Shown here: piece after piece, positions 1-64,000 of the stretch
Numbering within the stretch: position 1 is the stretch's first letter
How the letters are laid out: each line of letters begins with the position of its first letter
Translations under genes and position numbers: made by a program
Notes under the pieces: model-generated
The model's database searches: none
What the model saw: only the letters and a program-made list of their open reading frames with translations
What the model was told of the DNA's origin: nothing
From: Verrucomicrobiota bacterium
Lineage (GTDB): Bacteria; Verrucomicrobiota; Verrucomicrobiia; Verrucomicrobiales; Verrucomicrobiaceae
Direction: 5' to 3'
DNA: 64,000 nt
Assembly (NCBI GenBank): GCA_009885695.1
Contig: VFKE01000056.1
Location: 42,603 to 106,602, forward strand

Positions 1-179
1 TCCCTCGTCACGCTCTGTTTTTTAGCCACCCCAATGGCCGCAGCCAGCCGGGCGTTAAACTCCGGATTGGGTCCGCCGAGTTTGCACGCGACCAGGATTT
101 CGCGGACGATCTTGCCCACGACCTTGCCTTTTTGATCCGCGGCGAGTTCACGCCATTTCTGTTTCCATTGTGCGCCCAT
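1..179 (-). CDS. yebC: YebC/PmpR/TACO1-family regulator, N-terminal part (runs off window start)
   Basis: Reverse strand from ATG at 179 reads MGAQWKQKWRELAADQKGKVVGKIVREILVACKLGGPNPEFNARLAAAIGVAKKQSVTR, matching the YebC N-terminal pattern ([37 protein letters not shown]). Not in the supplied ORF track. Confidence 0.85.
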   Translation of the reverse strand, partial: MGAQWKQKWRELAADQKGKVVGKIVREILVACKLGGPNPEFNARLAAAIGVAKKQSVTR

Positions 180-219
180 GCGTAACTGGTTTTTTGGTTC
201 GTGGTTCTTCGTTCTTGGT

Positions 220-1248
220 TCAGGAGAGGCCGGCCCGCGGCTGCTGCTGTGAGATACAATGGATCGCGCCACCTTCAAAGACAAGATCACTGGCGTCGAC
301 CCCAATGATTTCCCGGCCGGGGAAACATTCGCCAATGAAACCGAGCGCCTGAACGTCAAGTTTGCCCTGGTCAAAAATCGGCACCAGCACCGCATCATTG
401 ATGATGAGAAAATTTCCGTAGCTCGCCGGCAACCGGTCCAGTCGCCAGTCACCGCGGGGCCGCAAAGGCTCCGGCATCTCCAGCGTCAGCACTTCCACCC
501 GACCACCGCTGATCGTGCGCAAATCAGCCAGCCGCTCGCGGTTCTGTTCCAGTGTCCGGTAGTTCGGGTCGCCATCGCGCCGCTCCACCATCGTCAAGAC
601 GACATCTTCACGGATGAAGCGCGTGATGTCGTCGATGTGGCCGTCGGTGTCATCACCTTCGATCCCCTGCCCGAGCCAGAAAATCGTCTGCACGCCGAGC
701 AGCCTTTTGATCTCCGCTTCGATCTCCTTGCGCGACCAGTCAGGGTTGCGGTTCTTGTTCAGCAACACAGCTTCGGTCGTCAGCAGCACACCGTTGCCGT
801 TCACTTCGATGGAGCCGCCTTCGAGAATCATCTTCGACTCGAAGCGCGGGAGATCGAGCGCCTGCGCGATGCGTTCAGGAATCTGGTTATCCAGATCCCA
901 CGGCGGGAACTTCCCGCCCCAGGCATTGAACTGCCAGTCGGTGACTGCCAGCGCGCCGGTCTCGCCATTTCTCACAAAAATTGGTCCGTGATCGCGGCAC
1001 CAGACATCGTTCGTCGGATGATCGTAAAGCTCGACGCGCTTCAGGTCGCCGTGCTGAGCTTCGAGGCTGTGCTCGATGCGCTTGTGCCACGCGCCCGCGG
1101 CGTTGATGCGCACAGTCTCGAATCGCGAGATGGCTGCTGCGATCTCGCCGAACTTGGCCTGGAGCGCCTCATGTGTTTCTGGCGCGCTGTCCCGGTTGCA
1201 CGGCCATGAAAGCCAGAGTGCCTCCTGCGGCGACCACTCGGCGGGCAT
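220..1248 (-). CDS. aguA: Agmatine deiminase (peptidyl-arginine deiminase family)
   Basis: MPAEWSPQEALWLSWP..., NDVWCRDHGPIFV, EGGSIEVNGNGVLLTTE, GDDTDGHIDDITRF motifs. ORF opens at 1371, but the start is more likely the ATG at 1248; the longer N-terminus translates a palindromic repeat. Confidence 0.9.
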   Translation of the reverse strand: MPAEWSPQEALWLSWPCNRDSAPETHEALQAKFGEIAAAISRFETVRINAAGAWHKRIEHSLEAQHGDLKRVELYDHPTNDVWCRDHGPIFVRNGETGALAVTDWQFNAWGGKFPPWDLDNQIPERIAQALDLPRFESKMILEGGSIEVNGNGVLLTTEAVLLNKNRNPDWSRKEIEAEIKRLLGVQTIFWLGQGIEGDDTDGHIDDITRFIREDVVLTMVERRDGDPNYRTLEQNRERLADLRTISGGRVEVLTLEMPEPLRPRGDWRLDRLPASYGNFLIINDAVLVPIFDQGKLDVQALGFIGECFPGREIIGVDASDLVFEGGAIHCISQQQPRAGLS

Positions 1249-1256
1249 GGCCCAAA

Positions 1257-1319
1257 GTGGGCCGGCAGCCCTCTGCCGATCATCTGCAACCTCCTGTCGA
1301 CCGAGGGCTGCCGACCCAC
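1257..1319. repeat. Short inverted repeat (17-nt arms, one mismatch) between aguB and aguA
   Basis: gtgggccggcagccctc ... gagggctgccgacccac; arms complementary except for one position. Confidence 0.75.
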
Positions 1320-1321
1320 TA

Positions 1322-2227
1322 TTATTTCGTTCCATCGTTCCAGCGCTGCGTGATTCCCTGATAGGTGTCAATTCTCCGGTCGCGGAAGAACGGCCAGATG
1401 CGGCGGAAATCCTCCACCGCCTTCAGATCGCAGGGCACGATCATCACTTCCTCATCAGTGGCTGAAGCCTTGGTCACGATCTCGCCATAAGGATTCGCCA
1501 CGAAACTCTGGCCCCAGAATTCGCTTTCTTCTTCAATGCCCACGCGATTCACCGCAGCGACATAGCAGCCGTTGGCCACCGCGTGTCCGCGTTGCACGGT
1601 CTCCCACGCGCCGTGCTGTGCTTTGCCTAGCTCTGCTTTCTCAGATTTCAGCCAGCCGATGGCGGTGGGATACAAGAGAATCTCCGCCCCCTGCATCGCT
1701 GTCAGCCGCGCGGCCTCCGGATACCACTGATCCCAGCAAATGAGCACACCGATCTTCGCGAACTTCGTCTGCCATACGCGATACCCAAGATCGCCGGGCG
1801 TGAAGTAGAATTTTTCATTAAAACCCGGATCCTCGGGAATGTGCATCTTGCGATACTTGCCGAGGAACGCGCCATCGGCGTCGAGGATCGCGGCGGTGTT
1901 GTGATACAAGCCCGGCGCCCTTTTCTCGAAGAGCGATGCGATGATGACCACGCCCAACTCACGCGCCAGATCGCCGAGTTGCTTCGTCGTATCGCCCGGC
2001 ACCGACTCGGCCAGATCGAACAGCGCGGTATCCTCGCGTTTGCAGAAATACGGCGTGAGAAACAACTCCTGGAGGCACACGATGTTCGCCCCGCGCTTCG
2101 CCGCATCGCGGACAAGCGCAACGGTGCGACGGAGATTATCCGCTTTGTCGTCAGTGGCGTAAGTTTGAATGAGGCCGAGGTTCACCTTGCTCATGACTGA
2201 TGAAAGAATGAATTGCGCGCGATGCAA
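1322..2227 (-). CDS. aguB: N-carbamoylputrescine amidase (nitrilase superfamily)
   Basis: LGLIQTYATDDKADNLRRTVALVRDAAKRGANIVCLQELFLTPYFC, KYRKMHIPEDPGFNEKFYFTPGD, GVLICWDQWYPEAARL. Adjacent to aguA in the same orientation. An internal start at 2194 (MSKVNLGLIQ) is likely. Confidence 0.93.
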   Translation of the reverse strand: MHRAQFILSSVMSKVNLGLIQTYATDDKADNLRRTVALVRDAAKRGANIVCLQELFLTPYFCKREDTALFDLAESVPGDTTKQLGDLARELGVVIIASLFEKRAPGLYHNTAAILDADGAFLGKYRKMHIPEDPGFNEKFYFTPGDLGYRVWQTKFAKIGVLICWDQWYPEAARLTAMQGAEILLYPTAIGWLKSEKAELGKAQHGAWETVQRGHAVANGCYVAAVNRVGIEEESEFWGQSFVANPYGEIVTKASATDEEVMIVPCDLKAVEDFRRIWPFFRDRRIDTYQGITQRWNDGTK

Positions 2228-2336
2228 CCGGAACCCGCTGCTTATGTAGCAAGGTCATCCTGCCCCTTTGGACTCCCAGGCATGGGCTGAATGCCCTTGC
2301 TACGACTGAATTCATAAATATAGATCGCACGACTCC

Positions 2337-2879
2337 ATGAAACACATTCTCGCATTTTCATTTGCGCTGCTGCTCACCAACTGCGCAGACAACAAGCACC
2401 GCCTCGTGGTCAGCGTCGCGCAGCAGCGCATGGCGCTCTTTGACGAAGGAAAATTCGTCACCATGTTCCCGGTCAGCACCTCGAAATTCTGCCTCTCGAA
2501 CACACCCGGGTCCTACGGCACGCCACTGGGTCGGCTGGAGGTCGCCAAAAAAATCGGCGACGGCCAGCCCGCCGGCATGAAATTTACCAGTCGCCAGCCG
2601 ACTGGCGAGATCGTCCAGCCGAACTCGCCCGGCCGCGACCCGATCGTAACCCGCATCCTCTGGCTGCGGGGCAAGGAATCGTGGAATGCCAACAGCTACG
2701 ATCGCGACATCTACATCCACGGCACCGCAGAGGAATACAAGCTCGGCCAACGCGCGAGTTACGGCTGCGTGCGCATGGCATCCACGCATGTCCTCTGGCT
2801 TTACGACCGAATCGGAACCGGTGCCCGCGTTGACATTCTTCCCGGACCACTGCCTCCGCCGGATCAGTTGCCGCCGTGA
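2337..2879 (+). CDS. L,D-transpeptidase (YkuD family) lipoprotein
   Basis: MKHILAFSFALLLTNCADN lipobox-like start; VSVAQQRMALFDEGKFVTMFPVSTSKF and catalytic IHGTAEEYKLGQRASYGCVRM. Confidence 0.85.
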   Translation: MKHILAFSFALLLTNCADNKHRLVVSVAQQRMALFDEGKFVTMFPVSTSKFCLSNTPGSYGTPLGRLEVAKKIGDGQPAGMKFTSRQPTGEIVQPNSPGRDPIVTRILWLRGKESWNANSYDRDIYIHGTAEEYKLGQRASYGCVRMASTHVLWLYDRIGTGARVDILPGPLPPPDQLPP

Positions 2880-2883
2880 TCAC

Positions 2884-2995
2884 TGTGGCACAGCGCCTCC
2901 GGCCTGTGTGTTGCCCGGGCATTCTGCCGGGGCGATCTTCAGATTCCGGGCAGAATGCCCGGGCCACACAGGATGCAAACCAGTGCCACGCTCAG
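2884..2995. repeat. REP-like palindrome cluster
   Basis: Short inverted repeats including ccgggca-gaa-tgcccgg and an opposed copy cccgggcattctgccgggg, flanked by ctgtgtg/cacacag arms. Confidence 0.6.
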
Positions 2996-3055
2996 ACTTG
3001 CGCATCGGCGCAATGATGCGTTCTTCCCCGCCCTCAAATCCCCATTTTTAGACTC

Positions 3056-4837
3056 ATGTCCGCCGACAAAAAAGACACCGCCTTCATGGAAAAGCTCGTA
3101 AGCCTCTGCAAGCGTCGCGCCTTTATTTATCAATCGAGCGAAATCTACGGCGGCATCGGCGGCTTCTGGGACTACGGCCCCCTCGGCGCCGAGCTAAAGC
3201 GCAACCTGCGCGACGCCTGGTGGAAGGTCATGACCCGCGAGCGTGAGGATGTGGTTGGACTCGATGCCACCATCATCATGCATCCCGCGATCTGGAAGGC
3301 CAGCGGCCACGTGGACACCTTCGCGGATATGATGCGCGAGTGCTCGCTGACCAACAAGCGCGTGCGGGCCGACCACGTCGAGCCGCAAGCGGGCACAGTG
3401 ATGAAGTTCAGCGGAGCCCATGCGCCGACGGAATGGCGACTCGACCGCTCATTCACCGTGCTGATGAAGCAAGGCGAGCACATTGAAAGCTTCCGTAAGC
3501 GTGTGCGGCAGTTGATTGGACAAGGTGCAGGCGCCGCTGCGGGCAAGGTCGAGGAGATCACCTTGCTCGGCGAGGAAAAGATCGACGTCATCGAGGGTTC
3601 GGTGGATTTCCATCCTGATACTGGCGGCCTCTTAAACGAAGCCCGTCCGTTCAACCTCATGCTCAAGACCTACGTCGGTCCCACAGCGACCGAGGCGGAC
3701 GTCGCCTATCTCCGCCCCGAGACCGCGCAGGCCATTTTCGCGCAGTTCAAAAACGTGCTGGATTCCTCACGCGTGAAAGTTCCGTTTGGCATCTGCCAGA
3801 TCGGCAAGGCTTTCCGCAATGAAGTCACTCCGAAGAACTTCACCTTTCGCTCGCGCGAATTCGAGCAAATGGAACTCGAGTTCTTCATCAAGCCCGACGA
3901 AGCCATCGAGATCATTCACGGCAGCGTCGCGCCCTGGAGCAAGGACGCCGATCTGAGCGAACCGCAGCCCAACTGGGGCTGGGAGCTGTGGCACCGCTAC
4001 TGGGTGCAGGAACGCACGAAGTTCTATGCCAGCATCGGTCTCGGCGCGGACGTGCTGGAGTATTTCGAGCAACCGAAGGAAGACCTCGCCCACTACGCCC
4101 GCGCCTGCGTGGACATCCTGTTCAAATTCCCCTTCGGCACCGACGAACTCGAAGGCATCGCCGCGCGCGGCGACTTTGACCTCGGACAGCACCAGAAGCA
4201 CAGCGGCAAGAATCTCGAAGTCTTCGACGACGAACTCAAGGCCGCCGTTGCGAAGCTGAGCGACGAACAAAAAGAAGCGATAATCCAGAAGCGTCTCGCA
4301 GCCGAGCAATCGAAAACCAAGGGTGAACCGATGCCCGAAGCCGACGTGCGAGCGTGGTTTGACCGTCTCTTCAAAGGCAACTACCTCCCCCACGTCATCG
4401 AACCGTCCGCCGGTCTGGATCGTCTCGCACTCGCGGTCTTGTCGCACGCCTTCGACGAATCCGAGGAGACCGACGACAAGGGCAAGAAGGAAACAATCAC
4501 TGTCATGCGCATTCATCCGCGCATCGCGCCGATCAAGGTCGGCGTGTTTCCGCTGGTGAAGAACAAGCCCGAGATCGTGGCCAAGGCGCGTGAAGTTCAC
4601 AACTTGCTCAAGAAGCACCTGAACTGCTTCTGGGACGAGACCGCCAGCATCGGCCGCCGCTATGCGAGACAAGATGAAGCGGGAACGCCCTTCGGTGTCA
4701 CCATCGACTTCGATACGCTCGGCGAAAAAGGCCCCGATCTGCTCGACACCGTGACCGTGCGCGAGCGCGACTCCCAAAAGCAGGAGCGCGTCGCCATCAA
4801 AGATTTGCTGGCGTATCTGATGGAGAAGATCGGATAA
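3056..4837 (+). CDS. glyS: Glycyl-tRNA synthetase, single-chain class II type
   Basis: MEKLVSLCKRRAFIYQSSEIYGGIGGFWDYGPLGAELKRN, RPETAQAIFAQFKN, GKAFRNEVTPKNFTFRSREFEQMELEFF, PHVIEPSAGLDRLALAVL. Confidence 0.97.
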   Translation: MSADKKDTAFMEKLVSLCKRRAFIYQSSEIYGGIGGFWDYGPLGAELKRNLRDAWWKVMTREREDVVGLDATIIMHPAIWKASGHVDTFADMMRECSLTNKRVRADHVEPQAGTVMKFSGAHAPTEWRLDRSFTVLMKQGEHIESFRKRVRQLIGQGAGAAAGKVEEITLLGEEKIDVIEGSVDFHPDTGGLLNEARPFNLMLKTYVGPTATEADVAYLRPETAQAIFAQFKNVLDSSRVKVPFGICQIGKAFRNEVTPKNFTFRSREFEQMELEFFIKPDEAIEIIHGSVAPWSKDADLSEPQPNWGWELWHRYWVQERTKFYASIGLGADVLEYFEQPKEDLAHYARACVDILFKFPFGTDELEGIAARGDFDLGQHQKHSGKNLEVFDDELKAAVAKLSDEQKEAIIQKRLAAEQSKTKGEPMPEADVRAWFDRLFKGNYLPHVIEPSAGLDRLALAVLSHAFDESEETDDKGKKETITVMRIHPRIAPIKVGVFPLVKNKPEIVAKAREVHNLLKKHLNCFWDETASIGRRYARQDEAGTPFGVTIDFDTLGEKGPDLLDTVTVRERDSQKQERVAIKDLLAYLMEKIG

Positions 4838-4909
4838 GATCATCGGAAGCCGGAGCGGTTGCCATACAGAATCCAACTGTAGGGCGAGCGCTTCGCTTGC
4901 CCTCTTTAC

Positions 4910-5629
4910 ATGAAGCTCAGTCAACTTCGTTCCGCACTGCGGAAACAAGCGTCTCCAAAAGTCGCTACCGTCGCGCAGGGCTTCTTCAAGACCGGCCCTG
5001 GTCAATATGGCGAGGGCGACAGATTCCTCGGCCTGAAAGTTCCACAGGTTCGCGCGCTGGTGAAACTCAGTGATGAACTCACCGGGGACGACGTGCTCAC
5101 CCTGCTGCACTCCGATTGGCATGAGGAACGCCTCTGCGCGCTGCTGATCATGGTGCGCCGTTTTGTAAAAGCGAAACACGATGAAGCCGCGCAACAGCGA
5201 TTGGTGAAACTTTATCTCGCCAACACCGCGCACATCAACAACTGGGATCTTGTGGACACCAGCGCACCGCAACTGCTCGGCGTCTGGCTGCTGACGCATG
5301 ACCGCGCGATCCTCGACAAATTTGCCCGATCAAAATATCTCTGGGAACGCCGGATCGCCGTCATCACCACCCAGGCGTTCATCCGCGCGGGGCAACTGGA
5401 AGACACGCTGCGGCTCGTTCGCGGATTGTTGCACGACAGGCACGATCTGATGCACAAGGCCTGCGGCTGGATGCTGCGGGAGGCCGGGAAAAAAGATGTG
5501 GCCGTGCTGATGGACTTTCTGAACGAACACCAAACAAGAATGCCTCGCACGATGCTGCGCTACGCCATCGAGCATTTTCCCGAAGCTGAGCGACAGCGCA
5601 GATTGCGAATGCGTAGTGCGGACTCGTGA
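4910..5629 (+). CDS. DNA alkylation repair protein (AlkD-like HEAT repeat)
   Basis: QYGEGDRFLGLKVPQVRALVK, LLHSDWHEERLCALLIMVRRF, INNWDLVDTSAPQLLG, RSKYLWERRIAVITTQAFI. Confidence 0.9.
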   Translation: MKLSQLRSALRKQASPKVATVAQGFFKTGPGQYGEGDRFLGLKVPQVRALVKLSDELTGDDVLTLLHSDWHEERLCALLIMVRRFVKAKHDEAAQQRLVKLYLANTAHINNWDLVDTSAPQLLGVWLLTHDRAILDKFARSKYLWERRIAVITTQAFIRAGQLEDTLRLVRGLLHDRHDLMHKACGWMLREAGKKDVAVLMDFLNEHQTRMPRTMLRYAIEHFPEAERQRRLRMRSADS

Positions 5630-5696
5630 TTTCCCCGCGATCAGCGCCGTTGCATTCGCGGTTGCGCTTCATGCGGTTCCGTGTTCTCAACTGCGC

Positions 5697-6854
5697 ATGA
5701 CCATCGTGTGGATCAACAAGCGCAACTGGAAGCATCCAGGGCCGATCGTGAACATGGGCGTGCGCAATGCCCATTCCTTCGCCAGCATCGGATTGCCGAC
5801 GCATCTTTTTCTCGGCCAAGGCACGGCGGACAGCCGCACGGATGAAGATCTACGCGATTTTTATGCGCTGGAGCCGCTGCCACATTTCACCGTCCATCGC
5901 GTGCCGCGTCGCGGCGGTCTGCTGGGAAGCGAAAGCGCCTCCGTTCGCAAAGCCGGGGTGCATCTCGTCCGGGAACTGGCGGCCAGGGAAGATGTGGCGG
6001 TCTTCACTCGCGACGCCGGTTTTCTGCCGCGCCTGGCCTGGATGTGCCGCGGCTCGCGTGTGCGGGGATTTTATGAACTGCATGACCTCTATGCGGATCT
6101 GTCCTGGCGCGAGCGCAAACCGAGGGCCAGGGACTTGCGTGAAAAATGGCTGGAGCGCCTGTTGCTGCCGCGCATCTCCGGCCTGGTGTGCATCACTCGG
6201 GAGATGGAGAAGCGTTACCAGCAGATTTTTCCCCGGCAAGCCACCATCGCCCGACCGCTAGGGACCGACTTGCTGCCAGCGACCGATGTGGAACTGCGGC
6301 GGAAGTCGCGCACTCTTTTTTATGTGGGCCACATGCACGGGCCGAAAGGAGTTTCGTTTCTGCAAAAGGCCGCCATCGCGCTGGCAGGACATGGCGTGCG
6401 CACGGAATTCTGGGGCGGCTATGAAAAGGATGCGGAACGCATTCGCCAGGCGGCTTCAGCACGGGGGCTGCGCCAATGGATCGAAGCCGTGCCCTTTCAA
6501 CCGCCAGCAGCCCTCCGCGCGGCGCTGGCGGAACGCGCCAGCCTGGGCGTGGCGATGCTCGCAGACACTTACTACAATCGTTATCTGACCTGCCCGGTGA
6601 AGGCGCTGGATTATCTCTCTCACGGCATCCCATCCATCGGCACCGATATTCCATCGGTGCGCGAAGTGTTGGATGATTCCGGGACTTACGTCACCGAAGG
6701 AAACCAAAAAGATTTTGTGAGCTCCGCTCTGCGACTTCTGGATGATCCCGCCGCTTACGCGGATGCGGTGAGCCGCACCCGCGCCCGCGCCGCTCAAATT
6801 ACCTGGCAGGAACGGGCCCGCGACTTGGCTGACTTCGCCCGCAGCAGCTTCTGA
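5697..6854 (+). CDS. Glycosyltransferase (GT4-like)
   Basis: MTIVWINKRNWKHPGPIVNMG..., LFYVGHMHGPKGVSFLQKA, KALDYLSHGIPSIGTDIPSVREVL. Internal ATG at 5697 preferred over 5616, which overlaps the upstream gene. Confidence 0.75.
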   Translation: MTIVWINKRNWKHPGPIVNMGVRNAHSFASIGLPTHLFLGQGTADSRTDEDLRDFYALEPLPHFTVHRVPRRGGLLGSESASVRKAGVHLVRELAAREDVAVFTRDAGFLPRLAWMCRGSRVRGFYELHDLYADLSWRERKPRARDLREKWLERLLLPRISGLVCITREMEKRYQQIFPRQATIARPLGTDLLPATDVELRRKSRTLFYVGHMHGPKGVSFLQKAAIALAGHGVRTEFWGGYEKDAERIRQAASARGLRQWIEAVPFQPPAALRAALAERASLGVAMLADTYYNRYLTCPVKALDYLSHGIPSIGTDIPSVREVLDDSGTYVTEGNQKDFVSSALRLLDDPAAYADAVSRTRARAAQITWQERARDLADFARSSF

Positions 6855-6862
6855 AACTGGTG

Positions 6863-8557
6863 TTACTTTTTCTGCATCGGAATCTCGCGGATCACGCGCC
6901 GGTCGATGTCATGAAAGGCTTTCCCATCAAAAAGAATGCGCTCGAACTCAACCTCGATCATTATCACTCCGGATTCGCCCCGATAGGTTTTCTCTGGCGG
7001 GTGAGTTGAATAGACATAGGCGTGCAACGGCGGAGAGAGAAAATGCAGCCCATCCGCCAGCACTCCATGCTGCTCCTGATAGTTCTTCATCCAAGTGCGG
7101 AGAAATTCATCGAACTGGGGATTGTGCTTGGCATCGCGGACGGGTTTCGCAGTAACAGTGCCGAGCTTCTGAATCATGAAGCGCGCCTCATCGACTGTCT
7201 TGATTCCGCGCATTTGATGAGCCGCCTTCCAGTCATGGATGGCACCAAAGGTCCGCGTGAGAATCTTCTCCCCTCCCGTGCCATCTTCGCGCAAATGAAG
7301 ATGATGAAACTGCGTCTGGATCATCGGGAAGTCATAGGGCTCGAAAAATGTGGGCGTGATATAAAGCCGGCGTCCATCCTCCATCACCGCATGGAGCGCG
7401 TATCGCTCCGTGATCTGGGAATCGAACCAGGCCAGCTTGCTCGCCTTGTGCGAATGCGCCGTGAGGAGCATGTAAATCATCGAGCACAGCATGACCGGCA
7501 TCGTGAATAATGCGAGGCCGCCGGATCGCGCGGGTGTGACTTCATCCTCCGGCTCCTTATGCCAGAAGGCCGCCACGATGGCCAGTTGAGCGAGAATCCA
7601 GTTCCAAAATGTATCGCCAGAAAAAAAATAGATGCCCATGTGCAGCAGCGCGCGACCCGCCGCCAGGAACACGAACCAGCGGCGGTTCCAAAAAGCTGTC
7701 AGCAACGCCACCTCGATGAAGATCACGAAGATCTTGAGCGGCACCGCCAAGGCTTGCAGTGCCCCATGCAGGCGGATCACGCCTGCCTGATCCCACAGGA
7801 GATTCCATCCGTAGAGAAAAGTGGAGATCGTGAGGTGGTAGAGATCATCATGGAGCGCCCAGTCAGCCCAGTTCTGACCGATCTTCAGCTTCGCCAGGCC
7901 GGGGAGCCAGTAGTGAATAAGATTGGCACCGATGAAGACCACCGTCAGCATCGGCAGTCGAGCCGGCAGCCAGCGCAGCAGCCAGGGCCGCGCCAGTCCC
8001 GCCGCGGCGAGCATGAAGGCCATGTCCAGAATCATCTTTCGATTTGTGGATTCCGCATCCGCGAGGCCGGTGCCCTGCCATTGCAGAAAACTGGTCAGCA
8101 CCGCTAACAGCAGCAATGGAAAAATGGAAGGCCTTCTCAAGGTCGCCACTCCCAGCAGCAGAATCACCAGTCGGTCCATCACATGTGCCCGGCCAAAAAA
8201 ATAGTTGTAGGGATAAAGCGCCGTCGTCCAGACGAGAATGATGATGATGGTCCACACCACATAATGCAATCTGCCGCCGGGAAAGAAACCGCGCCACGAG
8301 CGCCATTCGCGATTCTGCCAGGCGAAAACTCCACCCAGCACCACGCCCAGCCAGAATCGCCCGTCGCCCACGCTGCGCATCAAAGCGGACCACAAAAATG
8401 AACTGGAGCGGAAGTCCGGCGAAACCATGGACTCCGCCGGAATCCGCACCAGGCAGTAAAGCCCGAAAACCCCGCCGAGAACCAGGAGCATCTGCAGGCA
8501 GGAAACCCAAGGGAACGAACGTGCGGGAGAAGCTGATGAAGCCAGAGTCGGAGAAGT
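6863..8557 (-). CDS. Multi-pass membrane protein, possibly HTTM-like, uncharacterised
   Basis: Many hydrophobic segments; GRALLHMGIYFFSGDTFWNWILAQLAIVAAFW resembles HTTM-type membrane proteins. ORF opens at 8587; MTSPTLASS at about 8557 is the likelier start. Confidence 0.5.
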   Translation of the reverse strand, partial: TSPTLASSASPARSFPWVSCLQMLLVLGGVFGLYCLVRIPAESMVSPDFRSSSFLWSALMRSVGDGRFWLGVVLGGVFAWQNREWRSWRGFFPGGRLHYVVWTIIIILVWTTALYPYNYFFGRAHVMDRLVILLLGVATLRRPSIFPLLLLAVLTSFLQWQGTGLADAESTNRKMILDMAFMLAAAGLARPWLLRWLPARLPMLTVVFIGANLIHYWLPGLAKLKIGQNWADWALHDDLYHLTISTFLYGWNLLWDQAGVIRLHGALQALAVPLKIFVIFIEVALLTAFWNRRWFVFLAAGRALLHMGIYFFSGDTFWNWILAQLAIVAAFWHKEPEDEVTPARSGGLALFTMPVMLCSMIYMLLTAHSHKASKLAWFDSQITERYALHAVMEDGRRLYITPTFFEPYDFPMIQTQFHHLHLREDGTGGEKILTRTFGAIHDWKAAHQMRGIKTVDEARFMIQKLGTVTAKPVRDAKHNPQFDEFLRTWMKNYQEQHGVLADGLHFLSPPLHAYVYSTHPPEKTYRGESGVIMIEVEFERILFDGKAFHDIDRRVIREIPMQKK

Positions 8558-8605
8558 CATCTTCGATATCTTGGCACGGACGATCACTGTTTGGCAACCC
8601 CGACG

Positions 8606-9331
8606 CTACCAGATGCCAAGTTCTTCCAATGCCCGCGTGACGTTGCCGGCCCAGTCCTTGTTCGCGGCAGGACTCGCAGGACTCGGATGCAAGATGCGCG
8701 CGATTTTCAGATTCGGAAAATGGGGCTGCAATAGTTTAGCGCGCCCTTCAGCGAAACCGCCAACTCCAATGAGCCACTCCGGCTGGAGAATCTCCACGAC
8801 GCGACGCAAATGATCATCACAGGCGGCGAACACAGGTTCCATCTCCCGCGCAATGATTTTGTCCGGAGTAAGGTTGGCGCCAGTCTCTGACATGAAAACA
8901 AGCGGACAGAAGTTGGCGACAAAATGATCCTTGAAAAAATTTATGGCAGAACCGTAGCGCTGAGCGAACAAGCCCCATAACCTGCGGCCGCTGACTTCGC
9001 TTTTGGGGCAGTCAAAACCAAGGATGGGACGCTTCGGATGCTCGCGCGCAGGCTTGCCGACAGCCTCGCGGATGCCCATCCAGTCGCGCACGGCCGCAAT
9101 CTCCCCAAAGGGCACACCGGTTTGGGCCATGCCAAAGGGACCCGGGTTCATGCCGAGAAAGATAATTTTCTTCAATCCACCACCGAAACGCGAGAGGTAG
9201 GCTTCATGCGATGCACGGGCATAGTCGAGCGGATCATAAACATGCGTGACCGGATCGCTGAAGCTCAAGCTCCGCAGCGCATCCGACAAGGAGCGGGCGG
9301 CGTCGGTCAGCGTCTCGCGTTGAACTACCAT
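8606..9331 (-). CDS. SMUG1-like uracil-DNA glycosylase
   Basis: IIFLGMNPGPFGMAQTGVPFGEIAAVRDWMGI is the SMUG1 motif-1 signature; LHPSPASPAANKDWAGNV is the C-terminal catalytic motif. Confidence 0.9.
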   Translation of the reverse strand: MVVQRETLTDAARSLSDALRSLSFSDPVTHVYDPLDYARASHEAYLSRFGGGLKKIIFLGMNPGPFGMAQTGVPFGEIAAVRDWMGIREAVGKPAREHPKRPILGFDCPKSEVSGRRLWGLFAQRYGSAINFFKDHFVANFCPLVFMSETGANLTPDKIIAREMEPVFAACDDHLRRVVEILQPEWLIGVGGFAEGRAKLLQPHFPNLKIARILHPSPASPAANKDWAGNVTRALEELGIW

Positions 9332-11271
9332 TTGCTGCCCGGATTCTTAAAATAATGTTCTGCGAGCTTCAGGGCCTGACTGGCGTGCTGGTCTGGGGAC
9401 ATGATGAATGGCCAGATGATGACCTCGCGAATGTCCCCGGTGAAAAGCATGTTGGGTGCGGGTGGACGCGCGGGGTTGGTGACTGCCTCGGACACATTGA
9501 TTTCGCTAAGCGCGGACCAGCCAGGAGGCATGATACATTCGCCAGATGATTTTCCGCCGTCGGTGCCGCTCCGCACTGTAAGTGTGATTTTTTTTATCTC
9601 GGGATCCAGGCGAAGACTGACCAGGCTAAAAATGTTTGTGCTCCGGTCACCAACCTTGCACTCATAGGCAAGTTGCTTTCCCTTGGGCGGCTGAGCGCTG
9701 GCCTTGGCTCGGAACTCATTATTAGGAAACGCCTGCAATTGGATCCATTCATTATTGCCCTTGTTATGAAGTCGCAAAATTGTCACTTCTTTGTTGGTTA
9801 TCCGGGGTCGAACAATCAAAAAAATCGTCATTCCCTTGTCTTTCACGTTTTTGCCGAACGGATAGTCCTTCACATCACCCGGACTGGCCACGTGGAACAT
9901 GCATTTACCGGCATCGAAGCGCAACAGGCTGATCTTTTTCTTAAATTCACCAGGCTGTTCGACGATTTGCATCGGGCAATTCTCCCTACGCCGGTCGCAT
10001 GCGCCGAGAACGGCATCGCCGGCAGCAGGTGAAAGATCGCGCCAGCTCAGGATCAGACTACCGGACTTCGCAGGAGAAATGGTTGCGCCAGCTTCAGACC
10101 AAGCCTCCATTTTTTCACCGGAAACCCAATGAATGATGGAGCCATCCACAATTGCATCAGCCGGTGGTGCTCCGAGCAAGCCCGCTGATTCACCATACAT
10201 TTTTATAAACAAAAAAGTACCGCCGCCTATGAGCACGAAGATGCCAATGACGATGTAGAGCCATGCCAGGCTGTTCTTGGCACGAGGCAGCGGTGATGCT
10301 TGGAATAAATTATTCTCAGGCTGTGCCTTCGGCTGAAGTGAACTCGTAGTGCGCGGCGATAATGTTCCCGTCGCGGGACGCGCCACGCTGCTGGAGATCG
10401 AAGCAGCCGGACCATCTCCGATGGCGGCGGGTTCGCTGATCACTCCTTCCGCAGCGAGACCGCGCAGTGAGTCAAGCGCCTGCTGCGCATTTGCGGGCCG
10501 ATCCCCTGGATCGCTGTTCATCAGCCACATCACCCAGTCGCAGAGTTGTGAAGGTAGATCAGAACGTAAATCATGCAGAAGTGTGACTTGATGCTTCAGA
10601 TGCATGTCCATCACCCCGGCCACTGTTGCCGCCTGGAATGGACGTTGTCCGGTCAACGCCTGATAATAGACACAACCGAGCGAATACAAATCCGTGCGAC
10701 CATCCAGCGGTTTACGCAGGAACTGCTCTGGTGCCATGTAGAAAATGGAACCGAGGATGTGGCCACGATGGTCCTCGGTCTGCTTTTTCGCGCCATACGA
10801 AAGCCGGGCGAGACCGAAGTCCACGATCTTGATCTGCAACCGCCCCCCGGGCAGCCGTTTCACCTTCATGTTCTCGGGTTTCAGATCGCGATGCAGGATG
10901 CTCTGGCCGTGCGCGGAGAGCACGCCTTCGAGCGTCTGGGTGGCCAGTTCATAAAAGTCTCCAATGCCAACCTTGCTGCCCAGGATCCAGTCGGAGAGCG
11001 TGTCGCCCTCCAGAAGCTCCATCACGATAAACAGGCCGTTCTCATCGCTGGCCAGATCGTAGATGGTGACGATGTTCGGATGCTGCAGCGTGGCGAGCGA
11101 TGCCGCCTCATTCTTTAGGGCCGACGACTGGGTGTCCTGCTTCTGCTCCTCTTCCTTGGTGAGCAGCCGTTTCAACGCGACGTAGCGGTTGAGCTGCGTG
11201 TCGTAAGCCTTGCACACCGAGCCGGCACCGCCCGCGCCAAGCTCTTCAAGAATTTTATAGCGACCTGACAT
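9325..11271 (-). CDS. Ser/Thr protein kinase with TM segment and C-terminal LamG/concanavalin-like region
   Basis: Intact kinase motifs: LGAGGAGSVCKAYD, VALKRL, ILHRDLKPENMKVK, KIVDFGLARL, MAPEQF; TM LAWLYIVIGIFVLIGGGTFLFI; beta-rich C-terminus. Confidence 0.88.
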   Translation of the reverse strand: MSGRYKILEELGAGGAGSVCKAYDTQLNRYVALKRLLTKEEEQKQDTQSSALKNEAASLATLQHPNIVTIYDLASDENGLFIVMELLEGDTLSDWILGSKVGIGDFYELATQTLEGVLSAHGQSILHRDLKPENMKVKRLPGGRLQIKIVDFGLARLSYGAKKQTEDHRGHILGSIFYMAPEQFLRKPLDGRTDLYSLGCVYYQALTGQRPFQAATVAGVMDMHLKHQVTLLHDLRSDLPSQLCDWVMWLMNSDPGDRPANAQQALDSLRGLAAEGVISEPAAIGDGPAASISSSVARPATGTLSPRTTSSLQPKAQPENNLFQASPLPRAKNSLAWLYIVIGIFVLIGGGTFLFIKMYGESAGLLGAPPADAIVDGSIIHWVSGEKMEAWSEAGATISPAKSGSLILSWRDLSPAAGDAVLGACDRRRENCPMQIVEQPGEFKKKISLLRFDAGKCMFHVASPGDVKDYPFGKNVKDKGMTIFLIVRPRITNKEVTILRLHNKGNNEWIQLQAFPNNEFRAKASAQPPKGKQLAYECKVGDRSTNIFSLVSLRLDPEIKKITLTVRSGTDGGKSSGECIMPPGWSALSEINVSEAVTNPARPPAPNMLFTGDIREVIIWPFIMSPDQHASQALKLAEHYFKNPGSKW

Positions 11272-11325
11272 AAAATTGAATGAGCGGACAAAATCCGCAT
11301 TCCAGACCTTCTCAAGGTTTTTTAT

Positions 11326-12366
11326 TCATATCCGGACGGCGCCACATCGCGCCTGGATTTCCGCGATAGCCCACTGCGCGTGCTCGGCGATCAACGGCTC
11401 CTCATCCCGCGCTGCTTCGTTCAATGCTGGCAAATCATCGATCGTGCCGATGTTCCCCAGCACAACGCACACGTTGCGCAGGAACGCGGGACGCTTGATC
11501 CGCTTGATGGGTGATCTGCGAAACATCTCGCGAAACCCATCTACGGTGAGCTTGAGAAAGTCGCGCAGCTTCATGTCGAACACGGCATCGCGCGCCTGAA
11601 ACGCAGCTTCGCGCGAGGCCACGGCGAAACGGTTCCACGGACAGGCATCGAGACAGTCATCGCAACCGTAGATGCGGTCACCGATGGCGCGGCGAAACTC
11701 CAGCGGAATGCTCCCCTTGTGTTCGATGGTGAGATACGAAATGCAGCGCCGGGCGTCGAGCCGGCGCGGTGCGGTGATGGCCTGGGTGGGACACGCGACC
11801 ATGCAGCGCGTGCACTTGCCGCACAAATCGCGCTGCGGCGCATCCGGTTCCAAGGGCAGGGTGGTCAGTATTTCCGCAAGGAAAAACCATGTGCCAAGAG
11901 AACGATGGATTTGCATGGTGCTCTTCCCATTCCAGCCGAGGCCGGCCTCGTTCGCAAAGTCCCGCTCCAGAACCGGGCCCGTGTCCACATAGCATTTCTG
12001 TGTGCCCCCGTGGGTGTTAAGCCATTCATCCAGCGAGCGTAACTTCTCCGCGATGAGATCGTGATAGTCTTCATTCCAGGCATAGCGCGCGATTTTTCCT
12101 TCCAGCGCTCCCGGCTGCTGCGCTCCCGGAAAATAATTCATGGCCAGCACGATGACCGACTTCGCACCGGGCAACACTGCGACTGGATCACCGCGCCGTT
12201 CCATGTTGCGCGCCATCCATGCCATGTCGCCGTGCTTCCCCTCGGCAATCCACTGCTCGAACAAAGCGCGATGGGCCGCTGGTTGCGCCGTGGCAATCCG
12301 GCAGTCGCCGAAGCCCGCTACCCGCGCCCTCGAAACCAGATCTTGTTTCAACTGCTCCATGCCCAT
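11326..12366 (-). CDS. queG: Epoxyqueuosine reductase
   Basis: KCYVDTGPVLERDFANEAGLGWNGKSTM, CGKCTRCMVACPTQAITAPRRLDARRCISYLTIEHKGSIP, GCDDCLDACPWNRFA. Confidence 0.95.
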   Translation of the reverse strand: MGMEQLKQDLVSRARVAGFGDCRIATAQPAAHRALFEQWIAEGKHGDMAWMARNMERRGDPVAVLPGAKSVIVLAMNYFPGAQQPGALEGKIARYAWNEDYHDLIAEKLRSLDEWLNTHGGTQKCYVDTGPVLERDFANEAGLGWNGKSTMQIHRSLGTWFFLAEILTTLPLEPDAPQRDLCGKCTRCMVACPTQAITAPRRLDARRCISYLTIEHKGSIPLEFRRAIGDRIYGCDDCLDACPWNRFAVASREAAFQARDAVFDMKLRDFLKLTVDGFREMFRRSPIKRIKRPAFLRNVCVVLGNIGTIDDLPALNEAARDEEPLIAEHAQWAIAEIQARCGAVRI

Positions 12367-12413
12367 GTAAGGCTCAAGATGCCACCGGCTTGGTTTCGTG
12401 CTACTGATACCTC

Positions 12414-14912
12414 GTGATTCCCCGACTCCAGCCCCCTGAATTGCTCGCGCCCTCAGGCAACTGGGACTGCGCGCGCGCCGCAGTGGCCAACGGCGCTGAC
12501 GCGATTTACTTCGGGCTGCCGCGATTCAACGCCCGGCTGCGCGCGGACAATTTTACGGATGATGATTTGCCGCGGCTCATGGAATTTCTCCACCAACATG
12601 GCGTGCGCGGCCACTGCGCGTTTAACACATTGATCTTCACCAGTGAACTGGCCGATGCAGAAAGACAAATCCGCCTGCTGGACGATACAGGCGTGGACGC
12701 TGTGATCGTGCAGGACCTCGGTCTCGCACGGATGATCAAAGACATCGCGCCGCGGATCAAACTCCACGCCAGCACGCAGATGACCATCACTTCGCCAGAA
12801 GGCTTGCGTTTTGCGCGCAAGCTCGGACTCGATCTGGCGGTGCTGGCGCGGGAATTATCGCTGCGGGATTTGGAACGATTTCAAAGGGAAAACAATCCGC
12901 TGCCGCTGGAAGTGTTCGTGCATGGCGCGCTCTGTGTGGCCTATTCCGGCCAGTGCCTGACGAGTGAATCGCTCGGCCGGCGCAGCGCCAACCGGGGCGA
13001 ATGCGCACAGGCCTGCCGGATGCCCTATGAATTGATCGTCGATGGCGTGAAGCAGGATCTCGGTGAGAAGCGCTACCTGCTTTCGCCTCAAGACCTTGCG
13101 GCGGTGGATGAAATCCCGCGACTGATCGAACTCGGCGTGCGCAGCTTCAAAATTGAAGGCCGGCTGAAGACACCGGAATATGTCGCGGCGGTGACTGGAG
13201 TGTATCGCAAGGCCATTGATGCAGCGATGAAGGTTCAAGGTTCAGGGTTCAGGGTTCAAGGTTGTGATGAAGAAGATCGCCATGCCTTGGAGATGACCTT
13301 CAGCCGCGGTTTGTATTCCGGCTGGATGCACGGCGTGAACCATCAAGAATTAGTGGGCGCGCGCTTTGGCAAAAAGCGCGGGCCGTTCATCGGTGAAGTT
13401 CTGCGTCATGCGACCGATGGCGTGGAGTTGACCGAAATGCGCGTGCCACTGAAGCCGGGCGACGGAGTGGTGTTTGAGAATCCGAGCAACACCGACTACG
13501 AACAAGGTGGATTCCTCTACGCCGTGAAAGGCAACTGCATCGAATTCCAACGCGAGAAACTCGACTTCACACGCATCCCACTGGGAACACGCCTCTATAA
13601 AACGAGTGATCCGGCGCTGGACAAGAAGTTGCGTGCGACATTCCAAGGCGAGATTCCCCTGCGCAAGCAGCGCGCCCTGCACTTGAGCGTCAGTGGCGCA
13701 GCGGGTGAATCACTGACGCTCTCGCTGCTTGATGACAAAGGTCAAGCCGCTGAAAGTGTGACATCCGGAATGCCATTGCAGGTAGCGCAAAAACGACCGC
13801 TGACTCGGGAGTCACTCCTGGAGCAATTCGGAAAACTGGGTGGCACACCGTATGAAATCGCCACGCTCGAAGTGCGGCTGGAAGATGATTTGATTCTGCC
13901 GATAAGTGAGTTGAACCGGATGCGGCGGGCCTTGGTGGAAAAGTTGAGTGGCACCGGCTTGCAGCCGGTGTGTAGCGCAGGCATCTTGCCTGCACAGGAT
14001 GCTGCACTGGCGGACAGAATGTCCGCCCTCCACACAGGCTCCAAGCCTGTGCCACAAGCCGAACCGTCGTTGTTCATCCTCTGCCGCAATTCCGAGCAGA
14101 TCACCGCAGCACTCGATGCCAATGTGACGCGAATTTACGCGGACTTCGAAGACATCCGGCTGTTCGCGGAAGCGGTTGCGCAGGTGCGACAGCACGGTGG
14201 TGGCACGGAGATATTCCTCGCCACGCCGCGTATCCAGAAACCGGGTGAGTCCGGATATTTCAAGCTGATATCCAACGCAAAGCCAGATGGCGTGCTGATC
14301 CGCAACCTGGGGTCGATCGAATTTTTCGCATCATTGGGACTGCGAATGGCGGGAGATTTTTCACTCAACGTGGCCAACCCGCTCACCGCTGATTTCTTGA
14401 TCGAATCCGGACTGGAACGGCTCACGGTTTCTTACGATCTGGACATCGGCCAGGTGCTCGATCTGCTGCGCGCGGCACCACCGTCCTGGTTTGAACTCAC
14501 GCTGCACCAGCACATGCCGATGTTTCACATGGAGCACTGCGTCTTCGCCGCGTTCATGTCGCAAGGGAAAACATCGCTCGACTGCGGTCGCCCCTGCGAA
14601 AAACACAGCGTCAAACTGCGCGACCGTGTGGGCATGGAACACCCGTTGAAAGCGGACGTCGGCTGCCGGAACACGCTGTTCAACGCCGTGCCGCAGACCG
14701 GGGCCAGGTTCTTCAGCGATCTGATGCAGGCCGGACTGCGACACTATCGGGTGGAACTTCTTGAGGAATCCGCCAGCGCCGCCGCCCAGGTAATTGAAAC
14801 TTACCAGGCGTTGCTCAGCGGCGCGCGCGGCGGTGCCTTGCTCTGGCGCGAACTTCGGGCGCAATCACAACTCGGCGTGACCAGCGGGACCTTGCGGACG
14901 GATGACAAATAA
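12414..14912 (+). CDS. Peptidase U32 / collagenase-like family protein, with two in-frame repeat insertions
   Basis: GTG start. ELLAPSGNWDCARAAVANGADAIYFGLPRFNARLRADNFT, FVHGALCVAYSGQCLTSESLGRRSANRGECAQACRMPYEL, VRSFKIEGRLKTPEYVA. Confidence 0.9.
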   Translation: MIPRLQPPELLAPSGNWDCARAAVANGADAIYFGLPRFNARLRADNFTDDDLPRLMEFLHQHGVRGHCAFNTLIFTSELADAERQIRLLDDTGVDAVIVQDLGLARMIKDIAPRIKLHASTQMTITSPEGLRFARKLGLDLAVLARELSLRDLERFQRENNPLPLEVFVHGALCVAYSGQCLTSESLGRRSANRGECAQACRMPYELIVDGVKQDLGEKRYLLSPQDLAAVDEIPRLIELGVRSFKIEGRLKTPEYVAAVTGVYRKAIDAAMKVQGSGFRVQGCDEEDRHALEMTFSRGLYSGWMHGVNHQELVGARFGKKRGPFIGEVLRHATDGVELTEMRVPLKPGDGVVFENPSNTDYEQGGFLYAVKGNCIEFQREKLDFTRIPLGTRLYKTSDPALDKKLRATFQGEIPLRKQRALHLSVSGAAGESLTLSLLDDKGQAAESVTSGMPLQVAQKRPLTRESLLEQFGKLGGTPYEIATLEVRLEDDLILPISELNRMRRALVEKLSGTGLQPVCSAGILPAQDAALADRMSALHTGSKPVPQAEPSLFILCRNSEQITAALDANVTRIYADFEDIRLFAEAVAQVRQHGGGTEIFLATPRIQKPGESGYFKLISNAKPDGVLIRNLGSIEFFASLGLRMAGDFSLNVANPLTADFLIESGLERLTVSYDLDIGQVLDLLRAAPPSWFELTLHQHMPMFHMEHCVFAAFMSQGKTSLDCGRPCEKHSVKLRDRVGMEHPLKADVGCRNTLFNAVPQTGARFFSDLMQAGLRHYRVELLEESASAAAQVIETYQALLSGARGGALLWRELRAQSQLGVTSGTLRTDDK
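13230..13264. repeat. Heptanucleotide tandem repeat inside the U32 CDS
   Basis: ggttcaa ggttcag ggttcag ggttcaa ggttg; encodes KVQGSGFRVQGC. Confidence 0.85.
13954..14053. repeat. Array of four successive short hairpins (REP-like) inside the U32 CDS
   Basis: caccggct-tgc-agccggtg; gcaggca-tct-tgcctgc; ggcggaca-gaa-tgtccgcc; cacaggct-cca-agcctgtg; perfect 7-8 bp stems with 3-nt loops. Confidence 0.88.
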
Positions 14913-14934
14913 TTCTCAGACCACGCGCGCCTTC

Positions 14935-15140
14935 TGTCGCAGAGCGACAATGGATGATAGCCGTGGGTTTCAACCCACGGTTGACGTCCACAAGCGTATC
15001 CGTCGCGTAGCGACGACGGAACCGGGCTTTGCCAAGCTGTCTCATCGAGTTACATTGTCGCTACGAGACAAAATTAATTTGCGGCTACGACCGTGGGTTG
15101 AAACCCACGGCTACCGTCCGCCGTTGCTCTGCGACGTGAA
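14935..15140. repeat. Intergenic inverted-repeat element with two ccgtgggtt..aacccacgg palindromes
   Basis: tagccgtgggtttcaacccacgg (14958-14980) and ccgtgggttgaaacccacggcta (15091-15113) are inverted copies, inside further imperfect arms (gtcgcagagcgac / gctctgcgac). Confidence 0.75.
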
Positions 15141-15240
15141 GAAACAGCATTGGACACGCTATTTATTATCAGGTGTAAAATATGAAGCGCGCGAGGCCCC
15201 CCTCGCGCGCTTCATGTGACGTGCCGTGCTTGAAATCAGT

Positions 15241-15996
15241 TCAAGCCACCGGCACGCTCACCCAGAAAGTGGTGGTGCTGTCCTGTGAATTCACACCCAA
15301 TCGAATCCCCGTCTGGTGCGCCAGCATGGCGGCGATCGTGAGGCCGAGACCGAGATGGGAGGCGCTCTTGCTTCCTTGAAACGGACGGAAAACATCCGCC
15401 AGCTTCTCCGGCGCAATTTGCGATCCGGTGTTGCTCACGAGAATGTCGACCCGTTTTTCAGAAGCAGGGCTGATGACTCCAGGGCCGGTCATCTGAATCA
15501 GCGCGCGACCGCCACCCTTGAGCGCGGCTTCGGCAGCGTTCTTCAGAACTTCGAGCAGCAGCTCCTTGAATTTCGAGGGATCGACCAGCACAGGCGGCAA
15601 GTTGTCCGGCACATCCATTTCAAAAGGCACGCCCGCCTTGATAAACGGATCGCGGATCGCGGTGGCGACAACGCCCATATATTCGTTCAGATTGAGAGGC
15701 TGGAGATTGATCTTGGCGCAGCCACCGGCGGCACGGATACGTTCGCTGAGTCCGGAGATGCTCATGGAGGCCTCCTTGATGTGCTTCATGTTCTCGAACA
15801 CGGTAGCATCCAGTTCCTCGTTCATCAGGATCAGGCTGCTGAAACCCTGGATGATGGCGAGCAGGTTATTGAGCTTGTGCGTCAATCCGCGCAACAAATC
15901 CTGATGAAAGCCCTCTGAGGACTGCGGCCCGAGGTTTAACTGGTTCGGATAAACGAACTGCATGGGGTTCGCGGGTGTAGGGACAGTGGCAACCAT
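15241..15996 (-). CDS. Sensor histidine kinase-like protein (HisKA/HATPase core, no obvious sensor domain)
   Basis: DLLRGLTHKLNNLLAIIQGFSSLI H-box-like, KELLLEVLKNAAEAALKGGG N-box, SHLGLGLTIAAMLAHQTG G-box. Confidence 0.8.
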   Translation of the reverse strand: MVATVPTPANPMQFVYPNQLNLGPQSSEGFHQDLLRGLTHKLNNLLAIIQGFSSLILMNEELDATVFENMKHIKEASMSISGLSERIRAAGGCAKINLQPLNLNEYMGVVATAIRDPFIKAGVPFEMDVPDNLPPVLVDPSKFKELLLEVLKNAAEAALKGGGRALIQMTGPGVISPASEKRVDILVSNTGSQIAPEKLADVFRPFQGSKSASHLGLGLTIAAMLAHQTGIRLGVNSQDSTTTFWVSVPVA

Positions 15997-16149
15997 AATT
16001 ACTAAACCAATTTAATCAAGAAATCTTGAATGTCGAGCAAAATCTCGTGTTTTTTAGAATTTTCATTCTATCGAGACTGGGCGGTGTTTTCTGGTGTAGC
16101 CATCCGGGTTGTCTGATTTCAGACGCCGGGTTTGCCTGTCGGCAGTGTG

Positions 16150-16345
16150 TAGCAGGGCTTTAGCCTGCTTGGCCAAGCCCGGGCAAGATGCCCGCGCTCC
16201 CTTTCATAATGCCCGCGCTCCCTTCATTGAAAAGTAGCTGACGAGGTGACGAGGCACAAATTTGGATGCCCGGTCGCGCCATCCACCAACGAAGGCTCTG
16301 CCCCTCCCCAACGGAGCGTGGGCATCTTGCCCGCGCCTTCCCCTG
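16150..16345. repeat. REP-like hairpins in non-coding DNA
   Basis: agcagg-gctttag-cctgct, cgggca-aga-tgcccg and gggca-tct-tgccc with gcgctccctt flanks like those bounding the leuS insertion. Confidence 0.65.
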
Positions 16346-16803
16346 CCAGACAAGCCTTTCAGCTTTGCGAGTAAAGTGGACTGATAACGTTTGGCGGGCA
16401 GCAAATCTTTCAGTAAATCTGCCTGACAATTGGCAGCCGCCAAAGGGCTGGACTCTTCATCAAAGGAGCACGACTCGCGCGACTAGATTCGTGCCCGAGT
16501 CTCCGGGGCGCGAATGATGGTGAACAAGTTGCACCAAACAATCGCGATTGATCCCGGAGCCTCGGACGGGGGCAAGGACATACGAATGCACAATACCCTG
16601 ATGAGATGGAATGGACTGCGCGGGCGCACACTGCCAGCGAGCTCATCAAGTCGGTGCACCAGACTACCAAGCTTTGGACTGTTGACAGTTTGAGATCATT
16701 CGTTCATCATCTTCTTCGATCATCCACAATCCCGCTTGGTTGCTGGTAACCTAAACTCTCGGCATAAAATTTCCAAACAAAACAAAACAACACGCATCAA
16801 AAT

Positions 16804-17208
16804 ATGAACCAGAACATTCCACAACAGCCGCAATACGTAGCCACCCAACGCCCAGAATCAGGAACAGTAACTGCCCTAGCGGTAGTCTCGATCATTTTTG
16901 GCACAATAGGACTGCTCGGCTCATTCATTCCATGTTTAGGTGCCCTTGCAATCTGGATCGCTATACCGGCAGCATTATGCGGTGCGGGTGCAACCTATAT
17001 GGCGAAGTCGAAAGGTTGTTCGATTGGTCTTCCGGTGGCGGCTTTCATTGTCAGCGTTCTCGGAATGATAATTTCCGCGGTTCAGATAGTGGCGATCAGT
17101 GGGGCAGCCAAGGCTGCCAATAACGGAGTTCAAGCTCTCGACGCAGAAATGAAGAGAGACGCGAAAGCCCGTCAGGAACGAATCCAGAATGAGAATAATA
17201 AGCAGTAA
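16804..17208 (+). CDS. Small membrane protein, DUF4190-like
   Basis: SGTVTALAVVSIIFGTIGLLGSFIPCLGALAIW ... GLPVAAFIVSVLGMIISAVQIVAI; two paired TM segments. Confidence 0.55.
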   Translation: MNQNIPQQPQYVATQRPESGTVTALAVVSIIFGTIGLLGSFIPCLGALAIWIAIPAALCGAGATYMAKSKGCSIGLPVAAFIVSVLGMIISAVQIVAISGAAKAANNGVQALDAEMKRDAKARQERIQNENNKQ

Positions 17209-17785
17209 TTCTACGCAACTCTCATTACAGTGGCGAGCCATTCGGCTAGCGATCACGACCGTTGTGATCTTGATGGCTTCCCTTTTCGTGAAAGGGTCGG
17301 TTTTCCCGGTATTGCGCCCCAGTTGTTGCATTGCCGATATGGGTATCTCATGTTCGTCATGTGGCATCACTCGAAGCATTACTTCGATTCTGCATGGCGA
17401 TTTTGAGAGCTCTAAGGCGTTTCATCAAGGTGGCATATTTCTAGTTACGCTAGTTGCTGTGTCACTTGTTTCGAGGCCGTTACCATACCTATTTCCGTCT
17501 TCAAAGTTCATAGCATTGGACGCACTTGCATTCGTCATTGCTTGGATCATATTATCAATAATATTTTTCGGTGCGCCTGGCTCAGGATATAGAGGAATCC
17601 AAGCCGACGGTTGCAGGATAAGCGAAAGAAAGAGGACGCAGAACCAGGCTTTCCAACCGACGCCGAGGACGGCGCGGTTGAAAGCCGACATTCGGCTAAA
17701 TCGGCCCAAACGTTTTTTCCCGCACGGCAACGATGGCGTCCAGCATGCTCTCCGCCTCCGCACGCAATTTGGTGTCGAGGCTTGA
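17189..17785 (+). CDS. DUF2752-like membrane protein; C-terminus reads into a hairpin repeat
   Basis: CCIADMGISCSSCGITRSITSILHGDFESSKAFHQGG resembles the DUF2752 CPxCGxTR motif; C-terminal NQAFQPTPRTARLKAD is encoded by a palindromic segment. Confidence 0.5.
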   Translation: MRIISSNSTQLSLQWRAIRLAITTVVILMASLFVKGSVFPVLRPSCCIADMGISCSSCGITRSITSILHGDFESSKAFHQGGIFLVTLVAVSLVSRPLPYLFPSSKFIALDALAFVIAWIILSIIFFGAPGSGYRGIQADGCRISERKRTQNQAFQPTPRTARLKADIRLNRPKRFFPHGNDGVQHALRLRTQFGVEA

Positions 17786-18082
17786 GGTTGCGCGATTGTA
17801 GCGGCGATAAAGCAGGGCCAGCCGGGTTTTGATCTCGTCTTTGGTCATTTTTGTGTTGATGCCGCAAAGTTGTTCGGGCGACTTCTTGGATTGACCGACC
17901 CTTGGGCTTGAAGACGGGGCGCTGATCCCGCCGGTGGTGGCGCTCAGCGTGGCACTGATTTTATCCAGAAGGCTGCGCGCTTTTTCCGAGGTCTTTTTTT
18001 TGGCGCTGACCCAGGAACCGGGCTTGGCATCCTCTTTGCTGGCAAGTGTCTCGCTGATGGACTGAAATAATTTCTTAAACAT
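17696..18082 (-). CDS. Small protein downstream of DnaK-like gene; possible degenerate J-like C-terminus
   Basis: MFKKLFQSISETLAS..., C-terminal GINTKMTKDEIKTRLALLYRRYNRATSSLDTKLRAEAESMLDAIVAVREKTFG. Starts 26 bp after the upstream CDS. Confidence 0.55.
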   Translation of the reverse strand: MFKKLFQSISETLASKEDAKPGSWVSAKKKTSEKARSLLDKISATLSATTGGISAPSSSPRVGQSKKSPEQLCGINTKMTKDEIKTRLALLYRRYNRATSSLDTKLRAEAESMLDAIVAVREKTFGPI

Positions 18083-18108
18083 GATGGATGGGGAAAGTTT
18101 ATGGAGAG

Positions 18109-19596
18109 CTACTCGATGCGAAATTGCCGCAACATCGAGCCTCGCTTGAGCAGTTCCTCCTCGCTAAGGATGCCCGCGCCCTTGTAGGTGACTGCGACTT
18201 CCTGTGAGCGGCCGCTTTGTTTGTCCATCACCAGAGCCCGGACGCGCTGATTCTCGTCATAGCTGTAGGTGACGGCAATTTCGCAGCCCGCCACGCGGTC
18301 CGGCGGAACCTCCAGCGTGATGCGCCCGATCACATCCACAAAGCGCGGATCCGTATCCTCGCCCTGGGTGATGTCGACTTCGATGACCCGCTCATTGGCC
18401 TCGGAGGTCGTGTAAACCTGGCTCATGGAACAGGGAATCGGCGTGTTCTTGGCGATGACGATGGAATTTTTCACGCCTTCCTCGCCGGTCTTCGAGTTCA
18501 CGACATAAGCCAGGGTGCCGTAACTCTGGTTGCAGACTTCACGGATGCGCGCCGATCTCTTGGCGAAGATGGCCGCGCCTAGCGCGACTGCCTCGTCAAC
18601 GTTGCCGCAGGACTTGGGAGGGCTGCCGAAGAATTTTTCCAATGCCGTCTTCACTTTAGGAATGCGGGTGCTGCCGCCCACCAGCACCACATGTTCGATG
18701 TCGCCCGGCTGCAGTTTCGCGCTGGCGAGCGCTTGCTCCACCAGCATGATCGCGCGTGTCAGCAGTCGCTGCGCGATTTTCTCGAAATTCTCTCGCGTGA
18801 GATCGATACGGGCAATGCCATCCGTGTCGTTGCCGATGGTGTCGTGCACGCGATGGAGTTTGCTGAGCATCTTCTTCGCATCTTCTGCGGCATGCAGCAC
18901 CCTGCGGCGCTGGCGCTCGTCCTTGAAGAGATCGGCATTGACCTGGCTGCGGTATTGCGCGGCGTAGATATCGAGAAGCAATTCGTCAATATTTGCGCCG
19001 CCGAGATGGCGCGCGCCTTCACTGGTCAAGATGCGGATGTTTCCGCCTTCCACCTCCAAGATAGTGACATCCAACGTGCCGCCGCCCATGTCGAACACGA
19101 GCACACGACCGTGCACGCCCTGGGTCTGCGCATAGTAAACTGCGGCTGCCGTCGGTTCGTTCACCAGTCGTCGCACCTTCATGCCGGCCATCTCTGCTGC
19201 GGCGATGGTGCTCTTGCGCGCCAGTTCGTTGAAGTTTGCCGGCACGGTGATGACCACTTCATGGATGTCACCGATGATGCGCGAGCACTCGCGTTTGAGC
19301 TTCGACAGGATCAAGGCGGATATCTCCGCCGGTGTCCACTTGCGGCCGTCGATCTCCACAAAGTATTCCGGGTCGTCCATGTGACGCTTGATCTGGAAGA
19401 CCGTCCGCTCCGGATCACCTCCGTCGCGAGCGGCGCTGCCGACGAGTTTCACCTCTTCGTGGGAATCAAAAAAGACCACGGAAGGAGTGAGTCGTTCGCC
19501 GTCCGCATTGGGCACGATTTCCGGATTGCCGTCGGGCTTGAGGTAAGCCAGGCCGGAAAGAGTGGTGCCAAGATCGATTCCTACGTGTTCAGCCAT
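18109..19596 (-). CDS. DnaK-like Hsp70 with shortened C-terminus
   Basis: GIDLGTTLSGLAYL, VITVPANFNELARKSTIAAAEMAGMKVRRLVNEPTAAAVYY, LVFDMGGGTLDVTILE, VVLVGGSTRIPKVKTALEKFFG. 495 aa, ends near the SBD-beta with no obvious lid. Confidence 0.93.
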   Translation of the reverse strand: MAEHVGIDLGTTLSGLAYLKPDGNPEIVPNADGERLTPSVVFFDSHEEVKLVGSAARDGGDPERTVFQIKRHMDDPEYFVEIDGRKWTPAEISALILSKLKRECSRIIGDIHEVVITVPANFNELARKSTIAAAEMAGMKVRRLVNEPTAAAVYYAQTQGVHGRVLVFDMGGGTLDVTILEVEGGNIRILTSEGARHLGGANIDELLLDIYAAQYRSQVNADLFKDERQRRRVLHAAEDAKKMLSKLHRVHDTIGNDTDGIARIDLTRENFEKIAQRLLTRAIMLVEQALASAKLQPGDIEHVVLVGGSTRIPKVKTALEKFFGSPPKSCGNVDEAVALGAAIFAKRSARIREVCNQSYGTLAYVVNSKTGEEGVKNSIVIAKNTPIPCSMSQVYTTSEANERVIEVDITQGEDTDPRFVDVIGRITLEVPPDRVAGCEIAVTYSYDENQRVRALVMDKQSGRSQEVAVTYKGAGILSEEELLKRGSMLRQFRIE

Positions 19597-19623
19597 CTTT
19601 TTGTCGTGGTAAAATATGTGATT

Positions 19624-22600
19624 TCAGCGCGCTAATGATTCACTGGATGTCTTCACTTCGACCTTCCGAAGAACCACCTCGCGGCCGCCTCCGCCTGAAT
19701 ACAGGAAACCCGGCCTGTAGCTTTCGACGACCTTGGGCCGGGCCGGGCCCGACACGCTTTCGACAATCGCGATGCGTTGGCGAAGATCGACGTCCACCTC
19801 GGTGCCTGGCGCCACCTTGAACTCCTCGATGCCGTGTTGATCGAGAATGTCCTCAAAACTCGCCCGCAGTGTTCGCAATTGCTGATCCATTCCGCCATTG
19901 ATGCCAGGGCCGGTAACGCGCTGAATGAGGATGTCGATCAAATCGATGCGTTTAATGAGGTCGTTGGCAAAAAGAATAACGGTCTTCTCGTCCATGTTCG
20001 CGTGCAGGCTCCGCCTGAGGACTTCGTGCTTCTCCTCCAGTTCGCGCACGCGCTCCTTGAGCTTCATGGTCAGCGCAATTTCAGCTTGCTTCGCGTCTTC
20101 GGTCACACGGTGCCTTGCTTCCTCCAGGTCGCGCCCGGCTTTTTCCAGCGCACAGGCGCGGTCCTCTTCTTCCTGCCCGCGCTCAAGCCGGATTTGCTCC
20201 AGACGCTGTTGCTCCTTCGCGACGGATTCATTCAGGGCGTTCAGCTTCAGTTGCTGGGAAAGCTCCTGCTCCGCAGCCTCGCTCAAATGACGGCTGGCCA
20301 CGCGCTCCTTGGTTTCCATCATCGCCAGGGCTTCATTGAGCGAAAGCAGCTTGTCACCACTGTGAAGAAGCTCGGCATAGCGGGATTCATTGGCCGCTAT
20401 CTTGTTCAGCAATTCTTCGAGGGAAGCATCTCCGCGCTGAAGCCGCTCCCGGTTCGTCTGCAAACTCGCGGCGATCCCATCCTCCTCACGACGCAGGCTC
20501 TCGACTTGCTTCGTGAGCTCCGCCACCTGGCCAGTCAGTGTAATTTCACGCTCTCCAAGGCTTCCCTGCAAATCGGCGAGACGTTTCTCCGTCACTTCCA
20601 CTCCGCCTTGGGCCATTTGCAACCTCTTGCCTTCAAGGCTGATTTGATCACAAATCTGCCGGAGTGATTCCTCGCCTTTTGCGCACTGTTCCCGGAGCGC
20701 ATCAAGCCGGTGCGTCGCATCCACAATTTCCTGCTGAGTAACAGTCGCCAGCGCCTTGAGTTGAGCGGAATGTTCTTCCTCCAAAGTGCGCCGCGCCACC
20801 AACTCGCTCAAATTGTTCTGCGTCGCGGCCTCCTCCAGGCTCAATGCAGCACTCGTGGCACGAATGGATTCTGCTTCAGCCTTGGCTGCCTGAAGCTCCT
20901 GCGTGATCCCGGCATGTGCCTGTTCCACATGAGCGAGATTTTCCCGCTCGGCGGCAAGATGTTCCTCCAGTTCCGCGAGTTCGGCCAAGCGCTCTTGCGC
21001 TGCTTCGGCAGCCATGGTTTCACGCGCTTGTTCATCAGCTATCTCGTGCTCGATCCGGGCCAGGTCCTGGCTGAGCGCCCCTTTCCGCGCCGTCAATGCG
21101 TCAAACGTCTGCAACTCCTCCAGTCTCTGCTTAGAAATGGAATCAAGTGACACCTGTGCCTTTAGGATTTGTTGCTCGATGTCCTTCAGCTCGTTCGCAC
21201 GCCGTTCGAGCATGGTCAGTCGCTCGGCAGCCTGGGTCACTTGATTCATGGCATCTTGCGCTTCTTTTTGCTTGGAAGCCAGCGTGGCGAGGAGGACCGC
21301 AATTTCATTTCGGACTCCTCCGGCACGGTTGGTTTCCAGTTCAAGGTGATCGCGCGTCTGCTGGAGCCGCAGTTTCTCGGCCTCGTGTTCGCGTCGCAGT
21401 GTGGCCAGCGACTGGCCATGGATCCCAGCCTCATTCTGCAAGCGCAGGAGTTCCTGATGCAGAGCCTCACGCTCCTTTCGCACCGCTTCCGTTTTCGTGC
21501 GGACATCGGACTCCATCGCCCGCGTTGCAACTAGTGAATCCTTCGCCCCAACGATGCGTTGTTCGATTTCACGGTGCTCTTCGAGCCTCTGTTCCAACTC
21601 AAGGCATTTTATCTCCGCGGCGGAGAGCCGCTTCCCGGCTTCCGCGAGTTCAATGCGTTTGGCCTCCAAATTTTCAGCATTCTCCCCGAGCTGTTTTTCC
21701 ATCTTGGCGAGACTATCCTTGCGTGCCGATTCCTCATCTGCGAACTTTGCCGCTGCTTCGGTGAGTGTGACGTGTCGCTCCTCCAGTCTGGCGACAACAG
21801 CGGATTTCTCGGACACCGTAGCAACCAGGGCGTCGAGCTTGGCCTGTTGTTTCTTTGCCTCAGTCTCGGCTGCAACGGCATGCGATTCGGCCACTCGATG
21901 CCGGGCGGCAGTTTCTTCCAGCCGTTTTGTCACGGCGGCATGCTGCGACTTCACCTCTTTATGTTCCGCGAGATGCTTTTCCTTCGCGTTGGCGACCGCC
22001 AACATTTCGGCGCGATGTGTTTGCAGATCCTCCGCCGCCTGCGCCACTCCCGCGCGGGCTATTTCCAGTTCCGCCTGATGAGCGGCAGATTTACCTTCGA
22101 GTTCCGCCGTGCGTGATTCAACTTCAGCCAAACGCCTGGTTGCATCCTCCAAAGTGCGATCAAGCGTCGCGACATTTTCTTCGAGACTGGCGCGCTGTTT
22201 GGAAAGTGTCTGGATGAGCGCGTGCTGGGCACCACCTTGCTCGGCAAGGGCGGCGATCTCATGCTCCTTGTCCACGCGCTGGCGTGTCAGGGATGTGATG
22301 GCTCCCTCCAGCACGCCTTTCTGCTCCTCGGCCAGTGTGAGAGCGTTCACTGCTTCTTTTAGCCGTGATTCAGTCGCAGTAAGGGCGCGTAGCTTGGTGT
22401 TTAAGTCCTCCTCGCGTCGCGTAAGCCGGGTGATGCGTTCCTCGATGACCAGCGCAGAACTTTCCTTGTCCGCCAAGTCACGCTCAAGTTCACTGCGCCT
22501 AACAGAAAAATTCAACTCGACCTCACCATTAATTTTGCACAATTCTTCATAGCGCGTGCGAGCTCCCGCCACTTCGACATTAATGGTCCCGACTGATTTT

Positions 22601-25131
22601 TTGAGCTCCTCTTCCCGTGCGACAAGTTCCTTGATCTCACTGTTCCGTCGTTCACGTTCAGCCGACAGAGCGCCGATCTCCACTTCGTGTGCGCCGCGCT
22701 GCGACGTCAACTCTGCGATCAGCCCCTCCAGTTCAGCATGCTTCGTTTCGTGTCCGGAGATCTTGTCCCGCAGACCCGCAAGATTTTTTTCCGTTTCTGC
22801 CAGAGCGGCGGTCTTGCTTTCCAGGTCGGCGTTCCGCGCCTCCAACTCCCGCAAGCGCTTGCTTGCCTCATTGAGCGACGATTGCTTTGCGGCGAGGGCG
22901 GCGTCGAATTCTTGAGCCTTGATCGCGTGGGATTTTTGCAGCTCAGCCTGCTGTCCCGCAAAGTTCCGTTGAGCCCCGGTGAGCGCGGCCCTGGCTTCGG
23001 TGGTGCTTTTTTCCAATGCGACCCGCTCATCTTGCAGCAGGGAAAGTTTTTGCTGTGTTTCGACGAGTTCTTTCCTGGCCTCACTGTGGCCTTCCGCAGT
23101 TTCATCGACCTGTTTTCGCACCTCTTCATGGGCCATCTTCAACTCCAGCAGCGCAGCTTCCGCAGCGGACTGTTGTTCATTGACGAGCGTGAGCGCCTTG
23201 GTGGCCGTGGCCAGATGGCTGTCGGTCGCAGCCAGTTCTTCCATCCGCTTCTCGGCTGCAGTGCGACGGCCCTCGATTTCCGCAACTCCACGTTCGACTG
23301 CTTCAAGCTGTTGGTGGCGCTTGGAGATCGCCTCATCAAACTCGTGTTTTTCAGACTCCAATTGCTTTTGCTGCCGGGCAACCTCCTCTTTGGAATTCTT
23401 AATCAACGCCTCCAGCTTGATTTGCTCCGGCTGGAGTGACTGGATTCTCGCTTCGGCACCAGCCTGAAGCTGGCAGGTCTGCTGCAACTTTGCTCCTGCT
23501 GCTGCCTGCTGCTTCGCTAATGTCGCGCGCTCCTGATGAGCCGCTTCGATCCTGGCAAGCAATTCTGCATAATCCTTTTCCTGTGCGCTACGTTGCACGG
23601 CCAGGCCCTCCAACTCTTTTGCGTGAACGACGCGTTCGCGGTTGTGGCTTTCAAACTCCTGGCGCGCGGCCACAAGTTTCGTGGCGAATGCGGCCAACTC
23701 CCCTTCCTCCGCAGCACGCGTGGCGGAGAACTTCTCAAGTTCCCTGGCATGATCGGCGCGCTGGCCAGCGAAGCGCTCGACTTCATGCTGCGTCGTATTG
23801 AGCATCGCAATGAACTCTGCGTGCTCTTTTTCCATGGCCGCACGCTCGACAGAGAGCTGTTCGAGTCTCTCGGAGTGTTCATTGCGCTGTTGGGTGATGC
23901 CCTCGATTTCCTGGCGGGCGATGCTGATCTTCGCGACAAGCCCGGCATGTTCTTCCTCCCTGGCCGCGTGGTCGGCAGAGAGCTTCCCGAGTTCCCTCTC
24001 GCGATCGTCACGCTGAACGGTGAGTCTCTCGACTTCCTGACGTGTTGCATTGAGTTTCGCGATGAACTCCGCGTGCTCTTTTTCTTTGGCTGCGCGCTCG
24101 CTGGCAAGTTTTCCCAGCTGAGCGTTACTTTCAGCATCCTTGATGGAAGCAGCAGCAGCGGAATCACCTTCCTTGTGCAACACGACAAGCCGCTCCTCCG
24201 CAGCCTTGATATCGCGCGCGAGTCCTGCAAGGCGTTCTCCGGCATTTTTTGATTCATTCGAGACGCGCTCGTGATTTTTTCCCTCGACCTCCCGTTGTTC
24301 GGCAATCTGCTTCCGGGCTGCTTCACTTTCCTGGCGCAGTGTTTCGAGTGCCAGCCTGGCAGCAGCCGCTTCTTTTTTTACGTGGTCAAGTTTTTCGTTT
24401 TCATCGCGCAGATGTTGGAGCTGCACCTGTGCCTCGACGATTCCAGCTTTGAGCGCCGCATGTTGTTCCCGCAATTCTTGGGGGTCACCCTTGGCGTTGG
24501 GTGTGGGCACGGGGACAGTCGGTTGGGTCGGGTGTGGAGTGGTGCCAGCCGACTGATGCTGAGTCGGAAGCAGTGGAGTTTTGGCGACGATTTGTGAAAG
24601 AACGGACACTGTCCTGGGAATGGTGGCGCCTGCCACAGGTGCCGGGCTCGTGGGAGCAAGCGCTTGAACCTTCGGACCGAGTGTCGTCGATTCGCTGAGA
24701 GGCGATGGGGCATCCGTCGGCGCCTTCCGAAGCGGGATGAATTCCGTTTGGGGTCCGGGACCTTCGATGCTCTCGGCATCACGGCGTTTATCTTCCGCAC
24801 TCGGGGACGAACCCTTTTCTTCCCGATCAGGGCCGGGAAGATGGGTATCGCGGAAGCGCGCCTCAAGCTGCCCGAAGCGAACTTTGTCGCCCGGCTTCAG
24901 TTCGGCGCTTTCGACGCGCCTGCCATTGACGTAGGTGCCGTTGGAGCTTTTGAGGTCGGTCAGCACGTAAGCGCCGCCAGGTTGGCGGGCGAATTCAGCG
25001 TGGAAGCTGGAAATTTGATTATTGTCGATGACAATCTCGTTGCGCGGGTTGCGGCCAAGCGAGAGTCTTTCTTCGAGCAGATCGAAGATGAACTCATTGC
25101 CGTCATTGAGATTAAACGCGAGGTAGGGCAT
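19624..25131 (-). CDS. 1835-aa FHA domain / giant coiled coil / C-terminal GrpE-like fusion
   Basis: N-terminal FHA: ERLSLGRNPRNEIVIDNNQISSFHAEFARQPGGAYVLTDLKSSNGTYVNGRRV; long E/K/Q/A-rich coiled coil; C-terminal FANDLIKRIDLIDILIQRV...LEDILDQHGIEEF-type segment followed by RPGFLYSGGGGREVVLRKVEVKTS. Confidence 0.88.
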   Translation of the reverse strand: MPYLAFNLNDGNEFIFDLLEERLSLGRNPRNEIVIDNNQISSFHAEFARQPGGAYVLTDLKSSNGTYVNGRRVESAELKPGDKVRFGQLEARFRDTHLPGPDREEKGSSPSAEDKRRDAESIEGPGPQTEFIPLRKAPTDAPSPLSESTTLGPKVQALAPTSPAPVAGATIPRTVSVLSQIVAKTPLLPTQHQSAGTTPHPTQPTVPVPTPNAKGDPQELREQHAALKAGIVEAQVQLQHLRDENEKLDHVKKEAAAARLALETLRQESEAARKQIAEQREVEGKNHERVSNESKNAGERLAGLARDIKAAEERLVVLHKEGDSAAAASIKDAESNAQLGKLASERAAKEKEHAEFIAKLNATRQEVERLTVQRDDRERELGKLSADHAAREEEHAGLVAKISIARQEIEGITQQRNEHSERLEQLSVERAAMEKEHAEFIAMLNTTQHEVERFAGQRADHARELEKFSATRAAEEGELAAFATKLVAARQEFESHNRERVVHAKELEGLAVQRSAQEKDYAELLARIEAAHQERATLAKQQAAAGAKLQQTCQLQAGAEARIQSLQPEQIKLEALIKNSKEEVARQQKQLESEKHEFDEAISKRHQQLEAVERGVAEIEGRRTAAEKRMEELAATDSHLATATKALTLVNEQQSAAEAALLELKMAHEEVRKQVDETAEGHSEARKELVETQQKLSLLQDERVALEKSTTEARAALTGAQRNFAGQQAELQKSHAIKAQEFDAALAAKQSSLNEASKRLRELEARNADLESKTAALAETEKNLAGLRDKISGHETKHAELEGLIAELTSQRGAHEVEIGALSAERERRNSEIKELVAREEELKKSVGTINVEVAGARTRYEELCKINGEVELNFSVRRSELERDLADKESSALVIEERITRLTRREEDLNTKLRALTATESRLKEAVNALTLAEEQKGVLEGAITSLTRQRVDKEHEIAALAEQGGAQHALIQTLSKQRASLEENVATLDRTLEDATRRLAEVESRTAELEGKSAAHQAELEIARAGVAQAAEDLQTHRAEMLAVANAKEKHLAEHKEVKSQHAAVTKRLEETAARHRVAESHAVAAETEAKKQQAKLDALVATVSEKSAVVARLEERHVTLTEAAAKFADEESARKDSLAKMEKQLGENAENLEAKRIELAEAGKRLSAAEIKCLELEQRLEEHREIEQRIVGAKDSLVATRAMESDVRTKTEAVRKEREALHQELLRLQNEAGIHGQSLATLRREHEAEKLRLQQTRDHLELETNRAGGVRNEIAVLLATLASKQKEAQDAMNQVTQAAERLTMLERRANELKDIEQQILKAQVSLDSISKQRLEELQTFDALTARKGALSQDLARIEHEIADEQARETMAAEAAQERLAELAELEEHLAAERENLAHVEQAHAGITQELQAAKAEAESIRATSAALSLEEAATQNNLSELVARRTLEEEHSAQLKALATVTQQEIVDATHRLDALREQCAKGEESLRQICDQISLEGKRLQMAQGGVEVTEKRLADLQGSLGEREITLTGQVAELTKQVESLRREEDGIAASLQTNRERLQRGDASLEELLNKIAANESRYAELLHSGDKLLSLNEALAMMETKERVASRHLSEAAEQELSQQLKLNALNESVAKEQQRLEQIRLERGQEEEDRACALEKAGRDLEEARHRVTEDAKQAEIALTMKLKERVRELEEKHEVLRRSLHANMDEKTVILFANDLIKRIDLIDILIQRVTGPGINGGMDQQLRTLRASFEDILDQHGIEEFKVAPGTEVDVDLRQRIAIVESVSGPARPKVVESYRPGFLYSGGGGREVVLRKVEVKTSSESLAR

Positions 25132-25207
25132 TTTTTGCTTTGCGGAGAGGCAGTCTAGAATTTTTTTTATTCTTAATCAACGCGAAACAACATCTCTCAT
25201 AACCTTC

Positions 25208-26029
25208 TTGACCATGACAGCCCCCCTCTTGCCGACCGCATCGACACCAACCACCCCAGTTTTTTGCACGGCGATCTTCGGTTTAATCCTGTTGCAAGCA
25301 TCCATTGGAGTCGCAGCCGAGCCCAGTGGCGCGGAACTGGATCGCATCGGCCGGCGCATCTGGCAGAGCGAATGTGGCGGCACCGTGGAGGGGCTGACGA
25401 GCTGGAATGCAGGGGAGAACTTTGCCTCACTCGGCATCGGCCATTTCATCTGGTATCCGAAGGGTGTGCAGGGGCCGTTCGAGGAGAGCTTCCCCAAGCT
25501 GATCACCTGGTTGAAAGCGGAAGGCGTGAACCTGCCGCCGTGGCTGGCTGAGGGCAGGAAGTGTCCGTGGCTGGACAGAAAATCATTCGATGCCAGCCAT
25601 CACGGCACGCAGCAGAAGGAACTGCGCACGCTGTTGTCGGGCACGATCCGCGCGCAGGTGCGTTTCATCATCCGCAGGTTGGAGGAAGCGGTTCCGAAAT
25701 ATCGTGCTGCCGCTGGGAAACAGGCGCAGCGAGTGGAACAGAATATTTCGCAACTGCGCCAGACTGCGGCGGGAAATTTCGCCTTGATCGACTACGTGAA
25801 TTTCAAAGGCGAGGGGCTCAATCCGAAGGAGCGATATCAAGGTGAAGGCTGGGGCTTGCTTCAGGTGCTTATCGAGATGGACAGTGACGGCAAGGCAACG
25901 CCCGCCGAGCGCTTTGCAAGTGCCGCCCAGCGCGTGCTGGCCCGGCGCGTAAGGAACAGTCCACCGGAGCGCGGCGAGAAACGCTGGCTGGAAGGATGGA
26001 AAAGCCGCTGTGCTGGGTATGCGGGTTGA
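25208..26029 (+). CDS. Secreted conserved protein, possibly lysozyme-like (function uncertain)
   Basis: Signal-like FCTAIFGLILLQASIGVAAEP; RRIWQSECGGTVEGLTSWNAGENFASLGIGHFIWYPKG. Confidence 0.45.
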   Translation: MTMTAPLLPTASTPTTPVFCTAIFGLILLQASIGVAAEPSGAELDRIGRRIWQSECGGTVEGLTSWNAGENFASLGIGHFIWYPKGVQGPFEESFPKLITWLKAEGVNLPPWLAEGRKCPWLDRKSFDASHHGTQQKELRTLLSGTIRAQVRFIIRRLEEAVPKYRAAAGKQAQRVEQNISQLRQTAAGNFALIDYVNFKGEGLNPKERYQGEGWGLLQVLIEMDSDGKATPAERFASAAQRVLARRVRNSPPERGEKRWLEGWKSRCAGYAG

Positions 26030-26082
26030 TGATGCGACAAGACGGCACACTCATGCACCATGTTTTTTGTCTAAAACAGACA

Positions 26083-26754
26083 TCAAGCTCGACAGCGGTG
26101 ACGACGCAAGACCGCAAGTCCAAGACCAAGCAGAGCGAGGATGCCACGGGAAGGTTCAGGAACGGAACCGACAAGACCGCTGGCCCAGAGTGATTCGGTA
26201 GGGATTCCTCCGCCCAAAGTGGTATCCAAAGCAAATATGTTCAGACTCGCGCCGTCAGCGGGCATATTGAAGCTCTGGTCACCAAGTGATGGCCCATCAA
26301 TGGTATCCGAGCGGTAAAAGCCATACGACTCACCATTGGAAAGCACGGCCTGCGGAAGGATCCCCGTGCGTCCTGGAAACCACATGACAGCGATTTGACT
26401 TCCAAGCAAGGACGGGGAATCCGCACCGACGAGTCCCAACGCAGTCAGGTCATAAGTGTTGGACAGGTTGTATCCGTAGTCACCCGAGCCTAAATCCGAA
26501 GCGCCGATGATATCGATGATTTGCCCCCCAACACCGAAAGTGCTTCCAATCGTCAAATTGAGGCCAAGCAAGTCGGCGGACAAGGTTCCCATGTTAAAGC
26601 CACTTGCGTCAGCCACGAGTATGAGGGTGGTGTTACTGTCAATAATAGCGCCAGTTCCCGTGCGAAGGTCGGCGACATTGATATTCAGCGTCACAGTCGC
26701 CCCCGCAGGGAAGGTCAGGGCGGCGCAAGCGAGTAACGGTAGAAATTTTTTCAT
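26083..26754 (-). CDS. PEP-CTERM sorting-domain protein
   Basis: Start MKKFLPLLACAALTFPAGA; C-terminus VPEPSRGILALLGLGLAVLRRHRCRA is a PEP-CTERM tripartite signal. Confidence 0.85.
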   Translation of the reverse strand: MKKFLPLLACAALTFPAGATVTLNINVADLRTGTGAIIDSNTTLILVADASGFNMGTLSADLLGLNLTIGSTFGVGGQIIDIIGASDLGSGDYGYNLSNTYDLTALGLVGADSPSLLGSQIAVMWFPGRTGILPQAVLSNGESYGFYRSDTIDGPSLGDQSFNMPADGASLNIFALDTTLGGGIPTESLWASGLVGSVPEPSRGILALLGLGLAVLRRHRCRA

Positions 26755-26800
26755 AATCGGTATTGCACGCAATTCAAATGGGATGGCTGGAATCACTGGA

Positions 26801-27862
26801 TTAGTAGGCGTGAGTCCAAATGGAGGTGATGCCGGTTGAAATGTATTTCCGGATCAGGAATCCCGTTCCTGGCGCAATCTCCACGTTGTCCGCCACCGGA
26901 AAGTTGGTTGTCGACTGGTGCCATTTTGCAGTTTCGCTGTTGTAAAAATAAGTGGCCGCCGCCGAACGATTCACTGACGCAATGTTGTTGTCGAAAACAA
27001 TCAGCTCATCTTTCCTGCGGGGGCCGCCCGGTCCGTCGCTGGCCACGAAGGCTCCGCTGCTGATCAGGTCCATGTCCGCAAGTTTGACCGGAATCGGTCG
27101 TCCGGTGCTCACCGGGTTGTCCTGCTTGCCGGAGGGGAGTGTGGCCAGCGGCATCGAAACCGCATTCAATTCCACGTGCCCCGCACTGGTGAAAGTGGTT
27201 GAGTTTGTGATGGCGGCACTGTTGTGACGCACGATGAAATAACTGTCTGGAAGCAGAATAGTGTTGCCAGCCAGCGGGAACCCCGTATTCGCCTCCTTCC
27301 AAGCGCCAGCATGGATGAAGTATTTCTTGGTTGGCGCGAGATTGATTCCGTTGCCAATGGTGTCCGGCAGGAGCAACTCGGTGCGCCGTCCCGGCCCCAG
27401 GAGGTTCAACGAAGCGACAATTGTCGTCTGTGTCGCGGGCGGGAACAATGTGGCCAGCGTCCAGAACTTGCACACCATGAAGCCGTCATTGTTGCCGACC
27501 CCGGTAAAATTGTCCCCGGCCAGATCAATCGTCAATGAATTGCTGGTGTTGGCAGCAACCAGGTAATACATCCCTGCCTTGGGGCCGCTGAGCATCCGGA
27601 CGAAATAATGACCCGTGACGAATTGTCCGGCCGTCCAGGCAACCAAATTCTGCGGAGAGAAAGTAGCAAAACCCGTTGCTGGAAAAGTCGGGAGCCCAGA
27701 CACCCGATCCTGGACATCAATGCTCTGGCAAAACGGCACCGAGCACAGGGTGTCCGAATTTTTCAGGCAAGTGACCGTGTTGAATCCGACAGGATTTGAT
27801 TGGGCTCGAGCGCCTGCTGCAAATATCAATGCAGCCAACACCATGCAGTTGAGGATTTTCAT
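26801..27862 (-). CDS. Secreted protein resembling the TIGR02597 family
   Basis: Signal peptide MKILNCMVLAALIFAAGARAQ; NPVGFNTVTCLKNSDTLCSVPF...; family assignment from memory. Confidence 0.5.
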   Translation of the reverse strand: MKILNCMVLAALIFAAGARAQSNPVGFNTVTCLKNSDTLCSVPFCQSIDVQDRVSGLPTFPATGFATFSPQNLVAWTAGQFVTGHYFVRMLSGPKAGMYYLVAANTSNSLTIDLAGDNFTGVGNNDGFMVCKFWTLATLFPPATQTTIVASLNLLGPGRRTELLLPDTIGNGINLAPTKKYFIHAGAWKEANTGFPLAGNTILLPDSYFIVRHNSAAITNSTTFTSAGHVELNAVSMPLATLPSGKQDNPVSTGRPIPVKLADMDLISSGAFVASDGPGGPRRKDELIVFDNNIASVNRSAAATYFYNSETAKWHQSTTNFPVADNVEIAPGTGFLIRKYISTGITSIWTHAY

Positions 27863-28105
27863 TTTGGAAGTGATATCTGACCAAGATCATTATCAGCTTT
27901 TTCAGAGGGCGGCAAGTTAAATACGTCTCCATGCAGCCCTCCAAAAGCGCGCTGTTCCGACATCGACCATCCCCAGCGCTCAAACTATGAAAACCTTGAT
28001 TATCAGACAATGCAAATGAGTGGCGAAAACGTCACATTCCTCCGCTCAAATCAAGCTGGCTTCTACCTTGACTTTGCGATGTGGGCTCGGCAAGCTGAAT
28101 GGGCC

Positions 28106-31100
28106 ATGCGCAGCCCTAACAATACGTGCCTCCTGACGAGGCGACACTACCTGTTTCCGTGCCTGTTGTGCATCTTTTCGCTGGCGTGTGCCTCGGCGAG
28201 CCTCGCCGCGGTGGACGCAGCTGTAAGCCAGACCGTTTGGAAAATGCTCTATGCGGTGACGGATGCTCAGTTCAATAGCGCGTTCTGGCACACCCTTGAT
28301 GACGATGGTGACGGCGTCAGCAACGCTGGGGAGCTGGCAGCCGGCACAAATCCGTTCGCAGCCAACTCGACGATCAATGTCACCAGCGTGAACTTCGATG
28401 GCACTGGAACGCACCTTGCCTTCCCCACTACGAACGGCAAACTCTACATCCTTCAGTCTACAAACACCCCCGCCGTCGCATCAAGTTGGGCCAACCTATC
28501 TCCGGGCGTGCAGGTGCTGGGAGATGGTGCGTCAAAAACATTGACCGCCCCCCCTGGAGGCGCCGCTAAATTTTTCCGGGTGATGGTGGAGGACACGGAT
28601 ACGGACGGCGATGGCTTGAGTGACTGGGCTGAGAAAACGATCGGTTACAATCCCGAAAGCAGCGCAAGCAATGGTTCCGCGAATGACTACACGATAGTAG
28701 CCGGAGTTTCCGGTGTGCTTGCCCGCGAAAACATCGTGACGATAATGGCGGACAATACCACTGCAACCATGCCTCCTGACGCGATGAGCCCTGCTACCGA
28801 CCAGGCCAGCATTACTATCACGCGCTCGGGGGTGCTGCACTTCAACTCGATCACGGTTCCGTTGGTCAAATCCGGAACGGCGCTGGAGGGCTCTGACTAT
28901 GACAACCTGCCTAACTCGATTACGTTCCCGCCTCAGGTCAACTCGATCTCACTGACGGTGAACCCTCGCGCCAACGCGAACATGCACACCAACATCACCG
29001 CCAGTGTGAAGGCGATGCCGGGAGGCGGTTACACCGTGGGCGGACCTGACACGGCAAGCGTGGTTATTTATCCGGCAGTCATTCCCAACGGCACGGGCCT
29101 GACGGCAAAATACTACGTGGGGGCAAATCCGACATTCAACAGCCCGGTCAATTTCGGCGGAAATTCGGTGAGCTACAGCTACACCAAGAACACGGCAACG
29201 ACAGGCACGGCCACGATCACCTATTTCGGCACACCCGGCTTCTCGACATCTTTTCCCAATAACCGGGTGAATCTTCAATTCTCATCGGGAAGTCTCATCG
29301 GAGGCGCATACGACAAGATTTACATCATCGCCAACACTCCACTTTCCACCACCTTCACGGTGGACATCACCGGAGCGAACGTCCCAAATTCTGGCCTTGG
29401 AAATGCCTTGCTGAACCCGCCTGTGATCACGCGCGTGGATCCACAAGTGGATAATTCCTGGAGTTATGGCCTGCCGAATGGCCGCCAGATAGCCAGTCCG
29501 GACAATTTTTCCGTTCAATGGGAAACGTATCTCTCCCCGGCAACAGCTGGTGATTATGTCTTCTTTCTTGATGCGGATGACAAGGCACGGGTCTTTCTCA
29601 ACCGGAATGACGGCAATGGCTCTCAGCAAATCCTGGAGAACGGTTGGAACAGTGCCGCGACGGGCGGCTACAATCAAAGTGCAGCGTTAAGCCTTGCCGT
29701 TCCAGCTGCACCAGGGGACCGCTATCATATCCGGATCGAGTTTGTGGACACCACGGGCGCCGCGAAGTGCAAGTTCCACTGGAAGTTGAACGACGGCACG
29801 AATGCGAACATAAGCGCTTTCACGAACAACACTGGAACCACCTCAGGCTGGAGCGCCAATTACTACAATAACACCACATTCACCGCTCCTGCCGCAATAA
29901 CCAATGTGGAACAGTATGGTCCGGCAACCATCGCCCAAGGCGACTGGGGCACAGGCACTCCGGACGTGAACTTGGTTTATCCGGACTATTTCTGCGTCCG
30001 CTGGTCCGGCCAGGTGCTGCCCCAGTTTTCAGAGAAGTATTACTTCGTGGCCAGGGCTGATGACGGAGTGCGGCTCACGGTGAACAACCAGTTGATCGTA
30101 AACCGCTGGGCGAATGCTGGAGGCGGGGTCGTGGATACCACGGGATCCATCGACCTCCAAGCGGGGGTCCTTTATGATATTGTCATGGAATATTATGAGG
30201 CCGTGGGTGACGCCCAGGCGCAACTTCATTGGTATAGTCAAAACCAGCCGAAACAGCTCATCCCGACAAACCGCCTCTACCCCGAGTCCACGCAGACAAA
30301 CGCCGTTGTCGCCGCGCCAACGGCTGTCACCAGCCCGCTCACGGCAGTGGCGCTGGCTGGAGATTCGTCACCCTTCACTTACATCATCACGGCCAGCAAT
30401 GGTCCGGATACGACATTCACCGCGACGGGATTGCCAGCCTGGCTGACTCTCAATACCACGACCGGTGTCATCACGGGCTCGCCATCGGCAGCTCAGGCGG
30501 GTCATTACCAGATCGTAGTCACGGCTACGAATGCAGCCGGCACCGGCAGTTCGGTCGTGAACATTGACGTGATCCATGCGGGATCCCAGATCACCCGGGA
30601 GATCTGGACAACGGGCGTTTCGGGCAGCGAAATCGCTGACATACCCGTGAACACAGCGCCATCCTCGATCGACACTGACTTGAGCAGCCTCGAGGATGGA
30701 ACGGCCTATCCTGACAACACAGGCGAGCGTCTCCGCGGCTACATCATCGCTCCGGTGACTGGCAACTACTACTTCTGGCTCGCTGCGAACAACTCGGCGG
30801 AGCTCTGGATTTCCAACAATGCGGAACCCATCAACAAGATCCGTCGGGCGTTTGTAAACGGCTCGGCGATGTTACCAAAAGCTTGGGATGATGGATCGCA
30901 ATCCAGCCGCAAGTCCCAGTGGCTGGCCCTCACCGCCGGCCAGAAATACTATTACGAAATCCTCCACAACTGCCCTGCCGGCAGCGCCGCCGATCATGTC
31001 GCTGTTGGCTGGCTGCGCGATCTCACGGGAACCAGCGCGCCCATAGCTGACGGTTCGGCCGTGGTGCCGGGTTTTGTCCTCGCACCTTATGATTATCCGG

Positions 31101-33298
31101 CGACGGTCGCCAACACCGGAACGCTCTTCGCCACCAACCTGGCACCACAGGGATCCGCCATTTCCAAAGGATCGGGTTCCGCCAACATACGCTTGAATGC
31201 CGGCAAAACTCAGGCGGTTCTTCACTTCAACTACAGCGGATTGACCACGCCTAGGACGGGCTACCACGTCCATTGCGATGCTTTTAGCAACGGCTCTGAC
31301 ATCCATCCCGGCCAGATCGTATTCGACATTGATGACATCGATATATTCCACCCCGAATTGCGCACCGCTGACGGCGGCTACATCTGGGACATCACAGCTG
31401 TCGGCACCCTCTCCGCAGCCGATGTGGTGACCGCCATTGAAACCGGCAAGGTTTACATCAATATCCACAGCGTAAATTACCCGAGCGGCGAAATTCGCGG
31501 AAATTTCAGCCTCGTACAAGGATCTCAAAGTCCGCCGTCCCCGGTGACGGACCCCGGCTACATCGACGACCACGATACGGAGGCCGGCGCGGCGAGATTT
31601 CTCCTGCAGGCCACCTACGGCGTCGATCCCGTTGACCTCGCCAATGTGCGATCCATGGGCTATGCGGCATGGATCGACAGTCAGTTCGCCCTGTCACCCT
31701 CCCGCCTTGTGCCTGAAGTGCTGTCTAATTCCCCCGGTGGCGGCTATGGTGGCGGCTATCCGGACTACCATATGTGGAACGCCTGGTGGAAAACATCCAT
31801 CACGGCGCCGGACCAGCTCCGGCAGCGCGTCGCATTTGCGTTGAGCGAGATACTCGTCGTGTCCAACAACGCCCCCATGCCGCTCAACAACAACGGGCTC
31901 ATGCTGGCAGGCTACTATGACACACTTTTGGACCATAGTTTCACCAGTAATTTTAGTGACATCCTGAAGGCTGTAACCCTATCGCCCGCCATGGGCGTCT
32001 ACCTCGACATGCGGGGCAACCAAAAGGGCAGTCTTATCACAGGTCTGCATCCGAATGAAAACTATGCCCGCGAACTCATGCAGCTCTTTTCTATTGGGCT
32101 GAACCGCATGTGGCCGGATGGCACACTGATGCTGGACTCCATGGGCAATCTCATCCCCACATACACACAGACGGAGATCATCGGCATATCGCGTGTGTTT
32201 ACAGGGTGGAATTACGGTCAGGCCCTGCAAACAAATGGCCGCCTGCCCACCAATTTTTTCCCTCCCCCCAATTATCTTGATCCCATGGTCCTCGTGCCCA
32301 CCCGGCACGAGCTTGGGGAGAAGCGCGTATTGGACAACGTGGTCCTGCCACCGGCCAATGCTGCCGAGGCACCTGAATCGGTCGCCTTCAGCCCGATCAT
32401 AACACCCGCACCCAACTCGGAGGCTGACCCCAACTGGACCGCGTTCGACAACTACTGCTTGAACGATCTGGAGAAAGGCATCGACAGTATCATGAGCAAT
32501 CCCAACATCGGACCGTATATCTGCCGGCAGCTCATTCAACGTCTCGTGACCAGCCATCCGAGCAACGGCTACGTTGGCCGTGTCGTTCAGAAATTCAACG
32601 ACGACGGCACCGCCTCCCATGTCCGTGGCAACATGAAAGCCGTCATCAAGGCCATTCTCCTGGATGGCGAAGCACGCGACAGTGCGGCCGCGCAGAGTTC
32701 CACCGCCTTCGGCAAGCAGCGCGAGCCGCTGCTTCGTCTGACCGGGCTAGCCCGCACCTTTCCCGCAGCCACCGGAAACAGCACCTACAATGTCCGCAAG
32801 ACAGACGAACTCAGCCAAACCCCGCTAAACTCACCCACGGTCTTCAACTTCTTCTTCCCGGATTACAAATACCCCGGCACCCTCGGCAACGCCGGGCTCA
32901 CCACTCCCGAGTTCCAGCTCACCAACGATATCAGCATCGTGGACATGACAAACTCCATCGCCCGTTCCCTGATCGGCCCGTCCGGCAACAATACGAACAC
33001 CAGCGGATTGTGCAGCTTCCCGAACGGCGGAGGCGCAATCACGATGAACTTGGGACCTTATCAGACTCCCGCCTACACCAGCAATGCCGGCATTCCGTCG
33101 CTGGTGGACAAGCTGAGCAATCTTCTCCTGGGCGGCCCGATGAATGCAGACGCGCGCACCGTCATCATCAACTTCGTAGCCAACACCACCAACTTTCCCT
33201 ACACCACAGTGGCACCCACTGACACTGAGATGCGCGACCGGGTGCGGGCCGTTGTCCATCTCATCGTCACATCAGCTGGATACTCCATTCAGAAATAA
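28106..33298 (+). CDS. Large secreted DUF1800 protein with Calx-beta/PA14/CHRD-like modules
   Basis: Signal peptide; PA14-like GLTAKYYVGANPTF / SGWSANYYNNTTFT / YYFVARADDGVRLTVNNQLIVNRW; CHRD-like LHFNYSGLTTPRTGYHVHCD; DUF1800 AARFLLQATYGVDPVDLANVRSMGYAAWIDSQF, NYARELMQLFSIGLN. Confidence 0.85.
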   Translation: MRSPNNTCLLTRRHYLFPCLLCIFSLACASASLAAVDAAVSQTVWKMLYAVTDAQFNSAFWHTLDDDGDGVSNAGELAAGTNPFAANSTINVTSVNFDGTGTHLAFPTTNGKLYILQSTNTPAVASSWANLSPGVQVLGDGASKTLTAPPGGAAKFFRVMVEDTDTDGDGLSDWAEKTIGYNPESSASNGSANDYTIVAGVSGVLARENIVTIMADNTTATMPPDAMSPATDQASITITRSGVLHFNSITVPLVKSGTALEGSDYDNLPNSITFPPQVNSISLTVNPRANANMHTNITASVKAMPGGGYTVGGPDTASVVIYPAVIPNGTGLTAKYYVGANPTFNSPVNFGGNSVSYSYTKNTATTGTATITYFGTPGFSTSFPNNRVNLQFSSGSLIGGAYDKIYIIANTPLSTTFTVDITGANVPNSGLGNALLNPPVITRVDPQVDNSWSYGLPNGRQIASPDNFSVQWETYLSPATAGDYVFFLDADDKARVFLNRNDGNGSQQILENGWNSAATGGYNQSAALSLAVPAAPGDRYHIRIEFVDTTGAAKCKFHWKLNDGTNANISAFTNNTGTTSGWSANYYNNTTFTAPAAITNVEQYGPATIAQGDWGTGTPDVNLVYPDYFCVRWSGQVLPQFSEKYYFVARADDGVRLTVNNQLIVNRWANAGGGVVDTTGSIDLQAGVLYDIVMEYYEAVGDAQAQLHWYSQNQPKQLIPTNRLYPESTQTNAVVAAPTAVTSPLTAVALAGDSSPFTYIITASNGPDTTFTATGLPAWLTLNTTTGVITGSPSAAQAGHYQIVVTATNAAGTGSSVVNIDVIHAGSQITREIWTTGVSGSEIADIPVNTAPSSIDTDLSSLEDGTAYPDNTGERLRGYIIAPVTGNYYFWLAANNSAELWISNNAEPINKIRRAFVNGSAMLPKAWDDGSQSSRKSQWLALTAGQKYYYEILHNCPAGSAADHVAVGWLRDLTGTSAPIADGSAVVPGFVLAPYDYPATVANTGTLFATNLAPQGSAISKGSGSANIRLNAGKTQAVLHFNYSGLTTPRTGYHVHCDAFSNGSDIHPGQIVFDIDDIDIFHPELRTADGGYIWDITAVGTLSAADVVTAIETGKVYINIHSVNYPSGEIRGNFSLVQGSQSPPSPVTDPGYIDDHDTEAGAARFLLQATYGVDPVDLANVRSMGYAAWIDSQFALSPSRLVPEVLSNSPGGGYGGGYPDYHMWNAWWKTSITAPDQLRQRVAFALSEILVVSNNAPMPLNNNGLMLAGYYDTLLDHSFTSNFSDILKAVTLSPAMGVYLDMRGNQKGSLITGLHPNENYARELMQLFSIGLNRMWPDGTLMLDSMGNLIPTYTQTEIIGISRVFTGWNYGQALQTNGRLPTNFFPPPNYLDPMVLVPTRHELGEKRVLDNVVLPPANAAEAPESVAFSPIITPAPNSEADPNWTAFDNYCLNDLEKGIDSIMSNPNIGPYICRQLIQRLVTSHPSNGYVGRVVQKFNDDGTASHVRGNMKAVIKAILLDGEARDSAAAQSSTAFGKQREPLLRLTGLARTFPAATGNSTYNVRKTDELSQTPLNSPTVFNFFFPDYKYPGTLGNAGLTTPEFQLTNDISIVDMTNSIARSLIGPSGNNTNTSGLCSFPNGGGAITMNLGPYQTPAYTSNAGIPSLVDKLSNLLLGGPMNADARTVIINFVANTTNFPYTTVAPTDTEMRDRVRAVVHLIVTSAGYSIQK

Positions 33299-33305
33299 CC
33301 CCACC

Positions 33306-34877
33306 ATGGACACAAAACATGTTCCCAACGTCATCAGCCGTCGCAGTTTCCTGCGTCGGACAGCACCGATCATCGGTGCGGGTGCCCTGACCAGCACCAT
33401 CCGTGATCTGCGCCTCGTCAACGCGGCCATGGCGCAGGCACCCATCAGCGACTACAAAGCACTCGTCTGCATTTTCCTGGCTGGGGGTAATGACGCCAGC
33501 AATCTCATCATTCCGACGATTCCTTCTGAATATTCCAACTACGCTTCCATCCGAACCCCTGTGCTGGCCATACCCAATCAGGATGGCGGACCGGCCACGG
33601 CACTCGCGCTGAATCCTACCAACAGCGATGGGCACACCTACGGAATCCACCCCGCCTGTCCCGAATTACAGAGTCTCTTCAACAGTGGTAAACTCGCCAC
33701 CGTCTTTAACATAGGCACCTTGGTCTATCCGATGACCAAGTCCCAATACATCAGCAACTCCGTTCCCAAGCCACCACAACTTTTCTCCCACAGCGACCAG
33801 ACTACGCAGTGGCAGACCTCCATTCCTGATCAACCTCCAACCACCGGATGGGGGGGCCGCTGTGCTGATCTTCTCGACTCGCTCAATCCCAGAAGCGGCC
33901 CCGGTTCCTCCCAAGCTGCGCTATCCCTGGCCGTGTCACTCACGGGCGCAAACACCTTCGAAATCGGTGGCGTCTTCCAGCAATACGCCGTCGATGCCAA
34001 TGGCGGCGTCGCCTCCCTGAGTGCGCTCGGCCCCGCGGCCACCGCCCGGGATGCCGCCTTGAAAGCCGTGCTCGGCATCGACAAGGTGCAGGCCAACATG
34101 CTGGTCAGCAATTATGCACTCGCCCTTGATCACTCCATCGCCGCCGGCGCGGCACTCAGCACCGCGCTCAGCAACAGCCAGATGACGAGCTACTGGAGCA
34201 CCATCAGCAACTGGAGCGCCACTGGGGTGAATAATCAAACCGTCACGCCGAATGGCGGATCCACTACAACCTCCGCTTTGATGCCGCAACTACGCATGAT
34301 TGCCAAAATCATCGAAGCGGGCTACCGCAACGCAAGTGAAGACTACGGCCTCGGTATGAAACGGCAGATTTTCTTCTGCACGATCGGCGGTTTTGATACG
34401 CATGGGAATCAGACAACCGCTGCCGGTGGCTCTCCGAACAGCGCGAACGTCATCGTCGGTTCCCATGCCAACATCCTTGCGGAGCTAAGCCAGTGCATGA
34501 ACAAATTTCAGAACGCCATGGCGGCCATTGGCACGCACTACGGCGACGACGACTTTCAGAAGCGTGTCACGTGCTTCACGACGAGTGATTTCGGACGAAC
34601 GCTCCCATGCAACGGCCTTGGCAGTGACCACGGCTGGGGTGGCCATCATCTGGTCATGGGCGGTGCCGTCTTGGGCGGCAAGACATACGGCGTCTGGCCA
34701 ACTCTTGCCGTGGGAGGGCCGGATGACACCAGCACCGGCCGTTGGATACCCACGATGGCCGTTGATCAATACTCCGCCACGCTCGCCAAATGGTTCGGCC
34801 TGGACAGCAACGGCATCAGCACTGTCTTCCCCAATTTGAAACGATTCTCCTCACCCGATATCGGCTTCATGGGCTAG
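33306..34877 (+). CDS. DUF1501 protein with Tat-like signal
   Basis: ISRRSFLRRTAPIIGAGALTSTI; VCIFLAGGNDASNLIIP; TTSDFGRTLPCNGLGSDHGWGGHHLVMGG. Directly downstream of DUF1800. Confidence 0.88.
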   Translation: MDTKHVPNVISRRSFLRRTAPIIGAGALTSTIRDLRLVNAAMAQAPISDYKALVCIFLAGGNDASNLIIPTIPSEYSNYASIRTPVLAIPNQDGGPATALALNPTNSDGHTYGIHPACPELQSLFNSGKLATVFNIGTLVYPMTKSQYISNSVPKPPQLFSHSDQTTQWQTSIPDQPPTTGWGGRCADLLDSLNPRSGPGSSQAALSLAVSLTGANTFEIGGVFQQYAVDANGGVASLSALGPAATARDAALKAVLGIDKVQANMLVSNYALALDHSIAAGAALSTALSNSQMTSYWSTISNWSATGVNNQTVTPNGGSTTTSALMPQLRMIAKIIEAGYRNASEDYGLGMKRQIFFCTIGGFDTHGNQTTAAGGSPNSANVIVGSHANILAELSQCMNKFQNAMAAIGTHYGDDDFQKRVTCFTTSDFGRTLPCNGLGSDHGWGGHHLVMGGAVLGGKTYGVWPTLAVGGPDDTSTGRWIPTMAVDQYSATLAKWFGLDSNGISTVFPNLKRFSSPDIGFMG

Positions 34878-34881
34878 GGCA

Positions 34882-35014
34882 GTTTAAATAATTTCGTAGC
34901 CGCGTTCGTATTGCGCAGCCGCGAAGCGAAAACGTGGAAAATATGCATACTTCGTTGGCTGCCGTGGCTTCTTCCCGCACTCTTGCGAGATGCGGCTATG
35001 TTTATTTTAAAAAT
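34882..35014. repeat. MITE-like repeat, copy 1
   Basis: gtttaaataatttcgtagccgcgttcg...gagatgcggctatgtttattttaaaaat; near-identical to 52494-52627. Confidence 0.9.
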
Positions 35015-35037
35015 GGACTGACTGAGGGAGTCCGGCG

Positions 35038-35583
35038 ATGAATCTGCGCAACGTTCTTCTCGTCGGGATTGCAGGAATGCTCGCCGTGATCTACTGGCTG
35101 GTGCTGCACCCGTCGCATGATACCGGCAAAAGAAAAAACCAGACCACTGAGTCTCATCTCCCGGCCAAGAAACCTCCCAACTCAATCATACCGGCATCAT
35201 CCGATGATATTGTGCAGCCAGTAACTCCATCATTCAAAGAGTTGCAGCCTGCAATCACACGACAACCAGCCATTCCGCAGCCGAACACGGAATCATTCGC
35301 CGACCTGGACAAGATACAGCTCATGCTGCGCGATTATCGCACACTCATGGGTCAAAATCCCGTGGGCACCAATCCAGAGATCATGCGGGCGGTCATGGGT
35401 GAAAATCCCCGACAGGCAAGACTTGGACCGCCGGAGGGCCAGGGCATTAACAAAAAGGGTGAACTCGTGGATCGATGGGGCACCCCAATTTTTTTTCATC
35501 AACTTTCCGCCACCATCATGGAAATACACTCTGCAGGACCGGATAAAATCATGGGCACGGCTGACGATATCGTCAGCCGCTGA
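35038..35583 (+). CDS. Hypothetical protein with pseudopilin-like C-terminus
   Basis: Single N-terminal TM; VDRWGTPIFFHQLSATIMEIHSAGPDKIMGTADDIV resembles type II secretion pseudopilin C-termini. Confidence 0.5.
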   Translation: MNLRNVLLVGIAGMLAVIYWLVLHPSHDTGKRKNQTTESHLPAKKPPNSIIPASSDDIVQPVTPSFKELQPAITRQPAIPQPNTESFADLDKIQLMLRDYRTLMGQNPVGTNPEIMRAVMGENPRQARLGPPEGQGINKKGELVDRWGTPIFFHQLSATIMEIHSAGPDKIMGTADDIVSR

Positions 35584-35660
35584 TCGAGACTCCGCGTTCA
35601 CATTAAAGGGCGCAAGAACCGGCACACGGAAAAGAAAAATTGATTGATTTGCGCCACAAC

Positions 35661-38642
35661 TCATCGCTGATCTTCACAGAGTCCGCGCGCCTTCTCGATG
35701 AGCTGGATGAACTCCCCGCGCCAACCCTGTTCGTCTTCACCCTTGCCAGCCAGTGCGAGCCGGCGCACGCCGTCCCAGGTCAGTTCATTAGCGTTCGGCG
35801 ATCCACGCAGCAACATGCCAAATCCGGCCACGCTGACGGCGAACTGAAAGTCACGATCACTTTCCGTTAGCTTCTTGTGCGCATCCGTCACGGCCACTTC
35901 GAAAAGTTTGCTCTGATCCGCATCGGGCTCCTTGTAGCGCACTTTCACGGTCAGGGTCTCGTTGGTCGCAGGTGCGGCGGCCGGCTTGGCGGCGGACTCT
36001 TCCTGAACCGCCCTGGATTTCGCTGCTTCGGCATACTTCAAATCATCGACCAGGGGTTTGCCATCGGGATATTTCAGACTGGCCGGAACAACTTCATAAA
36101 GCGCGGTGACGGTGTGACCCGCGCCGATTTCACCGGCGTCTTTTTTGTCGTTGTTAAAATCTTCCTTGGCCAGCATCCGCTTTTCATAGCCGATGAGGCG
36201 ATAGGCGGCGACCTGGGCGGGATTGAACTCGACCTGCAGTTTCACATCTTTGGCGACAGTGATCAGCGTGCCCGTCATCTGCTCGACCAGCACCTTTCGC
36301 GCCTCGCCGGCGGAATCGAGGTAGTGGTAGTTGCCGTTCCCGCGATCGGCTAGCGCCTGCATGGTGTGATCGTGCAAGTTGTCCGTGCCCACGCCGAGAA
36401 CGCTGAGGAAGACGCCGCCTTTCGATTTCTCGGCAATGAGTTTTTCGAGTTCATCCACGCTGCTGGTGCCCACATTGAAATCGCCGTCGGTGCAGAGGAT
36501 CACGCGATTGATGCGTTCCTTGCTGAAGTTCAAGGCAGCTTGTTCGTAAGCGAGCCGAATGCCGCTGGCTCCGTTGGTAGAGCCACCCGCGTTGAGTTTC
36601 TGAATGGCCTGCCGAATTTTTTCTTTCTGCGCGCCGGAAGTGCTCTCCAGGGCGAGGCCGCTCTCACCGGCGTAGGTGACGATGGCCACGCGGTCGTCCT
36701 CGCGCAACTGATCCACCAGCAGGCGCAGGCTTTGCTTGATCAGCGGCAACCGCTCCTGGGGCTCCATGCTGCCGGAGACATCGAGCAAAAAGACGAAGTT
36801 GGCGGCGGCGCGTTCGCCTTTCACTTCGCGCGCTTTCACGGCCACTCGCGCGATGCGATGGAGCGGCTGCCAGGGTGCTTCACCGAGATCGACCTGCACA
36901 CCGATGGGCCGGTCAGTGGCGGGGCCTTCGTAGTGATAGGGGAAATAGTTCACCAGTTCTTCGAGCCGCACCGCGTTCGGCGGCGGGCGTTGGCCGGAGT
37001 TCAGAAGGCGGCGCACGTTGGCGTAAGAGGCCGTATCCACATCCAGCGAGAAGGTCGAGAGCGGTTGCTGCGCGACGAATGTAAATGGGTTTTCGATGAT
37101 GGGGCGGTAGGTAGCGGTGTTGCCCACGCGTGATTGAGGAACCGGGCGTTCTTCAACTGAATCCCGCCTGCGTGTTTCTTCTTCGGGTTCAAATGGATGG
37201 AATCCACCGAGAGACGTGGTATTGGCGAGTAATGCGGGAACGGGTGCCGAAGCTGGTGCTTCCGCCGCATCGCTTGTGCTTTTGGTGGCTGACATTTTCC
37301 CGGAAGACGCGATGACCGGGGATCGGGCGTATTCTTCCCGATTGCCGCTGGCATCACTCCACCCGAGACTGCGCGTGGTCGCCGGAGGCGTGGCGGCAAT
37401 GGCTCCGCCCGCTTGCAAAGAGCCCCCGTTTAAGATCAGGGCATTGGTGGCACTGGTGTTACCCACTGCGACTTTGTCATCGGCGTTTAATACGCCCGCA
37501 GCAGTCGTCGTGCCGCCTGTGAAAGTATTGGCACCATTCAAGGTCAGGGTCCCGACACCGGACTTGGTCGTCTCATCGGCTTTACTTAGGTTGCTGGCGA
37601 TCATATCAGATGCTGGTTTCTTTGCTGATTCGCCAGCAGGGAAAAAAGCGCCATTTTCCTTGAGCGGTGCGCCCGGAGTTACCGATTTACCACCACCCGC
37701 TCCCCCGGCGGCAGTCGCGAATTGAAATTCGTTGCCAGCAGCGCGGGTGTTTTTGTTTTGGTCGGCGACCAACGCACCTCGAATAGCCACAGAGCCGTCG
37801 TTAATCGTGCTGGCCGAACTCTCGATCTTCTTGAGCCCCTCAGCGTTCACGATCCGGTTCTCAGACTTGGATCGGAGATCTGTGTCTCGATGGATCGTCG
37901 TGACTCCTGCGTAGGCGTTGACACCCCCAAGTCCCAAGTCGCCGACAGCATTTTCTGCTAATTCCTTTTTCTTGCCTGGCAGATCGAGATCATAGCTTTC
38001 GGTCATGCTCATTTTTGGTTCGGGCTTGAAGGCCAGTTTATCCGTCTGATTCGAAGGAGCGACGGGCATGGCCTTGGTGAGTGCATCTTTCAGCACCATA
38101 TCGCCAACGACCGGCACCGGGGGGGCGGCGGGTTGCGGGGCGTTTGACGCAGCCAACTGCTTTCTCTCCCCTTCTTTGGAGCCGGGGGAAATCTGCACGA
38201 GCGTGGAGCGTTCTCCCTGCCTCTCTAACTGCGCATTCCGTTTAAATTTGGCGTCTTCCACCGGAGCCGGTGCATCGGTCTTGGCAAGTATATAACCCTT
38301 GGCAGCAGCCAGCGGTTCCTCCCTCAAGTGGTGCACGGTGAACATGATCGCGAGACAGGCAGCGGCGGCCAGGCCGAGCGTGTTGAGGAACGCTGGTCGC
38401 CGCCAGAGCGGACGGATGATCTTGGGCGAGCTCTGGAAGCTCTGCATCAATTGCGCGCGCTGGGCGGGCATGAGTGCGTCATCGGCGTTATGCGCGACCT
38501 CATGCTCCAGCAGCGTGCAGAAGGCCTTCATTTCAACCGCCTGCTTTTGCAGTGCGAGATCGATTTTCATCTGCGCCTCGAAGGCCGCGCGTTCGTCGGG
38601 CGGGAGTTCGTTCAGCGCGTAAGCGGTAAGTTTTTCATTCAT
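35661..38642 (-). CDS. vWA domain protein (YfbK/DUF3520-like) with anti-sigma-like N-terminus and PATR-like linker
   Basis: NFVFLLDVSGSMEPQERLPLIKQSLRLLVDQLREDDRVAIVTYAG; LIGYEKRMLAKEDFNNDKKDAGEIGAGHTVTALYEVVP; N-terminal MNEKLTAYALNELPPDERAAFEAQM; linker GVGTLTLNGANTFTGGTTTAAGVL. Confidence 0.88.
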   Translation of the reverse strand: MNEKLTAYALNELPPDERAAFEAQMKIDLALQKQAVEMKAFCTLLEHEVAHNADDALMPAQRAQLMQSFQSSPKIIRPLWRRPAFLNTLGLAAAACLAIMFTVHHLREEPLAAAKGYILAKTDAPAPVEDAKFKRNAQLERQGERSTLVQISPGSKEGERKQLAASNAPQPAAPPVPVVGDMVLKDALTKAMPVAPSNQTDKLAFKPEPKMSMTESYDLDLPGKKKELAENAVGDLGLGGVNAYAGVTTIHRDTDLRSKSENRIVNAEGLKKIESSASTINDGSVAIRGALVADQNKNTRAAGNEFQFATAAGGAGGGKSVTPGAPLKENGAFFPAGESAKKPASDMIASNLSKADETTKSGVGTLTLNGANTFTGGTTTAAGVLNADDKVAVGNTSATNALILNGGSLQAGGAIAATPPATTRSLGWSDASGNREEYARSPVIASSGKMSATKSTSDAAEAPASAPVPALLANTTSLGGFHPFEPEEETRRRDSVEERPVPQSRVGNTATYRPIIENPFTFVAQQPLSTFSLDVDTASYANVRRLLNSGQRPPPNAVRLEELVNYFPYHYEGPATDRPIGVQVDLGEAPWQPLHRIARVAVKAREVKGERAAANFVFLLDVSGSMEPQERLPLIKQSLRLLVDQLREDDRVAIVTYAGESGLALESTSGAQKEKIRQAIQKLNAGGSTNGASGIRLAYEQAALNFSKERINRVILCTDGDFNVGTSSVDELEKLIAEKSKGGVFLSVLGVGTDNLHDHTMQALADRGNGNYHYLDSAGEARKVLVEQMTGTLITVAKDVKLQVEFNPAQVAAYRLIGYEKRMLAKEDFNNDKKDAGEIGAGHTVTALYEVVPASLKYPDGKPLVDDLKYAEAAKSRAVQEESAAKPAAAPATNETLTVKVRYKEPDADQSKLFEVAVTDAHKKLTESDRDFQFAVSVAGFGMLLRGSPNANELTWDGVRRLALAGKGEDEQGWRGEFIQLIEKARGLCEDQR

Positions 38643-38664
38643 GACGGTAAGTGGGTGAGGAGGT

Positions 38665-39267
38665 TCAGGCGTTCATGGCCAGCCATTGCTGGCGGAGGTT
38701 GGCCACGCCGAGGTGAATGAGCGTGCCGACGTTGCCGATGCTGGTCTTGAGGGTTTCGGAGATTTCCTTGTAGCTGAGGCCGGCCTCGAACTTCAGTTGC
38801 ACGGCTTCGCGCTGCTTGTCGGGCAGTTGCGCGATCCAGCGTTTCAGTGCGTGGCTGAGTTCCTTCTCCTCCATGACTTCGGCGGGGCCGGCCTGGGCGG
38901 AGGGTTCGCGGTCGAGTACTTCTAGTTCCATGGGGACAAGGCGTTTTAGTTTTCTCCGGTGGTCCAGGGCGCGGTTCTTGCACACGGTAAAGAGCCAGGG
39001 CGCCAGCCTCTCGCGGTCGAGCGTGGCGAGTGATTGTGAGAGCTTGATGAAAACCTCCTGGGCGACATCGCGGGCCTGATTGATTTCGCCGACGATGCCG
39101 AGCGCGTAGCGGATGAGCGGACGCTCGAATCGGTCGAGCGTCGCAATAAGAAATGCATGGTCAGGATCACGGTCAGACATGTGGTGTTCGACAGGCATGA
39201 CGGGCATCCTTGAGTTTTCTTGGAAGAAAATTAAATTTATTTCAGACAGGGAAGACTGCCCCTTCAT
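38665..39267 (-). CDS. ECF-type RNA polymerase sigma factor
   Basis: DRFERPLIRYALGIVGEINQARDVAQEVFIKLSQS (region 2), LPDKQREAVQLKFEAGLSYKEISETLKTSIGNVGTLIHLGVANLR (region 4). Upstream of vWA gene. Confidence 0.9.
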   Translation of the reverse strand: MKGQSSLSEINLIFFQENSRMPVMPVEHHMSDRDPDHAFLIATLDRFERPLIRYALGIVGEINQARDVAQEVFIKLSQSLATLDRERLAPWLFTVCKNRALDHRRKLKRLVPMELEVLDREPSAQAGPAEVMEEKELSHALKRWIAQLPDKQREAVQLKFEAGLSYKEISETLKTSIGNVGTLIHLGVANLRQQWLAMNA

Positions 39268-39312
39268 GCAGGCATGAATATCGGCAGAAAAAACCGGGTT
39301 CTGGAGCCAGGC

Positions 39313-40905
39313 TTATTTAGCCTTGGCCTTGCTATCAGCCCCGGCGTCATTCGGTGTCTTGGTAGTGCTCTTATTGACCGGCGGCTTTTCGTTGTAGCTT
39401 TTCCACCAGGCTTCGATGGGCTGGACATCAAAGAGCTTGGCGTGATAGCCGGTCATCTGCTCGAAGCTGAACGTGGCCTCCGCAGCCACGTCGAGCGTCG
39501 GGTCAGTTTTGATCGCTTTGACAAGGGCATCTCCGACTTTTGTGCTGCGGCGCTGGCCGAGGTGCCATGCGGCCTTCACGCGCGTCTGCCAGGTCTGCTT
39601 GAGATCTTGGAGCACCTGGATGAGCTGATCGTCGCTGAGTTGCGCCGGCGCCAGCGCGGCGGATTCAGGAAAAATTTCTCCCACGGGAATCTGATGCTGC
39701 TGGATGCCGTGGAACTTCACCCGCTGACCGTTGATGTAGCAGTCCTGGACGCGGAGGATTTCCGCGCGTGCGGCGTGGACGAGGTTCGCAAGGCGCGGAT
39801 CCTCGATGGCGTCCCAGAGCCGTTCATACGGACCGCGCGCCCCGGTGGCGATGGCTTCGTCGGCGTAGGCGGTAAGCCGATTACGTTCCTTAAGCAGGAC
39901 AAGTTCAGTCTGCGAAGTAAACGGGGTTCCCTCAACGGCTGCCAGGGAAACCGGGGGCGCATCCTTCTTACTGTTGGACTTTTTGACTTCGTCAACGAGC
40001 GCGGAGAGCCCGGCCAGTTGCCTGGTGGTCTCATCGGCGAACTTCTCGGATACGATTTTATTTTTTTGCATGTCATCCAGCTTGGAACGTAGATCCGCGC
40101 TCTGCTTTTTCAGGTCATCAGTATCAATTGTCAGCCTGGTTACGATGGTATCGGAGGCGGAAGGGGAATGGACAACGGGCATGGCCGGAGTTGCCGGATG
40201 CAAGGTCTTGGCCAGCGATTCGAGTCTCTCCTCCAGATCGCTCCTGGTCTTGCTGTAAAACCAGATGGCACACATGAAAAACAGTGCCGCGTTTGCAAGC
40301 GCGAGGAGGAAGAACAACCGCAACAGGTAACCGGAGCGGAATTGATTGAAGCTGGACCCGGTACTTGGGAGTGGCGCAGGCTGGGTTGCCGGAGTCAGGA
40401 TGCTGACGGAGACGGTTTCAGCCCTGGCATCATTCAACTCGTCTGCGGGTGCGGACTGATTTTCCGGAAGTGTCCCACCGGCTTCTGGTTTCGCTCGCGA
40501 CATCGGTCCATCGAGGCTGGGATATTCCTGCAGTGCACGGCCGAAAGCAGCGGCGCTTGTGCCGTGAAGAAGTTGCAGAGGGATGTCATCCTGCAATGGC
40601 TGGGCCAGAGATGCTTGCAATCCCACAAACCGGACTTTAACCGGTCCGAAGCGTAACTCATCACCGGGTGACAGCTTCCGGGATTTGATCCGCCTTCCAT
40701 TGACAAAAGTTCCCTGAGTGGAACCAAGATTTCGAATCCAGCATTCTCCAACCGCATCGGCGGAAATACTGGCATGGCGTGGCGCTACGCCGGGATGCTC
40801 AAGAAAAATATCGGTGTTTTCATCACTGCCGATGGAGATATTGCCATTCACGGGCAACTCCAACGATTCCTCGCCGTTGCCAAAGTTAAGAATCAACATT
40901 GCCAT
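39313..40905 (-). CDS. FHA domain membrane protein
   Basis: ISIGSDENTDIFLEHPGVAPRHASISA...IRNLGSTQGTFVNGRRIKSRKLSPGDELRFG; TM LLRLFFLLALANAALFFMCAIWF. Confidence 0.85.
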   Translation of the reverse strand: MAMLILNFGNGEESLELPVNGNISIGSDENTDIFLEHPGVAPRHASISADAVGECWIRNLGSTQGTFVNGRRIKSRKLSPGDELRFGPVKVRFVGLQASLAQPLQDDIPLQLLHGTSAAAFGRALQEYPSLDGPMSRAKPEAGGTLPENQSAPADELNDARAETVSVSILTPATQPAPLPSTGSSFNQFRSGYLLRLFFLLALANAALFFMCAIWFYSKTRSDLEERLESLAKTLHPATPAMPVVHSPSASDTIVTRLTIDTDDLKKQSADLRSKLDDMQKNKIVSEKFADETTRQLAGLSALVDEVKKSNSKKDAPPVSLAAVEGTPFTSQTELVLLKERNRLTAYADEAIATGARGPYERLWDAIEDPRLANLVHAARAEILRVQDCYINGQRVKFHGIQQHQIPVGEIFPESAALAPAQLSDDQLIQVLQDLKQTWQTRVKAAWHLGQRRSTKVGDALVKAIKTDPTLDVAAEATFSFEQMTGYHAKLFDVQPIEAWWKSYNEKPPVNKSTTKTPNDAGADSKAKAK

Positions 40906-41097
40906 GAATACAAAAGTTCAGTGTGTGCGTTCAGTCATCGTGGCCTGGCTTCGATGGGGCTTGCGTGCCGGGGCATGCCGAAATGCGAGCGCAACAGTCT
41001 CGCGCTCGAGGAGGTTCTTGTAAATTCGTAATTCCTGGATCATGGTGAACCCGTGATTTGCTGCCAGGTCTCGTCTCATATCCAGCACACAGACATA

Positions 41098-42839
41098 TGA
41101 ACTCCGCTGACGCCTTTTGCCAGTCTAACACGCGCGCTGGAGGAATTTTCTCCAAACGCTTGGTCACAGGGGTGCCGGCCGCACTGGTGCTGGTGGTCCT
41201 CTATGCTTTCTGGCCCTATCAACACTGGCAGTTCGCCACCGAGCAACGCGGCAGTGTGCTGGAGGGCTGGTTCCGTCACATTGCGACGAATCCCGAGCTT
41301 TATTTTTGCTACGTAGTGCCATTTATCGTGGGCTTTCTCGTCTACCGGCAGCGTTCGATTCTCGTCGCACTGCCATTGGACGGCACTTGGTGGGGACTCG
41401 TGCCGGCGATTGCCGCCGTGCTGTTTTTCTGGGCAGGATACAAGGTGGACACCGGTTACCTTGGCTTCGCCAGCATTCAACTTATGACCGCAGCGCTGAT
41501 CCTGCTGCTTGGCGGTCCAAGATGGATGCGTGTGCTCATGATGCCTTGGTTGTTTCTACTGTTCGCCTGGCCCATGTCGCCGCTCGAAAGCATGCTGGCC
41601 TCTCCTCTGCGCATCATTACAGCGAAACTGGCCAGTTTCACCCTCAACCATATCGGCGTGCCGGTGGTGCGCGAAGGCACCGGGCTGTATTCGGCGCCTG
41701 ATTTCGCACACCAGTTGCAAATCGGCGAACATTTCCGACTCGACGTGGCCAATGCCTGCAGCGGCATACGCTCGCTCTCGGTTCTCGCCATGATCAGTGT
41801 GCTCTATGGCCTGATGGCATTGAAGCGCCCCCTGGCGCGCGCGCTGCTTTTTCTCAGTTCGATCCCGTTTGCCGTGGCCGGCAACCTCATCCGTCTCATC
41901 TTCCTGGCCTTGGGCGCTGTGTGGTTTGGCCAGGATTTTGCCGTGGGCACTACTCATGAACACGGCCAGACGGAATCATTTTACCACGAGATTTCGGGTT
42001 ACCTGGTCTTCGCAGTCGCACTGTCAGGCATGTTCGCCCTGTCGTCGTCCCTCGAAGGACGCAGGCACTGGAAAAACACGAGAATCCTGGACGCCAACTC
42101 TGCCGGCACACCCACGGGATCAGGACCAGAGCATGGCAACATCAAATCGGCACTCATGCGCGTCACCGCAATCGTGACATTGGCCACTGTAACCCTGGTG
42201 CTTTGCGCATGGACACCTACCACCGTAAAGATGGCCCAGCCCGGCCTGGTGATGGAACTGCCTGCCAGAATTGGTTCCTGGCAGGGAAGCGCGGAAATGG
42301 ATATGGACTCCAAGGAGAAAAGTCTTTTTGATGAGGGCGTTAAACTGAAGCGTCGTTTCTATACCGGTCCAGACCGACGTCAGCTTGTCGCCACATTGAT
42401 AATGAGCGGTCCGGTTAAAAAAAGCCTTCATGAACCAACGAGATGCCTGCCAGACCAGGGCTGGACGATAAGCGACACCGAGAATGTCACCATCAAGCTT
42501 GCAGACGGACGCGAGATACGCGCTTCCCTGATGCATATTTTTCGGGAGCGTCAGTCTTCGGCCGGCATTCATGTACGCCAGCGCGCTTTAAACCTGTACT
42601 GGTATCAAGGCTCCCACGGTCTCAGCACCCCCAGCTACAACGTCAGTTACGCACGCACTTATCTCGACTCCATTCTCCGCAATCTCAATCACCGCTGGGG
42701 ACAGGTGGCGTTCTACATGCCTGTTTCCGAACACCCCGCCGGTATCGAAGACCCAATTGAGGAAGCAGTCGCCAAGGACGAGCTGCTTGATTTCCTAAGC
42801 AATCTCACGCCGCAGATCTTGGCGGTGCCTGCCGAATAG
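41098..42839 (+). CDS. Exosortase fused to EpsI-like domain
   Basis: Multi-TM; catalytic motifs DVANACSGIRSL, GNLIRL, YHEISGYLVFAVAL; C-terminal VMELPARIGSWQG...LHEPTRCLPDQGWTI EpsI-like. Start approximate. Confidence 0.88.
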
Positions 42840-42959
42840 TCTGCGAATTCGAGCGCGCCTGCTGACTTGCGCGAACTTATTCAATTCCGCCCGCATTGCA
42901 GGCTGAATCGCTGCACCGGCCTGCGTTTCATCTTGTCATGAAGTGCATCCTCGACTTTT

Positions 42960-45900
42960 GTGCCCGTCACTTTCTCCATGAACAACGAGCGCCGCAAACA
43001 ATTCCCCTTCGATGAATTCGAGCCAAAATGGCAGCGGCTCTGGGAAGATGCCAAGGCTTTTCGCACACCCGGCCCGGGCGATGCCGATTTTGATTCCACC
43101 AAACCCAAATATTATGCGCTCGACATGTTCCCGTATCCTAGCGGGCAGGGGCTGCACGTGGGCCATCCGGAGGGCTACACAGCCACGGACATCGTCACGC
43201 GCTTCAAGAAGATGCGCGGTTTCAATGTGCTCCATCCCATGGGCTGGGACGCGTTTGGCCTGCCTGCGGAACAGTATGCCATCAAAACCGGCCAGCATCC
43301 GCGCACGACGACCGAGGCCAACATCGAAGGCTTCCGCGCGCAATTGAAGCGCCTCGGTTTCGCCTATGACTGGGAGCGCGAGGTGAACACGACCGACCCG
43401 GCTTATTACAAGTGGACGCAGTGGATTTTTCTCCAGCTCTATCATTCATACTTCGATGAGCAGACGAACCGGGCGCGACCGGTCAGCGAGCTTGAGGCTC
43501 AAGACTTGAAGCGTGAGGAAATTGATGCGCAACGTCTGGCCTACGTCAAAGAAGCTCCCGTGTGGTGGTGTCCCGAGCTCGGCACTGTGCTGGCGAATGA
43601 AGAGGTCGTCGATGGCAAGAGCGAAGTCGGCGGCTTTCCGGTTGAACGTCGCCCGATGCGCCAGTGGATGCTGCGCATCACCGCGTATGCCCAGCGTTTG
43701 ATTGATGAACTCGACGGCCTCAACTGGCCGGAAGGCATCAAGCTGCTTCAGAAAAACTGGATCGGAAAAAGCGAAGGCGCGGAAGTGCATTTCAAAGCGG
43801 CTGATCTCGATGAGACCATCACCGTCTTCACCACGCGACCGGACACGCTGTTTGGCGCGACCTACATGGTGCTGGCGCCAGAGCACCGGCTGGTGGATGA
43901 ACTTGTGAGCGAGGAACAGCTTGCGGAAGTTGAGCAGTATCGCGAACGCACCGCCCGCAAGAGTGATCTGGAACGAACAGAACTCGCGAAGGAAAAGAGC
44001 GGCGTCTTCACCGGCGCTTATGCCATCAATCCGGTGAACAAAGAGCGCATCCCGATCTGGATCGCCGATTACGTCCTCATGGGTTACGGCACCGGCGCCA
44101 TCATGGCTGTGCCAGCGCATGATGAGCGGGATTTTGAGTTTGCGAATAAGTTTGGGCTGCCGGTCCGGCAGGTGCTTCAAGGGAGCGCGGGCGTCTCGCC
44201 CGTGCAGACTCTTCAAAAAGGTGCCCAATTCACCAAACATCGCCGCCGCCTTCCGCACTGGCAGCAGGGTGAATGCGCAGTGTTCGTCACCTGGCGACTG
44301 GCAGACAGCCTCCCCAAGGAAAAACTCGATGAATGGAACTCAGAGCGCGAAGCCTGGAAAGCCAGCCATCCAGAGCCGTGGTCGGAACAATTTGAAGATG
44401 AGTATCACGCCCGCTTCAGCGACCAGCTGGACAAATGGCTCGATTCTGGAGGCGGCTCATGCGTGCTGAGAAGACCGGAGATTTCTGCGATTGTCGCCGG
44501 GGCGTTGAATCATTTTGATGGTGATCGCTGCACACTGCATGCAGCCGTCGTCATGCCGAATCACGTCCATTTGCTCTTTCAGCCTGTTGGCAATCACAAA
44601 ATCGAAGACATCATTCAAAGCTTGAAAAGTTTCACTGCGAAGCAGGTCAATAAACTTCTGGGATCCGAAGGCAGACTTTGGCAACCGGAGTATTTTGACC
44701 GTCTGGTCCGGAGTCTTCCGCACTTCGAGCGAGTCTCGCGATATATTTCTGAAAACCCGGTAGTGGCGGGTTTGCGTGAAGGTGAGTTTGTCTTGATCGA
44801 GAAATGCACGGGCGAGACGCCCGCGCTCCCTTATGAGAGTGACGGCGTTGCCGTGAACTCAGATTTCTTAAACGGTCTTGCTACGCCCGAAGCCAAGTCT
44901 AAAATCACCGCCTGGCTCACCGAAAAAGGCCTCGGCGCGAAAACAACGAACTTCAAACTCCGCGACTGGCTTTTCAGCCGTCAACGTTACTGGGGCGAGC
45001 CATTCCCCATCGTCTGGGAAGACGGTCATCATCGTGCAGTGCCGGAAAGCGAGCTTCCCGTCGTGCCACCGGACCTTGATGACTTCAAACCAACCGGCAC
45101 ACCTGAACCGCCGCTGAGCAAGGCAACGTCATGGGTGCGCTATTCTGAGAACGCAACTCGCGAACTGAACACGATGCCGCAGTGGGCGGGCTCATGCTGG
45201 TATTATCTGCGCTATTGCGATCCGAAGAATACGGAGCGTTTCATCTCAAAAGAAGCAGAAGCCTATTGGATGGGCGGAACAAATGTGAAATGCGGAATGC
45301 GGAATGCGGAATCAGTTTCAGCAATTCCAAATTCCAAATTCCAAATTCCAAATTCTACCAAGGGTGGCGTCGACCTCTACGTCGGCGGCACGGAACACGC
45401 CGTGCTGCATCTGCTATATGCGCGGTTCTGGCACAAGTTCTTGTTCGATCTCGGCCACGTCAGCACGCCAGAGCCTTTTCAACGCCTGGTGAACCAGGGT
45501 CTCATCCTCGGCGAAGACGGCCAGAAGATGTCAAAATCCCGCGGCAACGTGGTCAATCCTGACGATGTCATTCTCGAATACGGCGCGGACTCGCTCCGCC
45601 TCTATGAGATGTTCATGGGGCCGCTGGAGCAGGTGAAGCCCTGGCATATGCAAGGCGTGGAAGGCGTCTATCGCTTCCTCGCGCGCGTGTGGCGTCTCGT
45701 GCTGGAGGGCAATCAAGAGGGCGGCTGGAGCATCTCGCCGCAGCTTCAAGACGTGCTGACCGACAAAAAACTGAACAAGATCATCCACGAGACCATCAAG
45801 AAAGTCAGTGAGGACATCGAGAAGTTGAGCTTCAACACTTCCATCAGCCAGATGATGGTGCTGACCAATGCCTTCACCCAGGCCGAAGTGCGCCCCGCAA

Positions 45901-46250
45901 ATGGCGTGATGACGCTGCTGCAGACGCTCAATCCCTTCGCGCCGCATATCACCGAGGAACTCGCCGAGCGCATCGGCGGAGCCTTTCCAAAATTAAAGAT
46001 CAACGGCTCGCTCGCTCACCAAACGTGGCCGGAGTTCGACGCCTCCGCGCTCACCGAAGATGAAATGGAAATCGTGCTTCAGGTGAATGGCAAACTGCGT
46101 GACCGCCTCACCGTGGCCAAGGACATCGCAAAAGAGGAACTGGAAAAGCTGGCGCTGGCGAGCGCCAAGGTGATCGAATTCACCCAGGGTCTCACCATCC
46201 GCAAAGTGGTGGTGGTGCCGGGCAAGCTGGTCAACATTGTTGCGAACTAA
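42960..46250 (+). CDS. leuS: Leucyl-tRNA synthetase with in-frame RAYT insertion and heptad-repeat insertion (1096 aa)
   Basis: [109 protein letters not shown]. Start may be 42978. Confidence 0.97.
44179..44832 (+). mobile_element. In-frame REP-associated tyrosine transposase (RAYT / Y1_Tnp) insertion in leuS
   Basis: Y1 transposase motif [52 protein letters not shown]; bounded by perfect 28-nt inverted repeat aagggagcgcgggcgtctcgcccgtgca (44179-44206 / 44805-44832); length 654 nt = 218 codons. Confidence 0.92.
45291..45354. repeat. Opposed heptanucleotide repeats inside leuS
   Basis: (tgcggaa)3 then (attccaa)4; encodes [23 protein letters not shown] between YWMGGT and [23 protein letters not shown]. 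Confidence 0.88.
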
Positions 46251-46259
46251 AAGTCAATC

Positions 46260-47348
46260 ATGCGGATTTCACTGGTTCACTATTCGGCCCCGCCGGTCAT
46301 CGGCGGCGTGGAGCGCGTGCTGGCGCAGCAGGCTCAGGTCCTGGCGCGCTTCGGCCATGAAGCAGTGGTGGTCTGCGCCACCAAGGGGGCCAAGGTCGAT
46401 GGTGCGATCATGGAGTATGCCCCAAATTTCTACATCAAACGCGTGCAATCAGCGCTGGCGGGTTCCGAGGTCGTCATCGTTCACAACATGTTCACGATGC
46501 CCTTCAACTGGGACTCATCGAAAACCCTCGCGCAGATCAGCCACGACATGACCGGCGCGCGCTTCTTCAACTGGGTGCATGACATCGATGTGACACGCGC
46601 TGATTTTACTGAGCTGCAGCTTCGCGCCTCGCATGTGGCTGTCTCCGAAGTGATGCGGCGCAATTTCTGCAAGTTCGCCGGGCTCAAGGACACCCGGTGC
46701 GCGGTGGTTCCCAACGGACTGGATGTGCCCGCGACACTCGGCTTCGGAAAAAATGTGGCGGCATTTGCCGCGAAACACCGCCTTCTGGAACGAGAACTGG
46801 TCCTCTTCCACCCGGCGCGGGTGCTGGCGCGGAAGAATCTCGAACTGGACATCGAAGTGATCGCGGCGCTCCGGAAGCAGGGCGTGGACGCCGTCTGCGT
46901 CATCACTGGAGCACGTGATCCGCACCGTCTCGATTCAGATGAGTATGCGGAAAAGGTGCGGACCTTGATCGCTAAAAAGAAACTGCAGGAAGCGATCTTG
47001 TTCACCAGCGACTCCTTTGATCCGGAGGAAGATGATGTCCGGGCCATCTATTCACTGGCAGACGCGCTGATCTTCCCGAGTAAATCCGAGGGGTTTGGCC
47101 TGCCGGTTCTCGAAGCCGCGCTGCACCGGCTGCCGGTTTTTTGCTCGGACATTGCCTCGCATCGGGAACTTGCGAATGGCGGCGCCACCTTCTTCAGGCT
47201 CACGGACGATCCGGCTGCCATTGCAAAAAAAATCGTCGCCACCGTAAAGGAAAGCGAATCCGGCACCCGCCGCCGCGTGGTCTTGGAAAAATTCGGCTGG
47301 GACAGCATCTATAAGGAATACCTTGAGCCGATGCTGAAGAAAAGCTAG
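46260..47348 (+). CDS. Glycosyltransferase family 4-like
   Basis: ISLVHYSAPPVIGGVERVLAQQAQVLARFGHEAVVV; SLADALIFPSKSEGFGLPVLEAALHRLPVFCSDI. Confidence 0.88.
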   Translation: MRISLVHYSAPPVIGGVERVLAQQAQVLARFGHEAVVVCATKGAKVDGAIMEYAPNFYIKRVQSALAGSEVVIVHNMFTMPFNWDSSKTLAQISHDMTGARFFNWVHDIDVTRADFTELQLRASHVAVSEVMRRNFCKFAGLKDTRCAVVPNGLDVPATLGFGKNVAAFAAKHRLLERELVLFHPARVLARKNLELDIEVIAALRKQGVDAVCVITGARDPHRLDSDEYAEKVRTLIAKKKLQEAILFTSDSFDPEEDDVRAIYSLADALIFPSKSEGFGLPVLEAALHRLPVFCSDIASHRELANGGATFFRLTDDPAAIAKKIVATVKESESGTRRRVVLEKFGWDSIYKEYLEPMLKKS

Positions 47349-47356
47349 GTGAGGGA

Positions 47357-49555
47357 ATGCCCCACACCGCAAACCAGCTTAGTGAACCTGCCGTTCGGAT
47401 TTTAGAAGCGAGGCACCACGATCCTTTCAGCTATCTCGGACCGCAATTGCTCGCCGACGGACGGGTGGCTGTTCGCGCCATGCTGCCACGGGCACATTCA
47501 CTCAAAGTGATCTTGAAAGACGGCGGCGGCTCGTTTGAAGCGGACCTGCTCCATGAAAACGGATTGTTCGAGGCCCTGCTGCCAGCGACGGCGTGGCAGA
47601 AGCCCTACGAACTGGAGTGGCAGGGACAGGAGGGCAAGATTCACCGGCAGGACGACGCCTACGCGTTCGGGCTTTGTCTCGGCGATCTCGACATGCACCT
47701 CTTCCGCGAGGGACGGCATTGGAAGTTGTTCGATCATTTGGGCGCGCATCCCAGGGTGATCAACGGCGTGGCGGGGATCCTGTTCGCCGTCTGGGCGCCA
47801 AACGCGCAGCGCGTTTCGGTCATCGCGGATTTCAACTCCTGGGACGGTCGCGCGCATCCCATGCGCTCCCGCATCGAAGGCGGCATCTGGGAACTTTTCA
47901 TCCCCGGCGTGGGCATGAACGCCCATTATAAATTTGAAATCGTGAGCGGCAGCGGCGCGTTGTTCAATAAGAGCGATCCCTTCGCCTTCTTCTCGCAACA
48001 TGGGCCGCAGACGGCATCGCTCACCTGGGATTATACGCGCTACCAATGGAGCGATGAGGCCTGGATGAGCCGCCGCGCCAGACAGAATTTGTATCACAGT
48101 CCCATGAGCATCTACGAGGTGCATCTGGGATCATGGAAGCGGTCCGAGGGAAAGGAAGGTCGCTGGCTGACTTATCTCGAACTCGCCGACCAGCTCATTC
48201 CTTATGTGAAGGATCTCGGCTTCACGCACATCGAGCTGATGCCGGTGGCGGAGCATCCGTTCGACGGCTCCTGGGGTTATCAAGTGGTTGGATATTACGC
48301 GCCGACATCTCGCTTCGGAAATCCGGACGAGTTCCGCGAGTTCGTGGACCGCTGCCATCAGGCCGGTATCGGTGTCATCGTGGACTGGGTACCGGCGCAT
48401 TTCCCAAAAGATGCGCACGGACTGGCGAAGTTCGATGGCACGGCGCTCTTTGAGCACGCTGATCCGCGGCAGGGTGAGCACGCGGACTGGGGCACGCTGA
48501 TCTTCAACTTCGGCCGCAACGAGGTGAGAAATTTCCTCATCGCCAATGCGCTTTTCTGGCTGGAGCATTATCACATCGACGGCATTCGCGTGGATGCCGT
48601 GGCGTCGATGCTCTATCTGGATTATTCACGCGAGCATGGGCAGTGGGTGCCGAACATTCACGGCGGTCGGGAGAATCTTGATGCCATCGGCTTCATGAAG
48701 GAGCTGAACCAGCAGTGTTATGCGCAGCATCCCGGGTCGGTCATCATCGCGGAGGAGAGCACCGCCTGGGGCGGCGTCTCGCGACCAGTAAGCGCGGGTG
48801 GCCTCGGTTTTGGTTTCAAATGGAACATGGGCTGGATGAACGACACCCTGAGCTACATGCAGGAGAATCCAGTGCATCGGAAGTATCATCACGGCGAGGC
48901 GACCTTCTCCATGCTCTATGCCTACGACGAAAACTTCATGCTGGTGCTCAGTCATGACGAGGTGGTGCACGGAAAGCGCGCGCTGCTGGACAAGATGCCG
49001 GGCGACCGCTGGCAGCAGTTCGCCAACTTGCGGATGTTCCTCGCGTGGATGTGGACGCATCCAGGGAAGAAGCTGCTCTTCATGGGCGGTGAGATCGGCC
49101 AGTGGCGCGAGTGGAACCACGAGCGCGGCATGGACTGGGAAGTTCTCTTTGGGCGCGAACACGTCGGCGTGCAAAAATTGGTGCGCGATTTGAATGCGCT
49201 CTACACCGGCACGCCGGCCTTGCATGCACTGGATCACGCTCCGGGCGGATTCAGCTGGCTGGATGCCAACGACTGGGAGCGGAGCATCTTCACATACGTG
49301 CGCCAGTCACTGGCCGGCGATAAATGCTATGTGATGGTCAATGCCACGCCAGTCCCGCGCGATGGCTACCGCATGGGCGTGGCCGAAGGCGGATTTTATC
49401 GCGAAATCCTGAACACCGACAGCGAGATTTATGCAGGGTCCAACCTGGGCAACGGCACTGGCCTGACCGCGCAACAGGTACCCTGGCAGGGAATGCCCTG
49501 GTCGGTGGTCGTGACCTTGCCGCCGCTGGCGACAGTGATCGTGCGCCGCGCGTAA
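47357..49555 (+). CDS. glgB: 1,4-alpha-glucan branching enzyme
   Basis: FAVWAPNAQRVSVIADFNSWDG, IELMPVAEHPFDGSWGYQVVGYYAPTSRFG, DGIRVDAVASMLYLDYSR, IIAEESTAWGGVSRP, LSHDEVVHGKRALL. Confidence 0.97.
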   Translation: MPHTANQLSEPAVRILEARHHDPFSYLGPQLLADGRVAVRAMLPRAHSLKVILKDGGGSFEADLLHENGLFEALLPATAWQKPYELEWQGQEGKIHRQDDAYAFGLCLGDLDMHLFREGRHWKLFDHLGAHPRVINGVAGILFAVWAPNAQRVSVIADFNSWDGRAHPMRSRIEGGIWELFIPGVGMNAHYKFEIVSGSGALFNKSDPFAFFSQHGPQTASLTWDYTRYQWSDEAWMSRRARQNLYHSPMSIYEVHLGSWKRSEGKEGRWLTYLELADQLIPYVKDLGFTHIELMPVAEHPFDGSWGYQVVGYYAPTSRFGNPDEFREFVDRCHQAGIGVIVDWVPAHFPKDAHGLAKFDGTALFEHADPRQGEHADWGTLIFNFGRNEVRNFLIANALFWLEHYHIDGIRVDAVASMLYLDYSREHGQWVPNIHGGRENLDAIGFMKELNQQCYAQHPGSVIIAEESTAWGGVSRPVSAGGLGFGFKWNMGWMNDTLSYMQENPVHRKYHHGEATFSMLYAYDENFMLVLSHDEVVHGKRALLDKMPGDRWQQFANLRMFLAWMWTHPGKKLLFMGGEIGQWREWNHERGMDWEVLFGREHVGVQKLVRDLNALYTGTPALHALDHAPGGFSWLDANDWERSIFTYVRQSLAGDKCYVMVNATPVPRDGYRMGVAEGGFYREILNTDSEIYAGSNLGNGTGLTAQQVPWQGMPWSVVVTLPPLATVIVRRA

Positions 49556-49684
49556 ATCAACGCGTGATCGCCCCGATGAGCGGCCTCAAGTCTGTCGGCC
49601 TCAAGTCTTGCTTTTGCCAGGCTGCTGCTTCATGTTAAGGGGTTATTTTTGATAAATTGTCGTCGCTCCGCGAGGTTTGCCATC

Positions 49685-52270
49685 ATGAGTCTGCCGCAGA
49701 TTGCCGGATTGGAATTGAAGGAATTGATCGGACGCGGAAGCTGCGGTGCGGTTTACCGCGCGGAGCGGATTGATACCGGCGAGGCCTGCGCGGTGAAGGT
49801 GTTCAACAGCATGGCGATCAACCGCAAGTTGCTCGCGATCGCCATGCGCGGAATGCAGCAGATGCCCGATCATCCAGGACTGTTGCGGCCGACGGAATTT
49901 GTTTTTGACAACAGCCCCTTTTATTGTGCGATGCCCTTGGTTGGCTTTGCCACCGAAGATGCCATGCGGCACCGGACCTGGGAGACTCCGACGCTGGAAT
50001 CATGCTGCGGCAAGTCACCACCGGACCAGGCCTGGCGTTACATCTACGAGATCTGCGACGCCATGTCCTGTCTCCACCGGCACAATCTGGTGCATTGCAA
50101 TCTGAAACCACGCAACGTCCTCATCGAGGACGACCGGGGGAACGCGACAAAGATCACCGACCCGGTCCAGGGCTGGATCGGCGGCATCCACCATTTCGAG
50201 TCGACCGATCACTTCATGTTCATCCCGCCAGAGCAGGCGGAGCACCCGGACGCCCTTCCGGTGCAAGGCACCCAGTGGGATGTGTATTCCTTCGGAGTCC
50301 TTGCCTTCCGTCTGCTTACCGGACAGTTTCCGCGGGGCGCCGGGGCTTACGATGAACAGATCAGGAAGCAGGATCAGGCGCAAGGCATGATCCACGTCGT
50401 GGACAACGGATTGATCCTTCATGCCGTGCGTTCCCAGCCCGACGTTCACTGGCCTGCGAAGCCCACATCAAAATGGGACGAACGCAGGAAGGGAATCATC
50501 GATCAATGCCTCTCCATCGACCCCAAAAACCGCTGGCCCGATCTGCGCGAAGTCCTGCGAGAGTTCGAGCGGCTCGAGGCTGAATTACTGCTGGAAGATG
50601 CCCGACAAAAAATCGAGATCGAGAAACAACATCAGGCTCGCATGAAGTTCCTGCTGCCGGGCGCGACAGCAGCACTGGGCTGCGCACTGGTGATAACGGG
50701 CAGCTTCGGCCTCTGGTATGGCTTGGCCACCTGGCACAAGTGGCAGAACGCCGAGAAGAAGCTGGCCGGCATGGAACAGGAGCGGCAGACACAGCTGGCG
50801 GCCCGTGAATCACACATCGAATCATTGACCAAAACACTCGACAGCGTTCACGAGGAGAAGCGGCTGACGGACGCGAATCTGCAGATGTCCCATGAGGCGG
50901 TGGATCAGTTTCTCGCCCAGCTGCTCCAGATGCCCACAGGCATGGGGCTGGAGGCGGAAATATCCGGCAGCCAGCTCAATGATGCCCTGAAGTTTTACAA
51001 AACTGAACGCGAGCGGTTGAAAGACGATGACAGCCTGCTTCCTGAGCGCGCCCGGAATTATTTCAACACCGCCCAGCTGCTTCTGCGCAAGCAGCAGCGG
51101 GCTGAGGCCATGGAATATCTTACCAGAGCCAGGGCTGCGCTCCTCGTGCTCCGGCAAAAGCAGCCGGATCACAACGATGCTCCACGACGCGAGGCGCTGT
51201 TGGGCCGCGCCTGCCGCTGGCTCGGCACCTTGAAAGCGGATGACGGTCATCGCGGCGAAGCGCTCGAACTTTTCCAACAGGCGGTCGCCGCCCTGGAATC
51301 AGCCGCCAGCAAAGATGCCAAAGATCGCGGCACACGCCTCGAATGTGCCAGCGCCTGGTATGAACTTGGACGACGCGCCCGGCGCGATGGCAGGATCGCG
51401 GATGCTGGAACTGCGCTGGAAAAAATCCCGGCTCTGCTGAAAACCAATCCCGGTGACACGGAACCAACGAATCAGGAAATGTTTTTACTGGCCCGCGGCC
51501 GGATCGAACAGGGACTGGCGCAGCGCGAAAGCGGGGCAACACAACAAGCGATGAAATCTCTCTTCGACGCCATGGAAGAAATGGTCAAGCTCGTCGAGAA
51601 ACAGAAACCCTCACCTCAGCGAGAGGAGATGGCATTGACGTTGGCGGAGGCTTACACGGAGTTCGGTGATACCATTGCAGGCAAGCTCGGCGGGAATGAC
51701 GCCAAAGAGTCCCATGTGGAGGCTTTGAAAATACTCATGGAACTCGTCCGCGTCCATCCGCAGTGGGGCGAGGCGCGCCATCTCCTCGGTCGCAGCTACG
51801 GTGCCATCGCCAGTCTGGAGCGTGACCTGGGCAATCCCACCGAGGCTCAGCGCCGCCAGACCATGGCCGTGCAGACCCTGACCGAACTGGCGAAACTTTA
51901 TCCGCAGAGCACGCGATATGCCGCGGAACTGGCGCGGCAGAAAGGGCAGCATGCGCAGTTATTCTGCGATCTGAACAAGCCCAAAGAAGCCATCCCACTT
52001 GCGGAGGAAGCCATTGCCTCACTCGAAGCCACCCTGAAAAAGGAAGCTGCGATGGATGCGCTCGACCGCAAGGACTGCGGCGTGCTCATGGCCCAGCTCT
52101 ATGGCACCCTCGGTCGCTCCGGCGAACTATCCAAAAACAACAAGCTCGCCAAAAACTCCTACGCCAAGGCAGCTGAACAATGGGAAAAACTCAAGGCAAT
52201 GCACGGCACGGACGAGACCATCCAGCAGGGCCTGGCCTGGACGAAGGACCGCTTAAGGAAGTTGAAGTAG
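49685..52270 (+). CDS. Ser/Thr kinase-like (predicted pseudokinase) with TM and TPR-like C-terminus
   Basis: P-loop LIGRGSCGAVYRAE, ACAVKVF; catalytic loop LVHCNLKPRNVLIEDD (HRD->HCN), ITDPVQGW (DFG->DPV); TM and helical repeat region. Confidence 0.85.
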   Translation: MSLPQIAGLELKELIGRGSCGAVYRAERIDTGEACAVKVFNSMAINRKLLAIAMRGMQQMPDHPGLLRPTEFVFDNSPFYCAMPLVGFATEDAMRHRTWETPTLESCCGKSPPDQAWRYIYEICDAMSCLHRHNLVHCNLKPRNVLIEDDRGNATKITDPVQGWIGGIHHFESTDHFMFIPPEQAEHPDALPVQGTQWDVYSFGVLAFRLLTGQFPRGAGAYDEQIRKQDQAQGMIHVVDNGLILHAVRSQPDVHWPAKPTSKWDERRKGIIDQCLSIDPKNRWPDLREVLREFERLEAELLLEDARQKIEIEKQHQARMKFLLPGATAALGCALVITGSFGLWYGLATWHKWQNAEKKLAGMEQERQTQLAARESHIESLTKTLDSVHEEKRLTDANLQMSHEAVDQFLAQLLQMPTGMGLEAEISGSQLNDALKFYKTERERLKDDDSLLPERARNYFNTAQLLLRKQQRAEAMEYLTRARAALLVLRQKQPDHNDAPRREALLGRACRWLGTLKADDGHRGEALELFQQAVAALESAASKDAKDRGTRLECASAWYELGRRARRDGRIADAGTALEKIPALLKTNPGDTEPTNQEMFLLARGRIEQGLAQRESGATQQAMKSLFDAMEEMVKLVEKQKPSPQREEMALTLAEAYTEFGDTIAGKLGGNDAKESHVEALKILMELVRVHPQWGEARHLLGRSYGAIASLERDLGNPTEAQRRQTMAVQTLTELAKLYPQSTRYAAELARQKGQHAQLFCDLNKPKEAIPLAEEAIASLEATLKKEAAMDALDRKDCGVLMAQLYGTLGRSGELSKNNKLAKNSYAKAAEQWEKLKAMHGTDETIQQGLAWTKDRLRKLK

Positions 52271-52493
52271 GATCCTTTGACACGAGAACGGCATTGGAAC
52301 CCTCGTCAGTAATCTGAATGGGTTCGTGAAATCAGATTGCCAAAAGGCTCCTCACGGAGATGTCTTCATCAACGTCCTCCACGCTCCGCTTGCCCTGACT
52401 TCCCCAAGAGTTATACGCACAGCGCCAAAAAATTACGGCAGGCGGAGCGCCCGCCCTACATCTCTCATTCAAATAGCGTCCATATCTAGAGCG

Positions 52494-52627
52494 GTTTAAA
52501 TAATTTCGTAGCCGCGTTCGTGTTGCGCAGCCGCGAAGCGAAAACGCGGGAAATATGTATGCTTCGTTGGCTGCCGTGGCTGCTTCCCGCACTTTTACGA
52601 GATGCGGCTACGTCTTTTTTTAAAAAT
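52494..52627. repeat. MITE-like repeat, copy 2
   Basis: gtttaaataatttcgtagccgcgttcgtgttgcgcagccgcgaagcgaaaacgcgggaaatatgtatgcttcgttggctgccgtggctgcttcccgcacttttacgagatgcggctacg... Confidence 0.92.
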
Positions 52628-52740
52628 CTCTAACTCAAAAGCGTGCTCATCATCGCGCAGGGCTTGCAGCGGCTTAAGACCATGCTCGTGGAGGAGCCGC
52701 CCCGCGACACACAAGCCGGAAGCATGTGCCGCATCACAAG

Positions 52741-54210
52741 TCAGGCAATAATCTCTTTCACCACGTTCCCGCTGACATCGGTGAGACGGAAGTCACGACC
52801 GGCATAGCGGTAGGTGAGCTTTTCGTGATCGAGACCCATGAGCGCCAGCAAAGTGGCGTGCCAGTCCCGGATGGACATCTTGTTTTCCACCGCTTCATAA
52901 CCGTAGTCATCCGTGCTGCCATAGCTCATTCCACCTTTCACCCCGCCGCCGGCCATCCAGATGGTGAATCCTTTGTTGTTGTGATCGCGGCCATCGCCGG
53001 TCTGTGCGTGCGGTGTGCGGCCGAACTCACCACCCCAGATGACCAGCGTATCCTTCAAGAGGCCACGCTGACGCAGATCCGTCAGGAGTCCGGAAATGGG
53101 CCGGTCGATGGCACCACAGTTGTTTGGCAGTGCAGTGGAGAGATTGCGGTGGTGGTCCCAATTCCCAAATGAGACCTCGATGAAACGCACGCCAGCCTCC
53201 GCCAGCCTGCGCGCCATGAGGCATTGCTTGCCAAAGCCATCCGTGGCGCTGTCCCCGATGCCGTAGAGTTTTTTCGTAGCAGCGGACTCCTTCTCCAAAT
53301 CCATTACCTCCGGCGCAACGCTCTGCATGCGAAATGCAAGTTCGTTGCTTTGTATGACGCCTTCAATCTGCGGATCATAACCTTCCTGCGCCAGCTTGGC
53401 TTTGTTGAGCGACTGAATGAAATTCAGCTGGGTCCGCCCGGCATCGGTGTTGTAACGCGGATTGGTGATGTTGCTGATGGCCGCTTGTGCACTGCCGCCG
53501 CGACGCTGTTGAAACTGGGCGATGGGATTGCTGGCGCCGATCTTGGTACCCTGATAAATCGCGGGTAGGAAAGCGCTGCCGTAGTTCTTGGCACCACCGC
53601 CTTGCAAAGGTGGATTGATGGTGATGAAGCCGGGCAGATTTTCATTGGTCGTGCCCAGCCCATAAAGCGTCCATGCGCCCAGTGATGGACGGATGAACTG
53701 GGAAGACCCCGTGTGCATGGAACTGACGGCCTGCGGGTGGTTGGGCAGCTCGGTGCTCATGGAACGCAGGAGGCACATGTCATCCGCGTGCCTGGCCACG
53801 TTCGGAAATAAATCGGAGATCCACAGTCCGCTCCGGCCATGCCGGGAAAATTTCCACTGTGATCCAAGCAAGGTCGCGGAACCGCCGCGACCGCGGCCGG
53901 ATTCTTTGCCGCTGTCAGCTTGCAGCTTTGGTTTGTAATCAAACGTGTCCACATGAGAGGGCGCGCCTGGCATGAAGAGGAAGATCACGCGTTTGGCGCG
54001 CTGCGCGAAATGCGGCGCTTTCGGAGACAAAGGAGAAGCGACAGCAGGTGCGGCTTGTTCCGCCGCCCAGGTATTGAGCGCGCTGAAGGCAAGAAAGCCG
54101 AATCCACTGGATGTGGTTTGCAGAAAGCGGCGGCGGGAGAAGGGGAAATTCGGAACGGGGAGTTCGGAATTCGGAATTTGAAAATCGGAGTGCTGAATGG
54201 GTGAGTTCAT
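52741..54210 (-). CDS. DUF1501 protein (second copy)
   Basis: FSRRRFLQTTSSGFGFLAFSAL Tat-like; VIFLFMPGAPSHVDTFDYKPKLQ; VIWGGEFGRTPHAQTGDGRDHNNKGFTIWMAGGGVKGG. Confidence 0.92.
   Translation of the reverse strand: MNSPIQHSDFQIPNSELPVPNFPFSRRRFLQTTSSGFGFLAFSALNTWAAEQAAPAVASPLSPKAPHFAQRAKRVIFLFMPGAPSHVDTFDYKPKLQADSGKESGRGRGGSATLLGSQWKFSRHGRSGLWISDLFPNVARHADDMCLLRSMSTELPNHPQAVSSMHTGSSQFIRPSLGAWTLYGLGTTNENLPGFITINPPLQGGGAKNYGSAFLPAIYQGTKIGASNPIAQFQQRRGGSAQAAISNITNPRYNTDAGRTQLNFIQSLNKAKLAQEGYDPQIEGVIQSNELAFRMQSVAPEVMDLEKESAATKKLYGIGDSATDGFGKQCLMARRLAEAGVRFIEVSFGNWDHHRNLSTALPNNCGAIDRPISGLLTDLRQRGLLKDTLVIWGGEFGRTPHAQTGDGRDHNNKGFTIWMAGGGVKGGMSYGSTDDYGYEAVENKMSIRDWHATLLALMGLDHEKLTYRYAGRDFRLTDVSGNVVKEIIA
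54147..54180. repeat. Heptanucleotide repeat at the N-terminus of the DUF1501 CDS
   Basis: ttcggaa cggggag ttcggaa ttcggaa tttg (period 7). Confidence 0.75.
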
Positions 54211-54228
54211 GATGTGAAGTCTTAAGGA

Positions 54229-54603
54229 TTACTTGGTGGAAGCGGGCTTTTTGATCAGTGCGGCCTTTCTGGAGGTGCGGATGGAACTGACCATGATCGC
54301 GGTGAGTTCATTGGCCTCTTTGAACAGTTCAGCTGTGAGAAACGCTTTCATCAATCCGGAGTCGGTGATGAGTTCGAGCCAGAATGCTGATTCGTCGGAT
54401 TCTTCCTCCACAACACCGAGCTTCGCACGGAACTCCGCGTCACTGCGCGCACGGCAGGCGGCGCGATAGTTCGCACCAACGGATGTGCCCGACCTAAGCA
54501 ACTGTTTTCCAAGAACATCAGCAGTGCGGCTGTTAGACAAGGACTCAACAAGCTTGATGGTCCTCAGCGCGAACTTCTTGGTTCTGTCCTTCAAATCATT
54601 CAT
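54229..54603 (-). CDS. Four-helix bundle protein (S23 / 23S rRNA-IVP / Avd-like family)
   Basis: FALRTIKLVESLSNSRTADVLGKQLLRSGTSVGANYRAACRARSDAEFRAKLGVVEEESDESAFWLELI is a canonical TIGR02436-type sequence. Confidence 0.92.
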   Translation of the reverse strand: MNDLKDRTKKFALRTIKLVESLSNSRTADVLGKQLLRSGTSVGANYRAACRARSDAEFRAKLGVVEEESDESAFWLELITDSGLMKAFLTAELFKEANELTAIMVSSIRTSRKAALIKKPASTK

Positions 54604-54624
54604 GACTTGTTATTTGTTTGTATT

Positions 54625-54657
54625 AATTCCGCATTCCGCATTCCAAGTTCCGCATTT
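54625..54657. repeat. Heptanucleotide repeat upstream of the four-helix bundle gene
   Basis: attccgc attccgc attccaa gttccgc atttt (period 7), opposite orientation to the 54147-54180 array. Confidence 0.8.
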
Positions 54658-54660
54658 TAT

Positions 54661-57147
54661 TTAGTTCAAAAAACGAAACTCCGCGCTGGCCAGCAGCGCC
54701 TGGCAGAACGCGCTCCAGGCATGCATGCTGATGTCCGCGCCTTTTTGCTTCGATTTGGCCGCGGCAAAAGAGTAGTTCGAGAAGAAATCTCTGCCAGCCC
54801 GCTGATCCTGCGGCGTGGCAGGACGACCGTAGGCAAGCAGGCAGGCGTTGTTGATGCGAGTTTTTTTATCTTTTGCCGATTGATAGACGCGTTGAGCAAA
54901 GGCATCACTCAGGGACTGCACCTGGGCATTGTTCAGGAGGAACAAGCTTTGCGACGGCACGTTTGTTTTTTCGCGATCGCCCGTGACCATGCCGGGATTG
55001 GCAAAATCAAATAACGCGAGTCCTTCCGGCACCTGGTCGCGCACAATAGGCAGATAGATGGAACGGGAATAACTGGGCTGCTGATTGATCTGAAAGAGCT
55101 TGATGATCCCCTCGTGGCCTTCGCCGACACGGCAGACGGGCGAGCCTTCGGGCGGGTTGAGATCGAGTTTTCCGCTCACGGCCAGCATGGCATCGCGCAA
55201 GGATTCCGCATCAAGACTGCGCGCGTTCATGCGCCAGAGAAGGGTGTTGTCAGGATCAGCGGCAAAGTTCTGGGGCGAGTGCTGCGTGGCCAGTTGATAG
55301 GTGCTGCTGAGCACGAACTCGCGCACCATTTTCTTGATGCTCCAGCCGTTCTCCATGAAGCGTGTAGCTAGGTAATCAAGCAGTTCAGGATGGGTGGGCT
55401 TCTCGCCCATCGCGCCAAAATTGTCCACGGAACCGACGATGCCACGGCCAAAAAGCCAGCGCCACATGCGGTTCACCATCACGCGCGCAGTCTGGGGGTT
55501 GTCCTTGCTGGAGAGCCATTGCGCGAGTTCAAGTCTTCCGCTGCCTTTCTCGATGGGTTTCGGGGTGTCTTGGAAAAACACCTGCACCAATCCGCGTGGC
55601 ACGGTCTCGCCTGGCTGCGCGGCTTCACCCCGCCCATAGATGGCGCTGTTGCTGGGAGTCTTCCGATCATAGACACCCATGGCCAGGACGCGCGGATTGC
55701 CCGATTCATCGTAACGATTCAGCGAGCCCATGAAATCGCCGGTCTGCTGCCGGATCACCAGCAGCTTGAAGACATCTGCCTCCTTGCCGTTGCGACGCGC
55801 CGTCATGGCTTCGCGTGTCTTTTCATCCCGGGTCTCGTTGAGCTGCTTTACTTTCGCGGCGATGCTGGCGCGCTCGTCGGCACTGATGCCTTCGTAGCCC
55901 GCGATCATGCGTGATTCCTTGCCCAGATCAATCAGATCACTCGGGTGCTTGTTCTGCACGGCATTACTGGTGCCGTAGAGCGTTTCACTGCTCAGAAACA
56001 TGCCGGCCAGCGCGTAATAATCCTTCTGCGGGATGGGATCAAACTTGTGATCGTGACAGCGCGCGCAGGCGACGGTGATGCCGAGAATCGCCTGGGAGAG
56101 CGTATCAATTTGCTCATCCACCACCTCCAGCGCGAACTGGCGCGGATTTCTTTCGTTGTGCGGCTTCGATCCGATGGCGAGAAAACCGGTGGCGACGATT
56201 TTTTTGCTTTGGTCCACCGCATCATGATAAGGCAGCAAATCACCGGCGATTTGCTGCCGGACGAATTCGTCATAAGGCAGATCGCGGTTCATGGCTGCAA
56301 TGACCCAGTCACGATAGCGCCAGGCGAAGGGATAGGGCAGGTTCACATCCTTGCCGCTGGACTCCGCGTAGCGAGCCACATCGAGCCAGTGGCGGCCCCA
56401 CTTTTCACCATAGCGCGGCGATACCAGCAGCTTGTCCACGACACGCGCGTAGGCTTCGCTCGATGAGTCCTGCATGAAGGCCTTGATGGCTTCGGGTTCA
56501 GGAGGCAGGCCCGTGAGGTCGAATGTCACGCGCCGGAACAGTTCCAGCTTCGAGGCTTCGGGAACCGGCACAAGATTCTTTTCCTCCATTTTCGCCAGCA
56601 CAAACTTGTCGATATCAGACTTCGGCCACGCTTTATTGCTTACTTCCGGTGACATTGGATGCTTGGGCGGTTGGAAGGCCCAGAACTTGCGGCCCTCCTC
56701 CAGGTTAATCTCTGCTTTTTTCCAAGAATCGGCAGCATCGTTCGCGCCCGCCACGGCGGCCGGGCCGCGGGGGTCTGGCGCGCCCATTTTGATCCACTGT
56801 TCAAAGTCCGCGATCACGCTGGCGGGAAGTTTCGATTTGGGAGGCATCTGCATGTCCTTGTCGCTCCAATGAATGGCGGTGATGATGAGGCTCTCGTCCG
56901 GCCTGCCAGGCACCACTGCAGGGCCGTTTTCGCCCCCGCGCAGGGTGGCCTCCTTCGTGTCCAGCTTCAGGCCCCCCTTGATTTTTTTCGCTTGCGCGGA
57001 GTGGCATTCATAGCATTTCTCAGCCAACACGGGACGAATCTTGCGCTCGAAAAAATTCGCTTGCTCGTCTGTCATGGCATCCTTAGCCGGCAACAGGGCT
57101 GGCAAGACGAGCGTCACGAAGCAATAGGCTAGGGCTGACTTCTTCAT
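54661..57147 (-). CDS. PSD1 / DUF1549 / DUF1553 planctomycete-type cytochrome c domain protein
   Basis: FFERKIRPVLAEKCYECHSAQAKKIKGGLKLDTKEATLRGGENGPAVVPG; FDLTGLPPEPEAIKAF; RVMVNRMWRWLFGRGIVGSVDNFGAMGEKPTHPELLDYLA. Confidence 0.95.
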   Translation of the reverse strand: MKKSALAYCFVTLVLPALLPAKDAMTDEQANFFERKIRPVLAEKCYECHSAQAKKIKGGLKLDTKEATLRGGENGPAVVPGRPDESLIITAIHWSDKDMQMPPKSKLPASVIADFEQWIKMGAPDPRGPAAVAGANDAADSWKKAEINLEEGRKFWAFQPPKHPMSPEVSNKAWPKSDIDKFVLAKMEEKNLVPVPEASKLELFRRVTFDLTGLPPEPEAIKAFMQDSSSEAYARVVDKLLVSPRYGEKWGRHWLDVARYAESSGKDVNLPYPFAWRYRDWVIAAMNRDLPYDEFVRQQIAGDLLPYHDAVDQSKKIVATGFLAIGSKPHNERNPRQFALEVVDEQIDTLSQAILGITVACARCHDHKFDPIPQKDYYALAGMFLSSETLYGTSNAVQNKHPSDLIDLGKESRMIAGYEGISADERASIAAKVKQLNETRDEKTREAMTARRNGKEADVFKLLVIRQQTGDFMGSLNRYDESGNPRVLAMGVYDRKTPSNSAIYGRGEAAQPGETVPRGLVQVFFQDTPKPIEKGSGRLELAQWLSSKDNPQTARVMVNRMWRWLFGRGIVGSVDNFGAMGEKPTHPELLDYLATRFMENGWSIKKMVREFVLSSTYQLATQHSPQNFAADPDNTLLWRMNARSLDAESLRDAMLAVSGKLDLNPPEGSPVCRVGEGHEGIIKLFQINQQPSYSRSIYLPIVRDQVPEGLALFDFANPGMVTGDREKTNVPSQSLFLLNNAQVQSLSDAFAQRVYQSAKDKKTRINNACLLAYGRPATPQDQRAGRDFFSNYSFAAAKSKQKGADISMHAWSAFCQALLASAEFRFLN

Positions 57148-57352
57148 AACTCGGAGGGGTATCGGGATTTGGGAAGGTAAAACACAATGACACGGAAAAA
57201 GTTGCGCGGGCAATTTATCGTTGCCGCAGAACATGCCTCATCATAGGGAGCGCGGGTTAACCCGACCTGCGCGGCCCCACTCCAGATGATAGAAGCCCGG
57301 GCTTGCAAAAGTCATGCTCACCCGCTTCAATCACGCACTCACCTTATCTCTC

Positions 57353-59092
57353 ATGAAACGCCTCATCACCGCCCTCTCCCTTGTCACTGCTGTCATGCTC
57401 CATGCGGAGGTGAAGCTGCCTGCGTTGTTCTCCGATCACATCGTTCTCCAGCGCGGCAAGCCAGTGGCGATCTGGGGCTGGGCCGATCCCGGCGAGGAAG
57501 TCACCGTGAAATTTGGCGCGCAGTTGAAACTGGCCGCGACAGACAAGGACGGTGCCTGGAAAGTGAAACTGGATGAGCTGAAGGCCAGCAGCGAACCTGC
57601 CGAATTGATCATCAAAGGCAAAAATGAAATCGTGCTCAAAGACGTGCTCGTGGGCGAAGTATGGATCTGTTCCGGTCAGTCCAACATGGGGTGGACTGTC
57701 CAGCAAGCCGACCATGCGCCTGACGAGATCGCGAAATCTGCCAACCCGCAGATCCGCATGTTCATGGTGCCGCTCACGACCGCTGACGAGCCGCAGAAAG
57801 ATCTGATGCAGCGCGGCGCAAAATCCGCCTGGCTTTTGGCTGACCCGGCAAATACAGGCGGCTTCACTGCGGCAGGGTATTTCTTTGGTCGCGAACTGCA
57901 GAAGGAACTCAAGGTGCCCATAGGCCTCATCAATACTTCGTGGGGCGGCACGTATGCGGAGGCATGGACCAGCAAGCCAGCGCTTGAGGCGGTGCCCACC
58001 TGCAAGGCGATCATCGACGGCTGGTCGGAAATATTGAAGAACTACGATCCGGTAAAGGACAAGGAAAAGCACGACGGCCCATCGAATCATGAGACGACAA
58101 AAACCAACAACGCCAATCCTGGCGGAATCCCGCAGAAACCGACGCAGGCCAAGCGCCCGTGGGAGGACAAGTCGAAATCGCAGCATCGTCCCGCTGTGCT
58201 CTTTAACGCGATGATCGCACCGCTCGTTCCCTTCACTGTGAAGGGGGCGATTTGGTATCAAGGCGAATCCAACCAGGATCGTGCCGCGCAATATCTGACG
58301 CTCCTCCCCACGATGATCAAAGACTGGCGCAAGCAGTGGGGCGACCAACTCAGTTTCTACATCGTGCAACTCGCCAGTTTTGGGAACGGCAAGCCACAGC
58401 AACAGGAAATTGGCGCGGACGACACTTGGGCCGAACTACAGTGGACTCAACTCCAGACCGCGGTCACCCTTCCGAAATGCGGCATCGCCGTGACCAATGA
58501 TATCGGCGATGAAAAGGACATCCATCCTAAGAACAAGCAGGATGTCGGACACCGGCTAGCCCTGCAGGCTCTGGCGAAAGATTACAACCGCAAGGACATC
58601 GTCCCCGGCGGTCCAATTTACGGTGGAGGCGACACCATGGGCAATAAATACATGATCTCATTCAGCAATATTGGTGGTGGATTGAAGAGTCGCGATGGAG
58701 GCGATCTCAAAGGATTCATCATCGCCGGCGAAGACAAAGCATGGAAACCCGCGAAAGCGAAGGTCGTCGGCAAGCAAGTGCAGGTCTGGAATGAAGAAAT
58801 CGCCAAGCCAGTTGCGGTGCGCTATTACTGGCAGAGTTGGAATCCCGAGGCCAATTTAGTGAACAAGGAAGGACTGCCCGCCAGCATCTTCCGCACCGAC
58901 AAGTGGGACCTTTCCACCAAGGGTCGGGAAAATCCCTTCGCGAAGCGAGTTGCCGCGAAATCTTCAACCAATCCTGTGATCAGGCCGACGGAGGCACCCG
59001 CTAACGACGCCAAGAAGGAGGAGACGCGCCCCGCTTTGATTCCCGACAAAATCGAGCCCGCGAAGCCGTCCGGTGCAAAAAAGGCTGCTTAA
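57353..59092 (+). CDS. Sialate O-acetylesterase-like (SGNH) protein
   Basis: VKLPALFSDHIVLQRGKPVAIWGWADPGEEVTV; WICSGQSNMGWTVQQA; GAIWYQGESNQDRAAQY. Confidence 0.9.
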   Translation: MKRLITALSLVTAVMLHAEVKLPALFSDHIVLQRGKPVAIWGWADPGEEVTVKFGAQLKLAATDKDGAWKVKLDELKASSEPAELIIKGKNEIVLKDVLVGEVWICSGQSNMGWTVQQADHAPDEIAKSANPQIRMFMVPLTTADEPQKDLMQRGAKSAWLLADPANTGGFTAAGYFFGRELQKELKVPIGLINTSWGGTYAEAWTSKPALEAVPTCKAIIDGWSEILKNYDPVKDKEKHDGPSNHETTKTNNANPGGIPQKPTQAKRPWEDKSKSQHRPAVLFNAMIAPLVPFTVKGAIWYQGESNQDRAAQYLTLLPTMIKDWRKQWGDQLSFYIVQLASFGNGKPQQQEIGADDTWAELQWTQLQTAVTLPKCGIAVTNDIGDEKDIHPKNKQDVGHRLALQALAKDYNRKDIVPGGPIYGGGDTMGNKYMISFSNIGGGLKSRDGGDLKGFIIAGEDKAWKPAKAKVVGKQVQVWNEEIAKPVAVRYYWQSWNPEANLVNKEGLPASIFRTDKWDLSTKGRENPFAKRVAAKSSTNPVIRPTEAPANDAKKEETRPALIPDKIEPAKPSGAKKAA

Positions 59093-59152
59093 AGGCGGGC
59101 GAACAAAGCGGATTATTCAACCATTCCGCCCTTCCCATCGTAATCGTAGGCG

Positions 59153-59773
59153 ATGCATACCGCCTACCCCAACGACCTGCCGCATTCCGAAATTCCCAGG
59201 GAGTTGCCGGTCATGGTGTTACCGGACTGTCACCTTTTCCCGGGTTGTCTCCTGCCACTCTTTATTTTTGAGGAGCGTTACCGGCTCATGCTGACACATG
59301 TTCTGGACGCCAGGCGCATGTTCTGCATTGGCAACCGCGAAGGGGCTCTCGCAGATTCACCCATCAGTGCCTGCACCACCGCGGGCCTGGTGCGTTGCTG
59401 CGTAAAGCAGGACGACGGAACATCTCATCTGTTGCTGTTTGGATTGCGCCGCATCCGGATCATTGGCTGGGCGCAAGAGAAGCCGTTCCGTATCGCGCAC
59501 ATCGAGCCAGTGACGACAGAACCGGGGAATGCCGGAATGGCGCATCAACTCAAAGAGCGCGCACTGGCCTTGTTTCAGGCGGCGGGCGACGAACAGACGA
59601 AGCAACTACGCTCTGCACTGGAAGGAAATGGTGATGCCGAGATGGTCTGCGACGTGCTCAGCTATCATTTCACGCGCTGCCCAAGGCTCCAGCAGAAGCT
59701 GCTGGCCGAAACTTCACTGGAGCGACGATACAAGATGCTCATCGAGGCGCTGGAGAAGGTGCGGGCTGGGTGA
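59153..59773 (+). CDS. Stand-alone Lon substrate-binding (N-terminal) domain protein
   Basis: ELPVMVLPDCHLFPGCLLPLFIFEERYRLMLTHVL, GLVRCCVKQDDGTSHLLLFGLRRIRI. Confidence 0.8.
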   Translation: MHTAYPNDLPHSEIPRELPVMVLPDCHLFPGCLLPLFIFEERYRLMLTHVLDARRMFCIGNREGALADSPISACTTAGLVRCCVKQDDGTSHLLLFGLRRIRIIGWAQEKPFRIAHIEPVTTEPGNAGMAHQLKERALALFQAAGDEQTKQLRSALEGNGDAEMVCDVLSYHFTRCPRLQQKLLAETSLERRYKMLIEALEKVRAG

Positions 59774-59843
59774 TTGCTGGAGCACAGTCCCGCAGCGAGA
59801 CAGCCAGCCTGATTCATTTCAAAATGATGCTGGCAATTTGAGC

Positions 59844-60000
59844 GGTTTAAATAATTTCGTAACCGCGCTCGTAAGAACGCGGGAAATATGGAAGCTCTCC
59901 CCGCAGCCGCGAAGCAAAAACGCGGGCAGATTGGTAGCTTTGTAGCCATGCGATTTTGTCCCGCACTATCACGAGATGCGGCTACGCCATTCTTTTAAAT
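59844..60000. repeat. MITE-like repeat, copy 3 (diverged or rearranged)
   Basis: gtttaaataatttcgtaaccgcgctcg...cgcagccgcgaagcaaaaacgcggg...cccgcactatcacgagatgcggctacgc. Confidence 0.8.
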
Positions 60001-60411
60001 GCTCCAGTTGAAGATCCCCTGCAACTTGGGCCGCAGCACGACGGCGCTGGCCTCCAGACTTCGTCCGTTGGCTCGCCTGGTGAACGGCTTGATTGCTCCG
60101 CGTAGCTTCTTCTTGTTCTTGCGTCGAATGAACCGGTAACCAAGCGTAGCGAGACAGACAGCCACTTTGTCCCAAACTGATGCCGGCAAATGACACACAC
60201 CTTGCGGTTCGCCTTCATTCTGTTCTTCCAAGTCTTTCCCGAGCATCACACAACGTAATCTGCAAATTCGCCAGCCGACCGCCAGATTGGCACAAGTCTT
60301 GGATTTTTAGTGACAAATTGACCCTTTAATTCGCCATCAGCAGTATGTAATTGTCGTCTAGATAATGTATAATTCATTGTATACGAGTCATTTGTGATAC
60401 TGTTTATGTGA

Positions 60412-60428
60412 CTGGCACGGCTCTTGCA
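60412..60428 (+). promoter_or_regulatory. Predicted sigma-54 -24/-12 promoter upstream of dnaK
   Basis: ctggcacggctcttgca matches YTGGCACGNNNNTTGCW. Confidence 0.7.
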
Positions 60429-60480
60429 CTAATATGGGGCTCGCCTCATTCATAAGGAGTGGAGGCCTTAGACTAACTTT

Positions 60481-62418
60481 ATGAGCAAAATACTAGGCAT
60501 TGACCTCGGCACCACCAATTCCTGCATGGCCATTCTTGAAGGCAGCGAGCCCCAGGTGTTGGAGAACTCAGAAGGCGCACGCACGACACCCTCCGTGGTG
60601 GCCTTTACTAAAGCTGGCGAGCGTCTCGTCGGCCAGGCCGCCAAACGTCAGGCGGTCACCAACTCGCGCAACACCGTCTTCTCTGTGAAGCGCCTCATGG
60701 GCCGCAAGTTTTCTGAACTCACCGAGGCCGACAAACGCGTACCTTACAAGATCGTTGCCGCCTCCAATGGTGACGCCCATGTGGAAGTTGAGGCGGGTGG
60801 CGAGAAAAAAGTATATAGCCCGCAGGAAATTTCCGCCATGATCCTCGCGAAGCTCAAGGCTGACGCCGAGGCCCGCCTTGGTCAACCCATCACCGACGCC
60901 GTCATCACGGTGCCGGCCTATTTCAATGACTCACAGCGCAACGCCACCAAGGCGGCCGGCGAAATCGCCGGCCTCAACGTGCGCCGCATCATCAATGAGC
61001 CGACCGCGGCCTCGCTGGCCTATGGACTGGACAAGAAGAAAGACGAGAAGATCGCCGTGTATGACCTCGGCGGCGGCACCTTCGACATCAGTGTGCTCGA
61101 CATCGGCGACGGCGTCTTCGAAGTCATGGCCACGGATGGCGACACCCATCTCGGCGGCGACGACTGGGATAACACGCTCATCACCTGGATCGTTAACGAA
61201 TTCAAAACCGACACCGGCATTGATCTCAGCGGCCAGCCGGACGCGCTTCAGCGCATCAAGGAAGAAGCGGAAAAGGCCAAGATCGCGCTAAGTTCCTCGC
61301 AGAGCTACGACTTGAACCTGCCCTTCATCACGGCGGACCAGTCCGGGCCGAAGCATATCATGAAGACACTGACGCGGGCCAAGCTGGAGCAGCTTTGCGA
61401 CAGCCTCTTCGAGCGCACCATCAAGCCCGTCAAAGACTGTCTCGCTGCTTCCAAACTCGACGCCGCGAAGATCGATGAACTCGTGCTCGTGGGTGGCATG
61501 ACCCGCATGCCCCGCGTCATCGAGACTGCGCGCAAACTCGCGGGCAAGGATCCCCACCAAGGCGTGAATCCGGATGAAGTCGTCGCCATCGGCGCGGCCA
61601 TCCAAGGTGGCGTACTGCAAGGCAGCGTGAAGGACGTGCTCCTGCTCGACGTGACTCCGCTCACACTGGCCATCGAGACCGAAGGCGGCATCGCCACCGC
61701 GATGATCCCGCGCAACACCACCATCCCGAAGCGCCAGACGCAGACATTCTCCACTGCCTCGGACAACCAGCCCGGCGTCGAAGTCGTGGTCATCCAAGGT
61801 GAGCGTCCGCTGGCGCGCGCTGAAGGCAACAAAGTCCTCGGCACCTTCAAGCTCGACGGCATCCCGCCCATGCCTCGAGGCACAGCGCAGATCGAAGTCA
61901 CGTTCGACATCGATGCCAACGGCATCCTCCACGTCGCCGCCAAGGAAAAAACCACTGGCAAGGAAAGCAAAATTTCCATCGCTGGCAGCAGCGGCTTGAG
62001 CAAGGACGAGATCGAAAAAGCCAAGCGCGAAGCCGAACTGCACGCCGAGGAGGACAAGCAGCGCAAGGACGACGTCGAATCCAAAAACCAGGCCGAAACA
62101 GCGGTCTATCAAGTCGAGAAATCACTCAAAGATCTGGGCGACAAAGTCCCCGACGCCCAGAAGCAGCCGCTGCAAGATAAGATCGACGCGCTGAAGAAGG
62201 CCATCGCCGACAACGACCTCCCGGCCATGAAGTCTAAGCAGGAGGAGCTGCAGAAGCTCTTTGCCGAGAGTTATCAGCAAATGGCAGGAGCCGCCGGTGC
62301 TTCACCGGAGACGCAAACCACCAGCACGGGCGAAAATGGTCCTGCCGAACCCAAGCAGGACGAAGGCAAGGTGGTCGATGCCGACTTCGAGGTCGTCGAG
62401 AAGGACAAAAAAGCCTGA
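60481..62418 (+). CDS. dnaK: Chaperone DnaK
   Basis: [42 protein letters not shown]; full-length NBD, SBD and lid; C-terminal [15 protein letters not shown]. Confidence 0.99.
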
Positions 62419-62520
62419 CCCAAATTTCAATTCACCTCCACCAGTTCGCGCCATTCAAGCGGCACGGTCCGGTGGGGCGAACAAACCAAAACACAAAAAT
62501 AGAAAAGCACCCAGTATATC

Positions 62521-62817
62521 ATGGCTACTAAAATCACACCCCTCGGCCGCCGCGTCCTCGTGAAGCGCGTGGAATCCGAGGAAAAGACCGCCGGCGGAAT
62601 CTACCTGCCCGACACCGCCAAGGAAAAACCCACCGAAGCTGAAGTCCTCGCGCTTGGCACCGGCAAGGATGACGAAGGCAAGGACGTGAAGGATCTCTTC
62701 ACCGTCAAAAAAGGCGACAAGGTTCTCATCTCCAAATACGGCGGCACCGAAGTCAAGCTCAACGGCGACGACGTTCTCATCATCAACGAAACCGACATCC
62801 TCGGCATCGTTTCCTAA
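62521..62817 (+). CDS. groES: Co-chaperonin GroES
   Basis: [42 protein letters not shown]...[32 protein letters not shown]. Confidence 0.98.
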
Positions 62818-62841
62818 TCAACCCCACTCAATCAAATATAG

Positions 62842-64000
<1,159 letters not shown>

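Follow-up and report, generated by a model that had tools for sequence, protein, structure and literature searches.

Within the 64,000-nucleotide stretch of verrucomicrobial DNA analyzed here (the window), three genes lie on one strand, separated by gaps of 27 and 26 bp, and encode a giant coiled-coil protein, an Hsp70 and a small third protein. An earlier note, made from the letters alone, had reported these coding sequences and gaps, and the open reading frames agree with it. Their features are as follows.

19624-25131 (-): FHA–coiled-coil–GrpE giant; open reading frame of 1835 aa
24832..25131 (-): FHA domain, residues 1-100 of the giant; PF00498 E=2.2e-20, residues 24-87; conserved in relatives
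24457..24771 (-): proline-rich flexible linker, residues 121-225; 20 Pro in residues 121-240
20062..24456 (-): coiled coil, residues 226-1690; period of 3.5 residues, one Pro
23446..24075 (-): repeats of 42 residues (6 heptads) within the coiled coil, in about four to five copies; autocorrelation peaks at 42, 84 and 140, and the individual copies
19642..20058 (-): GrpE domain, residues 1692-1830; Pfam, AF2, Foldseek and profile match
18109-19596 (-): Hsp70; open reading frame of 495 aa
18562..19596 (-): Hsp70 ATPase domain, residues 1-345; PF00012 E=2.8e-102
18517..18546 (-): non-canonical inter-domain linker IREVCNQSYG in place of DVLLLDV; retained throughout 71 family sequences
18151..18513 (-): substrate-binding beta domain, residues 362-482; alignment to E. 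coli DnaK
18112..18123 (-): Hsp70 C-terminal tail F-x-[IV]-E; comparable termini in distant phyla
17696-18082 (-): small J-like protein; open reading frame of 128 aa
18041..18082 (-): amphipathic helix at the N-terminus of the small protein; low-confidence AF2 helix, 3-14
17708..17878 (-): J-domain-like fold, residues 69-125; AF2 pLDDT >90, Foldseek, in-register profile alignment
17789..17797 (-): residues 96-98 (NRA) at the place of HPD; 22 from the conserved Gly, the distance found in DnaJ

The giant opens with the FHA domain that the earlier note had named, and the phosphothreonine-binding residues GR, SxxH and SNG can all be read directly in the sequence. Beyond the flexible linker runs the long coiled coil, likewise anticipated, whose 3.5-residue period is sharp (power 63.7 versus 5.7 for the next peak). 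As one continuous helix pair, calculated at 0.1485 nm per residue, this rod would extend up to about 217 nm; giants among relatives range from 294 to 2388 aa, and it is therefore no fixed ruler.

Bacterial GrpE is normally small and free, and here it forms the C-terminus of the giant. A PF01025 search with the whole 1835-residue protein returned no GrpE match, so the domain has to be sought with the C-terminal segment, which matches at E=2.1e-6 and 27.9 bits against a cut-off of 25.8 bits. The resemblance to GrpE first suspected from the sequence now extends to a predicted fold: the AF2 monomer model of the segment has a pLDDT of 93 and a long helix (2-63), the best nine of 350,542 chains in Foldseek are all solved GrpE structures (E down to 1.4e-5), and a profile match to the GrpE of 4ani has E=0.013. 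Five invariant positions (R135, G159, R173, K174 and E176, in modelled-segment numbering) group in the beta domain of GrpE, through which Hsp70 is contacted in known complexes. By its predicted fold, the domain may act as a nucleotide exchange factor.

The adjoining Hsp70 has an actin-like ATPase domain that keeps the equivalents of the catalytic residues D8, T11, K70, E171, D194, T199 and D201, together with the J-docking residues R167/N170/T173. Aligned to E. coli DnaK, it ends about where the SBD-alpha lid would begin, upholding the original description of an Hsp70 with an intact ATPase domain and no obvious lid. Its linker reads V-C-N-x-S in nearly all of the 71 family sequences; the hydrophobic DVLLLDV type is absent, and the D393 equivalent is lost, as are the linker hydrophobics. 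Missing the hydrophobic linker, the protein is not a canonical DnaK, yet it is a member of the Hsp70 family; against the NCBIfam DnaK equivalog TIGR02350 it scores 343.6 bits, short of the 822.55-bit cut-off. Canonical DnaK, GrpE and DnaJ are also encoded, separately, in the same genome.

Newly recognized here is the predicted J-domain-like fold of the third protein, in which HPD has been replaced. A Pfam search found no match to the small protein and a PDB sequence profile search only chance matches. The ten best of 350,542 Foldseek chains are all J domains, with a best E of only 0.19; profile alignment to a cleaned J set is in register (E=0.001), and an ungapped block test against J gave 0/2000 shuffles and a single best offset. 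Across 74 sequences, the position of HPD holds N-x-[small] almost without exception; N comes first in every one and HPD occurs in none (0/74), and we therefore use the term “J-like” rather than J protein. For a J protein to drive Hsp70, HPD is considered indispensable. Its replacement normally abolishes ATPase stimulation (PMC13254874). At the other end of the protein, the hydrophobic moment of the N-terminal helix is the highest among all windows of the sequence. The models thus describe a J-like co-chaperone without HPD and, with it, a complete Hsp70 triad, a point that had been missed: on the predicted folds, all three of the DnaK, DnaJ and GrpE roles are encoded together, besides the housekeeping set.

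The unit is found in almost all family genomes sampled. The J-like gene lies downstream of Hsp70 at 64 of 65 loci with full-length Hsp70 (64/64 of informative loci), and GrpE lies upstream at 54 of the 65. Because this adjacency recurs across the family and order and the flanking genes do not, it cannot be put down to chance; the only recurrent flanking gene is a secreted one of unknown family. Where GrpE is not adjacent to Hsp70, six genomes have a GrpE of the family elsewhere, within a long frame, and FHA was confirmed on this frame in four (G004, G006, G034 and G053). Two loci (L131 and L149) keep an FHA-coiled-coil protein beside Hsp70 without GrpE; the same arrangement occurs in G040, whose genome holds no other family GrpE, so that tethered exchange is dispensable there. 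One single-contig genome (G012) has the giant and no Hsp70 of the operon clade. The earlier note had suggested a possible link to Ser/Thr kinases in the window; the genome has nine kinase domains that exceed the Pfam cut-off, of which two lie in the window, and none belongs to the conserved unit. The region shows no consensus sigma-70 promoter, a negative result that says little for this phylum.

Farther afield, loci with an Hsp70 of the same clade have a GrpE-like gene upstream and a TerB/J-like gene downstream, without FHA or a long rod, and these operons reach Alphaproteobacteria and Epsilonproteobacteria, a spread that rests on three loci. From these comparisons, the FHA domain and the rod look like elaborations made within Verrucomicrobiales. 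Across the phylum, searches with the small protein and with Hsp70 picked up just two genomes from outside the family, out of about 390; the number is small because the sample is mostly other families. Plasmid searches gave no match to the distant TerB/J-like protein and only DnaK-type matches, about 35% identical, to a distant relative’s Hsp70; among phage sequences, the window Hsp70 has best matches of about 37% identity.

We consider that these genes probably encode a dedicated, FHA-targeted Hsp70 machine, apart from the housekeeping set, with rod-tethered GrpE exchange and a J-like partner. Given the predicted GrpE fold and the conserved adjacency, the two points on which the earlier note had said that it could be refuted, the tethered-exchange machine proposed in the earlier note is well supported as anatomy, while its exchange activity is something that the fold suggests. 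The lidless Hsp70 would serve as an ATP-driven peptide holder, with the C-terminal GrpE domain of the giant as its exchange factor. Since GrpE dimerizes via long parallel N-terminal helices, the coiled coil most simply continues the dimer stalk, and would present a pair of FHA heads at its far end. By docking on a phospho-Thr protein, these heads could focus exchange activity, and thereby the rapid release of substrate, on its surroundings. The J-like protein may, through its amphipathic helix, bring Hsp70 to a membrane or partner, and could couple to it via a re-evolved interface in which N-x-[small], not HPD, sits opposite the changed linker. In essence, phosphorylation would set where a private Hsp70 cycle runs. 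More tentative, and in our view rather doubtful, is the fullest version: a self-contained cycle without HPD or hydrophobic linker, in which a co-evolved interface provides coupling and a GrpE dimer on an FHA-headed rod, targeting phosphorylated proteins, provides exchange up to about 0.2 micrometre away.

It is a serious possibility, as a variant of the dedicated machine rather than an exclusive alternative to it, that the J-like protein is a Pam16-type pseudo-J regulator, which, bound to Hsp70 or to a true J protein, would restrain the cycle while canonical DnaJ stimulates the ATPase. The replacement of HPD is non-conservative throughout the members, the docking residues of Hsp70 are kept, the genome has canonical J proteins, and inhibition by a J-like protein without HPD is known from Pam16 (PMC13254874). 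The operon, however, has no partner J gene, and the linker hydrophobics and D393 equivalent, which canonical J domains use, were lost in step with HPD, so that a re-evolved pair fits better. Less likely is a chiefly structural giant, a scaffold or filament whose GrpE-type fold would do no more than anchor Hsp70 to the rod, with housekeeping GrpE performing exchange. Rod length evolves fast, GrpE-less FHA-coiled-coil proteins persist beside Hsp70 and divergence puts some GrpE members under the Pfam cut-off, as a scaffold would have it, but the invariant positions cluster in the Hsp70-contacting beta domain and the distant operons retain a GrpE-like gene with neither FHA nor long rod. We also think it improbable that the third protein lacks J ancestry and that its short helix and helical hairpin resemble a J domain by chance. 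Foldseek E-values above 0.1, the missing Pfam and PDB sequence matches and an HHalign run that gave nothing against the uncleaned J set (wrongly framed sequences included) would allow it; the uniform J-domain ranking, the in-register alignment and the shuffle result argue otherwise, as does the placing of TerB before the J-like domain in distant relatives, which is the order in DjlA. An anti-phage or other conflict system is highly improbable and was rejected: GrpE, Hsp70 and DnaJ genes are known in GAP1-N2 GTPase conflict systems (PMC7159879), but PADLOC gave no meaningful match, no conserved GTPase, nuclease or other effector adjoins the operon, and the near-universal presence across the family is unlike that of patchy defence islands.

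On the dedicated-machine reading, two rules, that GrpE is small and free and that J function requires HPD, are broken together and consistently across a bacterial order. Two questions thereby become addressable in one compact system: what role HPD-less J-like proteins play, and whether phosphorylation can address Hsp70 exchange to a place. The wider family is that of GrpE-like protein, lidless Hsp70 and TerB/J-like protein.

No published description of an FHA+GrpE+DnaK fusion, or of TerB+GrpE+Hsp70, was found in the open-licence literature, and Myxococcus SglK/GrpS is an unconfirmed precedent. With canonical DnaK-DnaJ-GrpE the operon shares an Hsp70 ATPase and substrate domain, a GrpE-fold exchange factor and a J-type fold; it differs in that its Hsp70 is lidless with a polar linker, its GrpE is fused to FHA by a giant coiled coil and its J-like domain lacks HPD. 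The GAP1-N2 conflict systems, with HSP70, GrpE and DnaJ-fused proteins, also place adjoining Hsp70 and GrpE genes at a non-housekeeping locus, whereas no GTPase or effector is conserved beside this operon and no FHA-GrpE fusion is mentioned in the available part of that source (PMC7159879). Pam16, a pseudo-J (DKE/DKS) that acts at the mitochondrial translocon as a heterodimer with Pam18 (PMC13254874), is likewise an HPD-less J fold attached to an Hsp70 system, but the operon has no Pam18-like partner gene. HscC with DjlB/DjlC similarly pairs a diverged Hsp70 with J proteins of altered HPD; theirs, however, is a conservative change to HPE (PMC13254874), in contrast to N-x-[small], and the operon includes GrpE. 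In Rcs signalling, E. coli DjlA, a TM-TerB-J protein, works alongside DnaK and GrpE (PMC11709261). Its order recurs in distant relatives of the third gene, where a hydrophobic N-terminus is followed by TerB and then by a J-like domain at the C-terminus, whereas the operon family lacks HPD and encodes its own Hsp70 and GrpE-like protein alongside, and the Verrucomicrobiales third protein has lost TerB.

The earlier note's three adjoining genes stand as it described them, encoding proteins of 1835, 495 and 128 aa with gaps of 27 and 26 bp, and lie in the same window as a housekeeping DnaK:

19624-25131, minus: giant (FHA-coiled coil-GrpE), 1835 aa
18109-19596, minus: lidless Hsp70, 495 aa
17696-18082, minus: small J-like protein, 128 aa
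~60481-62418: canonical DnaK

The genome is a Verrucomicrobiaceae-type draft, and the best named matches for the window are Phragmitibacter, Verrucomicrobium, Prosthecobacter and Brevifollis. Because canonical DnaK coexists there with a separately encoded canonical GrpE and with canonical J proteins, the best of which adjoins the canonical GrpE gene, the three-gene unit is an addition to the housekeeping Hsp70 machine and no substitute for it. At G000:C179:5542-7814, another Hsp70 of this genome is accompanied by a nearby diverged J-domain gene, which suggests a second specialised Hsp70 pair.

The giant opens with an unambiguous FHA domain (PF00498, 2.2e-20), separated from the coiled coil by a proline-rich stretch. 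Residues 226-1690 contain one proline, repeat their hydrophobic positions every 3.5 residues (power 63.7 versus 5.7 for the next peak) and carry 42-residue (six-heptad) repeats; if continuous, the rod would span ~217 nm, computed at 0.1485 nm per residue. The earlier note would have counted a C-terminus with no predicted GrpE fold as a refutation; the prediction shows that fold, and Pfam and profile matches agree with it. In Pfam, the final 140 residues score over the GrpE cut-off, and AlphaFold predicts the segment with mean pLDDT 93 (46 relatives in the alignment) and the GrpE order of long helix, short helices and beta domain. Among 350,542 PDB chains the top nine matches to this model are GrpE proteins (E from 1.4e-5), and Geobacillus GrpE is the first match of a sequence profile from the same segment. 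A second FHA protein of 530 aa (39313-40905, minus) and two Ser/Thr kinase genes (9325-11271, minus; 49649-52270, plus) also lie in the window; no evidence links any of them to the operon.

The Hsp70, described in the earlier note as having an intact ATPase domain and no obvious lid, has that architecture: a complete ATPase domain and a beta substrate domain, ending at the expected lid start. In E. coli DnaK numbering, with the reference sequence checked at landmark positions only, catalytic D8, T11, K70, E171, D194, T199 and D201 are kept in 69 to 71 of 71 family members, and J-docking R167, N170 and T173 in 66, 71 and 70, respectively. Between the two domains, V-C-N-[AHQ]-S and then Y replace the linker VLLLD in nearly all 71, and the window protein falls below the DnaK equivalog cut-off (343.6 versus 822.55 bits). 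Window and distant members alike terminate in F-x-[IV]-E or similar, a possible docking tail.

A small third protein was recognised from the outset; its reading as a J-like fold lacking HPD, the J-domain signature motif, is new here. An amphipathic N-terminal helix and variable linker precede a conserved C-terminal domain of ~57 residues, predicted by AlphaFold (pLDDT above 90) as three helices: a short one, one of 18 residues and, after a loop, one of 22 residues. Single Foldseek E-values are weak (best 0.19), so the argument rests on the unanimity of the list together with sequence. The top ten PDB matches are all J domains, and one of the matches is a J domain in complex with DnaK (5nro_B, TM 0.62 normalised to target length). 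Profiles of the small protein and a cleaned J set align in register (E=0.001 for a single comparison), with offset 0 the best of 25, an ungapped block better than all 2000 column shuffles, and 22 residues from a conserved Gly to the motif in both. HPD in that register is absent from all 74 family sequences; its place is taken by N-x-[small] (NRS, NQA, NRA, NRG and others) in essentially all.

The Hsp70 occurs in almost every sampled genome of the family, and at full length in 65 of 77 named loci compared. The J-like gene lies directly downstream in 64 of these 65, the remaining contig ending there. Upstream, FHA and GrpE share a single ORF in 45 (44 scored by script and also L085, whose ORF an over-long start had hidden), GrpE lies in an ORF truncated at the end of the contig in seven and in a split frame in two, and two have an FHA-coiled coil without GrpE beside the Hsp70 and J-like genes (L131:5503-8730 and L149:5613-8747). 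No giant adjoins the Hsp70 in nine, one being a contig that ends at the Hsp70. Six genomes without an adjacent giant (G004, G006, G014, G019, G034, G053) encode a GrpE of this family elsewhere in a long open frame, and the four fetched all have FHA, rod-length spacing and GrpE; G012, a single contig, keeps the giant and has no Hsp70 of the lidless clade. Between conserved ends the giant measures 294 to 2388 aa. One lineage's loss of GrpE and the freely varying rod length argue that the FHA-rod is valuable by itself and measures no fixed distance.

Flanking genes are not common to relatives, apart from one secreted ORF that adjoins the giant in divergent orientation. In the window this is a conserved, probably secreted protein of ~273 aa (25208-26029, plus), which several genera encode divergently to the giant and which has no Pfam or PDB match; similar ORFs accompany the giant even in G004 and G012, where the Hsp70 does not adjoin it. 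Elsewhere, the leucyl-tRNA synthetase ORF (42960-46250, plus; 1096 aa) carries an insert, in frame, that encodes a REP-associated Y1 transposase (PF01797), free-standing copies of which are numerous in this genome and its relatives. A 1135-aa open frame in G011, of another genus, matches without a break through the insert at 70%; most relatives have frames of ~870-930 aa whose matches skip it.

Further afield, G225 (the window's class), G305 (its phylum) and a Rhodospirillaceae MAG each combine a GrpE-like protein and a lidless Hsp70 with a third protein whose C-terminus is the same J-like domain. One SAR116 contig and one Epsilonproteobacterial contig have the Hsp70 end and the third gene; the evidence for spread outside Verrucomicrobiota comes from three loci. 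HHalign matches the distant J-like domain to that of the window family with 98.9% probability, the GrpE-like proteins match the window's GrpE family with 86% probability (E=5e-6), and all the Hsp70s fall into a single clade separate from DnaK (100/99), with long internal branches. Pfam finds TerB in four of five distant third proteins, and in two of the distant loci, from different phyla, the gene after TerB/J-like encodes an M48-family peptidase (L148:11666-12733 and L077:2843-4000). The most economical history would be an ancient GrpE/lidless-Hsp70/TerB-J-like operon, to which Verrucomicrobiales added FHA and rod at GrpE while losing TerB. A further variant, at L151:7625-11928, has an Hsp70 that does not belong to the lidless clade; on one side of it is a possible GrpE-like gene, on the other a protein that starts like a J domain and contains an FGE-sulfatase domain, the GrpE and J resemblances being judged by eye only.

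How might such a machine work? Two parallel helices form the stalk of the GrpE dimer (1dkg structure), which makes a coiled coil with FHA heads a geometrically natural extension. The coiled coil would prolong the stalk at its N-terminus, holding the FHA heads at the far end; FHA docking on a phosphorylated partner would then concentrate nucleotide exchange, and hence substrate release, nearby. Positioning of the Hsp70 would fall to the J-like protein, and the place may be the membrane, as suggested by the hydrophobic, membrane-type segments that, as read from sequence, begin the Proteobacterial GrpE-like and third proteins.

Since HPD and the linker through which it works were lost in parallel, we favor the view that the J-like protein and Hsp70 may be a re-evolved pair. 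According to a 2026 review, even D-to-N or H-to-Q changes in HPD abolish ATPase stimulation, and an analogue designed without HPD can function (PMC13254874). Close behind comes the possibility that the J-like protein is a pseudo-J regulator restraining the Hsp70 cycle, as would befit its likeness to Pam16, an inhibitory J-like protein also lacking HPD (PMC13254874). DjlB/DjlC, which partner the diverged HscC, have HPE (PMC13254874), whereas the window family has N-x-[small]. The domain order of the distant third proteins, TerB then J, is that of DjlA, which works with DnaK and GrpE in Rcs signaling (PMC11709261).
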